From contig CP136066.1 in NCBI GenBank assembly GCA_032622095.1, positions 10,997,784-11,061,783 of the forward strand: a stretch of DNA of 64,000 nt, read 5' to 3'. The stretch comes from Siphonodentalium dalli (lineage: Eukaryota; Mollusca; Scaphopoda; Gadilida; Siphonodentaliidae). A program made the translations under genes and the position numbers. Positions 1 through 64,000 of the stretch are shown piece after piece; within the stretch, counting starts at the first letter, position 1; the number at the start of each line of letters is the position of its first letter. The notes beneath the pieces were generated by a model that did no database searches, was not told the DNA's origin, and worked only from the letters and a program-made list of their open reading frames with translations.

Positions 1-12
1 ATTTGGATTTAC

Positions 13-1225
13 CTGATTCAGTTTATTACTAGCATCATTTCCAAGGAAGCAGAATTGGGATAACTGTCGATTCAGTTGCTCATATGTGAACCATTTTACT
101 GTTTTTATCATATATCTTAAACACAAAGCTAAAGCATATGAAACTAAACAATCGAACAGATCATGGCCTATACAAGGAGGCAAACCAGGTTCGCATACAT
201 GATAATATTTCAACTATTGAAACAGAATTACCTTTAATTCCACAAACCATCAAGTTTAGAAACAATCTCAACATAGCTTTCAACTGTTCGAACTGTTCCA
301 GTTAGATAAAGGTTTTTGTAAAAAAAAGATTCCCTTGTGATTTCACAATACCTGCACATATGAACTGTTGTACTGAAATTTTCTGTGAATCCTCCAATGC
401 AGTGTGAACCTAAATTGTCCCCAACTATTACCAAAAGTACACATTTCATAGTCCTGTTATACTTATCTAAAACAATGCCACTTCCAAAGCCTTAAAATCT
501 TCAATAAGGCAATTAAATATGGAATCTTGATTTAAATGTTTGAAATCTACCTCCCGACAAAGCAAAACAAGCTGAAGAGGGTCTATGACTGACCTGCAGA
601 ATGGTGGAATATTCACAATTGAGTAATAGACAGCAATGATTTTGTGCGTCTTTTTGCCAGCACCAAGAGGATTCGCAACGTCAAAGGCATCTTGATACAG
701 GACAATTCCAATGGTGTCGGGATCAGATAATACAAGCTTATTTTTTCTGTATATATTACCGTCAACAATATCAGCAAGGACGTCATCAGAATGACTACCG
801 GCAGTACTTTTGTCAGATGTTGTGAAACCTGACACATGATCTCAGACAGACTTGTTTTTTTAAAATGCTTCAAGCGAATTTGCAATTGGAATATAATCAA
901 AATGCCGATGCTTTCCAAATTTATTTATCCATAGATACACCTCCACTGGATCAACATAGTGCAACATATTTTTGTAAAACGTTTTTCTAGTCTGAGCTGT
1001 CCGTAAAACACCAGAATTAATATTTTTCATCAAATCGCATGTAAACAATTGATTTAATACAGAACTGATAACCTCATCTCCGATGCCATTGCTTAACAAG
1101 CTATGTTTTAATTTATTGAACATGTGTGCTCTCCCTTTATCATGGATATCCTGATAACCTTCGACAATTTGTTGAATACTACTGACTTGTATCAATAACT
1201 GGGTCTGCATTTTCAAATAAAACAA
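13..1225 (-). pseudogene. Decayed transposase-like gene, central conserved part
   Basis: The minus strand reads in pieces through one protein family. 860-1225 gives a segment containing VEVYLWINKFGKHRHFDYIP. 467-835 gives one with DDVLADIVDG and FDVANPLGAGKKTHKI. 234-449 gives GDNLGSHCIGGFTENF followed by CRYCEITRE. 13-213, shorter than the usual ORF cutoff, gives YYHVCEPGLPPCIGHDLFDC and ends at a possible splice donor (AATCAG then GTAAAT). The pieces lie in order but in different frames, with shifts near 855, 835 and 230 and no room for real introns there, so the gene is broken. I associate the GDNLGSH/CRYC and EPGLPPC-GHDLF motifs with transposon-derived proteins of animals, possibly KDZ-like, from memory only. 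The catalytic part would lie beyond the left edge of the window. Confidence 0.55.
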
Positions 1226-1454
1226 TTACAATGCCTGCAAAATATCATTTTCACCTTGATTGATACTTTATTCTCATGATTACAAATGAATATTGAGAAA
1301 TACAGAGTGATATTTGCAAAAGGATATGACGATATATACACATACTATATACATGTCTCCGGTGCAATGGGGATATCGAGATTACACTAAACAATTTTGT
1401 TTGTCTGTTTGTTTGTTTGTTTTTTTTTTTTTGTACGAAGATTTTACAGTACGT

Positions 1455-2050
1455 TTTTCTACCCACGTCCTCAATTACCTCATTTGTAGGAGATAATTCT
1501 GAATCAATATCAATTTGATTTTGGGCATCCTCTACATTTACATTAACAGTTACTGCTTCTTCTGAATGAAGTAATGATGCAGAGGACAATTCAGTCCCAT
1601 TGGCATTATAATTATTGGAAATGGAATGGATGCAAGTAGATTTCAAATCATTCACAGACCAATGCTGATGTTTCCTACACAAATGAGAAGTGAGAGTGAC
1701 ACCACGGAATATGTGCTATCACACCCTTTCAAATGGCACTGAACTTTCAAGCCATCACGTATATGTGATTTGAGATGTGATGTTTGCCAGCTTGCACATG
1801 TTTTCTGACACCAAACAACTTCACAAACAAATGATATATTTTCGAAATTGGAGCCTAAATTATGAATTATAGAATGAGAGTGATCACGGCTTTTGTGAGA
1901 TTTGAATGACTTGTAACAACTAAATCTGCGAGGACAATGTTCAATGCGACAAGGGTACGTTATATTCGGAATGTGTTGATGTAATTGATAGTGTAGAATG
2001 TATAACTTTGGTACGTCTCTTTCAAAGTTGTATAGTTCACAGGCAAACAT
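1455..2050 (-). pseudogene. C2H2 zinc-finger N-terminal part of the same decayed gene
   Basis: The 1652-2050 frame reads two C2H2 fingers: one with CRIEHC and paired His in KSHKSRDH, then CEVVWC with HLKSH. A third begins CHLKGC. Its His pair (SHLCRKH) is only reached after a one-base frame change near 1703-1708, so the finger block is damaged. Reading then continues through an acidic segment to about 1463, where a possible donor (GTGG then GTAGAA) would splice to the segment starting near 1210 after a TGCAG acceptor. C2H2 fingers upstream of the GDNLGSH region are consistent with a transposon-derived protein that carries its own DNA-binding fingers. Confidence 0.5.
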
Positions 2051-3478
2051 ACCGAATTATGGAATACGTCAGTAACACTAATACAAACAGTTATGTTTGT
2101 GTGTCTGTATGTGTGTCCTACATTAGAATGTATAATCCTCTTTCTTGAACACTTAACTATTATTATTTTAACTATTATTCTTCACAAAAGTGAGACTGAG
2201 AGACAAAGAAAATCCCACGGAAAAACGCGCTCTCGCAGACGATCGCAGACCGGCACATGGACATATCCAGGCTGTTTTTATACCGTTTATCGGTTTGGGC
2301 GCCCAAACTACAGGCGCCCAAAAAAAATTACCAAAATCGTCAATTCAATTTTTTTTTTAATTCAGGTCCCAATTCATATCATAACAAGATATATATTTAT
2401 ATATATTGATATAAGACATGTAAGTTTACAAAAAGATTTAACTTAAGTTTAACAGTTGGAGTAATACTGTAAAGTATGTTTGGCTTTATCTAGCTTTCAT
2501 CTGTAAAAACTTCAAATAGTTAACCCTTCAGACTTCAGTATTTCAATCAAATTCAAGTGAAATTACACAATACAGTAGAGGAACAGTGACAATTTGATCA
2601 AGTAAACCTGATTATCGTGTGGGATATCATAATACCAAATGAATAATTAACATGGAGATTAGTACTAGTAATTACTACATGTAACTTAATAGACATTATT
2701 TCTGTACTACTAGTATATTATGAATGTGTCTCTCACTTGCATTTTAGAAAATACTAAGCCTATTATATGAAATACAGTGGTAATGGTTTCATTTCAAGCA
2801 GGATAAGCATAATCCATTGAACAAAAAGATATCTGACAATAACTTATAAGCATTTCAAATCCATACATATGTAAAAAAAATTCCAAAGTTATGCTTCAGA
2901 AACTTGATCAAAGTGAACTCTCAGTAAAGTTCAAAATACTGACTCCAAGAGCTCAAGATTAGCTCTCAATGCATTGGATTAAAAACAAATTCCAGGGGAG
3001 ACCCCCCCCCCACCATCAGCAGGGGGATACCCCCTCCCAACCCTCCCTCGCTCATGTCTTTGGGATATGCCTTTGGCATATCATTGCCCAAAAACAGGTG
3101 TCCCCAAAAAATCGCTGGATACTTCACTGCGAGCGCGTCAGGAATTACCCACGATGCATTACAAATTAACGGTATATTGTAAAAGATGGGATTACAGTAT
3201 GCGCTGTATATTTATACGGTATAATACTGTATAAAAAACACCGATATTTTACAGTGAAGAGCTCGGATTTTTTATCGAAACGTCACGTGTTGTTAATATT
3301 CTCGCGTTTTTAGGTCAAACATGATGCGTTGTATGTGCCGCTGATCCCAGTCTAAAACAGCTGGCGTTAGAAAGTAATGACCCTGTAAAACAATTAGACC
3401 CCATGAAGTGGTCCCATGACTGAAATTCGACCCACTTTTTTGGACTCGACCCAAAAATATTTCTGCACAAATATTTTG
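2051..3478. other. No gene seen; AT-rich spacer
   Basis: No coding signal is supported here. The only local structures are a small GGGCGCCC-type palindrome near 2296-2322 and C-rich runs at 3002-3050. Confidence 0.5.
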
Positions 3479-3930
3479 GCCGAGGTGGCCGTTTATGAGG
3501 TGGCCGTTCATGAGGTGGCCGTTTATGAGGTGGCCGTTTATGAGGTGGCCGTTCATGAGGTGGCCGTTTATGAGGTGGCCGTTTATGAGGTGGCCGTTTA
3601 TGAGGTGGCTCATGACCCGAGGTGGCCGTTTATGAGGTGGCCGTTTATGAGGTGGCCGTTTATGAGGTGGCCGTTTATGAGGTGGCCGTTTATGAGGTGG
3701 CCGTTCATGAGGTGGCCGTTCATGAGGTGGCCGTTCATGAGGTGGCCGTTTATGACCCGAGGTGGCCGTTTATGACCCGAGGTGGCCGTTTATGACCCGA
3801 GGTGGCCGTTTATGACCCGAGGTGGCCGTTCATGAGGTGGCCGTTTATGACCCGAGGTGGCCGTTCATGAGGTGGCCGTTTATGAGGTGGCCGTTTATGA
3901 CCCCCCCCCTGGCCGAGGTGGCCGTTCATT
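3479..3930. repeat. 15-bp minisatellite (GGTGGCCGTTYATGA)
   Basis: About 28 head-to-tail copies of GGTGGCCGTTTATGA or GGTGGCCGTTCATGA are interleaved with a 20-bp form that carries an extra CCCGA. Because 15 is a multiple of 3 and the unit lacks stops, both strands stay open (VAVYE-type and HLINGHLMNG-type peptides). No start, splice or domain context supports translation. Confidence 0.93.
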
Positions 3931-5514
3931 ACCACGAACTTGTTTCGGAAAATTCCCGCTTATTTTCGGACTTTGCCTATTTTTGAACTTTTGACACATA
4001 TTTTGTTTTCACCTAAAATGTCATCTCGCCTTACAAAAGACGTTGCCATGGTCATTTCCAGATTTTCCCAATTTGTTCGAATAAGGAATAAGGAATAAGT
4101 AACGGATATCACGCTACTCCTAATTGAACAGTTACTTGTCACTTCACAATTAACTATTACATTCTATTGCAGGATGGAGTCTATTCGTAATTCAGATAAT
4201 GAAACCCGCAGACAACAAGACACATGTTGGTGAATCCCATTAACACTGGCCTCCCCAAATATCTCATGGCTTAAGAAGGCTTGTCCGAGCCACGAACAAG
4301 TCCCAATCGGAATCAAAAACCGAGCTGATAACCAACTTATCTAGTTATATTATTGCAGACTTGAGCAGTTTTTTTATTTGATTTGGGTAAACTACATGTA
4401 GCATGACAAGCTTCAATTATAAATCTCAGAGATTCAGCAAAATCAGTAAAACCAATCAATGGCTGCGGACACACGTACCACAGTAGCGAAGGCATAGTAG
4501 GTGTGACAATGTATTATGGTGGAGTTTGGTGACAATTGGTTGTCAATTTTAATATGCCATAGCAAACCATGTCGCCCTCCGCAAATTCGCACAATGACTC
4601 TACCAAGCTCTACCAGCGACGGTCGATCTTTCAAAGATTTATCTACCTGAATGTCTTGTCGCTGTTGATCTTTACTCAACACGCAGTGTTATATTTTGCA
4701 CGCTAACACACAAGTCCACTTGATAACTTAACGAATAACTCATTTCAACAGCCATGATTTTTTCTTACAAATGAAATTAATATAAGTAGATACACATGTA
4801 TGCATTGAGATTATATAAAAAACATACCACATGCATGATATGTGAGTCAATGAGGAATTGCCACCAGGCCACGGTCAAACACAATTCCGGACGATCTATT
4901 GTGCAATTATATATATCGTAGCGAATACAATTTAGCAACACGCAATGAGTAGAGATCAACCTTCCGGATAATCACCTGTTTTCTTATTATCTGAATTGTT
5001 TAAAGTTTTATATGCATGTTTACAACCTTATTTATAAGGCAATTTCTATTTTAGATTTTAGGTTATGTTTGCTTTAGGTTATTTTTTTCATATAGTTACA
5101 GGGGGTGGTCGGCACATTTTTTTCCGAACACTAGTCTAGGTGGGGTGGGTGGATGGTTCAGCAGCCCGGCTTACACAATTTATTTTGGCCCCGTAATTTT
5201 GTTCCTGGTGTCAGTTTTCTTCAAAATAATGGGACAAAAGATTTTATGAATGCTTCTATCATGTGATATATGCTCTTAACTCTTGGTTTGAGTTCACCAT
5301 CAGTTTATAATGAAGGATGCACCAACGGGTAATACAAAAAATGTTTTCATCAAGAATCTATCAATGCACATTGACATGGAGTGCCTCAGATTTAAATAAT
5401 TAAATGTAAACTCTTCAACTGATAATAGTGATTATTCAAAAAAGCCATAATAAAATAAAACAAAGGTATTAGAACAAACTTTGACAGATATCAACAATAT
5501 TCGGTATATGGGTC
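3931..5514. other. No gene seen
   Basis: AT-rich sequence with only short, stop-limited frames. No recognised repeat, RNA gene or exon was found. Confidence 0.45.
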
Positions 5515-5965
5515 TAGGATCACCTCTAGATGGGAGCTGTTAAATTTGAACGATTTTCGATGAAAAACTTGGCCACCGGCAGCCATCTTGGATTCTACTC
5601 TTTGCATAACTAAATCCTTTAACACACCCTACAAAGCTTATCCCTCATCCGATCATCACCAAACTGCATATGGATCCTCAGTCTGACCTATCGATGCGTG
5701 TCTCCCATTTTATCCCGAATTATGTAAAAACAAACATGGCTGCCAGTGGCCATCTTGAATGTCACTCTTTGTATGACTAAATTCGTTAGAAGTCCTGAAA
5801 AATCACATTTCTCATCGAATCGTCACCAAACCTCATAATGGATCTTCGAGGTGACATCTAGATGAGAGCCTCCCTTTCTTCCACAAAACTCGTTTAAAAC
5901 AAACATTGCCGCCAGCAGCCATCTTGGATTTCAAATGTCAATCCATCAGCACACCCTACAACCCA
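5515..5965. repeat. Diverged ~170-bp dispersed repeat, about 2.7 copies
   Basis: Three diverged blocks share the motifs CTCATCcgATCatCACCAAAC, GATCYTC.G..TGAC, TAGATGgGAGC and a GGCMGCCATCTTG segment, spaced roughly 170 bp apart. The same motifs occur in both palindrome arms near 31080-31450 and 42245-42620. This is therefore a genome-dispersed family rather than local sequence. No coding capacity is evident. Confidence 0.65.
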
Positions 5966-6157
5966 CATGTATTGGATAATTGTTTTGAAACTTTACAGTC
6001 CTGTTGGTAAATAAATTATAGGAATGCTTCTATAATCATGATACGGAACATAGATACTACTATCAGCCGTGTTTAGTCGGTTAACAGCCGAGTTTGAGGT
6101 GATATCATCCGAGGTCAATAATATGTCACTCAAGTCAGATTTGTGATAATTAATTAA

Positions 6158-6548
6158 CCCTTTACTCAACAAACCGGCCAAAACCGGCCAAATAAAGCTT
6201 CAACAGCCTAAAATATCTTCGGTCTGTCTCAATAGAACCATACAAATATGGATATCATTGGAATCGGCTCCTTGACCACATTGTGATAGTTACAGTTATG
6301 CCCTGTGCCAATGCATTCTCTTATATATGCGAGTCGACCATAGGTCGCCTCGCATATATAAGAGAATGCAATGGCCTAAAAAAATCTTTTTTTAAAACTT
6401 TTTACCATTTTTTCTTACATTCTTTAACAATTTTATAATTTTTAATGTGTTAAGCTAATGCATTCTCTTATATATGCGAGGCGACCTATGGTCGACTCGC
6501 ATATATAAGAGAATGCATTGGCACAGGGCCGTTCTGTTGGGTAAAGGG
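6158..6548. mobile_element. piggyBac-like MITE, copy 1
   Basis: The element starts CCCTTTACTCAACA after TTAA (6154-6157) and ends TGTTGGGTAAAGGG, followed by TTGT, a decayed TTAA. TTAA target and CCCTTT/AAAGGG ends are the piggyBac-type pattern. One end is long, with a CCGGCCAAAACCGGCC motif. Inside are two roughly 66-bp hairpins (6311-6377 and 6453-6523), each built from ATGCATTCTCTTATATATGC and its complement. No transposase is present. Confidence 0.8.
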
Positions 6549-6648
6549 TTGTTAATACTCGGTATAAAATGTTCTTGAACTTTGGTATTCGTGTTATTCG
6601 TGCCTCTCCTCTCAAGGGAGCGAGTGAAAAAGGATATTAGTGATTTAA

Positions 6649-6915
6649 CCCTTTACCCAACAGAACGGCCCTGTGCCAAAGCATTCTCTTATATATGCGA
6701 GTCGACCATAGGTCGCCTCGCATATATAAGAGAATGCATTGGCTTAACACATTAAAAATTATAAAATTGTTAAAGAATGTAAGAAAAAATGTCAAAAAGT
6801 GTTAAACAGATTTTTTTTAGGCCAATGCATTCTCTTATATATGCGAGACGACCTATGGTCGACTCGCATATATAAGAGAATGCATTGGCACAGGGCCGTT
6901 CTGTTGGGTAAAGGG
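6649..6915. mobile_element. piggyBac-like MITE, copy 2 (short ends)
   Basis: This copy follows TTAA (6645-6648) and ends AAAGGG before TTGA. It lacks the long end seen in copy 1 but keeps both internal hairpins. The roughly 100-bp linker before it (from 6549) recurs after it (6916-7015). Linker plus MITE was therefore duplicated in tandem, with a period of about 367 bp. Confidence 0.8.
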
Positions 6916-7015
6916 TTGATAATACTCGGTATAAAATGTTCTTGAACTTTGGTATTCGTGTTATTCGTGCCTCTCCTCTCAAGGGAGCGAGTGAAAAAGG
7001 ATATTAGTGATTTAA

Positions 7016-7384
7016 CCCTTTACCCAACAGAACGGCCCTGTGCCAAAGCATTCTCTTATATATGCGAGTCGACCATAGGTCGCCTCGCATATATAAGAGA
7101 ATGGATTGGCTTAACACATTAAAAATTATAAAATTGTTAAAGAATGTAAGAAAAAATGTCAAAAAGTGTTAAACAGATTTTTTTTAGGCCAATGCATTCT
7201 CTTATATATGCGAGACGACCTATGGTTGACTCGCATATATAAGAGAATGCATTGGCACAGGGCATAACTGTAACTATCACAATGTGGTCAAGGAGCCGGT
7301 TCCAATGATATCCATATTTGTATGGTTCTATTGAGACAGACCGAAGATATTTGGCCGGTTTTGGCCGGTTTGTTGGGTAAAGGG
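7016..7384. mobile_element. piggyBac-like MITE, copy 3 (inverted orientation)
   Basis: The copy is flanked by TTAA at 7012-7015 and 7385-7388. The long end with GGCCGGTTTTGGCCGG lies on the right, so orientation is opposite to copy 1. Both hairpins are present. Its left part is the second copy of the tandem duplication that began at 6549. Confidence 0.82.
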
Positions 7385-7388
7385 TTAA

Positions 7389-8050
7389 ATAGAGGAACGC
7401 TGCCAGAAAACGCTCCTCAGTCGAAAAAACATTCAAATATACGCCCATATCTATAACCAGACAAGCCGGAAGTTTGATGATGACACAACCGAGAACAAAT
7501 TTCTCACTAATACTTCCAAAAACACGCTTTCCCCAATTTATGGAACTGTTTGAACGCTTCGCTCAGAAATTCTCCAAATAAAACACCATTCAAAAAGTCT
7601 ATCACCAATAATCTATTATCACAATATGGTAATGATACTATATGTAAAACTCGAGGATGTAAATCCTGCAGAGTAACAACATGGAATCACTGACATTATT
7701 GGCATGGCCCAACAAGTATGAGTCACCCAGGTACCCTCACCTTTTTTGGGCGATTTAATTATACGTATATAATTAGCTTAGTCCTAACATTAAACACATA
7801 TTCGAATGTCAGACTGTCCTATTGTATAAGAAGATTTACAATTGACAAACCCATCCACGCTCATCCTTGTTGTAAATACTCATTATTTAGCAATGAACGC
7901 CATCTCAATCATACATGTAATGTTATATTACAGGGGTGGCAGGACGACGGCCTGTACTGGCCATGCCACCCATGCACACGTAAATATGTATACATATAAT
8001 TATATACTACTGTATTGTATAATTGTGCAAATAAACATTCAATTCAATTC
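7389..8050. other. Upstream region of the plus-strand methyltransferase-like gene
   Basis: No ORF is supported. The segment ends in a pyrimidine-containing AATTTCAG acceptor at 8050, so exon 1 as annotated is probably the second transcribed exon and the 5' UTR start lies upstream, possibly outside the window. The AATTC repeats just before the acceptor resemble a retroposon tail. Confidence 0.4.
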
Positions 8051-8188
8051 AATAATTTCAGATCTGTTTGGTCAAAGATGTCACAAGGGAGAATGAATTA
8101 TGGACATGCATTCAAAATCATGCTCGTTGTTGCGACAGCATCAGTTGTCTTATTCTTCGCCATGCGTTCCCAAACTGTTTCAGATAAG
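8051..8188 (+). CDS. METTL24/FkbM-like methyltransferase, first coding exon
   Basis: ATG at 8078 opens 37 codons ending at a donor (AAG then GTAGG) in phase 0. The peptide has a short basic N terminus and one hydrophobic segment at about residues 12-29 (FKIMLVVATASVVLFFAM). It is typical of a type II signal anchor in a Golgi or ER enzyme. A TTTCAG acceptor at 8045-8050 precedes a short 5' UTR. The exon is linked to those at 19449 and 55421 by matching phases. The family assignment comes from exon 3, not from this exon. An alternative start at the second Met (residue 6) would not change the anchor. Confidence 0.65.
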
Positions 8189-8397
8189 GTAGGCCGTTAT
8201 ATTATATAGTTCTCGTACCATGTAGTCATGTAATGTCCGGTATACACGGTGACGTCATACGTGTTCAAACCGGAGCAGGACTTCATACAAGCTTCTAACA
8301 TATGTCATGTGCTCCAATCAGAGCGGTCATTCCTATTTGATGCCAGTACAAAAGTTATACCCACATTTGGTAGCTTAAAAGACAAAGATAAAGTTCA

Positions 8398-8792
8398 ATT
8401 TATACTGGCATCTAACGATTCCCACATATAATTAACAGGATTTATATTGGCATCTAACGATACACACATATAATTAACAGGATTTATACTGGCATCTAAC
8501 AATTCACAGGATGTATACTGGCATCTAACGATTCACACATATGATTAACAGGATTTATACTGGCATCCGATTCACACATATAATGAACAGGATTTATACT
8601 GGCATCTAACGATTCACACATATGATTAACAGGATTTATACTGGCATCCGATTCACACATATAATTAACAGGATTTATACTGGCATCCGATTCACACATA
8701 TAAATAATAGGATTTATACTGGCATCTAACGATTCACCCATATAATTAACAGGATTTATATTGGCATCTAACGATTCACCCATATAATCAAC
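8398..8792. repeat. 42-bp minisatellite in intron 1
   Basis: About nine copies of a unit starting AGGATTTATACTGGCATC and ending ATATAATTAAC, with 38-bp variants that lack the TAACG segment. It lies 210 bp after exon 1. The unit is not derived from the exon 1 donor. Confidence 0.9.
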
Positions 8793-8902
8793 TAGAATTT
8801 GTATCAATTGTTGTCGTCTTTGGTTTTTTTTAAACAGATTTTTATCTGTACGCACTTACAAAATATTGGTACTATACTTACTTAAATTTATATATCATAA
8901 AA

Positions 8903-9592
8903 TCTATTATATATTTTGGAAGATCTGTGTGTGTGTGTGTGTGTGTGTGTGTGGGAGGGGGTGCGTTAGGGAGGGTGTGTGTGTGTGTGTGTGTGGGGGG
9001 GGGGGTGTGTTCGCGATGGACTCGAAAACGGCCGAGCCGATTTCGATGAAACTTGGTATGTGGGGATACTTTCGATCGGGAAGTGGCATAGGCCTACTAA
9101 TTAGCCCGTGCGACATTAACTTGACCTTGAAATCGGGTCATTTCAAGGTCAAACGCCCGAATATCACGGGATTTCGATGAAACTTGGTATGTGGGGGTAC
9201 TTTCGTATGGGGAGTCTCATAAGCTTATTCATTTGCCCGTGCGACGTGACCTTGACCTTGAAATCGGGTCAATTCAAGGTCAAATCGCGAATTTTGATGG
9301 GATTTCCACGAAATTTGATACATATTGTTACTTTTGCCCACTGAGTGTTTGGTCCGGGTCAAATCGTGACCCCGACCTGACCTTGACCTTCAAAATGATC
9401 AATTCGAGTAAAACCGGATGGATTTCGACGGATACTTTTGTCGCGTACTTTTGTCCGGGCAGTGTTTTGGACGGGTCCAATCGTGACCACACCTCACCTT
9501 GACCTTCAAAATAGACAATTCAAGGTCAAATTGCGCAATTCGCCGAAAAGCAGAGGGGAAACAGCCCGGACGAAGTCGGGTCCACCTGCTAG
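8903..9592 (+). mobile_element. Non-autonomous Helitron (690 bp)
   Basis: The 5' end is TCTATTATATATTTTGG after an A. The 3' end is a CCCGGACGAAGTCGGG hairpin followed by TCCACCTGCTAG, then T. TC...CTAG ends, a 3' hairpin and insertion between A and T define Helitrons. The body has a GT microsatellite (8929-9000) and repeated AAACTTGGTATGTGGG and AAGGTCAA/TTGACCTT motifs. No Rep/helicase is present. A relative with the same end structure sits at 25127-25970, and a decayed 3' end lies at 30741-30863. Confidence 0.82.
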
Positions 9593-9604
9593 TAATGATA
9601 TATA

Positions 9605-10067
9605 TGTGACCCGCCATATCAAATCCAGTCGTAGGTCGGGATTTTTTTACCCTGTGCCAATGCATTCTCTTATATATGCGAGTCGACCATAGGTCGCCTC
9701 GCATATATAAGAGAATGCATTGGCCTAACAATTTTTTACAATTTTAATAATATTTTTCTTGTAATCTTTAACAATTTTATAATTTCACCCACACAGAGCC
9801 CCAGACAAACATTAGCCGACGACACTCTTCTATATGCTTCTATATATGTGTGGGGCTCCCTGCAGGGTAATGGATGTTTTTTTTATTTTTTTGTCCTAAA
9901 AATTGTAAGAAACATTTATTTTAAAAAAATGATAAAAAATTGTTAGGCCAATGCATTCTCTTATATATGCGAGGCGACCCATGGTCGACTCGCATATATA
10001 AGAGAATGCATTGGCACAGGGTAAAAAAAATCTCGACTTTCGTCTGGATTTGATATGGCGGGTCACA
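9605..10067. mobile_element. Tc1/mariner-like MITE carrying the shared hairpin pair
   Basis: Terminal inverted repeats TGTGACCCGCCATATCAAA are flanked by TA on both sides (9603-9604 and 10068-10069). Inside are the same two GCATTCTCTTATATATGCGAG hairpins (about 9658-9725 and 9951-10018) found in the piggyBac-like MITEs. At 9785-9870 a segment with GAGCCCCAGAC and GTGGGGCTCC resembles 22400-22480 in reverse. Confidence 0.75.
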
Positions 10068-10199
10068 TAGTGCATCTTTCTATGGACACCATCTTTCATT
10101 GAAATGTGTATTTTGAAGTAATTTCGATTCAACGAACGACAACTCACGAAAAACCGACGAAATTAACGCCTTTCGCATTAATGTTCAGGTTGATGTTTC

Positions 10200-10252
10200 A
10201 TTGTGTTGTATTGTATTGTATTGTATTGTATTGTATTGTATCGTATTTTATT
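10200..10252. repeat. (TTGTA)n microsatellite
   Basis: About ten pentamers of TTGTA/ATTGT are followed by ATAAA-like sequence, as in some retroposon tails. Confidence 0.9.
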
Positions 10253-10649
10253 ACATGATCCTACCCTTATTCCATTCAATAAACCCATTCTATAAATTGT
10301 GATATTAAACGTTCGTTTAATAACAGGAAATAGTGCCAGGTGACCTTTGACTTCCGGTTTGATGTCTGTTTAAATTTCAGTACGATATATCTAAAAAATA
10401 CCAGGGCTTCCAATATTTTCCAATAAACTCTAATGAATGAAGAGATTGAAAAGTGATTTCATTAAATATAAGCCATTAAATATGACAAAGGGTCTTTATT
10501 TATATGGGACTATTTGTTTACGCGGACAAACGCGGAGCATAATTACGTAAAACGTCATCGCATGTCATATAGAAGCCGTTATTAGTTTCGCATCCCGCTT
10601 GTTGATTTAAGTAAGTTTTGTCGAGGTTTTGGATCATGTAATAAATATA

Positions 10650-10773
10650 ATCTACAATTCGCCCCCAGTTTACAGCGGAATTTACAAAACTCGTCCAGTA
10701 AATTAAGTATGGACCGAGCCTTTACTGGACTCATTTTGTAAATTCCGCTATAAACTGAGGACTCGTTGTAGAT
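10650..10773. mobile_element. Foldback palindrome (MITE-like)
   Basis: About 50-bp imperfect inverted arms, ATCTACAA...CCAGTAAA against TTTACTGG...TTGTAGAT, enclose a loop of about 18 bp. No clear TSD was established. Confidence 0.65.
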
Positions 10774-10861
10774 CCTCTATGTATTTTATTGTATTGCATT
10801 TTATATTAATGTTGTCCATGTCTGTGGTAATAATTCTGTTTTACTGGATTTAGACCATTAA

Positions 10862-10906
10862 ACTTGATTTGATTTGATTTGATTTGATTCGATTCGATTT
10901 GATTTG
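10862..10906. repeat. (GATTT)n microsatellite
   Basis: About nine GATTT/GATTC pentamers follow CCATTAAACTT. This looks like a retroposon 3' tail, but no retroposon body was recognised upstream. Confidence 0.85.
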
Positions 10907-11091
10907 ATAAGCACTCGGGCTTGTTGTCTGAGCCTCGTTTCCATATACTAACACTTCTATTTTGCTTATATGTGTCATCTGTATACTGTGTTATTTGTTT
11001 GGATTGGAAATAACAATATGTTTACACAAAAACGGACTTTTATGTGACCTTCGAGAAGTTCAATGTTATTAAGGCTACAATAACACAGCTG

Positions 11092-12407
11092 GTAATTATC
11101 CAGCTTGGCATGATATCCAATATGGCTTATATTAATTATCCAGCTTGGCATGATATCCAATATGGCTTATATTAATTATCCAGCTTGGCATGATATCCAA
11201 TATGGCTTATATTAATTATCCAGCTTGGCATGATATCCAATATGGCTTATATTAATTATCCAGCTTGGCATGATATCCAATATGACTTATATTAATTATC
11301 CAGCTTGGCATGATATCCAATATGGCTTATATTAATTATCCAGCTTGGCATGATATCCAATATGGCTTATATTAATTATCCAGCTTGGCATGATATCCAA
11401 TATGACTTATATTAATTATCCAGCTTGGCATGATATCCAATATGGCTTATATTAATTATCCAGCTTGGCATGATATCCAATATGGCTTATATTAATTATC
11501 CAGCTTGGCATGATATCCAATATGGCTTATATTAATTATCCAGCTTGGCATGATATCCAATATGGCTTATATTAATTATCCAGCTTGGCATGATATCCAA
11601 TATGGCTTATATTAATTATCCAGCTTGGCATGATATCCAATATGACTTATATTAATTATCCAGCTTGGCATGATATCCAATATGGCTTATATTAATTATC
11701 CAGTTTGGCATGATATCCAATATGACTTATATTAATTATCCAGCTTGGCATGATATCCAATATGACTTATATTAATTATCCAGCTTGGCATGATATCCAA
11801 TATGACTTATATTAATTATCCAGCTTGGCATGATATCCAATATGACTTATATTAATTATCCAGCTTGGCATGATATCCAATATGACTTATATTAATTATC
11901 CAGCTTGGCATGATATCCAATATGACTTATATTAATTATCCAGCTTGGCATGATATCCAATATGGCTTATATTAATTATGCAGATTGGCAAGATATTTAA
12001 TAAGACTTATACTAATTATCCAGCTTGGCATGATATTCAATATGACTTATATTAATTATCCAGCTTGGCATGATATCCAATATGGCTTATATTAATTATC
12101 CAGCTTGGCATGATATCCAATATGGCTTATATTAATTATCCAGCTTGGCATGATATCCAATATGGCTTATATTAATTATCCAGCTTGGCATGATATTCAA
12201 TATGACTTATATTAATTATCCAGCTTAGCATGATATCCAATATGACTTATATTAATTATCCAGCTTGGCATGATATCTAATATGACTTATATTCATGTGT
12301 TGTACATGTTTAATTATCCAGCTTGGCATATCTAATATGACTTATATTTATGTGTTGTACATGTGTAATTATCCAGCTTGGCATGATATTTAATATGACT
12401 AAAATTC
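11092..12407. repeat. 40-bp satellite (CAGCTTGGCATGATATCCAA...)
   Basis: About 32 copies of a 40-bp unit read CAGCTTGGCATGATATCCAA then TATGGCTTAT or TATGACTTAT then ATTAATTATC. Variation is mostly the G/A in the middle. The last units from 12290 gain CATGTGTTGTACATGTG. A single inverted monomer with that extension lies at 13061-13113 within the Crypton remnant. Confidence 0.95.
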
Positions 12408-12978
12408 ACGTGTTGTACATGTGCAACTGTTCACCCCAATATAGTAGTCTGGGCGTTGAAGTAAAAATGCAGGGTCAACCTAGAACAAATTGTTAGTGAG
12501 GCGATTTTGGTGTCAAAATCATTCACAAATGTCCAAACAGGAACAACATATCGAAAATCCGCTTTGGGTAGAACCTGTTTTACCCCAGATGGCATCCAAC
12601 GTGGTTGTCTAGATTACATCACTTCTCGAAATAAGTCATTTTATTATATGCTTCCCTATTAAATTATATTGATTTCTTGTTCGCATAGAAAGCTATATTT
12701 CGCTAGTCGAGCGTCCAACTGTGCGCCAACGTTATATTCCACTGTAGATTCCTTATATTACATGGTAGCTTCCTTATATTACACGCTAGCTTCCTTATAT
12801 TAAACGCTAGCTCCAATCGGGGCGAATCACTTGTAATGCCGTTAAATTTTGAATCGATATTCATGCGCCTGAAGCGATACGGACTATTTGCACTTTTGCG
12901 CGTGAGATTAGAGTATCTCCCCCTTAACTACATTACAGACGCCTGTTTACATTAGCAACGTCATTCGTCAAGTACAAT
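12408..12978. other. Spacer, possibly 5' flank of a Crypton-like element
   Basis: No ORF. It lies between the two opposed copies of the satellite-end sequence. Near 12750-12810 there are three short repeats of GCTTCCTTATATTA. Confidence 0.4.
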
Positions 12979-14200
12979 ATGGAAGACGGATTTGAAATAG
13001 ACGTAGAGGGCGATGTGTTTTGGGACTCTTTAATGGAAAAATTAGCTAAATATAATGAATATAAGTCATATTAGATATGCCAAGCTGGATAATTACACAT
13101 GTACAACACATGAATAGTGACTTTATATTTGACCAGCAGTTTCCTGCAGCTTCAACTTCAAGTTCAAGTTCAAGTTCAAGCTCACAACTGAATTCAGCCT
13201 CTGCCTCAGCTGCTGCATTGCCAAAATTGCCATTGCCTTCAACTGTAAGTTCCAGATTTATAAATGTAACTGATGAGGAAGTATCTCAATTAAATGACCA
13301 ACAAAGAAATAAAAATACTGTTAAAAAAAGTGAATATGATATTAAACTCTTTAGAACATTTCTGCTAAGTAAAGATGAACAGAGGCAGCCCGAGTTCACC
13401 CCCCAGACGTTCTGTGTGGGCATATATCAAGTTTCCTCCTATCTGTGCGAAAGAAAGATGGAACTGAATATGACCCACTGTCACTTCGAGCGTTCATGTC
13501 CTCACTTGATCGATACCTCAGGATGCGGTCATATCCAGTTTCTGTCACAAGTGATCATCAGTTTGCATCATGCCGTGAAACTCTGAAAAGCAAACAGAAA
13601 CAACTGAAATATATAGGAGAGGGCAATAGGCCATTTGAAGCAGATCCGATTACTCAAGATGATGTTGAACGATTTTATGGGGCGCAAGTTCTTGGACCAT
13701 ATAACCCAAAGTCGTTACAAAATTATATGTGTTGTCGAAAACTGCTGGTCCAGTCACTTAACGATGAAAATGTACCACCGCATCAGATAATCCAAGTGTC
13801 AGGACACAAGAATGTAAACAGTTTGTTGAACTACTCCAAAATGAATGCTGTCCAAACAAAACAGATCTCTTCAATTTTATCAAATACTGCTGGCAATAAC
13901 ACAGTCACAGAGTCAGCGACAATACTCCGAGCTACACAGCCCATGTAGTCGAGCTTTCACCAGTATTGGAAACTGCACCTGCTCCTGTACGAAGTTCTGA
14001 CACTATTTCAACGTCATCACCGACAAATGTAACTGTTTCCAAATCGACAGTTAGTGTATCAAATGGTGACCTTATTGGTACACCTGGAGTTGTGAGTTCA
14101 TCAAGTGCGATGCAAAGTTTGAAATCCATTTTCTCAAACGCAACTTTCAGTGGATCGGTGTACATGCACTTTCACAGCTTCTCACCGAAGCATCACATCA
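12979..14200 (+). pseudogene. Broken Crypton-type (DUF3504-like) tyrosine recombinase
   Basis: Reading starts at ATG 12979 (MEDGFEIDVEGDVFW) and is interrupted by an inverted satellite monomer with TAG at 13072. It resumes through a Ser-rich linker to NTVKKSEYDIKLFRTFLLSK. At the C-run 13399-13404 the frame shifts. The new frame gives SVRKKDGTEYDPLSLRAF, then FYGAQVLGPYNPKSLQN. It jumps directly to CRKLLVQSLNDENVPPHQI and SGHKNVNSLLNYS, with the middle of the catalytic domain missing. A tail with SLKSIFSNATFSGS in another frame ends near 14190. These blocks match my memory of Crypton-derived DUF3504 proteins. The His of SGHKN and the late Tyr are recombinase active-site positions. The gene is non-functional. 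Confidence 0.75.
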
Positions 14201-14657
14201 GAAGACACAGAGTCGAGTCATATCGTGAAATACCGACGAATCAGGGGATTAGTTGACAGTGACAGCGAGAGAAATCGAAGCAGAATTGTGTTGATTTTTA
14301 TATTCCAAACTGCGAAGCGGAAGTATTATCAGTAATTAGGATTTTGGTATTTCCAAATGGAACGAACCTTTTGTGTTGTCAATTGTTAATTATGCTTGAT
14401 AAAAATCAAATCATTTATTGAAGATAAGCAATTCTATTGCTTTGTTCGAGGTAATTGTTCATAAATTGATGAATATTTCGAATGGTTTCTCTTCATTCTA
14501 ACGGGTCATCGGGGACTATTTTTTTGTGTGCACGCTTATTTTACAGAAGATCGTAGTGCACTGGTCACAGAACAGCTGATTGATCAAAACAAGTCATTCG
14601 ATTTCTATTGTTGTGCTGATTAAGCGCAGCTAATTTGTTTAGCATATAATAAACAGA
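14201..14657. other. No gene seen
   Basis: AT-rich sequence downstream of the Crypton remnant. No repeat or exon was recognised. Confidence 0.4.
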
Positions 14658-14816
14658 ATACCTGCGGTTCTCGATTGAATACCGGAATTACCTCATTCGT
14701 GGCTACATTGGAATATAACTATTCCCACTCGCGGCCAAGGCCGCTTGTGGGAATAGTTATATTCCACTGTAGCCACTCATGAGGTAATTCCTGTATTCAC
14801 TCGAGAACCGCAGTAT
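14658..14816. mobile_element. Foldback palindrome with GC-rich apex
   Basis: Arms of about 70 bp (ATACCTGCGGTTCTCGA...GGAATATAACTATTCCCAC) are repeated inverted after a CGGCCAAGGCCG apex and end TCGAGAACCGCAGTAT. It would form a long imperfect hairpin, as in foldback MITEs. Confidence 0.7.
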
Positions 14817-14964
14817 CCTCTATATACGATATGTGTGGCACATGAATTAATCAGTTATACCAGTTTGTGTAAAATTAGAGTGTGGGAGCGAATAGAATGA
14901 CACGGACAGAAAATAATACACTCGCGGCCATGAAATGGCTGTCAAAATGGCCGCAAATATAAAA

Positions 14965-15222
14965 GGATTCCCTCTTTAAGTTCACCATTAGGATCGTGTA
15001 GTTGAGGGATTTCCTCTTTAAGTTCACCATTAGGATCTTGTAGTTGAGGGATTCCCTCTTTAAGTTCTCCATTAGGATCGTGTAGTTGAGGGATTTCCTC
15101 TTTAAGTTCACCATTAGGATCTTGTAGTTGATGGATTCCCTCTTTAAGTTCTCCATTAGGATCGTGTAGTTGAGGGATTTCCTCTTTAAGTTCACCATTA
15201 GGATCGTGTAGTTGAGGGATGA
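14965..15222. repeat. 42-bp minisatellite, six copies
   Basis: The unit begins CCTCTTTAAGTTCACCATTA and ends TAGTTGAGGGATT, alternating between two subtypes. Because 42 is divisible by 3, the minus strand reads a 14-residue repeat around PQLHDPNGELKE. No start context, splice sites or flanking coding sequence support a gene. Confidence 0.9.
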
Positions 15223-16500
15223 AAGCAACATACTGGATAACCGCATAGGACTTCAAATGCGTATTGGTAATATAAAAGTTGTTGTTAAGTAATTTTAAAA
15301 TTTAAATGTACACATATAATTAAAACAGATCCATTTGAAGGATTTATCGGTCAAACCAAATGATTTACGTTTTTAAAGTTCTGCTTATCCAATATCCAAC
15401 TGTCGGTCCAACATATAATAATTTGTGGCATGCAAAACACAAAGTAATGTTTCGGCACACAGTGCGTGATTGTTTCAGTCGGCATTGTGATTAATTATTG
15501 AATGCAATACAGACACTGAAGTGCATACTCACGCAGTATAAAGACTATTTACATTTCCGGAATGTTCTATACTCTCCATGATAATAAACCATGCACATAT
15601 GTCCCATTGATTATTACTGCAGGAAACACTCATATATTCAATAGAATAACGCCATAACTCACCAGATGAAAGAAACGGTACAACTGATGTTCACGCTGCC
15701 ACCAAACCGGTTTATTAGTTGACAAGTTTGTTCAAATTACTTCAGGTTACACTGGTGTATATGTTTTCCATAGGCCTCAGTGCTAACGTTTTAGCATATA
15801 CTGTTGGCAATATAAATTTTTGGTCAAACTTTTCTTTAAATCTAAAAAATTGATATTTAGGGAAACTTTTTACGCAAAATAATCATGTCCGTCTAGCAGG
15901 GAATTCGCCTTTAAATCTTGTGTTTTCGTAACTAGTGTCAGAACCGCATAAAAAAATACTGTCATATTTTAGACCAAAAAAATCGAACTTCACTATTAAG
16001 GGTTAATTCCTGTGCCAATGGCTATTTTACCTATGGTAAATCATAGGGAAGAGGTGTGATGGTGTGGTGCAAAAAGCACACAAGGCTATTGAAAAATCAG
16101 GGCCCAGTGTCACCCACATCACCTGATCGGATGCAGCTATGACATGGACAATAGGATCTTCACATTTTACCCAGTAATATTGGTTATTCTACAAATACGA
16201 CTAAACATTGTTTGTCAACATTTATATTTATTACGAATTTGGCATTAATTTCTTCAAAGTTCTTCAAAGTTCAACGACCACTCTATAAATGGGTAGGTGA
16301 TCACTGTATATTGCATAATTCACACACAGCTACTGAAATATTATAATCGTTATTCCCTGCATATCCACACAGACATGGGTGAGACAAACATCAGAAACTA
16401 GTCCATCCATTTGCATGAAAAAGTTGGACTCTAGATCTTACAGCATTGTACCACTTAAACAGCTGACAATAACAAAATTTGAATTATCTGTGCTTTGGAA
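15223..16500. other. No gene seen (intron 1)
   Basis: AT-rich intronic sequence. No exon, RNA gene or named repeat was recognised. Confidence 0.4.
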
Positions 16501-17868
16501 CTCCCTGGCTCCATCTATACACCACTATACACACACGGTCTTTATGCAACCCCCTGGCTCCATCTATACACCACTACACATACGGTCTTTATGCAGCCCC
16601 CTGGCTCCATCTATACACCACTACACACACGGTCTTTATGCAACCCCCTGGCTCCATTTATACACCACTACACACACGGTCTTTATGCAACCCTCTGGCT
16701 CCATCTATACACCACTACACACACGATATTTATGCAACCCCCTGGCTCCATCTATACACCACTACACACACGGTCTTTATGCAACCCCCTGGCTCCATCT
16801 ATACACAACCACACACACGGTCTTTATGCAACCCCCTGGCTCCATCTATACACCACTACACACACGGTCTCCATATATACACCACTACACACACGGTATC
16901 CATCTATACACCACTACACACATGGTCTTTATGTCTCCATCTATACACCACTATACACACGGTCTTAATGCTGGCTCCGTCTATACACCACTACACACAC
17001 GGTCTTTATGCTGACTCCATCTATACACCACTACACACACGGTCTGTATGGCTCCATCTATACACCACTACACACACGGTCTTTATGGCTCCATTTATAC
17101 ACCACTACACACACGGTCTTTATGCTGGCTCCATCTATACACCACTACACACACGGTCTTTATGGCTCCATCTATACACCACTACACACACGGTCTTTAT
17201 GGCTCCATCTATACACCACTACATACACGGTATGTATGACTCCATCTATATACCACTACACACACGGTCTGTATGGCTCCATCTATACACCACTACACAC
17301 ACGGTCTTTATGGCTCCATCTATACACCAATACACATACGGTATGTATGGCTCCATCTATACACCACTACACACACGGTCTTTATGGCTCCATCTATACA
17401 CCACAACACACACGGTCTTTATGGCTCCATCTATACACCACTACACACACGGTCTTTATGGCTCCATCTATACACCACTACACATACGGTATGTATGGCT
17501 CCATCTATACACCACTACACACACGGTCTTTATGGCTCCATCTATACACCACTACACACACGGTCTTTATGGCTCCATCTATACACCACTACCCACACGG
17601 TCTTTATGGCTCCATCTATACACCACTACTCACACGGTCTGTATGGCTCCATTTATACACCACTACACACACGGTATGTATGGCTCCATCTATACACCAC
17701 TACACACACGGTCTGTATGGCTCCATTTATACACCACTGCACACACGGTCTTTATGGCTCCATCTATACACCACTACACACACGGTCTTTATGGCTCCAT
17801 ATGTACACCACTACACACACGGTCTTTATGGCTCCATCTATACACCACTACCCACACGGTCTTTATGC
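16501..17868. repeat. 37-bp minisatellite, about 35 copies
   Basis: The core reads CTCCATCTATACACCACTAC then ACACACGGTCTTTATGG. The first eight or so units carry ten extra bases (CAACCCCCTG), making a 47-bp unit. From about 17040 onward only the short form occurs. Neither length is a multiple of three and the unit has no stop in any plus frame, so all three frames stay open for hundreds of codons. That is not evidence of coding. Confidence 0.95.
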
Positions 17869-17916
17869 GAAGGTTGGTAAGGAAAGGAAATTACAGAAAC
17901 AGTATGATAATCTCCT

Positions 17917-18706
17917 GAAGCCGCGGACCATTCACAAATAAAAACGGCTTGAAGCCGCGGACCATTCATAAATAAAAACGGCTTGAAGCCGCGGACCATT
18001 CACAAATAAAAACGGCTTGAAGCCGCGGACCATTCACAAATAAAAACGGCTTGAAGCCGCCGACCATTCACAAATAAAAACGGCTTGAAGCCGCGGACCA
18101 TTCACAAATAAAACGGCTTGAAGCCGCGGACCATTCACAAATAAAAACGGCTTGAAGCCGCGGACCATTCACAAATAGAAACGGCTTGAAGCCGCGGACC
18201 ATTCACAAATAAAAACGGCTTGAAGCCGCGGACCATTCACAAAATAAAAACGGCTTGAAGCCGCGGACCATTCACAAATAAAAAAAAAGGCTTGAAGCCG
18301 CGGACCATTCACAAATAAAAACGGCTTGAAGCCGCGGACCATTCACAAATAAAAACGGCTTGAAGCCGCGGACCATTCACAAATAAAAACGGCTTGAAGC
18401 CGCGGACCATTCACAAATAAAAACGGCTTGAAGCCGCGGACCATTCACAAATAAAAACGGCTTGAAGCCGCGGACCATTCACAAATAAAAACGGCTTGAA
18501 GCCGCGGACCATTTACAAATAAAAACGGCTTGAAGCCGCGGACCATTCACAAATAAAAACGGCTTGAAGCCGCGGACCATTCACAAATAAAAACGGATTG
18601 AAGCCGCGGACTATTCACAAATAAAAACGACTTGAAGCCGCGGACCATTCATAAGCCGCGGACCATTCATAAGCCGCGGCCCATTCACAAATAAAAACGG
18701 CTTGAA
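17917..18706. repeat. 34-bp minisatellite with internal palindromes, about 23 copies
   Basis: The unit is CGGCTTGAAGCCG, then CGGACCATTCACAAATAAAAA. Each copy contains the perfect inverted repeat CGGCTT-G-AAGCCG and a SacII-type CCGCGG. Copies near 18640-18690 are shortened to a 19-bp form. Confidence 0.95.
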
Positions 18707-19448
18707 AATAAGAAACATAATATTTACCTAAACTTTGGTGACCGACTATAATATCCGAAGGCTGTGACCGACCAAGTTCGTATGCTGTCCCGGAATGTTG
18801 GCAACGTGACAAGATGACAATTTTATCGGGACGTAGTATAGTTGACCTCAAGCAGCCTGATGTCATTTTGAAAACCTACTGACAACAAAATGTGTTTTTT
18901 GTTCTATTTTGGAAATCCTGTCTTATCTATTATATCTAAATGTCACATACTTAATCCGTCAGCTTTTGTGAAATAGTTGCTCTGTACTTGAAAGGGAATA
19001 CATGTTAGCACAACATTGAATTATTGTTATGTATGGTGGATACCCCAATGTACATTCGAAGGTTCCAACCAGCAACAGTATCACTATAGTATATATAATA
19101 TATTATATAGTTTAATCATATTTATTTTGTCAAATTTTATAACACATGGTATATAACACGTATATATATAATGGCATATACAATCATTTAGATAATGTTT
19201 CACAGTATGGGACATGTAATGAGTTTATGACTCGAGCCATGAACTCATTTTTATTATATTTGCCATGTTGTCTGCATAGTCCATAGAGCACATGAGTGTA
19301 TTTTGCACTCATCCGTGGCTCAAATTAATTCATTTGTTGCATACATTATGTTTATTATAATAGGAGATGGTACCATAAATGACCGGTTTTAGTGTACTGT
19401 CGCCATTTAGTACAGTCCACTGACCCGTTTGTATTTCTTATATTGCAG
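18707..19448. other. 3' part of intron 1
   Basis: No ORF. It ends in TTTCTTATATTGCAG (19434-19448), a good acceptor for exon 2. Around 19225-19330 an imperfect inverted repeat (ATGAGTTTATGACTC...ATGAACTCAT) is visible. Confidence 0.45.
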
Positions 19449-19597
19449 TTGCGCGTTATTACTAATGCGGTGAGAAACGTCGCTGCCAGAGACTCTGGAG
19501 ATTATCTCACAGACTTCCTATACAAGAAATATGTTCAAAATGGGAAGATGAACGTGTCAATGATTCCAGAAGGGAAGATCAAAGACGTCTACCTCAG
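19449..19597 (+). CDS. METTL24/FkbM-like methyltransferase, exon 2
   Basis: This is a 149-nt exon with acceptor TATTGCAG and donor CTCAG then GTAAGAAT. It enters in phase 0, matching the end of exon 1, and leaves in phase 2 (last two bases AG), matching exon 3. It encodes 49 residues beginning LRVITNAVRNVAARDSG and ending EGKIKDVYL. The region would be the stem between membrane anchor and catalytic domain. I do not recognise a domain in this exon itself. Its last 20 nt and first 8 intron nt are repeated 13 times immediately downstream. Confidence 0.65.
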
Positions 19598-20056
19598 GTA
19601 AGAATATCAAAGACGTCTACCTCAGGTAAGAATATCAAAGACATCTATCTCAAGTAAGAATATCAAAGACGTCTACCTCAGGTAAGAATATCAAAGACGT
19701 CTACCTCAGGTAAGCATATCAAAGACGTCTACCTCAGGTAAGAATATCAAAGACGTCTACCTCAGGTAAGAATACCAAAGACGTCTACCTCAGGTAAGAA
19801 TATCAAAGACGTCTACCTCAGGTAAGAATATCAAAGACGTCTACCTCAGGTAAGAATATCAAAGACATCTATCTCAAGTAAGAATATCAAAGACGTCTAC
19901 CTCAGGTAAGAACATCAAAGACGTCTACCTCAGGTAAGAATATCAAAGATGTCTACCTCAGGTAAGACATGTCAATTTCCACGTGTCCATGATTCCAGAA
20001 AGGAATATCAAAGACGTCTACCTCGGGTATGAATATAAAAGACGTCTACCTCAGGT
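19598..20056 (+). repeat. 28-bp array of duplicated exon 2 / 5' splice-site junction
   Basis: From the true donor onward there are 13 exact-length 28-bp units to 19961: GTAAGAAT followed by ATCAAAGACGTCTACCTCAG, the latter being the last 20 nt of exon 2. A few copies vary (AAGTAAG, GTAAGCAT, GTAAGAAC). Past 19962 a larger diverged copy of the exon end (from GTGTCCATGATTCCAGAA) gives further donors near 20027 and 20055. Every unit keeps a full U1-type donor sequence. Confidence 0.93.
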
Positions 20057-20186
20057 AAGACATGTAAATTTCCATAGTAGTACATTGTCAGCTGATGCAA
20101 GGTTTCACCAAGATAGGGAATTAATGGCACAATATTTTCTTGTAGACAGATTACTGAAATTTCACGAGCCGGTTTTCGCATAGACA

Positions 20187-20978
20187 CAGAAACGTGGCGA
20201 CAGGGGGGTTTGGGGAGTGTCTCACCCCCAACTTCGGTCAAAATTTTCAACAGTTGGAAATTTCATACCTGCCAAAACATTAGTTGGAAATTTCACACAA
20301 ACAATAGGTTGAAAATGTTCTTGTAGTTTGATTTTCAAACAATTTATTTGGGGGAATTTTCAACTCATTGGAATTGTCATCAGTTGGAAATTTTCCAACC
20401 TAAGTGGGAGTGTCAGGTTTGAAATTTCCGGTGTGTCATGGTTCATTCCCTCGCCATGGCCAATAAAAACTTCTAATTAGTTTAACAAAACAATATTTAA
20501 CTACATTTGGTCAAACTTGTGGACTGAAATGGACATCAGTTAGAGAATTTTCCAACATGAGGGGGAGTATGAGGTTTGAAATTTCCAATACTAGGAAAGC
20601 TTCAGTTAAGGCTAGGATTTGCGATTTTCTTGTATAGTTTAAAATTTTTCTCACACCGGGATGAACAACCATGGTCAGATGGTGTGTCCCGGTCTCTTGT
20701 CCGTAGCCATGTGCATTTGTCTGGAGTTAGACCACAAGGTGTTAGGATTTATGCAATATTTCAGGTTAAAATATCTGAATGTTCTCATACCGGGAATATA
20801 GAACCATGGTTTATGAATATATAGGACATTAGGCCTGAGCACTGAGGTGCAAGCATGTGTGCAAATGGACTTATGCAAAACTTGTGTTTGGTCGGTCTGA
20901 TTCTGATTCAAGGGGGGGTGCAGTTGGAATTTCCCAATGTGGACACCCCCGGACGGAAACCCTCAAGCCACGTCCCTG
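20187..20978. mobile_element. hAT-like non-autonomous element (792 bp)
   Basis: An 8-bp duplication, CATAGACA (20179-20186 and 20979-20986), flanks ends CAGAAACGTGGC and GCCACGTCCCTG. 8-bp TSDs and CAG...CTG termini are hAT hallmarks. The interior has repeated AGTTGGAAATTT motifs and no transposase. Confidence 0.8.
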
Positions 20979-20986
20979 CATAGACA

Positions 20987-21415
20987 TAATAAGAAGCGTT
21001 TTTCGAATATTGCTGATTATCTGAAGAAATTTATCCCGCATTTTATGTCATTTTTCGAAAATGACCAAATTTAACTTTTCGTCATCCAACTACAAAAAGA
21101 GAAGGATCTCTGATCTTTTTGTCGTACAATAGTTTGTAATTGATTGCTTTCTAAAATGAAATGAACAACAACACCAAGTTTTAGATATTCGTGACGTCAT
21201 GCCTGTTCGAATTACGTTTCGCGCATTTTTTATAGAGCCTGTTTATAAAGCTGACGGTAATGTTTTTTTATGGTAAATATTTTTATTACTGATAAGAATA
21301 TCTCGACGTCGATTCGTTCAATTTCGCCGAGTTATATGTCAAATGAAAGGGAATTTTATTGTCAATAAGACACACCTGATGTCATTGTGGCTGCAATTAT
21401 CGATTTCTAGAATTT
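20987..21415. other. No gene seen (intron 2)
   Basis: AT-rich sequence with short frames only. Confidence 0.4.
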
Positions 21416-21618
21416 AACTTTTATCATGCTGGCCTGTGAGATTGACCAATGAGAATACTTTTATCATGCTGGCCTGTTAGATTGACCAATGAGAATACTT
21501 TTATCATGCTGGCCTGTTAGATTGACCAATGGGAATACTTTTATCATGCTGGCCTGTTAGATTGACCAATGAGAATACGTTTATCATGCTGACCTGTTAG
21601 ATTGACCAATGAGAATAT
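21416..21618. repeat. 40-bp minisatellite, five copies
   Basis: The unit is ACTTTTATCATGCTGGCCTG then TTAGATTGACCAATGAGAAT. Each copy contains a CCAAT box. Confidence 0.9.
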
Positions 21619-21992
21619 AGATATGCTGACAGAAGATGAGGGCATATTAGGTTCACCTTGATTGACACCGACCCCATATTGAAAGCCCCAAGGGTATATG
21701 GATTCATATGGGGTCGATAGACGCCATCTTGTTTTGCTTAGAACTCTGCCGCCTCGGGGATATTTTCGGTGTATTCTGGCACCAAGAAAGGGGAAATCTG
21801 TCGGAAATCATGTTCTGCGAATTTAAAGACATAGTAGCATGTACCAAAACCTGCATGTGATATATTTGAGGAACTCTAAAGACTCATAAATTAATTATCA
21901 AACTCAAATTTTTGTCCTATTATTATAACTATTGACTCAATGCGTTGACGTTCAACGCCCATGGCGCGTCACTGTGACGTTACATAACTTAA

Positions 21993-22384
21993 CCCTTTAC
22001 CCAACAGAACGGCCCTGGCCCAATGCATTCTCTTATATATGCGAGTCGACCATAGGTCGCCTCGCATATATAAGAGAATGCATTGGCTTAACACATTAAA
22101 AATTATAAAATTGTTAAAGAATGTAAGAAAAAATGGTAAAAAGTGTTAAAAAAAGTTTTTTTTTAGGCCAATGCATTCTCTTATATATGCGAGGCGACCT
22201 ATGGTCGACTCGCATATATAAGAGAATGCATTGGCACAGGGCATAACTGTAACTATCACAATGTGGTCAAGGAGCCGGTTCCAATGATATCCATATTTGT
22301 ATGGTTCTATTGAGACAGACCCAAGATAATTTAGGCTGTTGAAGCTTTATTTGGCCGGTTTTGGCCGGTTTGTTGGGTAAAGGG
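21993..22384. mobile_element. piggyBac-like MITE, copy 4
   Basis: TTAA at 21989-21992 and 22385-22388 flank CCCTTTACCCAACAG...TTGTTGGGTAAAGGG. The long end is on the right. Two hairpins (about 22019-22087 and 22166-22233) share sequence with the other copies. Confidence 0.85.
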
Positions 22385-22388
22385 TTAA

Positions 22389-22490
22389 TTAAGAGATTTA
22401 TCCCACAGGGAGCCTCACACAGATGGAAGCATGCACTGCAGAGTGTCGTCTGCTCCAGTCTATGTGGGGCTCTATAAAGGGTTAATGGCC
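22389..22490. mobile_element. Short MITE-like segment next to copy 4
   Basis: CCACAGGGAGCCTCACACAG...GTGTCGTC...TGTGGGGCTCTATAAAGGGTTAA resembles, in reverse, 9785-9870 within the mariner-like MITE. It is bounded by TTAATTAA on the left and GGGTTAA on the right, so it may be another TTAA-type element. The boundaries are uncertain. Confidence 0.45.
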
Positions 22491-22584
22491 ATAGACGACA
22501 CATTTAACTTACTAGATTACTGAATTTTTCACAAGTAATCAAAATTCTCACCTGAAAAGCATGATAAAATCGTTACACGATTCT

Positions 22585-22700
22585 TTGTTGACGGCTACGG
22601 TGACATATGAGGTTGAGCGAGATTAATATCGGGCTTGGCTAGTGCCTTGTCCGATGTTAATCTCACTTCGCCTCATATGACACCGTATCCGGCAACAACT
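22585..22700. mobile_element. Foldback palindrome
   Basis: TGTTGACGGCTACGGTGACATATGAGG and its imperfect complement (CCTCATATGACACCG...GGCAACA) flank GAGATTAATATCGG and its complement. This gives a hairpin of about 115 bp. Confidence 0.6.
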
Positions 22701-23554
22701 CGCCCTGTAACTTATAGTATCGACTGGTGTGGTATTCATACATGGATAGACCTTCTCATATTGAAATAATATACTTTTGTGAGGTAAAAATATACCGTAT
22801 TCTTTTGTGAAATGGCGGCGGGGGTGGAATCCCACATAACCCACAGTTGGGTTTACCATTTCCAGCACATCATACTTTATGCTAGACACTGTGGCGGTAT
22901 GTAATTCTAGCAAGCAATTTTACTCCAAAACAAGGTGTTTCTTTATATACAGAAATCCCGTTGTTTGCAAAACAGGTTTTTCACAAATTAAACTGATCTT
23001 CTGTTGATGGGGGTAATTTAATTGGAAGGTTTTAAATGAGAAGCCAAGGTGTGAGCTAAATTACTTAGCACGTATATTGTTCTCCCCACCTTTGGTTCTC
23101 TTATTTTATATATCAGATATCAGATGTTTTCAGAATGTTCTTAAGTACCTTATACATAGATCGTCGCAGTTTGGTCTGCACACAAGCATCAGAGAACAAA
23201 TGATTGAAATAGATGATGATAAATCTATGATGTTAAAGATACTCAATCCGATCAGAGGGTCCTATATTTCTATTTCTTTGGCTTTGGGGGTAAAAAATAT
23301 TTGATTCGAGTTGAGGAATCCACCCATCAATGCTCAGAGTTATTAGATATTGAATTTTGAAATTTGTCATTTTCTCGAGATGTGTACTAATAATTGCCCC
23401 TAAGTTTGTAAATTTCTCGAGATGTGTACTAATAATTTCCACAGAAGCCCTTATTCAAACAGACGAAGATGGATAACTCTAAATCAAGTGTATTAATAAC
23501 GCAATTTTGACTGAGACCATCATTTTGACGGCGTGTTTCTGGACCAGAAAAAAA
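22701..23554. other. No gene seen (intron 2)
   Basis: AT-rich sequence. A short direct repeat (TTTCTCGAGATGTGTACTAA) occurs at about 23371 and 23412. Confidence 0.4.
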
Positions 23555-24085
23555 TAGATCACATCAGAAAGAATGTTCCACACAGCAACTCTCATTCTCA
23601 TTAATTGCCTGGGATCACATCAGAAATAATGTTCCACACAGGAACTCTCATTCATTGCCTGGGATCACATCAGAAAGAATGCCTGGGATCACATCAGAAA
23701 GAATGTTCCACACAGGAACTCTCATGCATTGCCTGGGATCACATCAGAAAGAATGTTCCACACAGGAACTCTCATTCATTGCCTTGGATCACACCAGAAA
23801 GAATGTTCCACACAGGAACTCTCATTCATTGCCTTGGATCACACCAGAAAGAATGTTCCTCATTCATTGCCTGGGATCACATCAGAAAGAATGTTCCACA
23901 CAGGAACTCTCATTCATTGCCTGGGATCACATCAGAAAGAATGTTCCACACAGGAACTCTCATTCATTGCCTGGGATCACATCAGAAAGAATGTTCCACA
24001 CAGAAACTCTCATTCATTGCCTGGGATCACATCAGAAAGATGGTCCTGTGAAGTTTATTCATTGCCTGGGATCACATCATAAATA
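23555..24085. repeat. ~50-bp minisatellite, about ten copies
   Basis: The unit reads TGCCTGGGATCACATCAGAA then AGAATGTTCCACACAGGAAC and TCTCATTCAT. Some copies are truncated. The absence of stops keeps several frames open, without other coding evidence. Confidence 0.93.
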
Positions 24086-24088
24086 AAT

Positions 24089-24247
24089 AGAACAGCATGA
24101 GTGTCTAGATTTTTACGAAATTATCGCACTCGATTTGTTGGCGGAGCGACATCTCGAGTGCGGGACGCAGTCACGCGCGAGAGATATCGCGTTCGGCCAA
24201 CAAATCGAGTGCGATAATTCGTCAAAATCCAGACACTCATGAGGTTC
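24089..24247. mobile_element. Foldback palindrome
   Basis: AGAACAGCATGAGTGTCTAG...TTATCGCACTCGATTTGTTGGC is followed by its imperfect inverted copy ending GACACTCATGAGGTTCT. The apex is GC-rich. Confidence 0.65.
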
Positions 24248-24818
24248 TATTTTTATTACATATCTCAGTATCATAGTAAGTTGACTTATATTCATACATC
24301 TCCGATAATTGAGTTTTAACGGCATTTTAGGGTTAAAGCAACCATCAGACAGGGACCCTATCCGCGAGTGAAATTGACCCATCTTGACCCACGCAAAGGT
24401 GTTAATTGGGTTTTCCCAAATTTTCCAAAAATATAGCCCAATCAGCGCATTGCGATTTCGACAAGTGGGTTTTCGTCCTTGCGTTGAAAAGTTGAAAAAG
24501 TAAAAATAGTAACGGCGACAGCCAATCTAACAACACTGAATTAAATAGTTCCGTCGACAGATTGCACTAGTGCGATTCTGAGAATTATCACACGCCTAGA
24601 ACGTCGTGCGATCATGCGAATTACGTTGATATATATGTAATAAAGAATGTTCCAGACAGAACTCTCTTATTTCCATGATGGTCCTATTTGATGCCTGAAA
24701 TTTAGACCTTATTGGAAGAAAAAATATCAAGAGTGAAGAGTATTAGTATTCAATAGTAAAACTGTTCTTTGATATATTGTTATGATATGTGAGATGTTGT
24801 ATTTCCATTTAAAAGGTA
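24248..24818. other. No gene seen (intron 2)
   Basis: AT-rich sequence up to the retrotransposon. The last four bases, GGTA, are the left target-site duplication of that element. Confidence 0.45.
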
Positions 24819-26829
24819 TGTAACGCTGGTTGGGTTTGGTTGATAATATGTGGTCGAGCGGTCTATCGGTATATCTATATCAACCCAACTACGTTATATA
24901 TATCTCTGTTCGAATCTGGATCACGTCCTGGTAGCCTTGGGTCTCCAGGTCTCTGGTGATGTATTTATATGGCCCAGGGTACTAACGACTCGTAACAATG
25001 ATTACAAGTTCACGATCTGATTTATTCATAGTGATCACAATTGAATTATCCAGCAAGAAACATTCATAATGGTGATTAAATGTCTGTGATTATGAATGAT
25101 ATGAACTTATCAACTCTCTAATCTCATCTCTTCTATATATTTTGAGAACTCCTTGTATTCGAGAGATAGCCCACACCCTCCGGACCTCAATGATATGATC
25201 GTGAATGAGTATTGATATACCCCACTAAACTTTGACAAACACCAGTAATGGTGTGTAGATCATTTACATATCTCTCCTATATATTTTGATACAATCTATC
25301 TAATTTACATATCTCTCTTATATATTTATGTTTGTGTGTGTGTTGTACTTCATACAAATCTACGATTCTCGACCGATCGGGACGAAACTTGGTACGTGTG
25401 TGTAGTTTGACCAGGCGGTGGTCGTTGTCGTATTGGCGAGCCCGTGAGACGCCCGTGCAGCGCATGCGCAGACGAGATCTCGGAAACGGGTTGAGCTATC
25501 GACTTGAAATTTGCTATGTGAATGTATCTTGCGCCGGGTACAAAGTTTATCGGGTCGCCGAGCCCGTGCGACGCCCGTGCAGCGCATGCGCAGACGAGAT
25601 CTCGGAAACGGGTGGAGCTATCGACTTGAAATTTGCTATGTGAATGTATCTTGCGCTGGGTACAAATTTTATCGGGTCGCCGAGCCCGTGCGACGTCCGT
25701 GCAGCGCATGCGCAGACGAGATCTCGGAAACGGGTGGAGCTATCGACTTGAAATTTGGAATGTGAATGTATCTTGCGCCGGGTACAAATTTTATCGGGTC
25801 GTCGAGCCCGTGCGACGCCAGCTTCGCGCATACGCAGACCATATCTCGAAACTGGTGGAGCTACCGGGTACAAATTTTTCTTATTGAAACGCGTGGAGCT
25901 AAAAATTTAAAAAATATATTAAAAAATGTCATGTTTCGGACAAGCCGCCGGTGGCGGGCTAACCTGCTAGTACTATATATAATAGCCAAGGCCTGGCTTA
26001 AATACAGGTAATTATCCATTCAAATTATACTGCAACTGTTATGCTTGAAACCCCCTTGAAATGATACTTTCAGTCTTTCCCAATTCTAGGTCATAAAATA
26101 TCTCTTTAATAATTATAACTAATTATTATTCTCCATGATTCTGTTATCATTTATGACATTGGGTCGGGTTTAGCACCGATCTTGTTATGGTATCCTGTAC
26201 GTTGCAAATTACCTTTATTATATAAAGTTAAAATAGTATTGAGTAAATGAGCTGTAGACTTCCAGTTAGACGTTTGAATGTGATCTGACCGTTGGGTTGG
26301 GTCGCATTGGCTTAAATACCCAGGCGACCCTTTCCCAGAATGCAACGTAAAGCAACCCCATAACACGACCCGATAAACACGACCCAGTAAAAGCGACCCC
26401 ATAAAGGCGACCCGATGGCCGGAAACCGATAAACTGTTGACATGCTTCCATAGCAACCACGTGCTTTTAAGAACGGCCTTGACCGGAAGAAGCATGTCAC
26501 CAGCGAAGATAGGAAATGTAAATAAATGATTACGGATGAAATGAATGATGAATCACATTGAAATACAGATATATTACGGAGAGTTATTGCATGCGAACGG
26601 AATATATGATAGATTGGAATAAGATTAACTGATATTTAGGTAATTTATACTGGTATTAAACAAATTAGATGAGTAAAATGTGAACGATTTCTTATTAGAC
26701 AGCGGAGTGGTAATAGCATGGCTACGAGAATAACTAAACTAACGAGTTTTTAAAGATGAATATAATTAAGGATAAAAGTAGTTTAAGAACCAAAACAACA
26801 TAAGTTTAGCAAAACGTAGCCACGTTACA
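24819..26829 (-). repeat. 3' LTR, interrupted by a Helitron
   Basis: It is 2011 bp long, exactly 1167 bp of LTR plus 844 bp of Helitron. The sequence matches the 5' LTR on both sides of the insertion. Confidence 0.95.
25127..25970 (+). mobile_element. Non-autonomous Helitron in the LTR (844 bp)
   Basis: The element begins TCTCTTCTATATATTTTG after A25126 and ends GCCGCCGGTGGCGGGC (hairpin) AACCTGCTAG before T25971. The other LTR reads CTCA|TACTATA without it, an exact empty site showing insertion between A and T with no duplication. The interior contains about 3.4 copies of a unit of about 122 bp (25444-25860) with GCAGCGCATGCGCAGACGAG and AAATTTGCTATGTGAATGT. No Rep/helicase ORF is present. 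Confidence 0.93.
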
Positions 26830-26845
26830 CCACCCCCTACCTAAG
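26830..26845 (-). other. Polypurine tract of the retrotransposon
   Basis: On the minus strand AGGTAGGGGGTGG directly abuts the TGTAACG start of the 3' LTR, the expected plus-strand primer for LTR element reverse transcription. Confidence 0.8.
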
Positions 26846-26972
26846 AAGAAACTTGTTCACCTGGACCTTAATAAAGAAATTGCTTAATATACACCAATAA
26901 TGTTCACAAGTTATTCTTCATGGCGCATGCTCAAATCCAGCGGCTCCTCCTGTACCTCGCTCCTTCCGATGG

Positions 26973-27968
26973 TTACCTCTTTCCGACATGAACACGCCCA
27001 CTGACCGCTGTCTGTGTCTCTGCTGACGTCATCGCTGGGTTACTCATAGGGTCCGTTCCTGTTGAAACAGCTTCTGTCATGGATGGATCCCGCGTCCAGT
27101 AATCCACCAACTGGTACACGGACCCGTCTGGACTTACTATGGTCTCAACTTTCTTGACACCAAGATAACCGTCTGGTATGAACTTCCGTTTATAATTGTC
27201 GGCGTGCTCCATCGCAGAGCGTCTCCCTGCTCTCATCAGCTGCGCTCTATGTCCTTCCATGTACTCCGATGGAGCTCCAAGAAAGAAATATCTGGGATCC
27301 GCAGCCATCTGTCTGGCATTCGTGGTCGGGCCTAGATGCACCTCAACGGAACTGGAAGCAGGAGAGGTTGTTACCCCTTTCTCCTCTGTGACTATTTTTG
27401 TCTGCACCTCTTTGTCACATTTTGCAAAGTAAGTTTGGCAGCCTTCGCTTACGGTTGACCTTGGTGACTTTAAAGCTTCTTTGAAAGAAATCCGCCGCTT
27501 CGGCTCTACCATATAGCTGTTTGGGACGTACTCTTCCTCTGTCGCCATACCGGCTTCCACAGTCTTCGTTGTCTCGGTCTGCGTGCCTTGTTCCGCAACT
27601 TCTGTTACAATTGCTGCTGGCAACTGACTCGGCACATGTATGATCTCCACTGTCAGTGGCATCTCGGGAACGAAATCCGGAAAATCCATCGGAGGATCCA
27701 GAAATATGGGCTCTGGTAATTCCCACGCCGATGCCGGGAGGTTGAAAACATCAGCAAACAAATCTGGGTCATTATCCTTATTGATACTCCATGGATCTGA
27801 TATTGGTTCGTCCCTATGGAATATTGGCGCTTGAATGGATTCAGGTGAGTCTTGGACTATCGTTCTTTTCTTGCTGTCTTGCTTCTGCTTCGGACTACTT
27901 TCTCGGACCGTCTGCTTTTGATTCCGACTTTGATCTCTCCTCCTGTCATATAGTTCAGCGTCTGTATG
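26973..27968 (-). pseudogene. Retrotransposon ORF3, 3' portion (interrupted)
   Basis: This is the downstream part of a third ORF cut by the palindromic element at 27968/27969. Counting the CATACA duplication once, the frame joins that of 45728-45904 without shift, giving 388 codons. This part starts with a basic, Gln/Lys/Ser-rich stretch. It continues through Pro/acidic sequence (residues around FLDPPMDFPDFVPEMP), repeated QTE/CQTYFAKCDKEVQT motifs, and a conserved-looking end with ADPRYFFLGAPSEYMEGHRA and KFIPDGYLGVKKVETI. No transmembrane segment is present, so it is not an envelope. Its role is unknown. TTG at 27761 is not a real start. Confidence 0.7.
27963..27968. other. Target-site duplication TGTATG, left
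   Basis: TGTATG adjoins the first base of the palindromic element. The identical hexamer follows its last base at 45728-45733. Confidence 0.92.
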
Positions 27969-28419
27969 TGCTGCATAGACGCCTCTTGTAGGGGTAAAGG
28001 TACATTATAGAAGTACATTGGAAGTATGGGTACATATTCTACTGCCCTATTGTCTTCCGACATCAAAGGAGATCAAAGGAAAGTACCCCGCCCCCGCACC
28101 GTATGACGTAACGACGTTGTATGTAAACAAAGAAGATCAAAGTACCACCGCCCCCGCACCGTATGACGTGGCGACGTGTGGGTGTTTGAGTATACGCGTG
28201 TGGGTATTTGTATACGTCACGGTTGTGGGGGGTCCTTCTGTATATGGATGTGTACTTCGTGGGTGTGGCTATTTGAGAATGGTCGTATACGCTTTCGGGC
28301 CCTTGAGAAAGGTACAATGGGCAATCGTATACTTCCGTCATCGAAGTACGTCGTGTATACTGTTCATCAGGTACGAAGTATATTTGAGAACGAAGGTGTA
28401 ATGAGTCATTACAATCTAA

Positions 28420-28690
28420 CGCAATCCCTTACTTCCGGCGCAACGCCTGAGTCATTGGAATCTGATGCAATACTTCCGGATGAACCCTACCGGCTGACTC
28501 CACGCTTATTGGCCCAGCAGTTCTGGAACCTTCTCCGATATCTCCAATATTCTGGACCCTATTAAAAATCCCTTCATAATTGTAAAGGCATAGTACGTGA
28601 TCCCTTTAAGTTTCATACCTGTGTCGTATGTGGTTCCTTTAATTTGATACCTGTAATCGAATTCTCAGGAATAAATCAGACTGTATACCA
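28420..28690. repeat. Diverged direct repeat in the arm, copy A (mirror 45006-45276)
   Basis: The segment with CGCAACGCCTGAGTCATTGGA, CCCTTCATAATTGTAAAGGCA and CCTTTAAG recurs diverged at 30290-30675, which has GCAACACCTGAGTCATTGGA and CCTTCATAATTTCATAATGG. Both contain an AP-1-like TGAGTCA. It is an internal duplication of a noncoding, possibly regulatory, block. Confidence 0.6.
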
Positions 28691-29229
28691 GGGGTAAAAC
28701 ACATGTCAATATCCAATAAATTAAATCACAGCGATATGTTTCCGTACACAACACAACAGACAGACAGATTCTCGAAGCTTCGTAATTAAACACACGTTTA
28801 AGTCATTAACTGCCACGATACAGATCAACATGTCTGTTATTGAAAAATGCATGTTCCTAACGGCTTCTGTGCAAGGGGTTTGTGAATAGAGTGGGGGGGG
28901 GGGGGGATGAGTGTATGAGACCATCACTTCATAGATTTTCCTGGCAATCCAACTTAAAGCATTTATGAAGTATGTAGGGACACCGATCATTATACATTTT
29001 CACAAACAGATACACACTAATCGGTTCAGACTGGCGGTACACTATTCTCTTGAATTCCACATCTGTTAATAATATTTATTAAAATATATCTCTTCTGGTG
29101 CTCTATATGCTTTCTTTAATCGTTCTGCCTTACAAATCTTTACATATTACGTATCATTACGTATCAACTCAACTCAATTATGGAATACTTCTCACAACTA
29201 CCCCCTCTCCCAGCATCTCATCCCCTTTA

Positions 29230-29240
29230 TCTCTCTCTTC

Positions 29241-29279
<39 letters not shown>

Positions 29280-29305
29280 ATCTCTATGTCTCTCTCTCTC
29301 TGGTG
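29230..29305. repeat. (TC)n microsatellite in the arm (mirror 44391-44466)
   Basis: Two CT runs are interrupted by GTCATCTCTATG. The SLSLSL-type frames across it are artefacts. Confidence 0.93.
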
Positions 29306-29465
29306 TATCCCTGTAAACAAATTCTCAGAAATCATTTAGCGCATCGACCATATATATATTTCAAAATATCTAATAATACATATGCAGATTACCTCTAGGA
29401 AACAAGAATTTTCTAGAATGTGAAAAAACAATAACAGAGGGTATCTCCTATAATATAATATTCTC

Positions 29466-29726
29466 AAAGTCGTCACGTGACCTGACAGTTGGGCAGTAAA
29501 CTCATTAGAATCGACAACGCACTGTCTGTTTATCAAAAGCACTTGTATCACATGCTCTGCCAATGCATTTGGAATGTTCGCCATATAAGCTTCAGTTTGA
29601 ATCGCTCAAGTCCATGGTCCCATAACATGTTCTCATTTGAAGACATTTGAAGAGCGTCTGGTTTAATCTCATGGTAAAGTATTGCACAATCATTCACAGA
29701 ATAGATTAATGGAATCATTCTGCAAT
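29466..29726 (-). other. Possible decayed coding segment in the arm (mirror 43970-44230)
   Basis: Taken on the right arm, ATG 43978 opens 56 codons (MIPLIYSVNDCAILYHEIKP at the start) to TGA 44146. An overlapping frame from 44112 then continues with NALAEHVIQVLLINRQCVV. Peptide composition looks protein-like across the frame change, but I recognise no family. It may be a frameshifted gene remnant or chance. Confidence 0.25.
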
Positions 29727-30740
29727 TTTCGAAGCTTCACATTCTCCAGCCATTGCTCTGCTGTTTGAATCCACATTATTAAAAAGATTAACATCTCTCG
29801 CCCGATGCGCTATAACCTTCATCACAAACACATGTCATTAAGTGTGCTGACAGAGGCAACAAAGCTAAGGTCTCGTCTTTCTCGCAATATATTAAACCCT
29901 CGAGTTATCTACCTTCTTGAATATTCCCCTTTAGTAAAGTAAATGATCTGTATACAGGTAATATTACTTTCATGGTCGTATGTAACCAAACGAGGCCCCT
30001 CTCATACTCTAGCAAACATAAAAGAGTAGCGGAAGAAAGAGAGAGGGGCAGAGAGAGAGAGAGAGCCAGGCGTAGAGGTGTGTTGTTTTATGGCTATATA
30101 TTTCATGCACATAGATCACATACAGTAATGCCCTAATTAATCGACCCCTTATCCACAACAGAATTATTGGTATTTTCAGGATTTAGTCGGAAATATGGCT
30201 TGCTGTCATTAATCGGAAAGCTCTCACGGGGTTATGTGTGTTTCATAACCTTGGAGACGTTCGTATCGATGTTTGGTGCTGCTAGTAAATAACCAATACT
30301 TACTTCAGGTGCAACACCTGAGTCATTGGAATTTCAATGCAATCTTTGTGTGAACCCTAACGACTCACTCCCCGCTCATTGGACACATGTAATCTTCAAC
30401 CACGCAATTTTTCTGGAACATTCTACATGTGGAAATTCCACAACATTCTATTTGACTAGTATTGAAAATTCCTTCATAATTTCATAATGGCATCGTATAT
30501 GGTCCGTTTAAAATACCTGTATGTGGCCCCTTTAAGCTATGTATCCCGACTAATGGTACACTGTTATTTCAATGGCAAACTTGATTAAATCATCTCTAAC
30601 ATTCGTTATACTTTTTCTCTAACTACCACTTTACAATATGGTGTATATAATCGAACTATCAGGAATCAATCAACGCCTTACCCATAGATATTTGAACATA
30701 CAACTGAACGCATTTAGGGTCACATACATTAAATGTGTTT

Positions 30741-30863
30741 TGGAAGGGTCAAATCGTGACCCGACATGACGTTCACCTTTAAAATGGTAAATTCAAGGTT
30801 AAATCGCGCAATTCTCCGAAAATCAGAGGGAAACATCCCGGACGAAGTAGGGTCCACCAGCTA
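30741..30863 (+). mobile_element. Decayed Helitron 3' end in the arm (mirror 42833-42955)
   Basis: Sequence from GGGTCAAATCGTGACCCGAC to CCCGGACGAAGTAGGGTCC and ACCAGCTAC matches the 3' part of the Helitron at 8903-9592, with a mutated CTAG end. The arm therefore captured a Helitron before or after it became palindromic. Confidence 0.7.
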
Positions 30864-31079
30864 CTATTATATATTTCTAGATTTAGTTACAAACTAAATA
30901 CCTGTATATTGTACAAAGAAATGTTTGACAAATATATCTGTATCAATATTACCATACGGGTCATTAAAATAGATATGACGAAACAAATTTTGAAGGGTGC
31001 ATGTATCAGGTAAATTTTTATATTTCAAATGATGACAGGAATGCGGAAAGTTGAAGTACCTACGTAATACTGGCTATCC

Positions 31080-31960
31080 GAATGAAGAGATATACATGTA
31101 TATAAAAACCAAAATAGAAGATGACTGCTGGCGACAATGTTTTCCAAAAAATTTCAAAGCATTCGATAGCTCCCATCTAGTTGTCAGCCCGAAGATCAAT
31201 ATAAAGTGTGGTGACTATCAGATGAGGGATATGTCTGTACAGTTGCTAAACAATTCAGTCATGCAAAAGAGGATCAAACAGTAAGATACCAAATTGCTGC
31301 CTGTGGTAATGTTTTTTAACGAAATTCGGGAAAATTAGATTACTCTCACCCTGGTTATCCAGAAGATCGTTGTGGAATCTGGTGACGATCGGACAGGGGG
31401 TGTCGTCTGTAGGATCAACCAAATTATTTAGCCATAAAATAGTAAAATTCAAGATCACCGCTGGCAGTGATGTCGCAAATCTATGTTAAACGACAGTAGC
31501 ATTATAACAGAGTGGTCACTTACCTTCAAGTAAAAAAAAGTACCATTATGTTCTCATTTTCTATCTTATCATTATGAAATTTGTCACGTGCGTGCCAGAC
31601 GTCACTTAGAGGTCAGCACCATATTTTGGTTCGAATATTTTTCAATAACATGGCTGCCAGACTATTTCGAATTTTAGATATTTAAAATAAAATGTCAGGC
31701 TTAATTCAGGCCGAACCACGGGTTCTCGGTTGAGAAACTTGGCCTCCAGTTGTCATCTTTTATTTAAGTCATAAATGCACTTCGAATTTTAAAGTGTCAT
31801 AGTGGGCTCATGTTTCCACCAATCATTATGCAATTTGGCGAGTACGTGCCCGACGTCACTCAGATGTTATCACAAGATTTTAGTTCGAATCATACGAAAA
31901 ACATGGCCGCTATTTTGTTTTTAAGTGATAAAACTACAGAACGAGGTGCAGAGTTTGGTC
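31080..31960. repeat. Dispersed repeat family in the arm (mirror 41736-42616)
   Basis: Motifs such as CATCTGATAGTCACCACAC, CAACTAGATGGGAGC and GCCAGCAGTCATCTT (read on the right arm) match the repeat at 5515-5965. A second block around 41770-42120 has GGCACGTACTCGCCAAATTG and GGCACGCACGTGACAAATTT as diverged units. Noncoding. Confidence 0.6.
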
Positions 31961-32151
31961 GTGTCGTGGTATTTCTCAAGTCATTCTCATTCTGTAGTGT
32001 TATTACAAAAATCACAAGATAATCGAAGAAGGTCATGCCAGAGAATAATTTCGACATGGTTTTCTACACGTGGGTCGGCTTTTCCATAGCAGTAAAACTG
32101 AACGCATCTTTTAATAATTTACACATTTTATTATTTATCAAACACAATCCA

Positions 32152-32157
32152 TTTATT
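32152..32157 (-). terminator. AATAAA poly(A) signal of the left PC4-like gene
   Basis: AATAAA lies 22 bp after the stop codon. The right-arm twin is at 41539-41544. Such a short 3' UTR is typical of compact, intronless genes. Confidence 0.75.
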
Positions 32158-32178
32158 ACATTACATAATAATTACAGT

Positions 32179-32700
32179 TTAAAACGAATCAGGTGTATAT
32201 GTTTTGCATAATTCCGGTGAACAGAAACTACACATTAAAAAGCCAAGCTGATTTTTTTTATGATCCTCTTGCATGTAGCAGGGTACTAAAGTTTGTAGTT
32301 CCGGTACAGCCACAGTGACGTCATTAATGGTGGACATCAACTGTTCAAATTCTGAGTGGTTGAGAGTTACACCTGTCTTCGTAGGGCAAAGTCTCTCACT
32401 GTCTTTCGGGTAAAAGAATTTTCGGATATGTACAACACGGTGTTCATGATCATAAGTCACGTGTTCATTATGTCCGATATGTATCCTTTCCAAAGAAGAT
32501 CTGCTTTGTAAATGTTCATACACTTTCTGTGCGTTATCAGCTAATTCCAGCCACTGTTGTAATCGCAGGCAGTCGCCGAATTTAGTAGGGAACTTCCCAT
32601 CGTTCCATATTCTGATGTCTATATTTTTGATGCTTTTATATTCACCGACGGTAAGGTATCTATCCCGTCCTAAGTGTTTTGTGAAAATTTTAGAATTCAT
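32179..32700 (-). CDS. PC4-like (transcriptional coactivator p15 type) protein, left arm
   Basis: Intact 173-codon, intronless ORF identical to 40996-41517. Residues about 10-60 (GRDRYLTVGEYKSIKNIDIR... then a Trp-containing helix) follow the PC4 pattern of a beta-sheet ending in DIR followed by a W-L helix. Residues about 75-125 (IGHNEHVTYD...VHIRKFFY...CPTKTGVTLN) repeat the pattern. The protein would thus carry two PC4-like halves, where the known domain forms a ssDNA-binding dimer. The C terminus has CSFCSPELC. Family membership is inferred from pattern. A role in transcription or ssDNA binding is an inference. Confidence 0.6.
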   Translation of the reverse strand: MNSKIFTKHLGRDRYLTVGEYKSIKNIDIRIWNDGKFPTKFGDCLRLQQWLELADNAQKVYEHLQSRSSLERIHIGHNEHVTYDHEHRVVHIRKFFYPKDSERLCPTKTGVTLNHSEFEQLMSTINDVTVAVPELQTLVPCYMQEDHKKNQLGFLMCSFCSPELCKTYTPDSF

Positions 32701-32722
32701 GGTGTCGTTTCGATGAACGCTG

Positions 32723-32778
32723 AACTGAAAATGTCGGAGGCGCGTGGATGTATTACGTTTATACCCTATATGACGTCA
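32723..32778 (-). promoter_or_regulatory. Compact promoter of the left PC4-like gene
   Basis: On the minus strand, TGACGTCA (CRE) is followed by TATAAA and, about 35 bp later, TTCAGTTC, an initiator-like CAGT. The ATG lies 23 bp further on. It is the mirror of 40918-40973. Confidence 0.55.
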
Positions 32779-33026
32779 TTGGGCGGTCCCATCACAACCG
32801 TTTCAAAGTATATAATCAATCAGATTGCCCCCCGGAATCGTATTAGTCAAATATGGAAGGGCCAATCATGTTTCGATCAGAGGGAACTCTCAGACAGTGG
32901 CTCGGAAGTACATTAGCTAAATACAGAATAAAGGGGTTTCGTGGTAAACTGTCTCGGCCTATAGGAAAGGGCCGGAAATGACACGCAACCGTGATTCAGG
33001 GTATTCATAACGCAGGTATGAATCAT

Positions 33027-33752
33027 TTAACCAAAAGTTTTGGCATAGGCACGCACTACGCTTCTGCACAAGGGACAAGTCTCAGAACCGAGCGCGCACA
33101 TGCCACACATTGCTACGTGTCCACATGGTAAAAGCACACAGTTTTTATTCTTCTCTAGACAAATGATACATTTGCATTCTTCAGAATCGTCTACTGCCGT
33201 ATCAGGCCAGTCATCTTCATAGGAACCAGACAGTCTCTCATCGTTTATTTCAGTCATTTCTTCGAAATTAACGGTAAGGTCATCTACTGAAAATGTATTC
33301 ATGTCTTGAACAGAGGCACTATCCACGGGACGTTGCAATGAAACATTTGCTGGTACATCGGGGATTTCCATTAAATATCTCGGTCTGTTCCACTGTTTAT
33401 ACCTATCTTCAGGCAGGAAACGTTGCAAATAATTGAGATAGCTACAATTTGGAAAGAAACGGTAATGTTCAGTTCGAGGATCATCTCTCTTTTCCCATTG
33501 CCACAACCTACATCCGCAACTATAACATATGGTTTTATCAGCGGTCTTTGTGAAAAAGAAACCAGCTCCAGCTATTTTAGCAGCCTCCACGGGCGAGGTC
33601 CAGTTTACGAAAGAAGCTAATCTCGAGTGAAAATTTCGATACTCTGGGTATGACGGTTTTCAAGCCACAGTAAGACCATACACGTTTAAAAGTTCTGGTA
33701 TCGTGCTTACACTATTATCGCTCGAATCAGCGGCGTGCGGCGGGATATCCAT
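33027..33752 (-). pseudogene. BIR-RING (IAP-like) reading frame with in-frame TGA, left arm
   Basis: This is the mirror of 39944-40669, with identical sequence including the TGA (33660-33662). See the right-arm copy for domains. IAP-like BIR-RING proteins bind caspases or signalling partners and act as E3 ligases. Whether this copy is expressed is unknown. Confidence 0.7.
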
Positions 33753-34636
33753 CACCTGTTATTTCTCCCCCACCCTGACAATCAGTATGAACCTGTAAAT
33801 GTTAGTTCAAGCCTTATAACAATGGTAATATATAGAAACACGTTCATTGGTTGCTGTATTAACATTATTATTATTGTTTATATAGATGTACTTATTTTTC
33901 TTTTTACAGATGGAAAATTTCCAGGCTGAACAATTTCATCGCAATGCGTGGATTCGAAAGTAGTGACCTTATGAGGGGAATTAATGCGAGAAGACAACGA
34001 ATGACTCATTAAATAGGTCACTATACAACAGACTGGTTGAGTTGGAACCATAATTCCCAATTTACAAAACCCTCTGTTTATTCGAGGAAATCCGCTAACT
34101 GACAGGTCCTTGGACACGAGTTTCACGTCATGATGCAAAATCACGCAATCTGTGGCCCTAAATTTGCACGTACCTAGTGAGCATTTGATATCTAATAGCG
34201 ATCAATGAAGTATTTAGTTCTTATCATAATATTTATAACAGCCAATCAAAATCCGTTGATGGATTTAACTATATAATACAAGGACAAACGGAATGAAAAC
34301 ATCTGTGCACCAACTTTATGTATTCCAGCCATAGTTCATTCATATTATTACTCTAAAATCTCCATTACATGGCAAAACCAAAGGACCCATTTGATGTAGA
34401 CTAGTATATAAATACTTACTTCATGTATTCTTTTCATCAATGATATGTATTGTAACACCTATAAATATAGTCTGTTATACAGAGGAAACATTACCCACAG
34501 CCTCATGCCACAAAAGGCCTACTATGTGAACACATGTGTATATTAATTCCATATTTTCTTGTCAAAACGCTCTATTATATAACGATGTATTCGTTAATCG
34601 TTCCTTTATCTTTATTGTTGTTAATTTATAGCATTG

Positions 34637-34873
34637 TTAGTAGAAATTTAATCTAAACTCGATAATATATTGAAAATAATTCGTCAATACTGCTTTATTG
34701 GTGGTAACTGAACTTATTACATCATGTATGCAACTAAAACAAGCGAGACAACTCATAAATTTGTAATAGTTCTCATGTCTATGGCGGTTCACACAGTGTA
34801 CATTTTCATTACCATTTAATGCGCACATTACTGATTTATGCATATGAACGCGTTTCCATGTTTCTTGAAGCAA
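34637..34873 (-). other. Unassigned ORF in the arm (mirror 38823-39059)
   Basis: A frame of about 90 codons without an internal ATG start near its beginning. It contains CLACFSCIHD and a His/Asn-rich stretch. No family is recognised. It may be noncoding. Confidence 0.2.
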
Positions 34874-36349
34874 ATCCGTTACATATAAATACGTTATGAC
34901 GTAGATTAAGTGTCATTTTCACTGTTAAATCACGTACAATATTAGCAAACGTGGTATTTCACACAAAACTATATCGAAACGGCCATTTATCAAACGAAAT
35001 GACATGTCTGTGATCAAACGTGCTAATCAGGCCTGTGTTTTCGCCAACAAGGGAGTTTGATTTCGGTTGTATATGATGGTTCAGTCATTATATGATACCT
35101 AATCGGTTGCACATGGTGCTGTCTAGGGTATATACTGTGCATGTATATTAAATGCTCCATTGATGTTAGGAGTGTTTCTTAATTATGCACTCTCTTTACT
35201 ATGACTCAATTTTATTGTGTACATATCATAACTGGCATTATATGTATTTTTTATCATTTAATGTAATAATTATTTTAAAAATACCGTGTATATCACAATA
35301 CTTTACTATAGCCGATGTGTGTCTAGAAGCTTATTCATGCTATCATCACATACACTTGAATTAGATACTAACTATCGAGTTATGATTTTCCCTGTATTTT
35401 CATGCAATATTCGTGAATGGCAACAATCAGCAGTTCTTTTCTGATGAATGTCAAACGAGATTTCTCACCCCAATGCCCCCCTCTAACTGACATTTCGATA
35501 ACCTTTATTGAATCTTAAACACTGTAATTTCTCTAATTTCTCCACGTTACTTCTCCTATACACGTAGTTCGATCAGCTGTCAATGTCATGTCTGGTGTTG
35601 CTGTTGTGTTCTTAATGGACCATCTGCTAACTAACGATGCGTGTCAGGTATGCATACTATTTGTTTTAATATGCCTGGTATACATGTATTCTCAGACACT
35701 CACTCTCAGATGTATCTCTTCGGTAAAACACATAGATATGATATAGCTGTGCAGTAAGGTTCGTCCATGACATTACTTCATTCCGACATTCTGATACATA
35801 GACCAATCACATAAAAGTAAAGAATGTACTCCCAATACGTTAGGCATATCTTTTAATCTGAGTGATGTCACCACAAAACGCGAGGTTCAAAAACTTCAAA
35901 AATAGTTAAAAGTACACATTTTTTTATTTCGAATATCATTATTTATGGTCAATTTCGTGTTATGAAATGGGCCATTTTACAAACGCGTAATATGTGATTA
36001 AAAAAACGGCTATTTGATAAAAAATTTAAACGCTATTATCACTATATTTGGAATATAAAAAACGTTGTATTTGACGAAGTATGACAATGCAAAATGACTA
36101 CTTTTATAAACGCGAATTTGAAAACACTAATATCGGAACGAATTTTAAACTAATTTCGTGTTATGAAATGACTCATTTTATAATCGCGGTCTAGTCAAAC
36201 GGGGAAACTAGTATGTATGTGTAAGTCGACTTAACGCGGACCTCGTTAAACCCCACCCCTAAACACCTCCCCCTGTCCGGATGAAACCCTGACCAAAAAA
36301 AGGGGGATGGGGGAGGGGGGCGCGCCGTTTTTTATGACAAAAAAATATG

Positions 36350-37346
36350 CCAGATATTTTTCATGCAACCCGTTTCATACCAAATCGTTCACCATATTGT
36401 TGTAATTGTTGTTGCTGTGGTTGCTTTTTGATGCTGTTGTTGATGTTAGTTTGGTTGTTGTCGTTGTTTTTCTTATTTTAGTTGCTGTAATGGCAGCGGC
36501 ACAATTTGGAACATACATTTACACACTAGCAACTTGAGGAGGTGGACTACCTTATATCAAAGGTTAAGATGAGTTATACACTAATACTTTGGAACATTGT
36601 ACTAAAACATTAGGTTTGAGAAGGTGTGTTTATATTCCTGGAAAGAGTCAGAGAAGTATTACTGGACTTGTCCAAACATGTCACATATAAGTGTTTGCCA
36701 TTGGTTAATATTAAGATATATAAATGAGGTGCATTTGACATCACAGTCACTGGGGTAAAGGAAAGGGGCTATCGACCATCCCGGGGGTAGCCACCCCCAC
36801 ACCCCAAATCACATACTCCCCATCACTTGCTGAGAAACCATTGCGAAGCATGGAGCTATATCACCAGAAGATTGTGAAACCAATGTATGGCCAACAGAGA
36901 TACCTAACAGTTACTGAAGAAAAGGGTGAAAATAAACATATGGCAATTATAAGATGGTATTTTGCCAATTAAATATGGAATTTATATGGACAAGGATCTA
37001 TGGTACAATATGTCTTCATATGGTGATGACATCAAAAAAGCGATATTAGAGAAACGTTCTGTGAAATAGCATATTGGGAGTGACTGGTTTCTGTGCTACT
37101 GTAATAAATATTGGACAATACGAATAGGAAAATTCTATAAACATAAGGAGTATCAAGAATCGTACTTCAAGTGTACAAAATGTTGCGGTTCTATGGCTGA
37201 ATAAATATATAGCTATAATTCAATACCTTAGTCAGTTTTACATCCATAGTTATGGTTCCAATATCATCCTGGGTATAGGCAAATATACCATATTTACCAT
37301 TTTTCATACATATTGTATACAATATTATATTTAGTCACCCTTACAT
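36350..37346. other. Unique loop between the palindrome arms
   Basis: 997 bp with no inverted counterpart. The left third is TTG/GTT-rich without an ORF (36395-36490). The centre and right hold the decayed PC4-like frame described separately. Confidence 0.85.
36850..37204 (+). pseudogene. Decayed PC4-like gene in the loop
   Basis: ATG 36850 opens 40 codons with GQQRYLTVTEEKGENKHMAI, stopping at TAA 36970. The +1 frame then gives ILPIKYGIYMDKDLW, a PC4-type PxKxGI-helix segment. It runs to TAG 37067 and continues to TAA 37202 with HIGSDWFL, IRIGKFYKHKE and a CTKC motif. The order of motifs parallels the two halves of the intact arm gene (RYLTV; then HIG...IRKFFYPK). It is a diverged, frameshifted relative. 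AATAAA overlaps the final stop (37200-37205). Confidence 0.6.
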
Positions 37347-39551
37347 CATATTTTTTTGTCATAAAAAACGGCGCGCCCCCCTCCCCCATCCCCCTTTTTT
37401 TGGTCAGGGTTTCATCCGGACAGGGGGAGGTGTTTAGGGGTGGGGTTTAACGAGGTCCGCGTTAAGTCGACTTACACATACATACTAGTTTCCCCGTTTG
37501 ACTAGACCGCGATTATAAAATGAGTCATTTCATAACACGAAATTAGTTTAAAATTCGTTCCGATATTAGTGTTTTCAAATTCGCGTTTATAAAAGTAGTC
37601 ATTTTGCATTGTCATACTTCGTCAAATACAACGTTTTTTATATTCCAAATATAGTGATAATAGCGTTTAAATTTTTTATCAAATAGCCGTTTTTTTAATC
37701 ACATATTACGCGTTTGTAAAATGGCCCATTTCATAACACGAAATTGACCATAAATAATGATATTCGAAATAAAAAAATGTGTACTTTTAACTATTTTTTA
37801 AGTTTTTGAACCTCGCGTTTTGTGGTGACATCACTCAGATTAAAAGATATGCCTAACGTATTGGGAGTACATTCTTTACTTTTATGTGATTGGTCTATGT
37901 ATCAGAATGTCGGAATGAAGTAATGTCATGGACGAACCTTACTGCACAGCTATATCATATCTATGTGTTTTACCGAAGAGATACATCTGAGAGTGAGTGT
38001 CTGAGAATACATGTATACCAGGCATATTAAAACAAATAGTATGCATACCTGACACGCATCGTTAGTTAGCAGATGGTCCATTAAGAACACAACAGCAACA
38101 CCAGACATGACATTGACAGCTGATCGAACTACGTGTATAGGAGAAGTAACGTGGAGAAATTAGAGAAATTACAGTGTTTAAGATTCAATAAAGGTTATCG
38201 AAATGTCAGTTAGAGGGGGGCATTGGGGTGAGAAATCTCGTTTGACATTCATCAGAAAAGAACTGCTGATTGTTGCCATTCACGAATATTGCATGAAAAT
38301 ACAGGGAAAATCATAACTCGATAGTTAGTATCTAATTCAAGTGTATGTGATGATAGCATGAATAAGCTTCTAGACACACATCGGCTATAGTAAAGTATTG
38401 TGATATACACGGTATTTTTAAAATAATTATTACATTAAATGATAAAAAATACATATAATGCCAGTTATGATATGTACACAATAAAATTGAGTCATAGTAA
38501 AGAGAGTGCATAATTAAGAAACACTCCTAACATCAATGGAGCATTTAATATACATGCACAGTATATACCCTAGACAGCACCATGTGCAACCGATTAGGTA
38601 TCATATAATGACTGAACCATCATATACAACCGAAATCAAACTCCCTTGTTGGCGAAAACACAGGCCTGATTAGCACGTTTGATCACAGACATGTCATTTC
38701 GTTTGATAAATGGCCGTTTCGATATAGTTTTGTGTGAAATACCACGTTTGCTAATATTGTACGTGATTTAACAGTGAAAATGACACTTAATCTACGTCAT
38801 AACGTATTTATATGTAACGGATTTGCTTCAAGAAACATGGAAACGCGTTCATATGCATAAATCAGTAATGTGCGCATTAAATGGTAATGAAAATGTACAC
38901 TGTGTGAACCGCCATAGACATGAGAACTATTACAAATTTATGAGTTGTCTCGCTTGTTTTAGTTGCATACATGATGTAATAAGTTCAGTTACCACCAATA
39001 AAGCAGTATTGACGAATTATTTTCAATATATTATCGAGTTTAGATTAAATTTCTACTAACAATGCTATAAATTAACAACAATAAAGATAAAGGAACGATT
39101 AACGAATACATCGTTATATAATAGAGCGTTTTGACAAGAAAATATGGAATTAATATACACATGTGTTCACATAGTAGGCCTTTTGTGGCATGAGGCTGTG
39201 GGTAATGTTTCCTCTGTATAACAGACTATATTTATAGGTGTTACAATACATATCATTGATGAAAAGAATACATGAAGTAAGTATTTATATACTAGTCTAC
39301 ATCAAATGGGTCCTTTGGTTTTGCCATGTAATGGAGATTTTAGAGTAATAATATGAATGAACTATGGCTGGAATACATAAAGTTGGTGCACAGATGTTTT
39401 CATTCCGTTTGTCCTTGTATTATATAGTTAAATCCATCAACGGATTTTGATTGGCTGTTATAAATATTATGATAAGAACTAAATACTTCATTGATCGCTA
39501 TTAGATATCAAATGCTCACTAGGTACGTGCAAATTTAGGGCCACAGATTGC

Positions 39552-39818
39552 GTGATTTTGCATCATGACGTGAAACTCGTGTCCAAGGACCTGTCAGTTA
39601 GCGGATTTCCTCGAATAAACAGAGGGTTTTGTAAATTGGGAATTATGGTTCCAACTCAACCAGTCTGTTGTATAGTGACCTATTTAATGAGTCATTCGTT
39701 GTCTTCTCGCATTAATTCCCCTCATAAGGTCACTACTTTCGAATCCACGCATTGCGATGAAATTGTTCAGCCTGGAAATTTTCCATCTGTAAAAAGAAAA
39801 ATAAGTACATCTATATAA
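39552..39818 (+). other. Unassigned ORF upstream of the BIR frame (mirror 33878-34144)
   Basis: Open frame lacking a good ATG at its start (GTG 39552), with KDLSVSGFPRINRGFCKLG. A weak donor-like GTAAAAAG lies at 39787. It could be a 5' exon of the BIR-RING unit or chance. I recognise no domain. Confidence 0.2.
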
Positions 39819-39943
39819 ACAATAATAATAATGTTAATACAGCAACCAATGAACGTGTTTCTATATATTACCATTGTTATAAGGCTTGAACTAACATTTA
39901 CAGGTTCATACTGATTGTCAGGGTGGGGGAGAAATAACAGGTG

Positions 39944-40669
39944 ATGGATATCCCGCCGCACGCCGCTGATTCGAGCGATAATAGTGTAAGCACGATACCA
40001 GAACTTTTAAACGTGTATGGTCTTACTGTGGCTTGAAAACCGTCATACCCAGAGTATCGAAATTTTCACTCGAGATTAGCTTCTTTCGTAAACTGGACCT
40101 CGCCCGTGGAGGCTGCTAAAATAGCTGGAGCTGGTTTCTTTTTCACAAAGACCGCTGATAAAACCATATGTTATAGTTGCGGATGTAGGTTGTGGCAATG
40201 GGAAAAGAGAGATGATCCTCGAACTGAACATTACCGTTTCTTTCCAAATTGTAGCTATCTCAATTATTTGCAACGTTTCCTGCCTGAAGATAGGTATAAA
40301 CAGTGGAACAGACCGAGATATTTAATGGAAATCCCCGATGTACCAGCAAATGTTTCATTGCAACGTCCCGTGGATAGTGCCTCTGTTCAAGACATGAATA
40401 CATTTTCAGTAGATGACCTTACCGTTAATTTCGAAGAAATGACTGAAATAAACGATGAGAGACTGTCTGGTTCCTATGAAGATGACTGGCCTGATACGGC
40501 AGTAGACGATTCTGAAGAATGCAAATGTATCATTTGTCTAGAGAAGAATAAAAACTGTGTGCTTTTACCATGTGGACACGTAGCAATGTGTGGCATGTGC
40601 GCGCTCGGTTCTGAGACTTGTCCCTTGTGCAGAAGCGTAGTGCGTGCCTATGCCAAAACTTTTGGTTAA
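39944..40669 (+). pseudogene. BIR-RING (IAP-like) reading frame with in-frame TGA, right arm
   Basis: ATG 39944 to TAA 40667 is one frame of 241 codons, broken only by TGA at codon 31 (40034-40036). After the TGA comes PSYPEYRNFH, then RLASFVNW, the standard start of a BIR domain. Zinc ligands follow as Cys76, Cys79, His96 and Cys103 (C-x2-C-x16-H-x6-C). A linker then leads to a C-terminal C3HC4 RING: Cys195, Cys198, Cys210, His212, Cys216, Cys219, Cys226 and Cys229 (CIIC, CGH, CPLC). The layout is that of short IAPs, common in bivalves and in several invertebrate DNA viruses. The TGA falls in the BIR N-terminal extension, so it is a nonsense mutation, readthrough, or a sign that the true start is downstream. 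A 67-nt intron that would remove it breaks the frame. Confidence 0.72.
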
Positions 40670-40917
40670 ATGATTCATACCTGCGTTATGAATACCCTGA
40701 ATCACGGTTGCGTGTCATTTCCGGCCCTTTCCTATAGGCCGAGACAGTTTACCACGAAACCCCTTTATTCTGTATTTAGCTAATGTACTTCCGAGCCACT
40801 GTCTGAGAGTTCCCTCTGATCGAAACATGATTGGCCCTTCCATATTTGACTAATACGATTCCGGGGGGCAATCTGATTGATTATATACTTTGAAACGGTT
40901 GTGATGGGACCGCCCAA

Positions 40918-40973
40918 TGACGTCATATAGGGTATAAACGTAATACATCCACGCGCCTCCGACATTTTCAGTT
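40918..40973 (+). promoter_or_regulatory. Compact promoter of the right PC4-like gene
   Basis: TGACGTCA (40918-40925), TATAAA (40933-40938) and a CAGT initiator-like TTCAGTTC (about 40967-40974) lie in order, with ATG at 40996. TATA plus CAGT about 30 bp apart is a common invertebrate and viral RNA polymerase II arrangement. Confidence 0.55.
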
Positions 40974-40995
40974 CAGCGTTCATCGAAACGACACC

Positions 40996-41517
40996 ATGAA
41001 TTCTAAAATTTTCACAAAACACTTAGGACGGGATAGATACCTTACCGTCGGTGAATATAAAAGCATCAAAAATATAGACATCAGAATATGGAACGATGGG
41101 AAGTTCCCTACTAAATTCGGCGACTGCCTGCGATTACAACAGTGGCTGGAATTAGCTGATAACGCACAGAAAGTGTATGAACATTTACAAAGCAGATCTT
41201 CTTTGGAAAGGATACATATCGGACATAATGAACACGTGACTTATGATCATGAACACCGTGTTGTACATATCCGAAAATTCTTTTACCCGAAAGACAGTGA
41301 GAGACTTTGCCCTACGAAGACAGGTGTAACTCTCAACCACTCAGAATTTGAACAGTTGATGTCCACCATTAATGACGTCACTGTGGCTGTACCGGAACTA
41401 CAAACTTTAGTACCCTGCTACATGCAAGAGGATCATAAAAAAAATCAGCTTGGCTTTTTAATGTGTAGTTTCTGTTCACCGGAATTATGCAAAACATATA
41501 CACCTGATTCGTTTTAA
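40996..41517 (+). CDS. PC4-like (transcriptional coactivator p15 type) protein, right arm
   Basis: Intact 173-codon intronless ORF, identical to the left-arm copy, with its own TATA/CRE promoter upstream and AATAAA 22 bp after the stop. Two PC4-like halves are visible, with TVGEYKSIKNIDIR and HIRKFFYPKDSERLCPTKTG as diagnostic stretches. The BIR-RING frame ends 326 bp upstream on the same strand. Retention of two intact copies, when the loop copy is decayed, suggests recent duplication or conversion of the arms. The ssDNA-binding role is family knowledge, not shown here. Confidence 0.6.
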   Translation: MNSKIFTKHLGRDRYLTVGEYKSIKNIDIRIWNDGKFPTKFGDCLRLQQWLELADNAQKVYEHLQSRSSLERIHIGHNEHVTYDHEHRVVHIRKFFYPKDSERLCPTKTGVTLNHSEFEQLMSTINDVTVAVPELQTLVPCYMQEDHKKNQLGFLMCSFCSPELCKTYTPDSF

Positions 41518-41538
41518 ACTGTAATTATTATGTAATGT

Positions 41539-41544
41539 AATAAA
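41539..41544 (+). terminator. AATAAA poly(A) signal of the right PC4-like gene
   Basis: AATAAA lies 22 bp after TAA 41515-41517. A second AATAAA-like motif follows about 25 bp later. Confidence 0.75.
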
Positions 41545-44416
41545 TGGATTGTGTTTGATAAATAATAAAATGTGTAAATTATTAAAAGATGCGTTCAGTT
41601 TTACTGCTATGGAAAAGCCGACCCACGTGTAGAAAACCATGTCGAAATTATTCTCTGGCATGACCTTCTTCGATTATCTTGTGATTTTTGTAATAACACT
41701 ACAGAATGAGAATGACTTGAGAAATACCACGACACGACCAAACTCTGCACCTCGTTCTGTAGTTTTATCACTTAAAAACAAAATAGCGGCCATGTTTTTC
41801 GTATGATTCGAACTAAAATCTTGTGATAACATCTGAGTGACGTCGGGCACGTACTCGCCAAATTGCATAATGATTGGTGGAAACATGAGCCCACTATGAC
41901 ACTTTAAAATTCGAAGTGCATTTATGACTTAAATAAAAGATGACAACTGGAGGCCAAGTTTCTCAACCGAGAACCCGTGGTTCGGCCTGAATTAAGCCTG
42001 ACATTTTATTTTAAATATCTAAAATTCGAAATAGTCTGGCAGCCATGTTATTGAAAAATATTCGAACCAAAATATGGTGCTGACCTCTAAGTGACGTCTG
42101 GCACGCACGTGACAAATTTCATAATGATAAGATAGAAAATGAGAACATAATGGTACTTTTTTTTACTTGAAGGTAAGTGACCACTCTGTTATAATGCTAC
42201 TGTCGTTTAACATAGATTTGCGACATCACTGCCAGCGGTGATCTTGAATTTTACTATTTTATGGCTAAATAATTTGGTTGATCCTACAGACGACACCCCC
42301 TGTCCGATCGTCACCAGATTCCACAACGATCTTCTGGATAACCAGGGTGAGAGTAATCTAATTTTCCCGAATTTCGTTAAAAAACATTACCACAGGCAGC
42401 AATTTGGTATCTTACTGTTTGATCCTCTTTTGCATGACTGAATTGTTTAGCAACTGTACAGACATATCCCTCATCTGATAGTCACCACACTTTATATTGA
42501 TCTTCGGGCTGACAACTAGATGGGAGCTATCGAATGCTTTGAAATTTTTTGGAAAACATTGTCGCCAGCAGTCATCTTCTATTTTGGTTTTTATATACAT
42601 GTATATCTCTTCATTCGGATAGCCAGTATTACGTAGGTACTTCAACTTTCCGCATTCCTGTCATCATTTGAAATATAAAAATTTACCTGATACATGCACC
42701 CTTCAAAATTTGTTTCGTCATATCTATTTTAATGACCCGTATGGTAATATTGATACAGATATATTTGTCAAACATTTCTTTGTACAATATACAGGTATTT
42801 AGTTTGTAACTAAATCTAGAAATATATAATAGTAGCTGGTGGACCCTACTTCGTCCGGGATGTTTCCCTCTGATTTTCGGAGAATTGCGCGATTTAACCT
42901 TGAATTTACCATTTTAAAGGTGAACGTCATGTCGGGTCACGATTTGACCCTTCCAAAACACATTTAATGTATGTGACCCTAAATGCGTTCAGTTGTATGT
43001 TCAAATATCTATGGGTAAGGCGTTGATTGATTCCTGATAGTTCGATTATATACACCATATTGTAAAGTGGTAGTTAGAGAAAAAGTATAACGAATGTTAG
43101 AGATGATTTAATCAAGTTTGCCATTGAAATAACAGTGTACCATTAGTCGGGATACATAGCTTAAAGGGGCCACATACAGGTATTTTAAACGGACCATATA
43201 CGATGCCATTATGAAATTATGAAGGAATTTTCAATACTAGTCAAATAGAATGTTGTGGAATTTCCACATGTAGAATGTTCCAGAAAAATTGCGTGGTTGA
43301 AGATTACATGTGTCCAATGAGCGGGGAGTGAGTCGTTAGGGTTCACACAAAGATTGCATTGAAATTCCAATGACTCAGGTGTTGCACCTGAAGTAAGTAT
43401 TGGTTATTTACTAGCAGCACCAAACATCGATACGAACGTCTCCAAGGTTATGAAACACACATAACCCCGTGAGAGCTTTCCGATTAATGACAGCAAGCCA
43501 TATTTCCGACTAAATCCTGAAAATACCAATAATTCTGTTGTGGATAAGGGGTCGATTAATTAGGGCATTACTGTATGTGATCTATGTGCATGAAATATAT
43601 AGCCATAAAACAACACACCTCTACGCCTGGCTCTCTCTCTCTCTCTGCCCCTCTCTCTTTCTTCCGCTACTCTTTTATGTTTGCTAGAGTATGAGAGGGG
43701 CCTCGTTTGGTTACATACGACCATGAAAGTAATATTACCTGTATACAGATCATTTACTTTACTAAAGGGGAATATTCAAGAAGGTAGATAACTCGAGGGT
43801 TTAATATATTGCGAGAAAGACGAGACCTTAGCTTTGTTGCCTCTGTCAGCACACTTAATGACATGTGTTTGTGATGAAGGTTATAGCGCATCGGGCGAGA
43901 GATGTTAATCTTTTTAATAATGTGGATTCAAACAGCAGAGCAATGGCTGGAGAATGTGAAGCTTCGAAAATTGCAGAATGATTCCATTAATCTATTCTGT
44001 GAATGATTGTGCAATACTTTACCATGAGATTAAACCAGACGCTCTTCAAATGTCTTCAAATGAGAACATGTTATGGGACCATGGACTTGAGCGATTCAAA
44101 CTGAAGCTTATATGGCGAACATTCCAAATGCATTGGCAGAGCATGTGATACAAGTGCTTTTGATAAACAGACAGTGCGTTGTCGATTCTAATGAGTTTAC
44201 TGCCCAACTGTCAGGTCACGTGACGACTTTGAGAATATTATATTATAGGAGATACCCTCTGTTATTGTTTTTTCACATTCTAGAAAATTCTTGTTTCCTA
44301 GAGGTAATCTGCATATGTATTATTAGATATTTTGAAATATATATATGGTCGATGCGCTAAATGATTTCTGAGAATTTGTTTACAGGGATACACCAGAGAG
44401 AGAGAGACATAGAGAT

Positions 44417-44455
<39 letters not shown>

Positions 44456-45727
44456 GAAGAGAGAGATAAAGGGGATGAGATGCTGGGAGAGGGGGTAGTT
44501 GTGAGAAGTATTCCATAATTGAGTTGAGTTGATACGTAATGATACGTAATATGTAAAGATTTGTAAGGCAGAACGATTAAAGAAAGCATATAGAGCACCA
44601 GAAGAGATATATTTTAATAAATATTATTAACAGATGTGGAATTCAAGAGAATAGTGTACCGCCAGTCTGAACCGATTAGTGTGTATCTGTTTGTGAAAAT
44701 GTATAATGATCGGTGTCCCTACATACTTCATAAATGCTTTAAGTTGGATTGCCAGGAAAATCTATGAAGTGATGGTCTCATACACTCATCCCCCCCCCCC
44801 CCCACTCTATTCACAAACCCCTTGCACAGAAGCCGTTAGGAACATGCATTTTTCAATAACAGACATGTTGATCTGTATCGTGGCAGTTAATGACTTAAAC
44901 GTGTGTTTAATTACGAAGCTTCGAGAATCTGTCTGTCTGTTGTGTTGTGTACGGAAACATATCGCTGTGATTTAATTTATTGGATATTGACATGTGTTTT
45001 ACCCCTGGTATACAGTCTGATTTATTCCTGAGAATTCGATTACAGGTATCAAATTAAAGGAACCACATACGACACAGGTATGAAACTTAAAGGGATCACG
45101 TACTATGCCTTTACAATTATGAAGGGATTTTTAATAGGGTCCAGAATATTGGAGATATCGGAGAAGGTTCCAGAACTGCTGGGCCAATAAGCGTGGAGTC
45201 AGCCGGTAGGGTTCATCCGGAAGTATTGCATCAGATTCCAATGACTCAGGCGTTGCGCCGGAAGTAAGGGATTGCGTTAGATTGTAATGACTCATTACAC
45301 CTTCGTTCTCAAATATACTTCGTACCTGATGAACAGTATACACGACGTACTTCGATGACGGAAGTATACGATTGCCCATTGTACCTTTCTCAAGGGCCCG
45401 AAAGCGTATACGACCATTCTCAAATAGCCACACCCACGAAGTACACATCCATATACAGAAGGACCCCCCACAACCGTGACGTATACAAATACCCACACGC
45501 GTATACTCAAACACCCACACGTCGCCACGTCATACGGTGCGGGGGCGGTGGTACTTTGATCTTCTTTGTTTACATACAACGTCGTTACGTCATACGGTGC
45601 GGGGGCGGGGTACTTTCCTTTGATCTCCTTTGATGTCGGAAGACAATAGGGCAGTAGAATATGTACCCATACTTCCAATGTACTTCTATAATGTACCTTT
45701 ACCCCTACAAGAGGCGTCTATGCAGCA

Positions 45728-45733
45728 TGTATG
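45728..45733. other. Target-site duplication TGTATG, right
   Basis: Identical to 27963-27968. It codes for His-Thr in ORF3 on the minus strand. Confidence 0.92.
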
Positions 45734-45904
45734 CATCCTTCTAATGTGATCATCCAGCCGGTACTTTCTGTTCGACGGAACCGAGTACTCACATTGGTGC
45801 CCATGACTGTCCCTCTGGTGCCGACTCCGCTGGGACCTTGAGAAAAACTCTCTACCACAATCGATGCATCTGAATCGACGATCATCAACCACTCGTCTTG
45901 GCAT
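45728..45904 (-). pseudogene. Retrotransposon ORF3, 5' portion with C2H2 finger
   Basis: ATG at 45904 opens 59 codons before the palindromic element interrupts the frame. Residues 13-34 form a C2H2 finger (Cys13, Cys16, His29, His34). A second finger-like unit keeps Cys38, His53 and His58 but has Ser where the second Cys is expected. The cut falls one codon after His58. Reading beyond 45728 into the element adds 13 foreign residues and stops at 45686. The ATG directly follows TTTAATTATAG, a plausible 3' splice site, so ORF3 may be expressed from a spliced RNA. It starts about 90 nt after the pol stop. A DNA- or RNA-binding accessory role is an inference. Confidence 0.7.
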
Positions 45905-45996
45905 CTATAATTAAAGAATGGAGGCATTTTGAGTCCTTGGATTTTTTTTTTATACAAATGATTGAAACTTATATACAAAATTCTCTGGCTTTCACT

Positions 45997-48900
45997 CTAA
46001 GTATCTTGGCTTCGTGTCTTGACTTTCTCCCCACACACAAACCATCTTTTCGCTCGCCCCAGATACGGCTTGACCCTGCTTATGTGTATAACCTTTGAAG
46101 GGTGTCGTGGACCTAACTTTATTCTGAGTAACACCTCTGTCAACTTATCTATGACTGTATATGGCCCGGTATGCTTTTGAGCTAACTTCCTCGATAAACC
46201 TTTCCCTACTTGAGTTGATCGCAACCAAACTACATCGCCGATGTTGAATTTCACTTTTCGGGCACGCAGATCATAGTTCCGCTTTTGGCGGTCACTCGCT
46301 TTCTTGGCGTGTTTCCGTGATTTTTCATGTACCAGCTCAAAACGCCTTGTCAGGTCCTCAATGTATTGTGGAATTACGTTTTCTTTGCCTGTCTGTTTTT
46401 CTGAGGTTACTCTCGAATAGAGTAAGTCAACTGGCAAATTCATTTCTCGTCCGAGCATCATTAAACTCGGGGTGAAACCCGTGCTATCATGTACCGATGA
46501 GCGATATGCGAGCATCATCAGTGGGAGATATTCATCCCAGTCTTTCTGAGATTTGCACAAATACTTGCTGAGCATGGTCTTCAACGTCCTGTTCATTCTC
46601 TCTACCATGCCATCACTTTGAGGGTGGTAAGGTGTCGTTCTGGTCTTGTCAATGTTAAATATTTCACAGATCATTTGAAATAGTTTACTTTCAAACTGAC
46701 GTCCCTGATCTGTGTGTATTTGTAATGGGATACCCCATCTTGTGAAATATTCTCGAACCAATATGTCAACGATTGTCAGAGCTTCCTGGTCAGGCATAGC
46801 GAATGCTTCTGCCCACTTTGTAAAATAGTCTTGCACAACTAAGATATACTTGTTCCCCTTGTGGGACTTGGGTAATGGACCAGTTATGTCGATGGCGACT
46901 CTCTCCAGTGGTGCTCCAACAAGGTATTGTTTCATTTCGCCCTGCACATGTGAGGAACCTTTCTGCCTTTGGCACTCCTTGCATTTCTGGACAAACAAAT
47001 GAGCTGTATTGTAATATCCAGTCCAATAAAATCTACATCTCAATTGACTTATAAGACGATTAATGCCGAGGTGACCCCCCTCCGGGTCTGAGTGGAGCAT
47101 TTTCAGGACTTCGCTATGCCAACAACTTGGAAGGACAAGTTGCCATACTTCTACATCTCTTTCTTCGTCAATCCATTTTCTATGGAGTATCCCATCTTTC
47201 AAAGACAACCTGTCCCACTGGGCCCAGTATGTTTTCACTTTACTTGACAGCTGGGAGACATGTTCCCATCGTGGTTTCTCTGAATTTTGTTCAAACCATT
47301 CAATTATTTGCCCAATTTCCTTGTCATCTCTCTGTGCTTTCATCACTTCCTCGCGGGATTTGGGTATCAGCCATGACTTATGGTTTTCCTGTGTCAGATT
47401 CCCTCCTTGGTTAACCGGATCAGACCTGTTTGACCTTGTCACTCGTGCCACTTTCTCCACATTCCCCTCTCCACATTGACATTCGTTCTCTAGTTCAAGC
47501 TTTTCTTGTTGCCTTAAACAGTATTTACAGTCCTCGCATGGCCTGCGCGACAGACCATCGGCATTGGTGTGCAATTTACCTGGTCGGTGCTGTATCTTAA
47601 AGTTATACATATCCAGCACTTGTATCCACCGAGCCAATTGACCTTCCTGGTTCTTAAATCTTCGCAACCAACTTAATGCACCATGATCACTGCGGACCAG
47701 GAACTCTGTGTTGAAAAGGTAGGTGTGGAAATTCTTGACGCTGTCCACAACAGCCAGCAGTTCTTTTCTGGTTACACAGTAATTTCTTTCAGCTTTTGAA
47801 AGTGTGCGGCTAAAATAAGCGACTGGGTGTTCGCCATCCTCTACTATTTGCGACAAAACTCCACCAATACTGTTGTGGCTGGCATCAGTGTCCAGAATGT
47901 ATGGCTTCGAGAAGTCCGGATACTGCAAAACAGGCCTGGTCATCAATGCATGTTTGAGCTGCATAAAGGAGTCGTCACATTCTTGACTCCACACAAATTT
48001 TATACCTTTCTCTGTCAGCTTGTTTAGTGGCTTGGCTATCTGCGCAAAGTTTTTGATGAATTTCCTGTAGTAGGAGCAGGTTCCAAGGAAACTTCTAACA
48101 TCCTTTATATTCCTTGGCTGCTTCCATGTCTCGATTGCTTCTATTTTAGCAGGGTCTGGCTCGATCCCTTCCTTTGACACTACATGGCCCAGAAACGTGC
48201 ATTTTTCTTTGAATAGTTGGCACTTTTTAGGGGACACCTTGAGACCAGCATTTCCAATCCGCCTCAGCACCTCATCCAGACGCTCGCAATGTTCTCTGAA
48301 GGTCGCAGAGTAGACTAAAACGTCATCGATATAAAGGACACATGTATGCCATTGGAGTCCTGCCAGAACAGTTTCCATAAGCCTCTGAAACGTGGCCCCA
48401 GCATTGCAGAGACCAAAAGGCATAACACGGAAATGATACTGCGAGTTCGAAGTAATGTTTGAGGTGACGAATGCTGTCTTAAGTTTGTCTTCTTCGGTCA
48501 AAGGAATCTGCCAGTACCCAGCTACCAAATCGATTCCGGAGAAGAACTGTGATCCTTTAAGTACCTCTAAGCTCTCATCAATCCGAGGGAGTGGGTATGA
48601 GTCCTTCACAGTGATCTCATTAACCTTCCGGAAATCAATGCAGAAGCGAATGCCTGTTTTCTTGGTGTCATCGGGACTTTGACGCTTCTTAACCAGAACG
48701 ACTGGGCCCGCCCAACTAGACTTTGATGGTTCGATAACACCTGCTTTCAGCATCCTCTGCACTTCCTCCTCCCCCTGACCTCTGATTGCATATGGCACCC
48801 TACGTGGAGCTTGCTTGATAGGCTGGTGTTGTCCTGTATCGATGTTATGCTCCACTAAATGCGTTCGCCCGATATCTTCTTTGTTCTTTGAGAAGACTGA

Positions 48901-49842
48901 CTGATGTTTCAGCAAAAGATGTTTTATGATATGCTTCTGTTCTTCTGTTAATGACCCTCCAATATTTTGCATCAAAACCTGCATGTGCTCTGGCAATACA
49001 ACACTGGTATTCCCTGGATCCACGCCAGTTTCTTTTTCTGGCCTCTTATGCTCTGGGTCATGTTGCACTGCTATGTTGCTTATTGCTGCTGTCCTCACAA
49101 ATTCACATTCGGCAAGCGTAGTGTTTGCATGTAATTTCTTGGCATGCTGATGGACATTCATCACTCTTACAGGCACTGTGTTGCCAGAAACATTGAACAC
49201 ACTATGAGCCACTAACAGCCCATGTTCATCCAGGGTCTTGCTGGCATTTAATATTACAGCACTTTTGCCTTGATGATGTATGCCTCGCACTGCTGCTGGA
49301 ATAATAACTTCTGATGCAGGTGGCACAACAATTGGTTCTTGTAAAGTTAATCTGAATATAGTGTTTATCTCGCTTTCAAGACTGCACTTGAAGTCTCTGC
49401 CTTTTAAGCTCAGGGTTGAATTGCTGAAGTTCAGCTGGCATTCGTGCTTGTGTAAAAAATCATAGCCGAGGATGGCAGGCGTATCTAAATTAGCCACAAT
49501 CATCCTGCAACGGCAATTGAAATCACCCACTTTTAAAAGGAACTCTGCTGATCCCAATGGTGTGACCATTTCCCCATCAGCCATTTTGAGCTTGGCAGCA
49601 TGACGCTGCAACTGCGGTCGTTGATTATCCGGGAGTGAATTATACACAGATGAATGCATGACAGAAATTGTCGCCCCTGAATCTATCAGGCAGTTGATAC
49701 ATGAGTCATACAGATTAACTTTCAAGAAAAGTCCATCATGTTGTGGTCCTTTTATTTCATATATCTTGTCGGGTCCCTTAATAAAATTTTCTTTATCTTT
49801 TGCTGTCTCCTGACCCTCGGAAACAGCATCAATTAGTTTCCC
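45997..49842 (-). CDS. pol: Ty3/Gypsy Pol: protease, RT, RNase H, integrase
   Basis: The frame is open from inside the end of gag. The first true Pol residues follow the -1 slip site at 49836-49842, so the TTG at 49725 is not the start. Counting from 49725: protease LIDSGATISV at about residue 13, and reverse transcriptase with IDFRKVN and FSGIDL near 365-400 and YIDD near 465. RNase H has LDTDAS near 610. Integrase has an HHCC finger (HLGINR...CKECQRQK), D-D-E core residues in VAIDITGPL, HTDQGRQFE and MVERMNR, and a C-terminal GPY/F module (HTGPYTVID). No stop or frameshift interrupts it, so it may be active. Pol would copy the RNA and integrate the cDNA. Confidence 0.95.
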   Translation of the reverse strand, partial: GKLIDAVSEGQETAKDKENFIKGPDKIYEIKGPQHDGLFLKVNLYDSCINCLIDSGATISVMHSSVYNSLPDNQRPQLQRHAAKLKMADGEMVTPLGSAEFLLKVGDFNCRCRMIVANLDTPAILGYDFLHKHECQLNFSNSTLSLKGRDFKCSLESEINTIFRLTLQEPIVVPPASEVIIPAAVRGIHHQGKSAVILNASKTLDEHGLLVAHSVFNVSGNTVPVRVMNVHQHAKKLHANTTLAECEFVRTAAISNIAVQHDPEHKRPEKETGVDPGNTSVVLPEHMQVLMQNIGGSLTEEQKHIIKHLLLKHQSVFSKNKEDIGRTHLVEHNIDTGQHQPIKQAPRRVPYAIRGQGEEEVQRMLKAGVIEPSKSSWAGPVVLVKKRQSPDDTKKTGIRFCIDFRKVNEITVKDSYPLPRIDESLEVLKGSQFFSGIDLVAGYWQIPLTEEDKLKTAFVTSNITSNSQYHFRVMPFGLCNAGATFQRLMETVLAGLQWHTCVLYIDDVLVYSATFREHCERLDEVLRRIGNAGLKVSPKKCQLFKEKCTFLGHVVSKEGIEPDPAKIEAIETWKQPRNIKDVRSFLGTCSYYRKFIKNFAQIAKPLNKLTEKGIKFVWSQECDDSFMQLKHALMTRPVLQYPDFSKPYILDTDASHNSIGGVLSQIVEDGEHPVAYFSRTLSKAERNYCVTRKELLAVVDSVKNFHTYLFNTEFLVRSDHGALSWLRRFKNQEGQLARWIQVLDMYNFKIQHRPGKLHTNADGLSRRPCEDCKYCLRQQEKLELENECQCGEGNVEKVARVTRSNRSDPVNQGGNLTQENHKSWLIPKSREEVMKAQRDDKEIGQIIEWFEQNSEKPRWEHVSQLSSKVKTYWAQWDRLSLKDGILHRKWIDEERDVEVWQLVLPSCWHSEVLKMLHSDPEGGHLGINRLISQLRCRFYWTGYYNTAHLFVQKCKECQRQKGSSHVQGEMKQYLVGAPLERVAIDITGPLPKSHKGNKYILVVQDYFTKWAEAFAMPDQEALTIVDILVREYFTRWGIPLQIHTDQGRQFESKLFQMICEIFNIDKTRTTPYHPQSDGMVERMNRTLKTMLSKYLCKSQKDWDEYLPLMMLAYRSSVHDSTGFTPSLMMLGREMNLPVDLLYSRVTSEKQTGKENVIPQYIEDLTRRFELVHEKSRKHAKKASDRQKRNYDLRARKVKFNIGDVVWLRSTQVGKGLSRKLAQKHTGPYTVIDKLTEVLLRIKLGPRHPSKVIHISRVKPYLGRAKRWFVCGEKVKTRSQDT

Positions 49843-52319
49843 GAGGTTGACTTTGCCTCATTATTTTCTTCTGCTGGCCTACTATCTCTTCGTGAAGCCC
49901 TGTACTGCATGTCTCGCTTCTTCTTGAAGCAGCGGTCTTCAGTGTGATTTGTCTTTCGACAATATCCACATTGCATCTTGTATGGTTTTTCCCGCTTGAG
50001 AGCATCTCCTACAGCCTCTGACATCAATTTCCTTAACTTCTGTTCATTGACATTTTCGATTGATTCCGAGCTGTATGTGGATTCTTGGTCATCTGGCACA
50101 TCCTCTGAGTGCATTCGAATTCTCTGTCGACCAAATTGTTGACGTCTGCCCATGCTTAGTTGAAATGCTTCGTATTTCAGGGCGACTGCTAGTGCAACTT
50201 CAATGTTCTCGATACTTCCCTGGCAGACGCTCCATTCCATATCTGGGTCATTCAGAGCTTGTCTGAAAAATCTGTGAGCCAAACTATCCCTGACATCACA
50301 AGGTGCAGTTGGATAGGCCATTCTGGCCATTCTCTTTATATCCTGAGCCAGTTCAGGTAGGGTCTCTCTATCCCTTCGCCGTCTTGCATCCAGCTGAGCT
50401 CTATACATCTCGCACTGGTTTCGTGGCTCGAATCTGGATGCTAAAGAATTTGCTAATTGATCAAAGCTGCTGAGTTGATCAGCTCCGAGATCAGCTAGCA
50501 CACTCCTCGCAGCTCCTTTAAGGTGAGCTCCCAATTGTCTCAGTTTATTTTCATGTGTCCAGTTGTTGACCCTGGCTACCCAATTAAAATGGGCCAGATA
50601 ATCTGACCAACTTGTCTTTCCATCATAAATGTCTGGCCTGATCTGTGCGTCATGGTGCGTTCCTTTGGGTATTTGGTACGGGTTGCCTCCATACATTCCT
50701 TGAAAACCACCACTGACCCTGTTAGCATCTGGTTCATAATTCATGTTCTGATGAACCCTGACATTACTTGGGTGAGACTCTGTATGTTGGACAAAATTGT
50801 CTTCAGTGTTAAACTGTGTATCGTGCTTGGGTCCCCTCTGTGCGCTGTGATAGTCTGTTTGTCTGTTCCAATCACCATACATGCCCTGCTCCTGCCCTGG
50901 TCCCCCTATAGTGTGGTCTTTCGTATCTGTATTGCCATAAATCTGCTCTCTGTGTATGGGTGGGTACTGGTTATATGGATCATCATGACTGAATCCTGCA
51001 TATTGTTCCCCATTTATTGCCCCACCATGCCTAGATAAATCCTCATGATGTGTGCGTGGTGCACCTCCCGTGTGCCCCTTCAATATGCTCTGATGATATT
51101 CGCCTATCACCGACTTTTCTCTCTGTTCTCTGTCCTCGGCTAAACCTGGGTCTCCATACCTTCTCGGCGTCAACTTAGACATCAAACAGTCATCGACGCT
51201 CTTGTATTGTTTACTACTGTTGGCACAAAGGTCATTTCCGTTCCGGCGAAAATCTTTAAAATTTTCGAAATGGTGCGTGTTGTTTGTGTACATTTCTGCG
51301 GGAAAATGATGTACTTTATCACTGGCAAAATTATTTGCATCATTATACGTATTACCATCGACCATGGGTAGCGTGGATTGCGATGTTCTGTGCGCAATGT
51401 GAGTATTGTTGTCCCCGATATTTGACATGTTTCCATTTTTCGATGAACCAATTTTGTCATTTTCATTTCTGTTATGAATGAATATCGGGCTTGAACTTGA
51501 GCTACCATGATTAGCACCAATTTGTGTAGATGCTGAGTGGTCGTATTTTTTAGTTTCTCTCTCCGGCCTGCCATTATTTACCTGCATGAGTAAATTGTGT
51601 TGTCCCGGGGTAGTCATATCTGGGGTACTTTCCATACCATTGACAATTTCTCTCTCTCCTCTCTCCCTCACAGTCACACTCGTACAGCTGTTATTCACAT
51701 TGTCACTGACCTGTGCTCTCAATACTTCATTCTCTCTCACCAGCTCTCTATTGTTCACATTGACCTGCGCTCTCACCACTTTATTCTCTTTCGCAAGCTC
51801 TCCAACCTCTCTAGTTAACAACTCTATGCTTTCTACAAGCTTTCGCTCCCAAGTTTCCCTCTCAGAAATGTCAGCTTTTTGTATTCCGCACTCTTGCGAT
51901 GATAAGTTATGTATCGTCTTTTTATCATGTACTGCCTTATCATCATCATCATCTGTCACCGTCCGTGATTGACTTCTTTGTTGTCTTGTTCTATACATGT
52001 ACATGTAGTCTCTGTGACTGTCCGTAACGCTGGCCTGCCTCCGAGTCCTTCGTGCCCCTGTCTTAGTACATCCCGTCTCCGCTGTCTCGTCATCTGTACT
52101 GACATCAACACGTCGTGGCCTGCCTCGTCTCCTCATGGCTATTTCGTCATCACTGTCTGTTTGTGTGTGTGCCCTGACTTTCATTCTAACCACACTGATA
52201 TCTCTATCCCGTCCATCGTCTGTCTCTTGTACCTTCTCACACATCTCTTGTGCCTTCTCACACATCTCGCTACTCTCTCGACGTGCCTGTCTCTTTCTTG
52301 CTTTCTTACTAGTAGGCAT
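49833..52319 (-). CDS. gag: Ty3/Gypsy Gag (828 codons)
   Basis: ATG at 52319, TAA at 49833-49835. The N-terminal 250 residues are charged and low-complexity, with a coiled-coil-like repeat (ELVRENEVLRAQV) and many Asn/His-rich stretches. The capsid-like part is near residues 560-740 (a WSDYLAHFNWVARVNNW segment, then SLASRFEPRNQ). A CCHC zinc knuckle near residue 785 (CGYCRKTNHTEDRC) would bind the RNA. At 828 codons it is longer than usual Gypsy Gag because of the N-terminal extension. The frame is intact. Confidence 0.92.
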   Translation of the reverse strand: MPTSKKARKRQARRESSEMCEKAQEMCEKVQETDDGRDRDISVVRMKVRAHTQTDSDDEIAMRRRGRPRRVDVSTDDETAETGCTKTGARRTRRQASVTDSHRDYMYMYRTRQQRSQSRTVTDDDDDKAVHDKKTIHNLSSQECGIQKADISERETWERKLVESIELLTREVGELAKENKVVRAQVNVNNRELVRENEVLRAQVSDNVNNSCTSVTVRERGEREIVNGMESTPDMTTPGQHNLLMQVNNGRPERETKKYDHSASTQIGANHGSSSSSPIFIHNRNENDKIGSSKNGNMSNIGDNNTHIAHRTSQSTLPMVDGNTYNDANNFASDKVHHFPAEMYTNNTHHFENFKDFRRNGNDLCANSSKQYKSVDDCLMSKLTPRRYGDPGLAEDREQREKSVIGEYHQSILKGHTGGAPRTHHEDLSRHGGAINGEQYAGFSHDDPYNQYPPIHREQIYGNTDTKDHTIGGPGQEQGMYGDWNRQTDYHSAQRGPKHDTQFNTEDNFVQHTESHPSNVRVHQNMNYEPDANRVSGGFQGMYGGNPYQIPKGTHHDAQIRPDIYDGKTSWSDYLAHFNWVARVNNWTHENKLRQLGAHLKGAARSVLADLGADQLSSFDQLANSLASRFEPRNQCEMYRAQLDARRRRDRETLPELAQDIKRMARMAYPTAPCDVRDSLAHRFFRQALNDPDMEWSVCQGSIENIEVALAVALKYEAFQLSMGRRQQFGRQRIRMHSEDVPDDQESTYSSESIENVNEQKLRKLMSEAVGDALKREKPYKMQCGYCRKTNHTEDRCFKKKRDMQYRASRRDSRPAEENNEAKSTSGN
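49836..49842 (-). promoter_or_regulatory. GGGAAAC -1 ribosomal frameshift site
   Basis: The gag frame reads G GGA AAC TAA. Slipping one base back gives GGG AAA CTA and enters the open pol frame, which begins only a few codons earlier. XXXYYYZ heptamers of this kind drive -1 frameshifting in retroelements. A downstream RNA structure was not checked. Confidence 0.75.
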
Positions 52320-52377
52320 GATTATATAATAATCTCTTAATTATTATAAATTCTCTCAATACTGGGTTCTGCACAAT

Positions 52378-52394
52378 CCCACCGATTGCCACCA
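52378..52394 (-). other. tRNA primer-binding site
   Basis: One base inside the 5' LTR the minus strand reads TGGTGGCAATCGGTGGG, starting with the TGG complementary to a tRNA CCA end. The tRNA species was not identified. Confidence 0.7.
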
Positions 52395-52395
52395 A

Positions 52396-53562
52396 TGTAA
52401 CGCTGGTTGGGTTTGGTTGATAATATGTGGTCGAGCGGTCTATCGGTATATCTATATCAACCCAACTACGTTATATATATCTCTGTTCGAATCTGGATCA
52501 CGTCCTGGTAGCCTTGGGTCTCCAGGTCTCTGGTGATGTATTTATATGGCCCAGGGTACTAACGACTCGTAACAATGATTACAAGTTCACGATCTGATTT
52601 ATTCATAGTGATCACAATTGAATTATCCAGCAAGAAACATTCATAATGGTGATTAAATGTCTGTGATTATGAATGATATGAACTTATCAACTCTCTAATC
52701 TCATACTATATATAATAGCCAAGGCCTGGCTTAAATACAGGTAATTATCCATTCAAATTATACTGCAACTGTTATGCTTGAAAACCCCCTGAAATGATAC
52801 TTTCAGTCTTTCCCAATTCTAGGTCATAAAATATCTCTTTAATAATTATAACTAATTATTATTCTCCATGATTCTGTTATCATTTATGACATTGGGTCGG
52901 GTTTAGCACCGATCTTGTTATGGTATCCTGTACGTTGCAAATTACCTTTATTATATAAAGTTAAAATAGTATTGAGTAAATGAGCTGTAGACTTCCAGTT
53001 AGACGTTTGAATGTGATCTGACCGTTGGGTTGGGTCGCATTGGCTTAAATACCAAGGCGACCCTTTCCCAGAATGCAACGTAAAGCGACCCCATAACACG
53101 ACCCGATAAACACGACCCAGTAAAAGCGACCCCATAAAGGCGACCCGATGGCCGGAAACCGATAAACTGTTGACATGCTTCCATAGCAACCACGTGCTTT
53201 TAAGAACGGCCTTGACCGGAAGAAGCATGTCATCAGCGAAGATAGGAAATGTAAATAAATGATTACGGATGAAATGAATGATGAATCACATTGAAATACA
53301 GATATATTACGGAGAGTTATTGCATGCGAACGGAATATATGATAGATTGGAATAAGATTAACTGATATTTAGGTAATTTATACTGGTATTAAACAAATTA
53401 GATGAGTAAAATGTGAACGATTTCTTATTAGACAGCGGAGTGGTAATAGCATGGCTACGAGAATAACTAAACTAACGAGTTTTTAAAGATGAATATAATT
53501 AAGGATAAAAGTAGTTTAAGAACCAAAACAACATAAGTTTAGCAAAACGTAGCCACGTTACA
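52396..53562 (-). repeat. 5' LTR (1167 bp)
   Basis: Starts TGTAACGCTGG and ends GCCACGTTACA on the plus strand. It is uninterrupted and provides the empty-site reference for the Helitron in the other LTR. Confidence 0.95.
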
Positions 53563-53599
53563 GGTAGTATAGTACCTTGGTGTCCACAGTGCTCTCAAC

Positions 53600-54260
53600 T
53601 ATATAGAATAGAATAGAATAGAATAACTTTATTTGCCAATCATAGGCGCCTTCACAGTTATGATTTAATGATTGAGAGATAAGTACTACTTGTACATTTG
53701 GAAACAATAATAAAATGGGACATAGACATAACAATTTCATTGTAATACGGAACAATGTAGGGTATAATAACATATATATTTATAAGGAAACAATTTATAA
53801 GATAATAAAGGTTTGCAGCATGTGTATGCCAAGGTAATGGATTTTCCTCAAACTTTGCTTGCTGGAGTGTCAGTCAGAATTTGGGACCTAGCAGAAAATA
53901 GCGATATCAGTATAAATGAACTAGCCATTTCATTACAGAGGTGTCCTCGGAGGTCATGAACCATATGAACTTATTGCTGTCATCTAGTACCTTGACATTG
54001 GTATATTTATTTATTATTTGAGTCAAAAGATGCTTGCGCACATTCTCCAGCATTGGACATTTCATCATGAAGTGTTGCTCGTCTCCAACTTCTAGTTTAC
54101 ATAATTCGCACAATCTTTTATCTGCATCAATACCTGAATATCTACCATTCTCGATTTCCAAGCTGTGTGAACTAGGCCTAAAACGAGTTAAAGTATACAC
54201 CAACCGACCTACCAAATATCCCATATTCCGTGTATAATTATTGTACATTATGCCATCTCA
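53600..54260 (-). mobile_element. 5'-truncated LINE, 3' end
   Basis: The frame at 53907-54248 reads the C-terminal tail typical of non-LTR reverse transcriptases: a TRFRPSSHSLEIENGRYSGI stretch, then a zinc-finger-like LCELCKLEVGDEQHFMMKC. It is followed by a UTR of about 300 bp. The 3' end is AATAAAGTTATTC and a (TTCTA)n tail on the minus strand (53603-53625). No RT core is present, so it is a dead-on-arrival copy. Confidence 0.75.
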
Positions 54261-54403
54261 TTTCATATTGCACTGTTTATTTAGGGACGACAGGCAGACG
54301 AACACCTAGGTCATACTGCTCATGTACAATACGATAATTTTATTTGATGTTTTGTCAATGATTCATTTAGTATTGTGCAAGTAAACATATTATATTATAT
54401 TAA

Positions 54404-54796
54404 CCCTTTAACCCAACAAAACGGCCAAAACCGGCCAAATAAAGCTTCAACAGCCTAAAATATCTTTGGTCTGTCTCAATAGAACCATACAAATATGGAT
54501 ATCATTGGAACCGGCTCCTTGACCACATTGTGATAGTTACAGTTAAGCCCTGTGCCAATGCATTCTCTTATATATGCGAGTCGACCATAGGTCGCCTCGC
54601 ATATATAAGAGAATGCATTGGCCTAAAAACAATCTTTTTTTAACACTTTTTACCATTTTTTCTTACATTCTTTAACAATTTAAAAAATTTTAATGTGTTA
54701 AGCCAATGCATTCTCTTATATATGCGAGGCGACCTATGGTCGACTCGCATATATAAGATAATGCATTGGCACAGGGCCATTCTGTTGGGTAAAGGG
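54404..54796. mobile_element. piggyBac-like MITE, copy 5
   Basis: TTAA at 54400-54403 and 54797-54800 flank CCCTTTAACCCAACAAAACGG...TCTGTTGGGTAAAGGG. The long end is on the left. Hairpins lie at about 54557-54622 and 54702-54770. Confidence 0.85.
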
Positions 54797-54837
54797 TTAA
54801 TGATTAATTGATTAAAGATTGGACTGAATATCACAAT

Positions 54838-55416
54838 GACCATATACATTAGACGTGTAGTATTACATCGAGCGACCGCACCCTTATTAGACGTGTATTA
54901 TTACATCGAGCGACCGCACCCTTATTAGACGTGTAGTATTACATAGAGCGACCGCACCCTTATACCATATACATTAGACGTGTAGTATTACATCGAGCGA
55001 CCGCACCCTTATTAGACGTGTAGTATTACATAGAGCGACCGCACCCTTATTAGACGTGTAGTATTACATAGAGCGACCGCACCCTATTAGACGTGTAGTA
55101 TTACATAGAGCGACCGCACCTTTACATTAGACGTGTAGTATTACATAGAGCGACCGCACCCTTATACCATATACATTAGACGTGTAGTATTACATAGAGC
55201 GACCGCACCCTTATTAGACATGTAGTATTACATAGAGCGACCGCACCCTTATACCATATACATTAGACGTGTAGTATTACATAGAGCGACCGCACCCTTA
55301 TTAGACGTGTAGTATTACATAGAGCGACCGCACCCTTATTAGACGTGTAGTATTACATAGAGCGACCGCACCCTTATTAGACGTGTAGTATTACATAGAG
55401 CGACCGCACCCTTATT
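54838..55416 (+). repeat. 38/47-bp array abutting the exon 3 acceptor
   Basis: About 15 copies read TTAGACGTGTAGTATTACAT then AGAGCGACCGCACCCTTA, some with an extra TACCATATACA. The final copy runs straight into the exon 3 acceptor: GCGACCGCACCCTTATT is followed by TCAG and the exon. In every other copy the same 17 nt are followed by AG. Each unit thus ends in a short pyrimidine stretch plus AG. Confidence 0.93.
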
Positions 55417-55420
55417 TCAG

Positions 55421-55552
55421 TTTCGTTGACGCAATAGAGATCCCGTGCAGGCGGAAGTACCGGTTCGGCAAACTTGACGATGGAGGCTGGGAGGTTTGTG
55501 CAGAGGACAAGTATGCAATCGCGAAGAATAACTGCATCGTTTATTCATTCGG
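55421..55552 (+). CDS. METTL24/FkbM-like methyltransferase, exon 3
   Basis: A 132-nt exon with acceptor CTTATTTCAG and donor TCATTCGG then GTGAGTTA. Its first T completes the phase-2 codon from exon 2, and it ends in phase 2. It encodes FVDAIEIPCRRKYRFGKLDD, then GGWEVC, and ends CIVYSFG. DGGWxxC followed by (C)IVYSFG is the entry to the SAM-binding domain of METTL24-like (Methyltransf_21/FkbM) proteins as I remember them. The catalytic remainder lies past the window. With the exon 1 signal anchor the product would be a secretory-pathway enzyme. The substrate is unknown. Its junction with intron 3 seeds the array that follows. Confidence 0.7.
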
Positions 55553-58500
55553 GTGAGTTATAAGTGCATCATTTACTCATTTGGGTGAGTTATAAGTGCA
55601 TCATTTACTCATTCGGGTGAGTTATAAGTGCATCGTTTATTCATTCGGGTGAGTTATAAGTGCATCGTTTACTCATTCGGGTGAGTTATAAGTGCATCGT
55701 TTATTCATTGGGGTGAGTTATAAGTGCATCGTTTATTCATTCGGGTGAGTTATAAGTGCATCGTTTACTCATTCGGGTGAGTTATAAGTGCATCGTTTAT
55801 TCATTCGGGTGAGTTATAAGTGCATCGTTTACTCATTCGGGTGAGTTATAAGTGCATCGTTTACTCATTCGGGTGAGTTATAAGTGCATCGTTTATTCAT
55901 TCGTGTGAGTTATAAGTGCATCGTTTACTCATGCTGGTGAGTTATAAGTGCATCGTTTACTCATTCGGGTGAGTTATACGTGCATCATTTATTCATTCTG
56001 GTGAGTTATAAGTGCATCGTTTATTCATTCGTGTGAGTTATAAGTGCATCGTTTACTCATTCTGGTGAGTTATAAGTGCATCGTTTACTCATTCGGGTGA
56101 GTTATACGTGCATCATTTATTCATTTGGGTGAGTTATAAGTGCATCGTTTACTCATTCTGGTGAGTTATAAGTGCATCGTTTATTCATTCTGGTGAGTTA
56201 TAAGTGCATCGTTTATTCATTGGGGTGAGTTATAAGTGCATCGTTTACTCATTCGGGTGAGTTATAAGTGCATCGTTTACTCATTCGTGTGAGTAATAAG
56301 TGCATCGTTTATTCATTGGGGTGAGTTATAAGTGCATCGTTTACTCATTCTGGTGAGTTATAAGTGCATCGTTTACTCATTCGGGTGAGTTATACGTGCA
56401 TCATTTATGCATTCTGGTGAGTTATAAGTGCATCGTTTACTCATTCGTGTGAGTAATAAGTGCATCGTTTATTCATTCGGGTGAGTTATAAGTGCATCGT
56501 TTACTCATTCTGGTGAGTTATAAGTGCATCGTTTACTCATTCGGGTGAGTTATAAGTGCATCGTTTACTCATTCGTGTGAGTAATAAGTGCATCGTTTAT
56601 TCATTGGGGTGAGTTATAAGTGCATCGTTTACTCATTCTGGTGAGTTATAAGTGCATCGTTTACTCATTCGGGTGAGTTATAAGTGCATCGATTATTCAT
56701 TTGGGTGAGTTATAAGTGCATCGTTTATTCATTCGGGTGAGTTATAAGTGCATCGTTTACTCATTCGGGTGAGTTATAAGTGCATCGATTATTTATTTGG
56801 GTGAGTTATAAGTGCATCGTTTATTCATTCGGGTGAGTAATAAGTGCATCGTTTACTCATTCTGGTGAGTTATAAGTGCATCGTTTACTCATTCTGGTGA
56901 GTTATAAGTGCATCGTTTACTCATTCGGGTGAGTTATAAGTGCATCGTTTACTCATTCTGGTGAGTTATAAGTTCATCGTTTACTCATTCGGGTGAGTAA
57001 TAAGTGCATCGTTTATTCATTCGGTGAGTTATAAGTGCATCGTTTACTCATTCTGGTGAGTTATAAGTGCATCGTTTACTCATTCGGGTGAGTTATAAGT
57101 GCATCGTTTACTCATTCGGGTGAGTTATAAGTGCATCGTTTACTCATTCGTGTGAGTTATAAGTGCATCATTTACTCATTCTGGTGAGTTATAAGTGCAT
57201 AGTTTACTCATTCGGGTGAGTTATAAGTGCATCGTTTATTCATTCGGGTGAGTTATAAGTGCATCGTTTACTCATTCGGGTGAGTTATAAGTGCATCGTT
57301 TATTCATTCTGGTGAGTTATAAGTGCATCGTTTACTCATTCGGGTGAGTTATAAGTGCATCGTTTACTCATTCTGGTGAGTTATAAGTGCATCGTTTACT
57401 CATTCGGGTGAGTTATAACTGCATCGTTTATTCATTCGGGTGAGTTATAAGTGCATCGTTTACTCATTCTGGTGAGTTATAATTGCATCGTTTACTCATT
57501 CGGGTGAGTTATAACTGCATCGTTTATTCATTCGGGTGAGTTATAAGTGCATCGTTTACTCATTCTGGTGAGTTATAAGTGCATCGTTTATTCATTCGTG
57601 TGAGTTATAAGTGCATCGTTTACTCATGCGGGTGAGTTATAAGTGCATCGTTTACTCATTCGGGCGAGTTATAAGTGCATCGTTTACTCATTCGGGTGAG
57701 TTATAAGTGCATCGTTTACTCATTCTGGTGAGTTTAGGTTCATCGTTTACTCATTCGGGCGAGTTATAAGTGCATCGTGTATTCATTCGGGTGAGTTATA
57801 AGTGCATCGTTTACTCATTCGGGTGAGTTATAAGTGCATCGTTTATTCATTCTGGTGAGTTATAAGTGCATCGTTTACTCATTCGGGTGAGTTATAACTG
57901 CATCGTTTATTCATTCGGGTGAGTTATAAGTGCATCGTTTACTCATTCTGGTGAGTTATAAGTGCATCGTTTACTCATTCTGGTGAGTTATAAGTTCATC
58001 GTTTACTCATTCGGGTGAGTAATAAGTGCATCGTTTATTCATTCGGGTGAGTTATAAGTGCATCGTTTACTCATTCTGGTGAGTTATAAGTGCATCGTTT
58101 ACTCATTCGGGTGAGTTATAAGTGCATCGTTTACTCATTCGGGTGAGTTATAAGTGCATCGTTTACTCATTCGTGTGAGTTATAAGTGCATCATTTACTC
58201 ATTCTGGTGAGTTATAAGTGCATCGTTTACTCATTCGGGTGAGTTATAAGTGCATCGTTTATTCATTCGGGTGAGTTATAAGTGCATCGTTTACTCATTC
58301 GGGTGAGTTATAAGTGCATCGTTTATTCATTCTGGTGAGTTATAAGTGCATCGTTTACTCATTCGGGTGAGTTATAAGTGCATCGTTTACTCATTCTGGT
58401 GAGTTATAAGTGCATCGTTTACTCATTCGGGTGAGTTATAACTGCATCGTTTATTCATTCGGGTGAGTTATAAGTGCATCGTTTACTCATTCTGGTGAGT

Positions 58501-61500
58501 TATAATTGCATCGTTTACTCATTCGGGTGAGTTATAACTGCATCGTTTATTCATTCGGGTGAGTTATAAGTGCATCGTTTACTCATTCTGGTGAGTTATA
58601 AGTGCATCGTTTATTCATTCGTGTGAGTTATAAGTGCATCGTTTACTCATGCGGGTGAGTTATAAGTGCATCGTTTACTCATTCGGGCGAGTTATAAGTG
58701 CATCGTTTACTCATTCGGGTGAGTTATAAGTGCATCGTTTACTCATTCTGGTGAGTTTAGGTTCATCGTTTACTCATTCGGGCGAGTTATAAGTGCATCG
58801 TTTATTCATTCGGGTGAGTTATAAGTGCATCGTTTACTCATTCGGGTGAGTTATAAGTGCATCGTTTATTCATTCTGGTGAGTTATAAGTGCATCGTTTA
58901 CTCATTCGGGTGAGTTATAACTGCATCGTTTATTCATTCGGGTGAGTTATAAGTGCATCGTTTACTCATTCTGGTGAGTTATAAGTGCATCGTTTACTCA
59001 TTCGGGTGAGTTATAACTGCATCGTTTATTCATTCGGGTGAGTTATAAGTGCATCGTTTACTCATTCTGGTGAGTTATAAGTGCATCGTTTATTCATTCG
59101 TGTGAGTTATAAGTGCATCGTTTACTCATGCGGGTGAGTTATAAGTGCATCGTTTACTCATTCGGGCGAGTTATAAGTGCATCGTTTACTCATTCGGGTG
59201 AGTTATAAGTGCATCGTTTACTCATTCGGGTGAGTTTAGGTTCATCGTTTACTCATTCGGGTGAGTTATAAGTGCATCGTTTACTCATTCGGGTGAGTTA
59301 TAAGTGCATCGTTTACTCATTCGGGTGAGTTATAAGTGCATCGATTATTCATTTGGGTGAGTTAAAAGTGCATCGTGTATTCATTCGGGTGAGTTATAAG
59401 TGCATCGTTTACTCATTCGGGTGAGTTATAAGTGCATCGTTTACTCATTCGGGTGAGTTATAAGTGCATCGTTTACTCATTCGGGCGATTTATAAGTGCA
59501 TCGTTTACTCATTCATGTGAGCTATACGTGCATCGATTATTCATTCGTGTGAGTTATAAGTGCATCGTTTATTCATTCTGGTGAGTTATAAGTTCATCGT
59601 TTATTCATTCATGTGAGCTATACGTGCATCGTTTATTCATTCGTGTGAGTTATAAGGGCATCGTTTATTCATTCGTGTGAGTTATAAGTACATCGATTAT
59701 TCATTCTGGTGAGTTATAAGTGCATCGTTTATTCATTCGGGTGTGTTATAAGTTCATCGTTTACTCATTCGGGTGAGTTATAAGTGCATCGTTTATTAAT
59801 TCGGGTGGGTTTAGGTGCATCCTTTACTCATTCGGGTGAGTTATAAGTGCATCGTTTATTCATTCTGGTGAGTTATAAGTGCATCGTTTATTCATTCATG
59901 TGAGCTATACGTGCATCGATTATTCATTCGTGTGAGTTATAAGTGCATCGTTTATTCATTCTGGTGAGTTATAAGTTCATCGTTTACTCATTCGTGCGAG
60001 TTATAAGTGCATCGTTTATTCATTCTGGTGAGTTATAAGTTCATCGTTTACTCATTCGTGCGAGTTATAAGTGCATCGATTATTCATTCGGGTGAGTTAT
60101 AAGTGCATCGTTTATTCATTCGGGTGAGTTATAAGTTCATCGTTTACTCATTCGTGCGAGTTATAAGTGCATCGATTATTCATTCTGGTGAGTTATAAGT
60201 GCATCGTTTATTCATTCGGGTGAGTTATAAGTTCATCGTTTACTCATTCGGGTGAGTTATAAGTGCATCGTTTATTCATTCTGGTGAGTTATAAGTGCAT
60301 CGTTTACTCATTCGGGTGAGTTATAAGTGCATCGTTTACTCATTCTGGTGAGTTATAAGTGCATCGTTTATTCATTCGGGTGAGTTATAAGTTCATCGTT
60401 TATTCATTCTGGTGAGTTATAAGTGCATCGTTTACTCATTCGTGCGAGTTATAAGTGCATCGTTTACTCATTCTGGTGAGTTATAAGTGCATCGTTTACT
60501 CATTCGGGTGAGTTATAAGTGCATCGTTTATTCATTCTGGTGAGTTATAAGTGCATCGTTTACTCATGCGGGTGAGTTATAAGTGCATCGTTAACTCATT
60601 CTGGTGAGTTATACGTGCATCGTTTACTCATTCTGGTGAGTTATAAGTGCATCGTTTATTCATTGGGGTGAGTTATAAGTGCATCGTTTATTCATTCTGG
60701 TGAGTTATAAGTGCATCGTTTATTCATTCTGGTGAGTTATAAGTGCATCGTTTACTCATTCTGGTGAGTTATAAGTGCATCGTTTACTCATTCTGGTGAG
60801 TTATAAGGGCATCGTTTATTCATTCTGGTGAGTTATAAGTGCATCGTTTACTCATTCGGGTGAGTTATAAGGGCATCGTTTATTCATTCTGGTGAGTTAT
60901 AAGTGCATCGTTTACTCATTCGGGTGAGTTATAAGGGCATCGTTTATTCATTCGGGTGAGTTATAAGTGCATCGTTTACTCATTCGGGTGAGTTATAAGG
61001 GCATCGTTTATTCATTCTGGTGAGTTATAAGTGCATCGTTTACTCATTCTGGTGAGTTATAAGTGCATCGTTTATTCATTCTGGTGAGTTATAAGTGCAT
61101 CGTTTACTCATTCTGGTGAGTTATAAGTGCATCGTTTATTCATTCATGTGAGCTATACGTGCATCGATTATTCATTCGTGTGAGTTATAGTGCATCGTTT
61201 ATTAATTCGGGTGGGTTTAGGTGCATCCTTTACTCATTCGGGTGAGTTATAAGTGCATCGTTTATTCATTCTGGTGAGTTATAAGTGCATCGTTTATTCA
61301 TTCATGTGAGCTATAAGTGCATCGATTATTCATTCGTGTGAGTTATAAGTGCATCGTTTATTCATTCTGGTGAGTTATAAGTTCATCGTTTACTCATTCG
61401 TGCGAGTTATAAGTGCATCGTTTACTCATTCTGGTGAGTTATAAGTGCATCGTTTATTCATTCGGGTGAGTTATAAGTGCATCGTTTACTCATTCGGGTG

Positions 61501-64000
61501 AGTTATAAGTGCATCGTTTATTCATTCGGGTGAGTTATAAGTGCATCGATTATTCATTCGGGTGAGTTATAAGTGCATCGTTAACTCATTCTGGTGAGTT
61601 ATAAGTGCATCGTTTACTCATTCGGGTGAGTTATAAGTGCATCGTTTACTCATTCTGGTGAGTTATAAGTGCATCGTTTACTCATTCTGGTGAGTTATAA
61701 GTGCATCGTTTACTCATTCGGGTGAGTTATAAGTGCATCGTTTACTCATTCGGGTGAGTTATAAGTGCATCGTTTATTCATTCGGGTGAGTTATAAGTGC
61801 ATCGTTTACTCATTCTGGTGAGTTATAAGTGCATCGTTTACTCATTCTGGTGAGTTATAAGTGCATCGTTTACTCATTCGGGTGAGTTATAAGTGCATCG
61901 TTTATTCATTCGGGTGAGTTATAAGTGCATCGTTTACTCATTCTGGTGAGTTATAAGTGCATCGTTTATTCATTCGGGTGAGTTATAAGTGCATCGTTTA
62001 CTCATTCTGGTGAGTTATAAGTGCATCGTTTACTCATTCTGGTGAGTTATAAGTGCATCGTTTACTCATTCTGGTGAGTTATAAGTGCATCGTTTACTCA
62101 TTCGGGTGAGTTATAAGTGCATCGTTTACTCATTCGTGTGAGTTATAAGTGCATCGTTTATTCATTCGGGTGAGTTATAAGTGCATCGTTTATTCATTCG
62201 GGTGAGTTATAAGTGCATCGTTTACTCATTCTGGTGAGTTATAAGTGCATCGTTTATTCATTCGGGTGAGTTATAAGTGCATCGTTTACTCATTCTGGTG
62301 AGTTATAAGTGCATCGTTTATTCATTCGGGTGAGTTATAAGTGCATCGTTTACTCATTCTGGTGAGTTATAAGTGCATCGTTTATTCATTCGGGTGAGTT
62401 ATAAGTGCATCGTTTATTCATTCGGGTGAGTTATAAGTGCATCGTTTACTCATTCTGGTGAGTTATAAGTGCATCGTTTACTCATTCTGGTGAGTTATAA
62501 GTGCATCGTTTACTCATTCTGGTGAGTTATAAGTGCATCGTTTACTCATTCGGGTGAGTTATAAGTGCATCGTTTACTCATTCGTGTGAGTTATAAGTGC
62601 ATCGTTTATTCATTCGGGTGAGTTATAAGTGCATCGTTTATTCATTCGGGTGAGTTATAAGTGCATCGTTTACTCATTCTGGTGAGTTATAAGTGCATCG
62701 TTTATTCATTCGGGTGAGTTATAAGTGCATCGTTTACTCATTCTGGTGAGTTATAAGTGCATCGTTTATTCATTCGGGTGAGTTATAAGTGCATCGTTAA
62801 CTCATTCTAGTGAGTTATAAGTGCATCGTTTATTCATTCGGGTGAGTTATAAGTGCATCGTTTACTCATTCTGGTGAGTTATAAGTGCATCGTTTACTCA
62901 TTCTGGTGAGTTATAAGTGCATCGTTTACTCATTCTGGTGAGTTATAAGTGCATCGTTTACTCATTCTGGTGAGTTATAAGTGCATCGTTTATTCATTCG
63001 GGTGAGTTATAAGTGCATCGTTAACTCATTCTGGTGAGTTATAAGTGCATCGTTTACTCATTCTGGTGAGTTATAAGTGCATCGTTTACTCATTCGGGTG
63101 AGTTATAAGTGCATCGTTTACTCATTCTGGTGAGTTATAAGTGCATCGTTTATTCATTCGGGTGAGTTATAAGTGCATCGTTAACTCATTCTGGTGAGTT
63201 ATAAGTGCATCGTTTACTCATTCTGGTGAGTTATAAGTGCATCGTTTACTCATTCTGGTGAGTTATAAGTGCATCGTTTATTCATTCGGGTGAGTTATAA
63301 GTGCATCGTTAACTCATTCTGGTGAGTTATAAGTGCATCGTTTACTCATTCTGGTGAGTTATAAGTGCATCGTTTACTCATTCGGGTGAGTTATAAGTGC
63401 ATCGTTTACTCATTCTGGTGAGTTATAAGTGCATCGTTTATTCATTCGGGTGAGTTATAAGTGCATCGTTAACTCATTCTGGTGAGTTATAAGTGCATCG
63501 TTTACTCATTCTGGTGAGTTATAAGTGCATCGTTTACTCATTCCTGTGAGTTATAAGTGCATCGATTATTCATTCGGGTGAGCTATAAGTGCATCATTTA
63601 CTCATTGGGGTGAGTTATAAGTGCATCGATTATTCATTCTGGTGAGTTATAAGTGCATCGTTTATTCATTCGGGTGAGTTATAAGTGCATCGTTTATTCA
63701 TTTTGGTGAGTTATAAGTGCATCGTTTATTCATTCGGGTGAGTTATACGTGCATCGTTTATTAATTCGTGTGAGTTATAAGAGCATCGTTTATTCATTCG
63801 TGTGAGTTATAAGTGCATCGTTTACTCATTCTGGTGAATTATAAGTGCATCATTTATTCATTCTGGTGAGCTATAAGTGCATCGTTTATTAATTCGTGTG
63901 AGTTATAAGTGCATCGTTTATTCATTCTGGTGAGTTATAAGTGCATCGTTTACTCATTCTGGTGAGTTATAAGTGCATCGTTTACTCATTCTGGTGAGTT
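55553..64000 (+). repeat. 32-bp array of duplicated exon 3 / 5' splice-site junction, about 264 copies
   Basis: From the true donor to the end of the window runs GTGAGTTATAAG plus TGCATCGTTTAYTCATTCGG. The latter is the last 20 nt of exon 3, the former the first 12 nt of intron 3. 8448 bp divided by 32 is 264. Main variants are TCATTCTG, TCATTCGT and TCATTGGG before GTGAG, with scattered GCGAG or GTGTG. Nearly all copies keep a usable GT. Rare marker units (GTGAGTTTAGGTTCATCG at about 57730, 58753 and 59232) show block duplications of about 1.0 and 0.5 kb. Confidence 0.95.

What the first reader, a model, noticed from the sequence alone, without database searches (positions are those of the whole stretch)
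27969..45727. 17.76-kb palindromic mobile element with exact 6-bp TSD inside a retrotransposon ORF
Arms of 8,381 bp and a 997-bp loop are bounded by TGCTGCATAG...CTATGCAGCA and TGTATG duplicated on both sides. The ORF3 frame is restored when the element plus one TSD copy is removed. The size of the arms, 6-bp TSD and TG/CA ends suggest integration by a retroviral-type integrase. The cargo (BIR-RING, PC4-like) looks virus-like. I do not recognise a described family.
Basis: partly seen in the sequence, partly recalled or inferred. Interest (0 to 1): 0.9.

Follow-up and report, generated by a model that had tools for sequence, protein, structure and literature searches.

The report
Palindromic satellite of a virus-like transposon
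This 17.8-kb piece of DNA reads almost the same on both strands and is one of dozens of inserted copies in a large genome; each copy has two nearly matching halves, and it may be a stripped-down, folded-back parasite of Maverick-type virus-like transposons living in the same genome.

Summary
Window 27969-45727 is a palindrome with 8,381-bp arms (one substitution), a 997-bp loop and an exact 6-bp duplication, TGTATG. It belongs to a mobile family: a protein search gave 39 inverted PC4-gene pairs, 37 of them spaced 8.7-9.4 kb, spread over all nine contigs. I compared 15 copies. Fourteen have a 6-bp TSD; all share the ends TGCTGCATA...TATGCAGCA and the same arm/loop junction positions. Arms within a copy are nearly identical (median 0.024% substitutions), while copies differ by a median of 0.74%. 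Left and right arms of one copy are sisters in 13 of 15, so arms seem re-templated around each insertion.

No polymerase, integrase or capsid gene was recognised in the 15 element ORFs scanned. Its double-PC4 protein is related to one beside a resident PolB gene of Maverick/Polinton type. Four loci that share its outer 500 bp at 97% carry one unpaired, 51-52% identical PC4 gene; in the one probed further, a stretch 8.5-9.2 kb inward is related to an ORF just upstream of a resident PolB.

Best reading: a non-autonomous snap-back satellite of a Maverick, replicated and integrated in trans. The putative helper was only probed; its mirror end, PolB core and integrase were not seen.

The parts
27963..27968 (.). 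left copy of the target-site duplication TGTATG
27969..36349 (+). left arm of the palindrome, 8,381 bp, begins TGCTGCATAG
36350..37346 (+). 997-bp loop; same arm/loop junction positions in all 15 copies compared
37347..45727 (-). right arm (mirror of left arm), ends CTATGCAGCA
45728..45733 (.). right copy of the target-site duplication TGTATG
32179..32775 (-). open frame of a double PC4-domain protein (Pfam PC4, E 9.2e-13, two stretches); homologue of a PC4 protein next to a resident PolB gene
40921..41517 (+). mirror copy of the PC4 frame (coordinates by reflection of 32179-32775; ORF 40996-41517 listed)
33027..33659 (-). BIR + RING protein (IAP-like), 210-aa open frame
40037..40669 (+). mirror copy of the BIR-RING frame (coordinates by reflection; ORF 40106-40669 listed)
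28090..28169 (+). 20-bp subterminal direct repeat GCCCCCGCACCGTATGACGT at 28090 and 28150 (mirrored at the other end); possible origin or promoter motif, function inferred only
26973..27968 (-). interrupted host ORF (third ORF beside a Ty3/Gypsy-type gag-like ORF and pol), part left of the element; no Pfam hit of its own

Best explanation
A non-autonomous, palindromic satellite of Maverick/Polinton-type elements (protein-primed PolB elements) living in the same genome. SHOWN: a multi-copy family with fixed ends, 6-bp TSDs, fixed arm/loop junctions and per-copy near-identity of the arms; no polymerase, integrase or capsid gene recognised in the ORFs scanned; a PC4 protein related to that beside a resident PolB gene; loci that share the outer 500 bp at 97% but carry one unpaired, 51-52% identical PC4 gene, one of which also carries a sequence related to an ORF just upstream of a resident PolB. 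INFERRED: the ancestor arose when a displaced single strand of such an element folded back and was copied, duplicating one end (terminus and PC4 side) as a mirror image and losing the rest. The helper's integrase and polymerase act on the shared ends. During replication the displaced strand snaps back into an 8.4-kb stem with a 1-kb loop; copying or mismatch repair of that hairpin makes both arms descend from one, so arms are reset at transposition, much as LTRs are. The BIR-RING gene may keep the host cell alive during replication, and the PC4 protein may bind single-stranded DNA or regulate transcription.
For: Family: the outer 500 bp gave 40 scored hits of 499 candidates, 95-100% identical, which I pair by eye into 16 inverted pairs plus 8 single ends. 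39 inverted PC4 pairs within 12 kb among 92 hits of 92-100% identity. 6-bp TSDs in 14 of 15 copies, the TSD length given for intact vertebrate Mavericks (PMC8097293, passages). Arm reset: median 0.024% within against 0.74% between copies, or 0.62% without the odd copy C4c; 13 of 15 left/right arm pairs are sisters; 662 gapless columns hold two or more alleles each present on both arms of some copy, 230 without C4c. C4c's replaced ~1-kb block is in both arms. Maverick link: PC4 proteins 34% identical over 162 columns, E 2e-25 in a pairwise comparison; beside that PC4 lie PolB and TBP genes and a weak adenovirus-protease match. Four single ends lie 4.8-5.2 kb from an unpaired 51-52% PC4. At one of them a 164-aa stretch 8.5-9.2 kb inward matches the ORF just upstream of PolB, 36%, E 3e-27.
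Against: No PF03175 match lies within 60 kb, and no capsid-like match within 81 kb, of any of the 10 unpaired PC4 loci; both lists are capped and dominated by other families. L050 itself gave no PF03175 hit. The helper's mirror end and integrase were not seen, and continuity between shared end, single PC4 and L050 is by coordinates only. The missing mirror arm at 17.7 kb is a weak test: it was missing at 6 of 8 single ends, including C5:257943851, whose PC4 genes are a normal mirrored pair. The arm has no DNA-level match to the PolB-element pieces fetched. Vertebrate Maverick ends, (AG)3 or (AGT)2, differ from TGCTGCATAG. Codon changes in PC4 and BIR-RING give nonsynonymous/synonymous ratios of 0.83 and 1.04 (13 and 10 changes), so selection on the cargo is not shown. 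Arms of C6b and C8b are not sisters, 28 of 68 within-copy differences involve alleles seen elsewhere, and 21 of 105 copy pairs are closer than the most diverged arm pair. About two thirds of the 662 concerted columns come from C4c.
Confidence: 0.58

Rival explanations
1. An independent large DNA transposon with its own transposase (for instance a spliced or unrecognised DDE enzyme). Its resemblance to Mavericks comes from captured genes and recombination at the ends.
For: Large uncharacterised stretches in the arm, where introns could hide a gene; C4c shows that blocks can be swapped; termini differ from published vertebrate Maverick ends; no PF03175 or capsid-like hit near the loci that share the end.
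Against: 15 distinct ORFs of the element were scanned with Pfam without any transposase or integrase; the outer 500 bp is shared at 97% with loci carrying a single related PC4, one of them with a relative of the PolB-upstream ORF.
Confidence: 0.23
2. The palindrome formed once, and arm identity is kept by continuous gene conversion between the arms after insertion, as in sex-chromosome palindromes, not at transposition.
For: Arm pairs are near-identical at 15 different sites, and palindromes are known to convert (recalled).
Against: Copies keep scattered unconverted differences (10 or more in C4d, C6b, C7, C8b), and copy C2 keeps an 878-bp insertion with an 8-bp duplication in one arm while the rest is identical. 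More arm differences are private than shared (40 against 28).
Confidence: 0.2
3. A segment of a divided virus-like genome: the palindrome supplies PC4 and BIR-RING while PolB, integrase and capsid lie on the helper, so the two are mutually dependent and not host and parasite.
For: Shared end; no BIR-RING homologue at the tested place in the one relative probed (L049).
Against: The relatives have their own PC4 homologue. The family-A PolB element read here carries PC4 and TBP itself, and its capsid-like ORF is more numerous (at least 150 copies) than the palindromes found.
Confidence: 0.08
4. Assembly artefact (hairpin read chimera).
For: Long perfect palindromes can arise from library artefacts (recalled).
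Against: Distinct flanks joined by an exact TSD at 14 of 15 loci, identical boundaries, and arm-specific differences.
Confidence: 0.01

Closest known systems
Maverick/Polinton elements (including adintoviruses)
   Same: 6-bp TSD; inverted termini; total size in the Maverick range (12.7-24.6 kb for intact vertebrate elements); PC4 homologue beside a resident PolB; outer 500 bp shared with loci of which one carries a relative of a PolB-upstream ORF
   Different: no polymerase, integrase or capsid gene recognised in the ORFs scanned; inverted repeats of 8.4 kb against 46-1,447 bp in vertebrate Mavericks; termini TGCTGCATAG, not (AG)3 or (AGT)2
Snap-back genomes of adeno-associated virus (PMC8235507, abstract and outline seen); palindromic defective adenovirus genomes (recalled)
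   Same: mirror-image duplication of one end of a parental DNA genome around a single loop, parental genes lost, replication in trans (for our element inferred)
   Different: here the form is a chromosomally inserted multi-copy family with TSDs and stable junctions; those are particle genomes of viruses
Foldback elements (FB, Galileo; recalled)
   Same: very long inverted repeats, non-autonomous
   Different: arms here are largely unique, gene-bearing sequence, with 6-bp TSDs and a Maverick link
Ginger1/Ginger2 transposons
   Same: TG...CA ends
   Different: 4- to 5-bp TSDs, TGTNR ends and TIRs of 40-270 bp (PMC2836005, passages); not met here
Teratorn (herpesvirus-piggyBac element)
   Same: virus-derived mobile element with long inverted repeats (PMC6431247, passages)
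   Different: encodes a piggyBac-like transposase, 41-182 kb, 18-bp TIRs

Membership tests
Maverick/Polinton | 6-bp target-site duplication | tested here: met
   14 of 15 copies
Maverick/Polinton | terminal inverted repeats | tested here: met
   8,381-bp arms, far longer than published TIRs
Maverick/Polinton | protein-primed DNA polymerase B | tested here: not met
   no PolB in 15 element ORFs scanned; by eye no PF03175 match (69 of 1,596 candidates scored) lies at one of the 39 paired loci
Maverick/Polinton | retroviral-type integrase | tested here: not met
   no rve match in the 15 element ORFs; the rve in the window belongs to the flanking Ty3-type element
Maverick/Polinton | capsid, ATPase and protease genes | tested here: not met
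   none named by Pfam in the 15 element ORFs; multi-exon genes and families without a Pfam model would be missed
Maverick/Polinton | (AG)3 or (AGT)2 end motif of vertebrate Mavericks | tested here: not met
   ends are TGCTGCATAG; motif from PMC8097293
Non-autonomous Maverick derivative | same ends as an autonomous element in the same genome | tested here: inconclusive
   outer 500 bp shared at 97% with four loci carrying an unpaired PC4; one has a relative of a PolB-upstream ORF; mirror end, PolB core and integrase of that element not seen, and no PF03175 or capsid-like hit nearby
Ginger1/2 | 4-5 bp TSD and TGTNR ends | tested here: not met
   6-bp TSD, TGCTG ends
Snap-back defective genome | one parental end duplicated as a mirror image | tested here: inconclusive
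   outer 500 bp and PC4 order shared with unpaired relatives; full parental end not read

The most novel reading that the evidence does not exclude
A stable, chromosomally inherited class of 'snap-back satellites': palindromic defective genomes of Maverick-type elements that became a transposon family in their own right. The two arms would be rewritten from a single arm through a hairpin intermediate at every transposition (an LTR-like reset in a DNA element), and the element would carry an anti-apoptotic gene of its own.
Probability: 0.47. Interest if true: 0.88.

Novelty: new variant of a known kind. Interest (0 to 1): 0.75.

Why it matters
Mavericks are regarded as virus-like elements thought to replicate by protein priming, but their replication intermediates have not been seen (recalled). 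A family whose arms are re-templated per insertion would be a natural record of a fold-back single-stranded intermediate, which a strand-displacement mechanism predicts and which can be tested with population long reads. It would also show that genomes can carry defective-genome parasites of their endogenous virus-like elements, and it warns that long perfect palindromes in assemblies can be real mobile elements. Nine full-text searches of the held library (listings only, several of them cut short) showed no palindromic Maverick family by title or start of abstract. That library lacks most subscription journals.

Tried and rejected
Assembly artefact: rejected on distinct TSDs, arm-specific differences and unchanged junctions. 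Self-encoded transposase: none in the 15 distinct element ORFs scanned, out of 40 stop-to-stop ORFs of 60 aa or more listed around the left half, a list that includes flank and mirrored frames. Protein look-ups in the 5.8-billion-protein set with PC4, BIR-RING and L050 gave nothing at E <= 0.001. IMG/VR scans with PC4 and BIR-RING gave no confirmed relative, and a phage-record search with BIR-RING gave no match. Rfam: no match in the window. AlphaFold of the PC4 protein from a single sequence was poor (mean pLDDT 37.8) and was not used. Selection tests on PC4 and BIR-RING were uninformative. DNA comparison of the window with pieces beside two resident PolB genes: no match in the element. The loop ORF 36739-36972 has no Pfam hit and is interrupted in many copies. 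The host species was not identified.

Rows left out of counts: one search listed 150 rows. Six more (three short 80-90% fragments and three 49-51% hits) were typed but unused, and 42 of 46-49% identity were not typed. Pairing used a 12-kb limit. In one search the fuzzy end search was shifted by 2 bases in most copies, so its own TSD column is wrong there; TSDs were read from the printed flanks. Of 15 other paired loci, 14 were fetched (C4:223642850 was not). The concerted-column count was repeated without copy C4c after a check; for that check and for the missing PF03175 and capsid-like hits near the unpaired loci I lowered the main confidence from 0.62 to 0.58, that of the novel case from 0.50 to 0.47, and raised the first rival from 0.20 to 0.23.
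Full report
OBSERVATION. The palindrome is real and the coordinates are exact. The repeat finder gives arms 27969-36349 and 37347-45727, 8,381 nt, with a 997-nt loop. A script finds the first 7,928 nt exactly complementary and a single mismatch in the whole arm, at 35897. The element runs TGCTGCATAG...CTATGCAGCA between two copies of TGTATG. Removing it with one TSD copy leaves the long minus-strand ORF open across the junction. One other frame is also open there, so this supports the TSD but would not suffice alone. The ORF lies beside a Ty3/Gypsy-type pol (RT, RNase H, integrase) and a gag-like ORF at 45997-52319.

A FAMILY. The window lies on contig C6 of a genome of 2.23 Gb in nine contigs. 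The outer 500 bp matched 40 scored places of 499 candidates: by eye, 16 inverted pairs spanning about 17.3-18.5 kb, including the window, and 8 single ends. I fetched both halves of 14 of the 15 other pairs. Thirteen of 14 have an exact 6-bp TSD, each different: GATAAC, CACCCG, TATATA, CCTGAT, AACTGT, GCATAA, TAACAT, CTGATG, CAATGC, ACAGAC, GACGGG, GAAAGC, ATTGGC. One (C8b) has none (read from the printed flanks). All 15 begin TGCTGCATA; the tenth base differs in C4d and C7. The 14 TSDs show no strong target preference; A at the second position in 8 of 14 is the largest bias. The arm/loop junction positions are the same in all 15 copies. A search with the PC4 protein scored 150 of 724 candidates. 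Of the 92 hits at 92-100% identity, 78 form 39 divergent pairs within 12 kb: 27 spaced 8,745-8,899 bp, 10 spaced 9,081-9,385 bp, one at 7,858 and one at 4,466; 14 are unpaired. The pairs lie on all nine contigs. Counts are lower bounds, as the tool says.

ARMS ARE RESET PER COPY. Within a copy, the arms differ by 0-37 substitutions over about 8.4 kb (median 0.024%). Between copies the median is 0.74%, range 0.08-6.9% over 105 pairs. Without copy C4c, whose replaced block inflates the numbers, the median is 0.62% and the range 0.08-1.7% over 91 pairs. In a tree of the 30 arms, left and right arms of one copy are sisters in 13 of 15 copies. Gapless columns in which at least two alleles each occur on both arms of some copy number 662, or 230 without C4c. 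In C4c a block of about 1 kb (window 30469-31469) is replaced by unrelated or strongly diverged sequence, yet its two arms differ by one substitution only. Most within-copy differences are scattered (C8b also has one cluster). Of 68 counted, 40 involve an allele seen in no other copy and 28 involve two alleles seen elsewhere, chiefly in C6b. Copy C2 has an 878-bp insertion with an 8-bp duplication in one arm while the rest of the arm is identical. The simplest account is that both arms derive from one arm at insertion, as LTRs do, and then diverge by ordinary mutation, with some exchange between copies: 21 of 105 copy pairs are closer to each other than the two arms of C8b. Ongoing conversion cannot be excluded.

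CARGO. The arm carries a double PC4-domain protein and a BIR-RING protein, IAP-like. BIR-RING is open in 28 of 30 arms and PC4 in 27 of 30. The few codon changes show no clear purifying selection (ratios 0.83 for PC4 and 1.04 for BIR-RING). No other Pfam family passed its cut-off among the 15 distinct element ORFs scanned; three weak matches (E 0.015-0.15) did not.

THE MAVERICK LINK. The genome holds many PolB genes: PF03175 gave 149 matches from 69 scored of 1,596 candidates, mostly in open frames of about 952 aa (family A) or about 1,312-1,330 aa (family B). Next to one family-A PolB I read a double PC4 protein and a TBP-like protein (Pfam E 4e-15 and 4e-32), a weak adenovirus-protease match just under its cut-off (20.0 against 21.3 bits), and a protein that looks to me like the end of a Polinton capsid protein (recalled; no Pfam match, and only a weak PHROG of unknown function at E 0.073). 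The 150 scored copies of the last are 98-100% identical (of 1,552 candidates). The palindrome's PC4 protein matches the family-A one along 162 columns, 34% identity, E 2e-25 for the pair, including the Cys-bearing tail.

LOCI SHARING THE END. Four of the 8 single ends (C5:224713892, C2:215656822, C2:151402884, C9:125020645; 97% over the outer 500 bp) lie 4.8-5.2 kb from an unpaired PC4 homologue of 51-52% identity; the window's PC4 is 4.2 kb from its end. Ten such unpaired PC4 loci (50-52%) were listed, none with a second close or 50-52% hit within 40 kb among the 102 hits compared; C5:224718658 has one other PC4 of 51% on the same strand 15.6 kb away (C5:224734218), left out of that comparison. 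Probes at the expected mirror position found no arm at these four, but that test is weak: it failed at 6 of the 8 single ends, among them C5:257943851, whose PC4 genes are a normal mirrored pair. A 701-base probe 8.5-9.2 kb inward at the C9 locus encodes 164 aa that match an ORF ending 0.8 kb before the first PF03175 match of the family-A element, possibly part of the same gene (36% over 174 columns, E 3e-27, including a near-shared FFDFE stretch that I recall as the exonuclease I motif of family-B polymerases). Pfam did not name it. A probe at the place of BIR-RING found no BIR-RING homologue (L049). None of the PF03175 matches lies within 60 kb, and none of the capsid-like matches within 81 kb, of the 10 unpaired loci; both lists were capped and filled by near-identical members of other families. 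So there are loci with the same end, the same PC4 order, an unpaired PC4 and, in one, a PolB-side gene roughly where the palindrome has its centre. That is what a parental Maverick would look like, but I could not read its other end, its PolB core or an integrase.

MECHANISM. I commit to a snap-back satellite. The palindrome duplicates one end of a Maverick-type element around a loop. It keeps the terminal sequences that integrase and polymerase would need, and it lacks the core genes as far as scanned. During strand-displacement replication a displaced strand of a palindrome folds into a hairpin. Copying or repair of that hairpin rewrites both arms from one template, which would yield the observed per-copy identity. 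Six-base TSDs fit the Maverick integrase (PMC8097293, passages). Snap-back genomes are a known form of adeno-associated virus defective particles (PMC8235507, abstract and outline). Shown: anatomy, family, TSDs, arm pattern, PC4 homology, shared end. Inferred: helper identity, trans replication and integration, hairpin intermediate, roles of PC4 and BIR-RING.

KNOWN KINDS. As a Maverick it fails on polymerase, integrase, capsid and end motif, so it is not filed as one. It works like a non-autonomous derivative of one. Ginger elements are excluded by TSD length and ends (PMC2836005, passages). Nine literature searches listed no palindromic Maverick family by title or start of abstract; several listings were capped and the library is incomplete. 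PMC6431247 and PMC10120064 were seen as passages only.

LIMITS. The helper was therefore probed, not read.

Noticed in passing
G000 genome-wide; L037, L038: Apparently young burst of PolB (Maverick-like) elements: 150 scored capsid-like ORF copies at 98-100% identity and dozens of open ~952-aa PolB frames; one such element encodes a TBP-like and a double-PC4 protein.
   Followed up: partly
G000:C1:26579474/26580856 and C5:262277854/262281883: Inverted close pairs (1.4 and 4 kb apart) of another PC4 gene class (173 aa, 48% identical), possibly other snap-back derivatives of a different element family.
   Followed up: no
G000:C3:53710008-53758299: Cluster of six PC4 copies within 50 kb, spaced 9.3-9.6 kb, two on minus then four on plus strand: a local array or nested palindromes.
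   Followed up: no
G000:C4:31152930-31170708 (L033, L034): Copy C4c carries a ~1-kb replaced block in both arms (window 30469-31469 equivalent), suggesting block exchange followed by arm rewriting.
   Followed up: partly
G000:C2:207435201-207445000 (L016): 878-bp insertion with an 8-bp duplication (CTGCCTGT) in one arm only, probably a later, unrelated transposon.
   Followed up: partly
window 55528-64000: Satellite array: 32-bp unit, about 265 copies, 92% matches.
   Followed up: no
window 45997-52319: Ty3/Gypsy-type retrotransposon with long open pol and gag-like ORFs (1,242 and 828 aa) and an additional ORF that the palindrome interrupts.
   Followed up: partly
L039: Family-B PolB element (about 1,312-aa frame) with a neighbouring ORF that looks like a packaging ATPase (recalled, not tested with a profile).
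   Followed up: no
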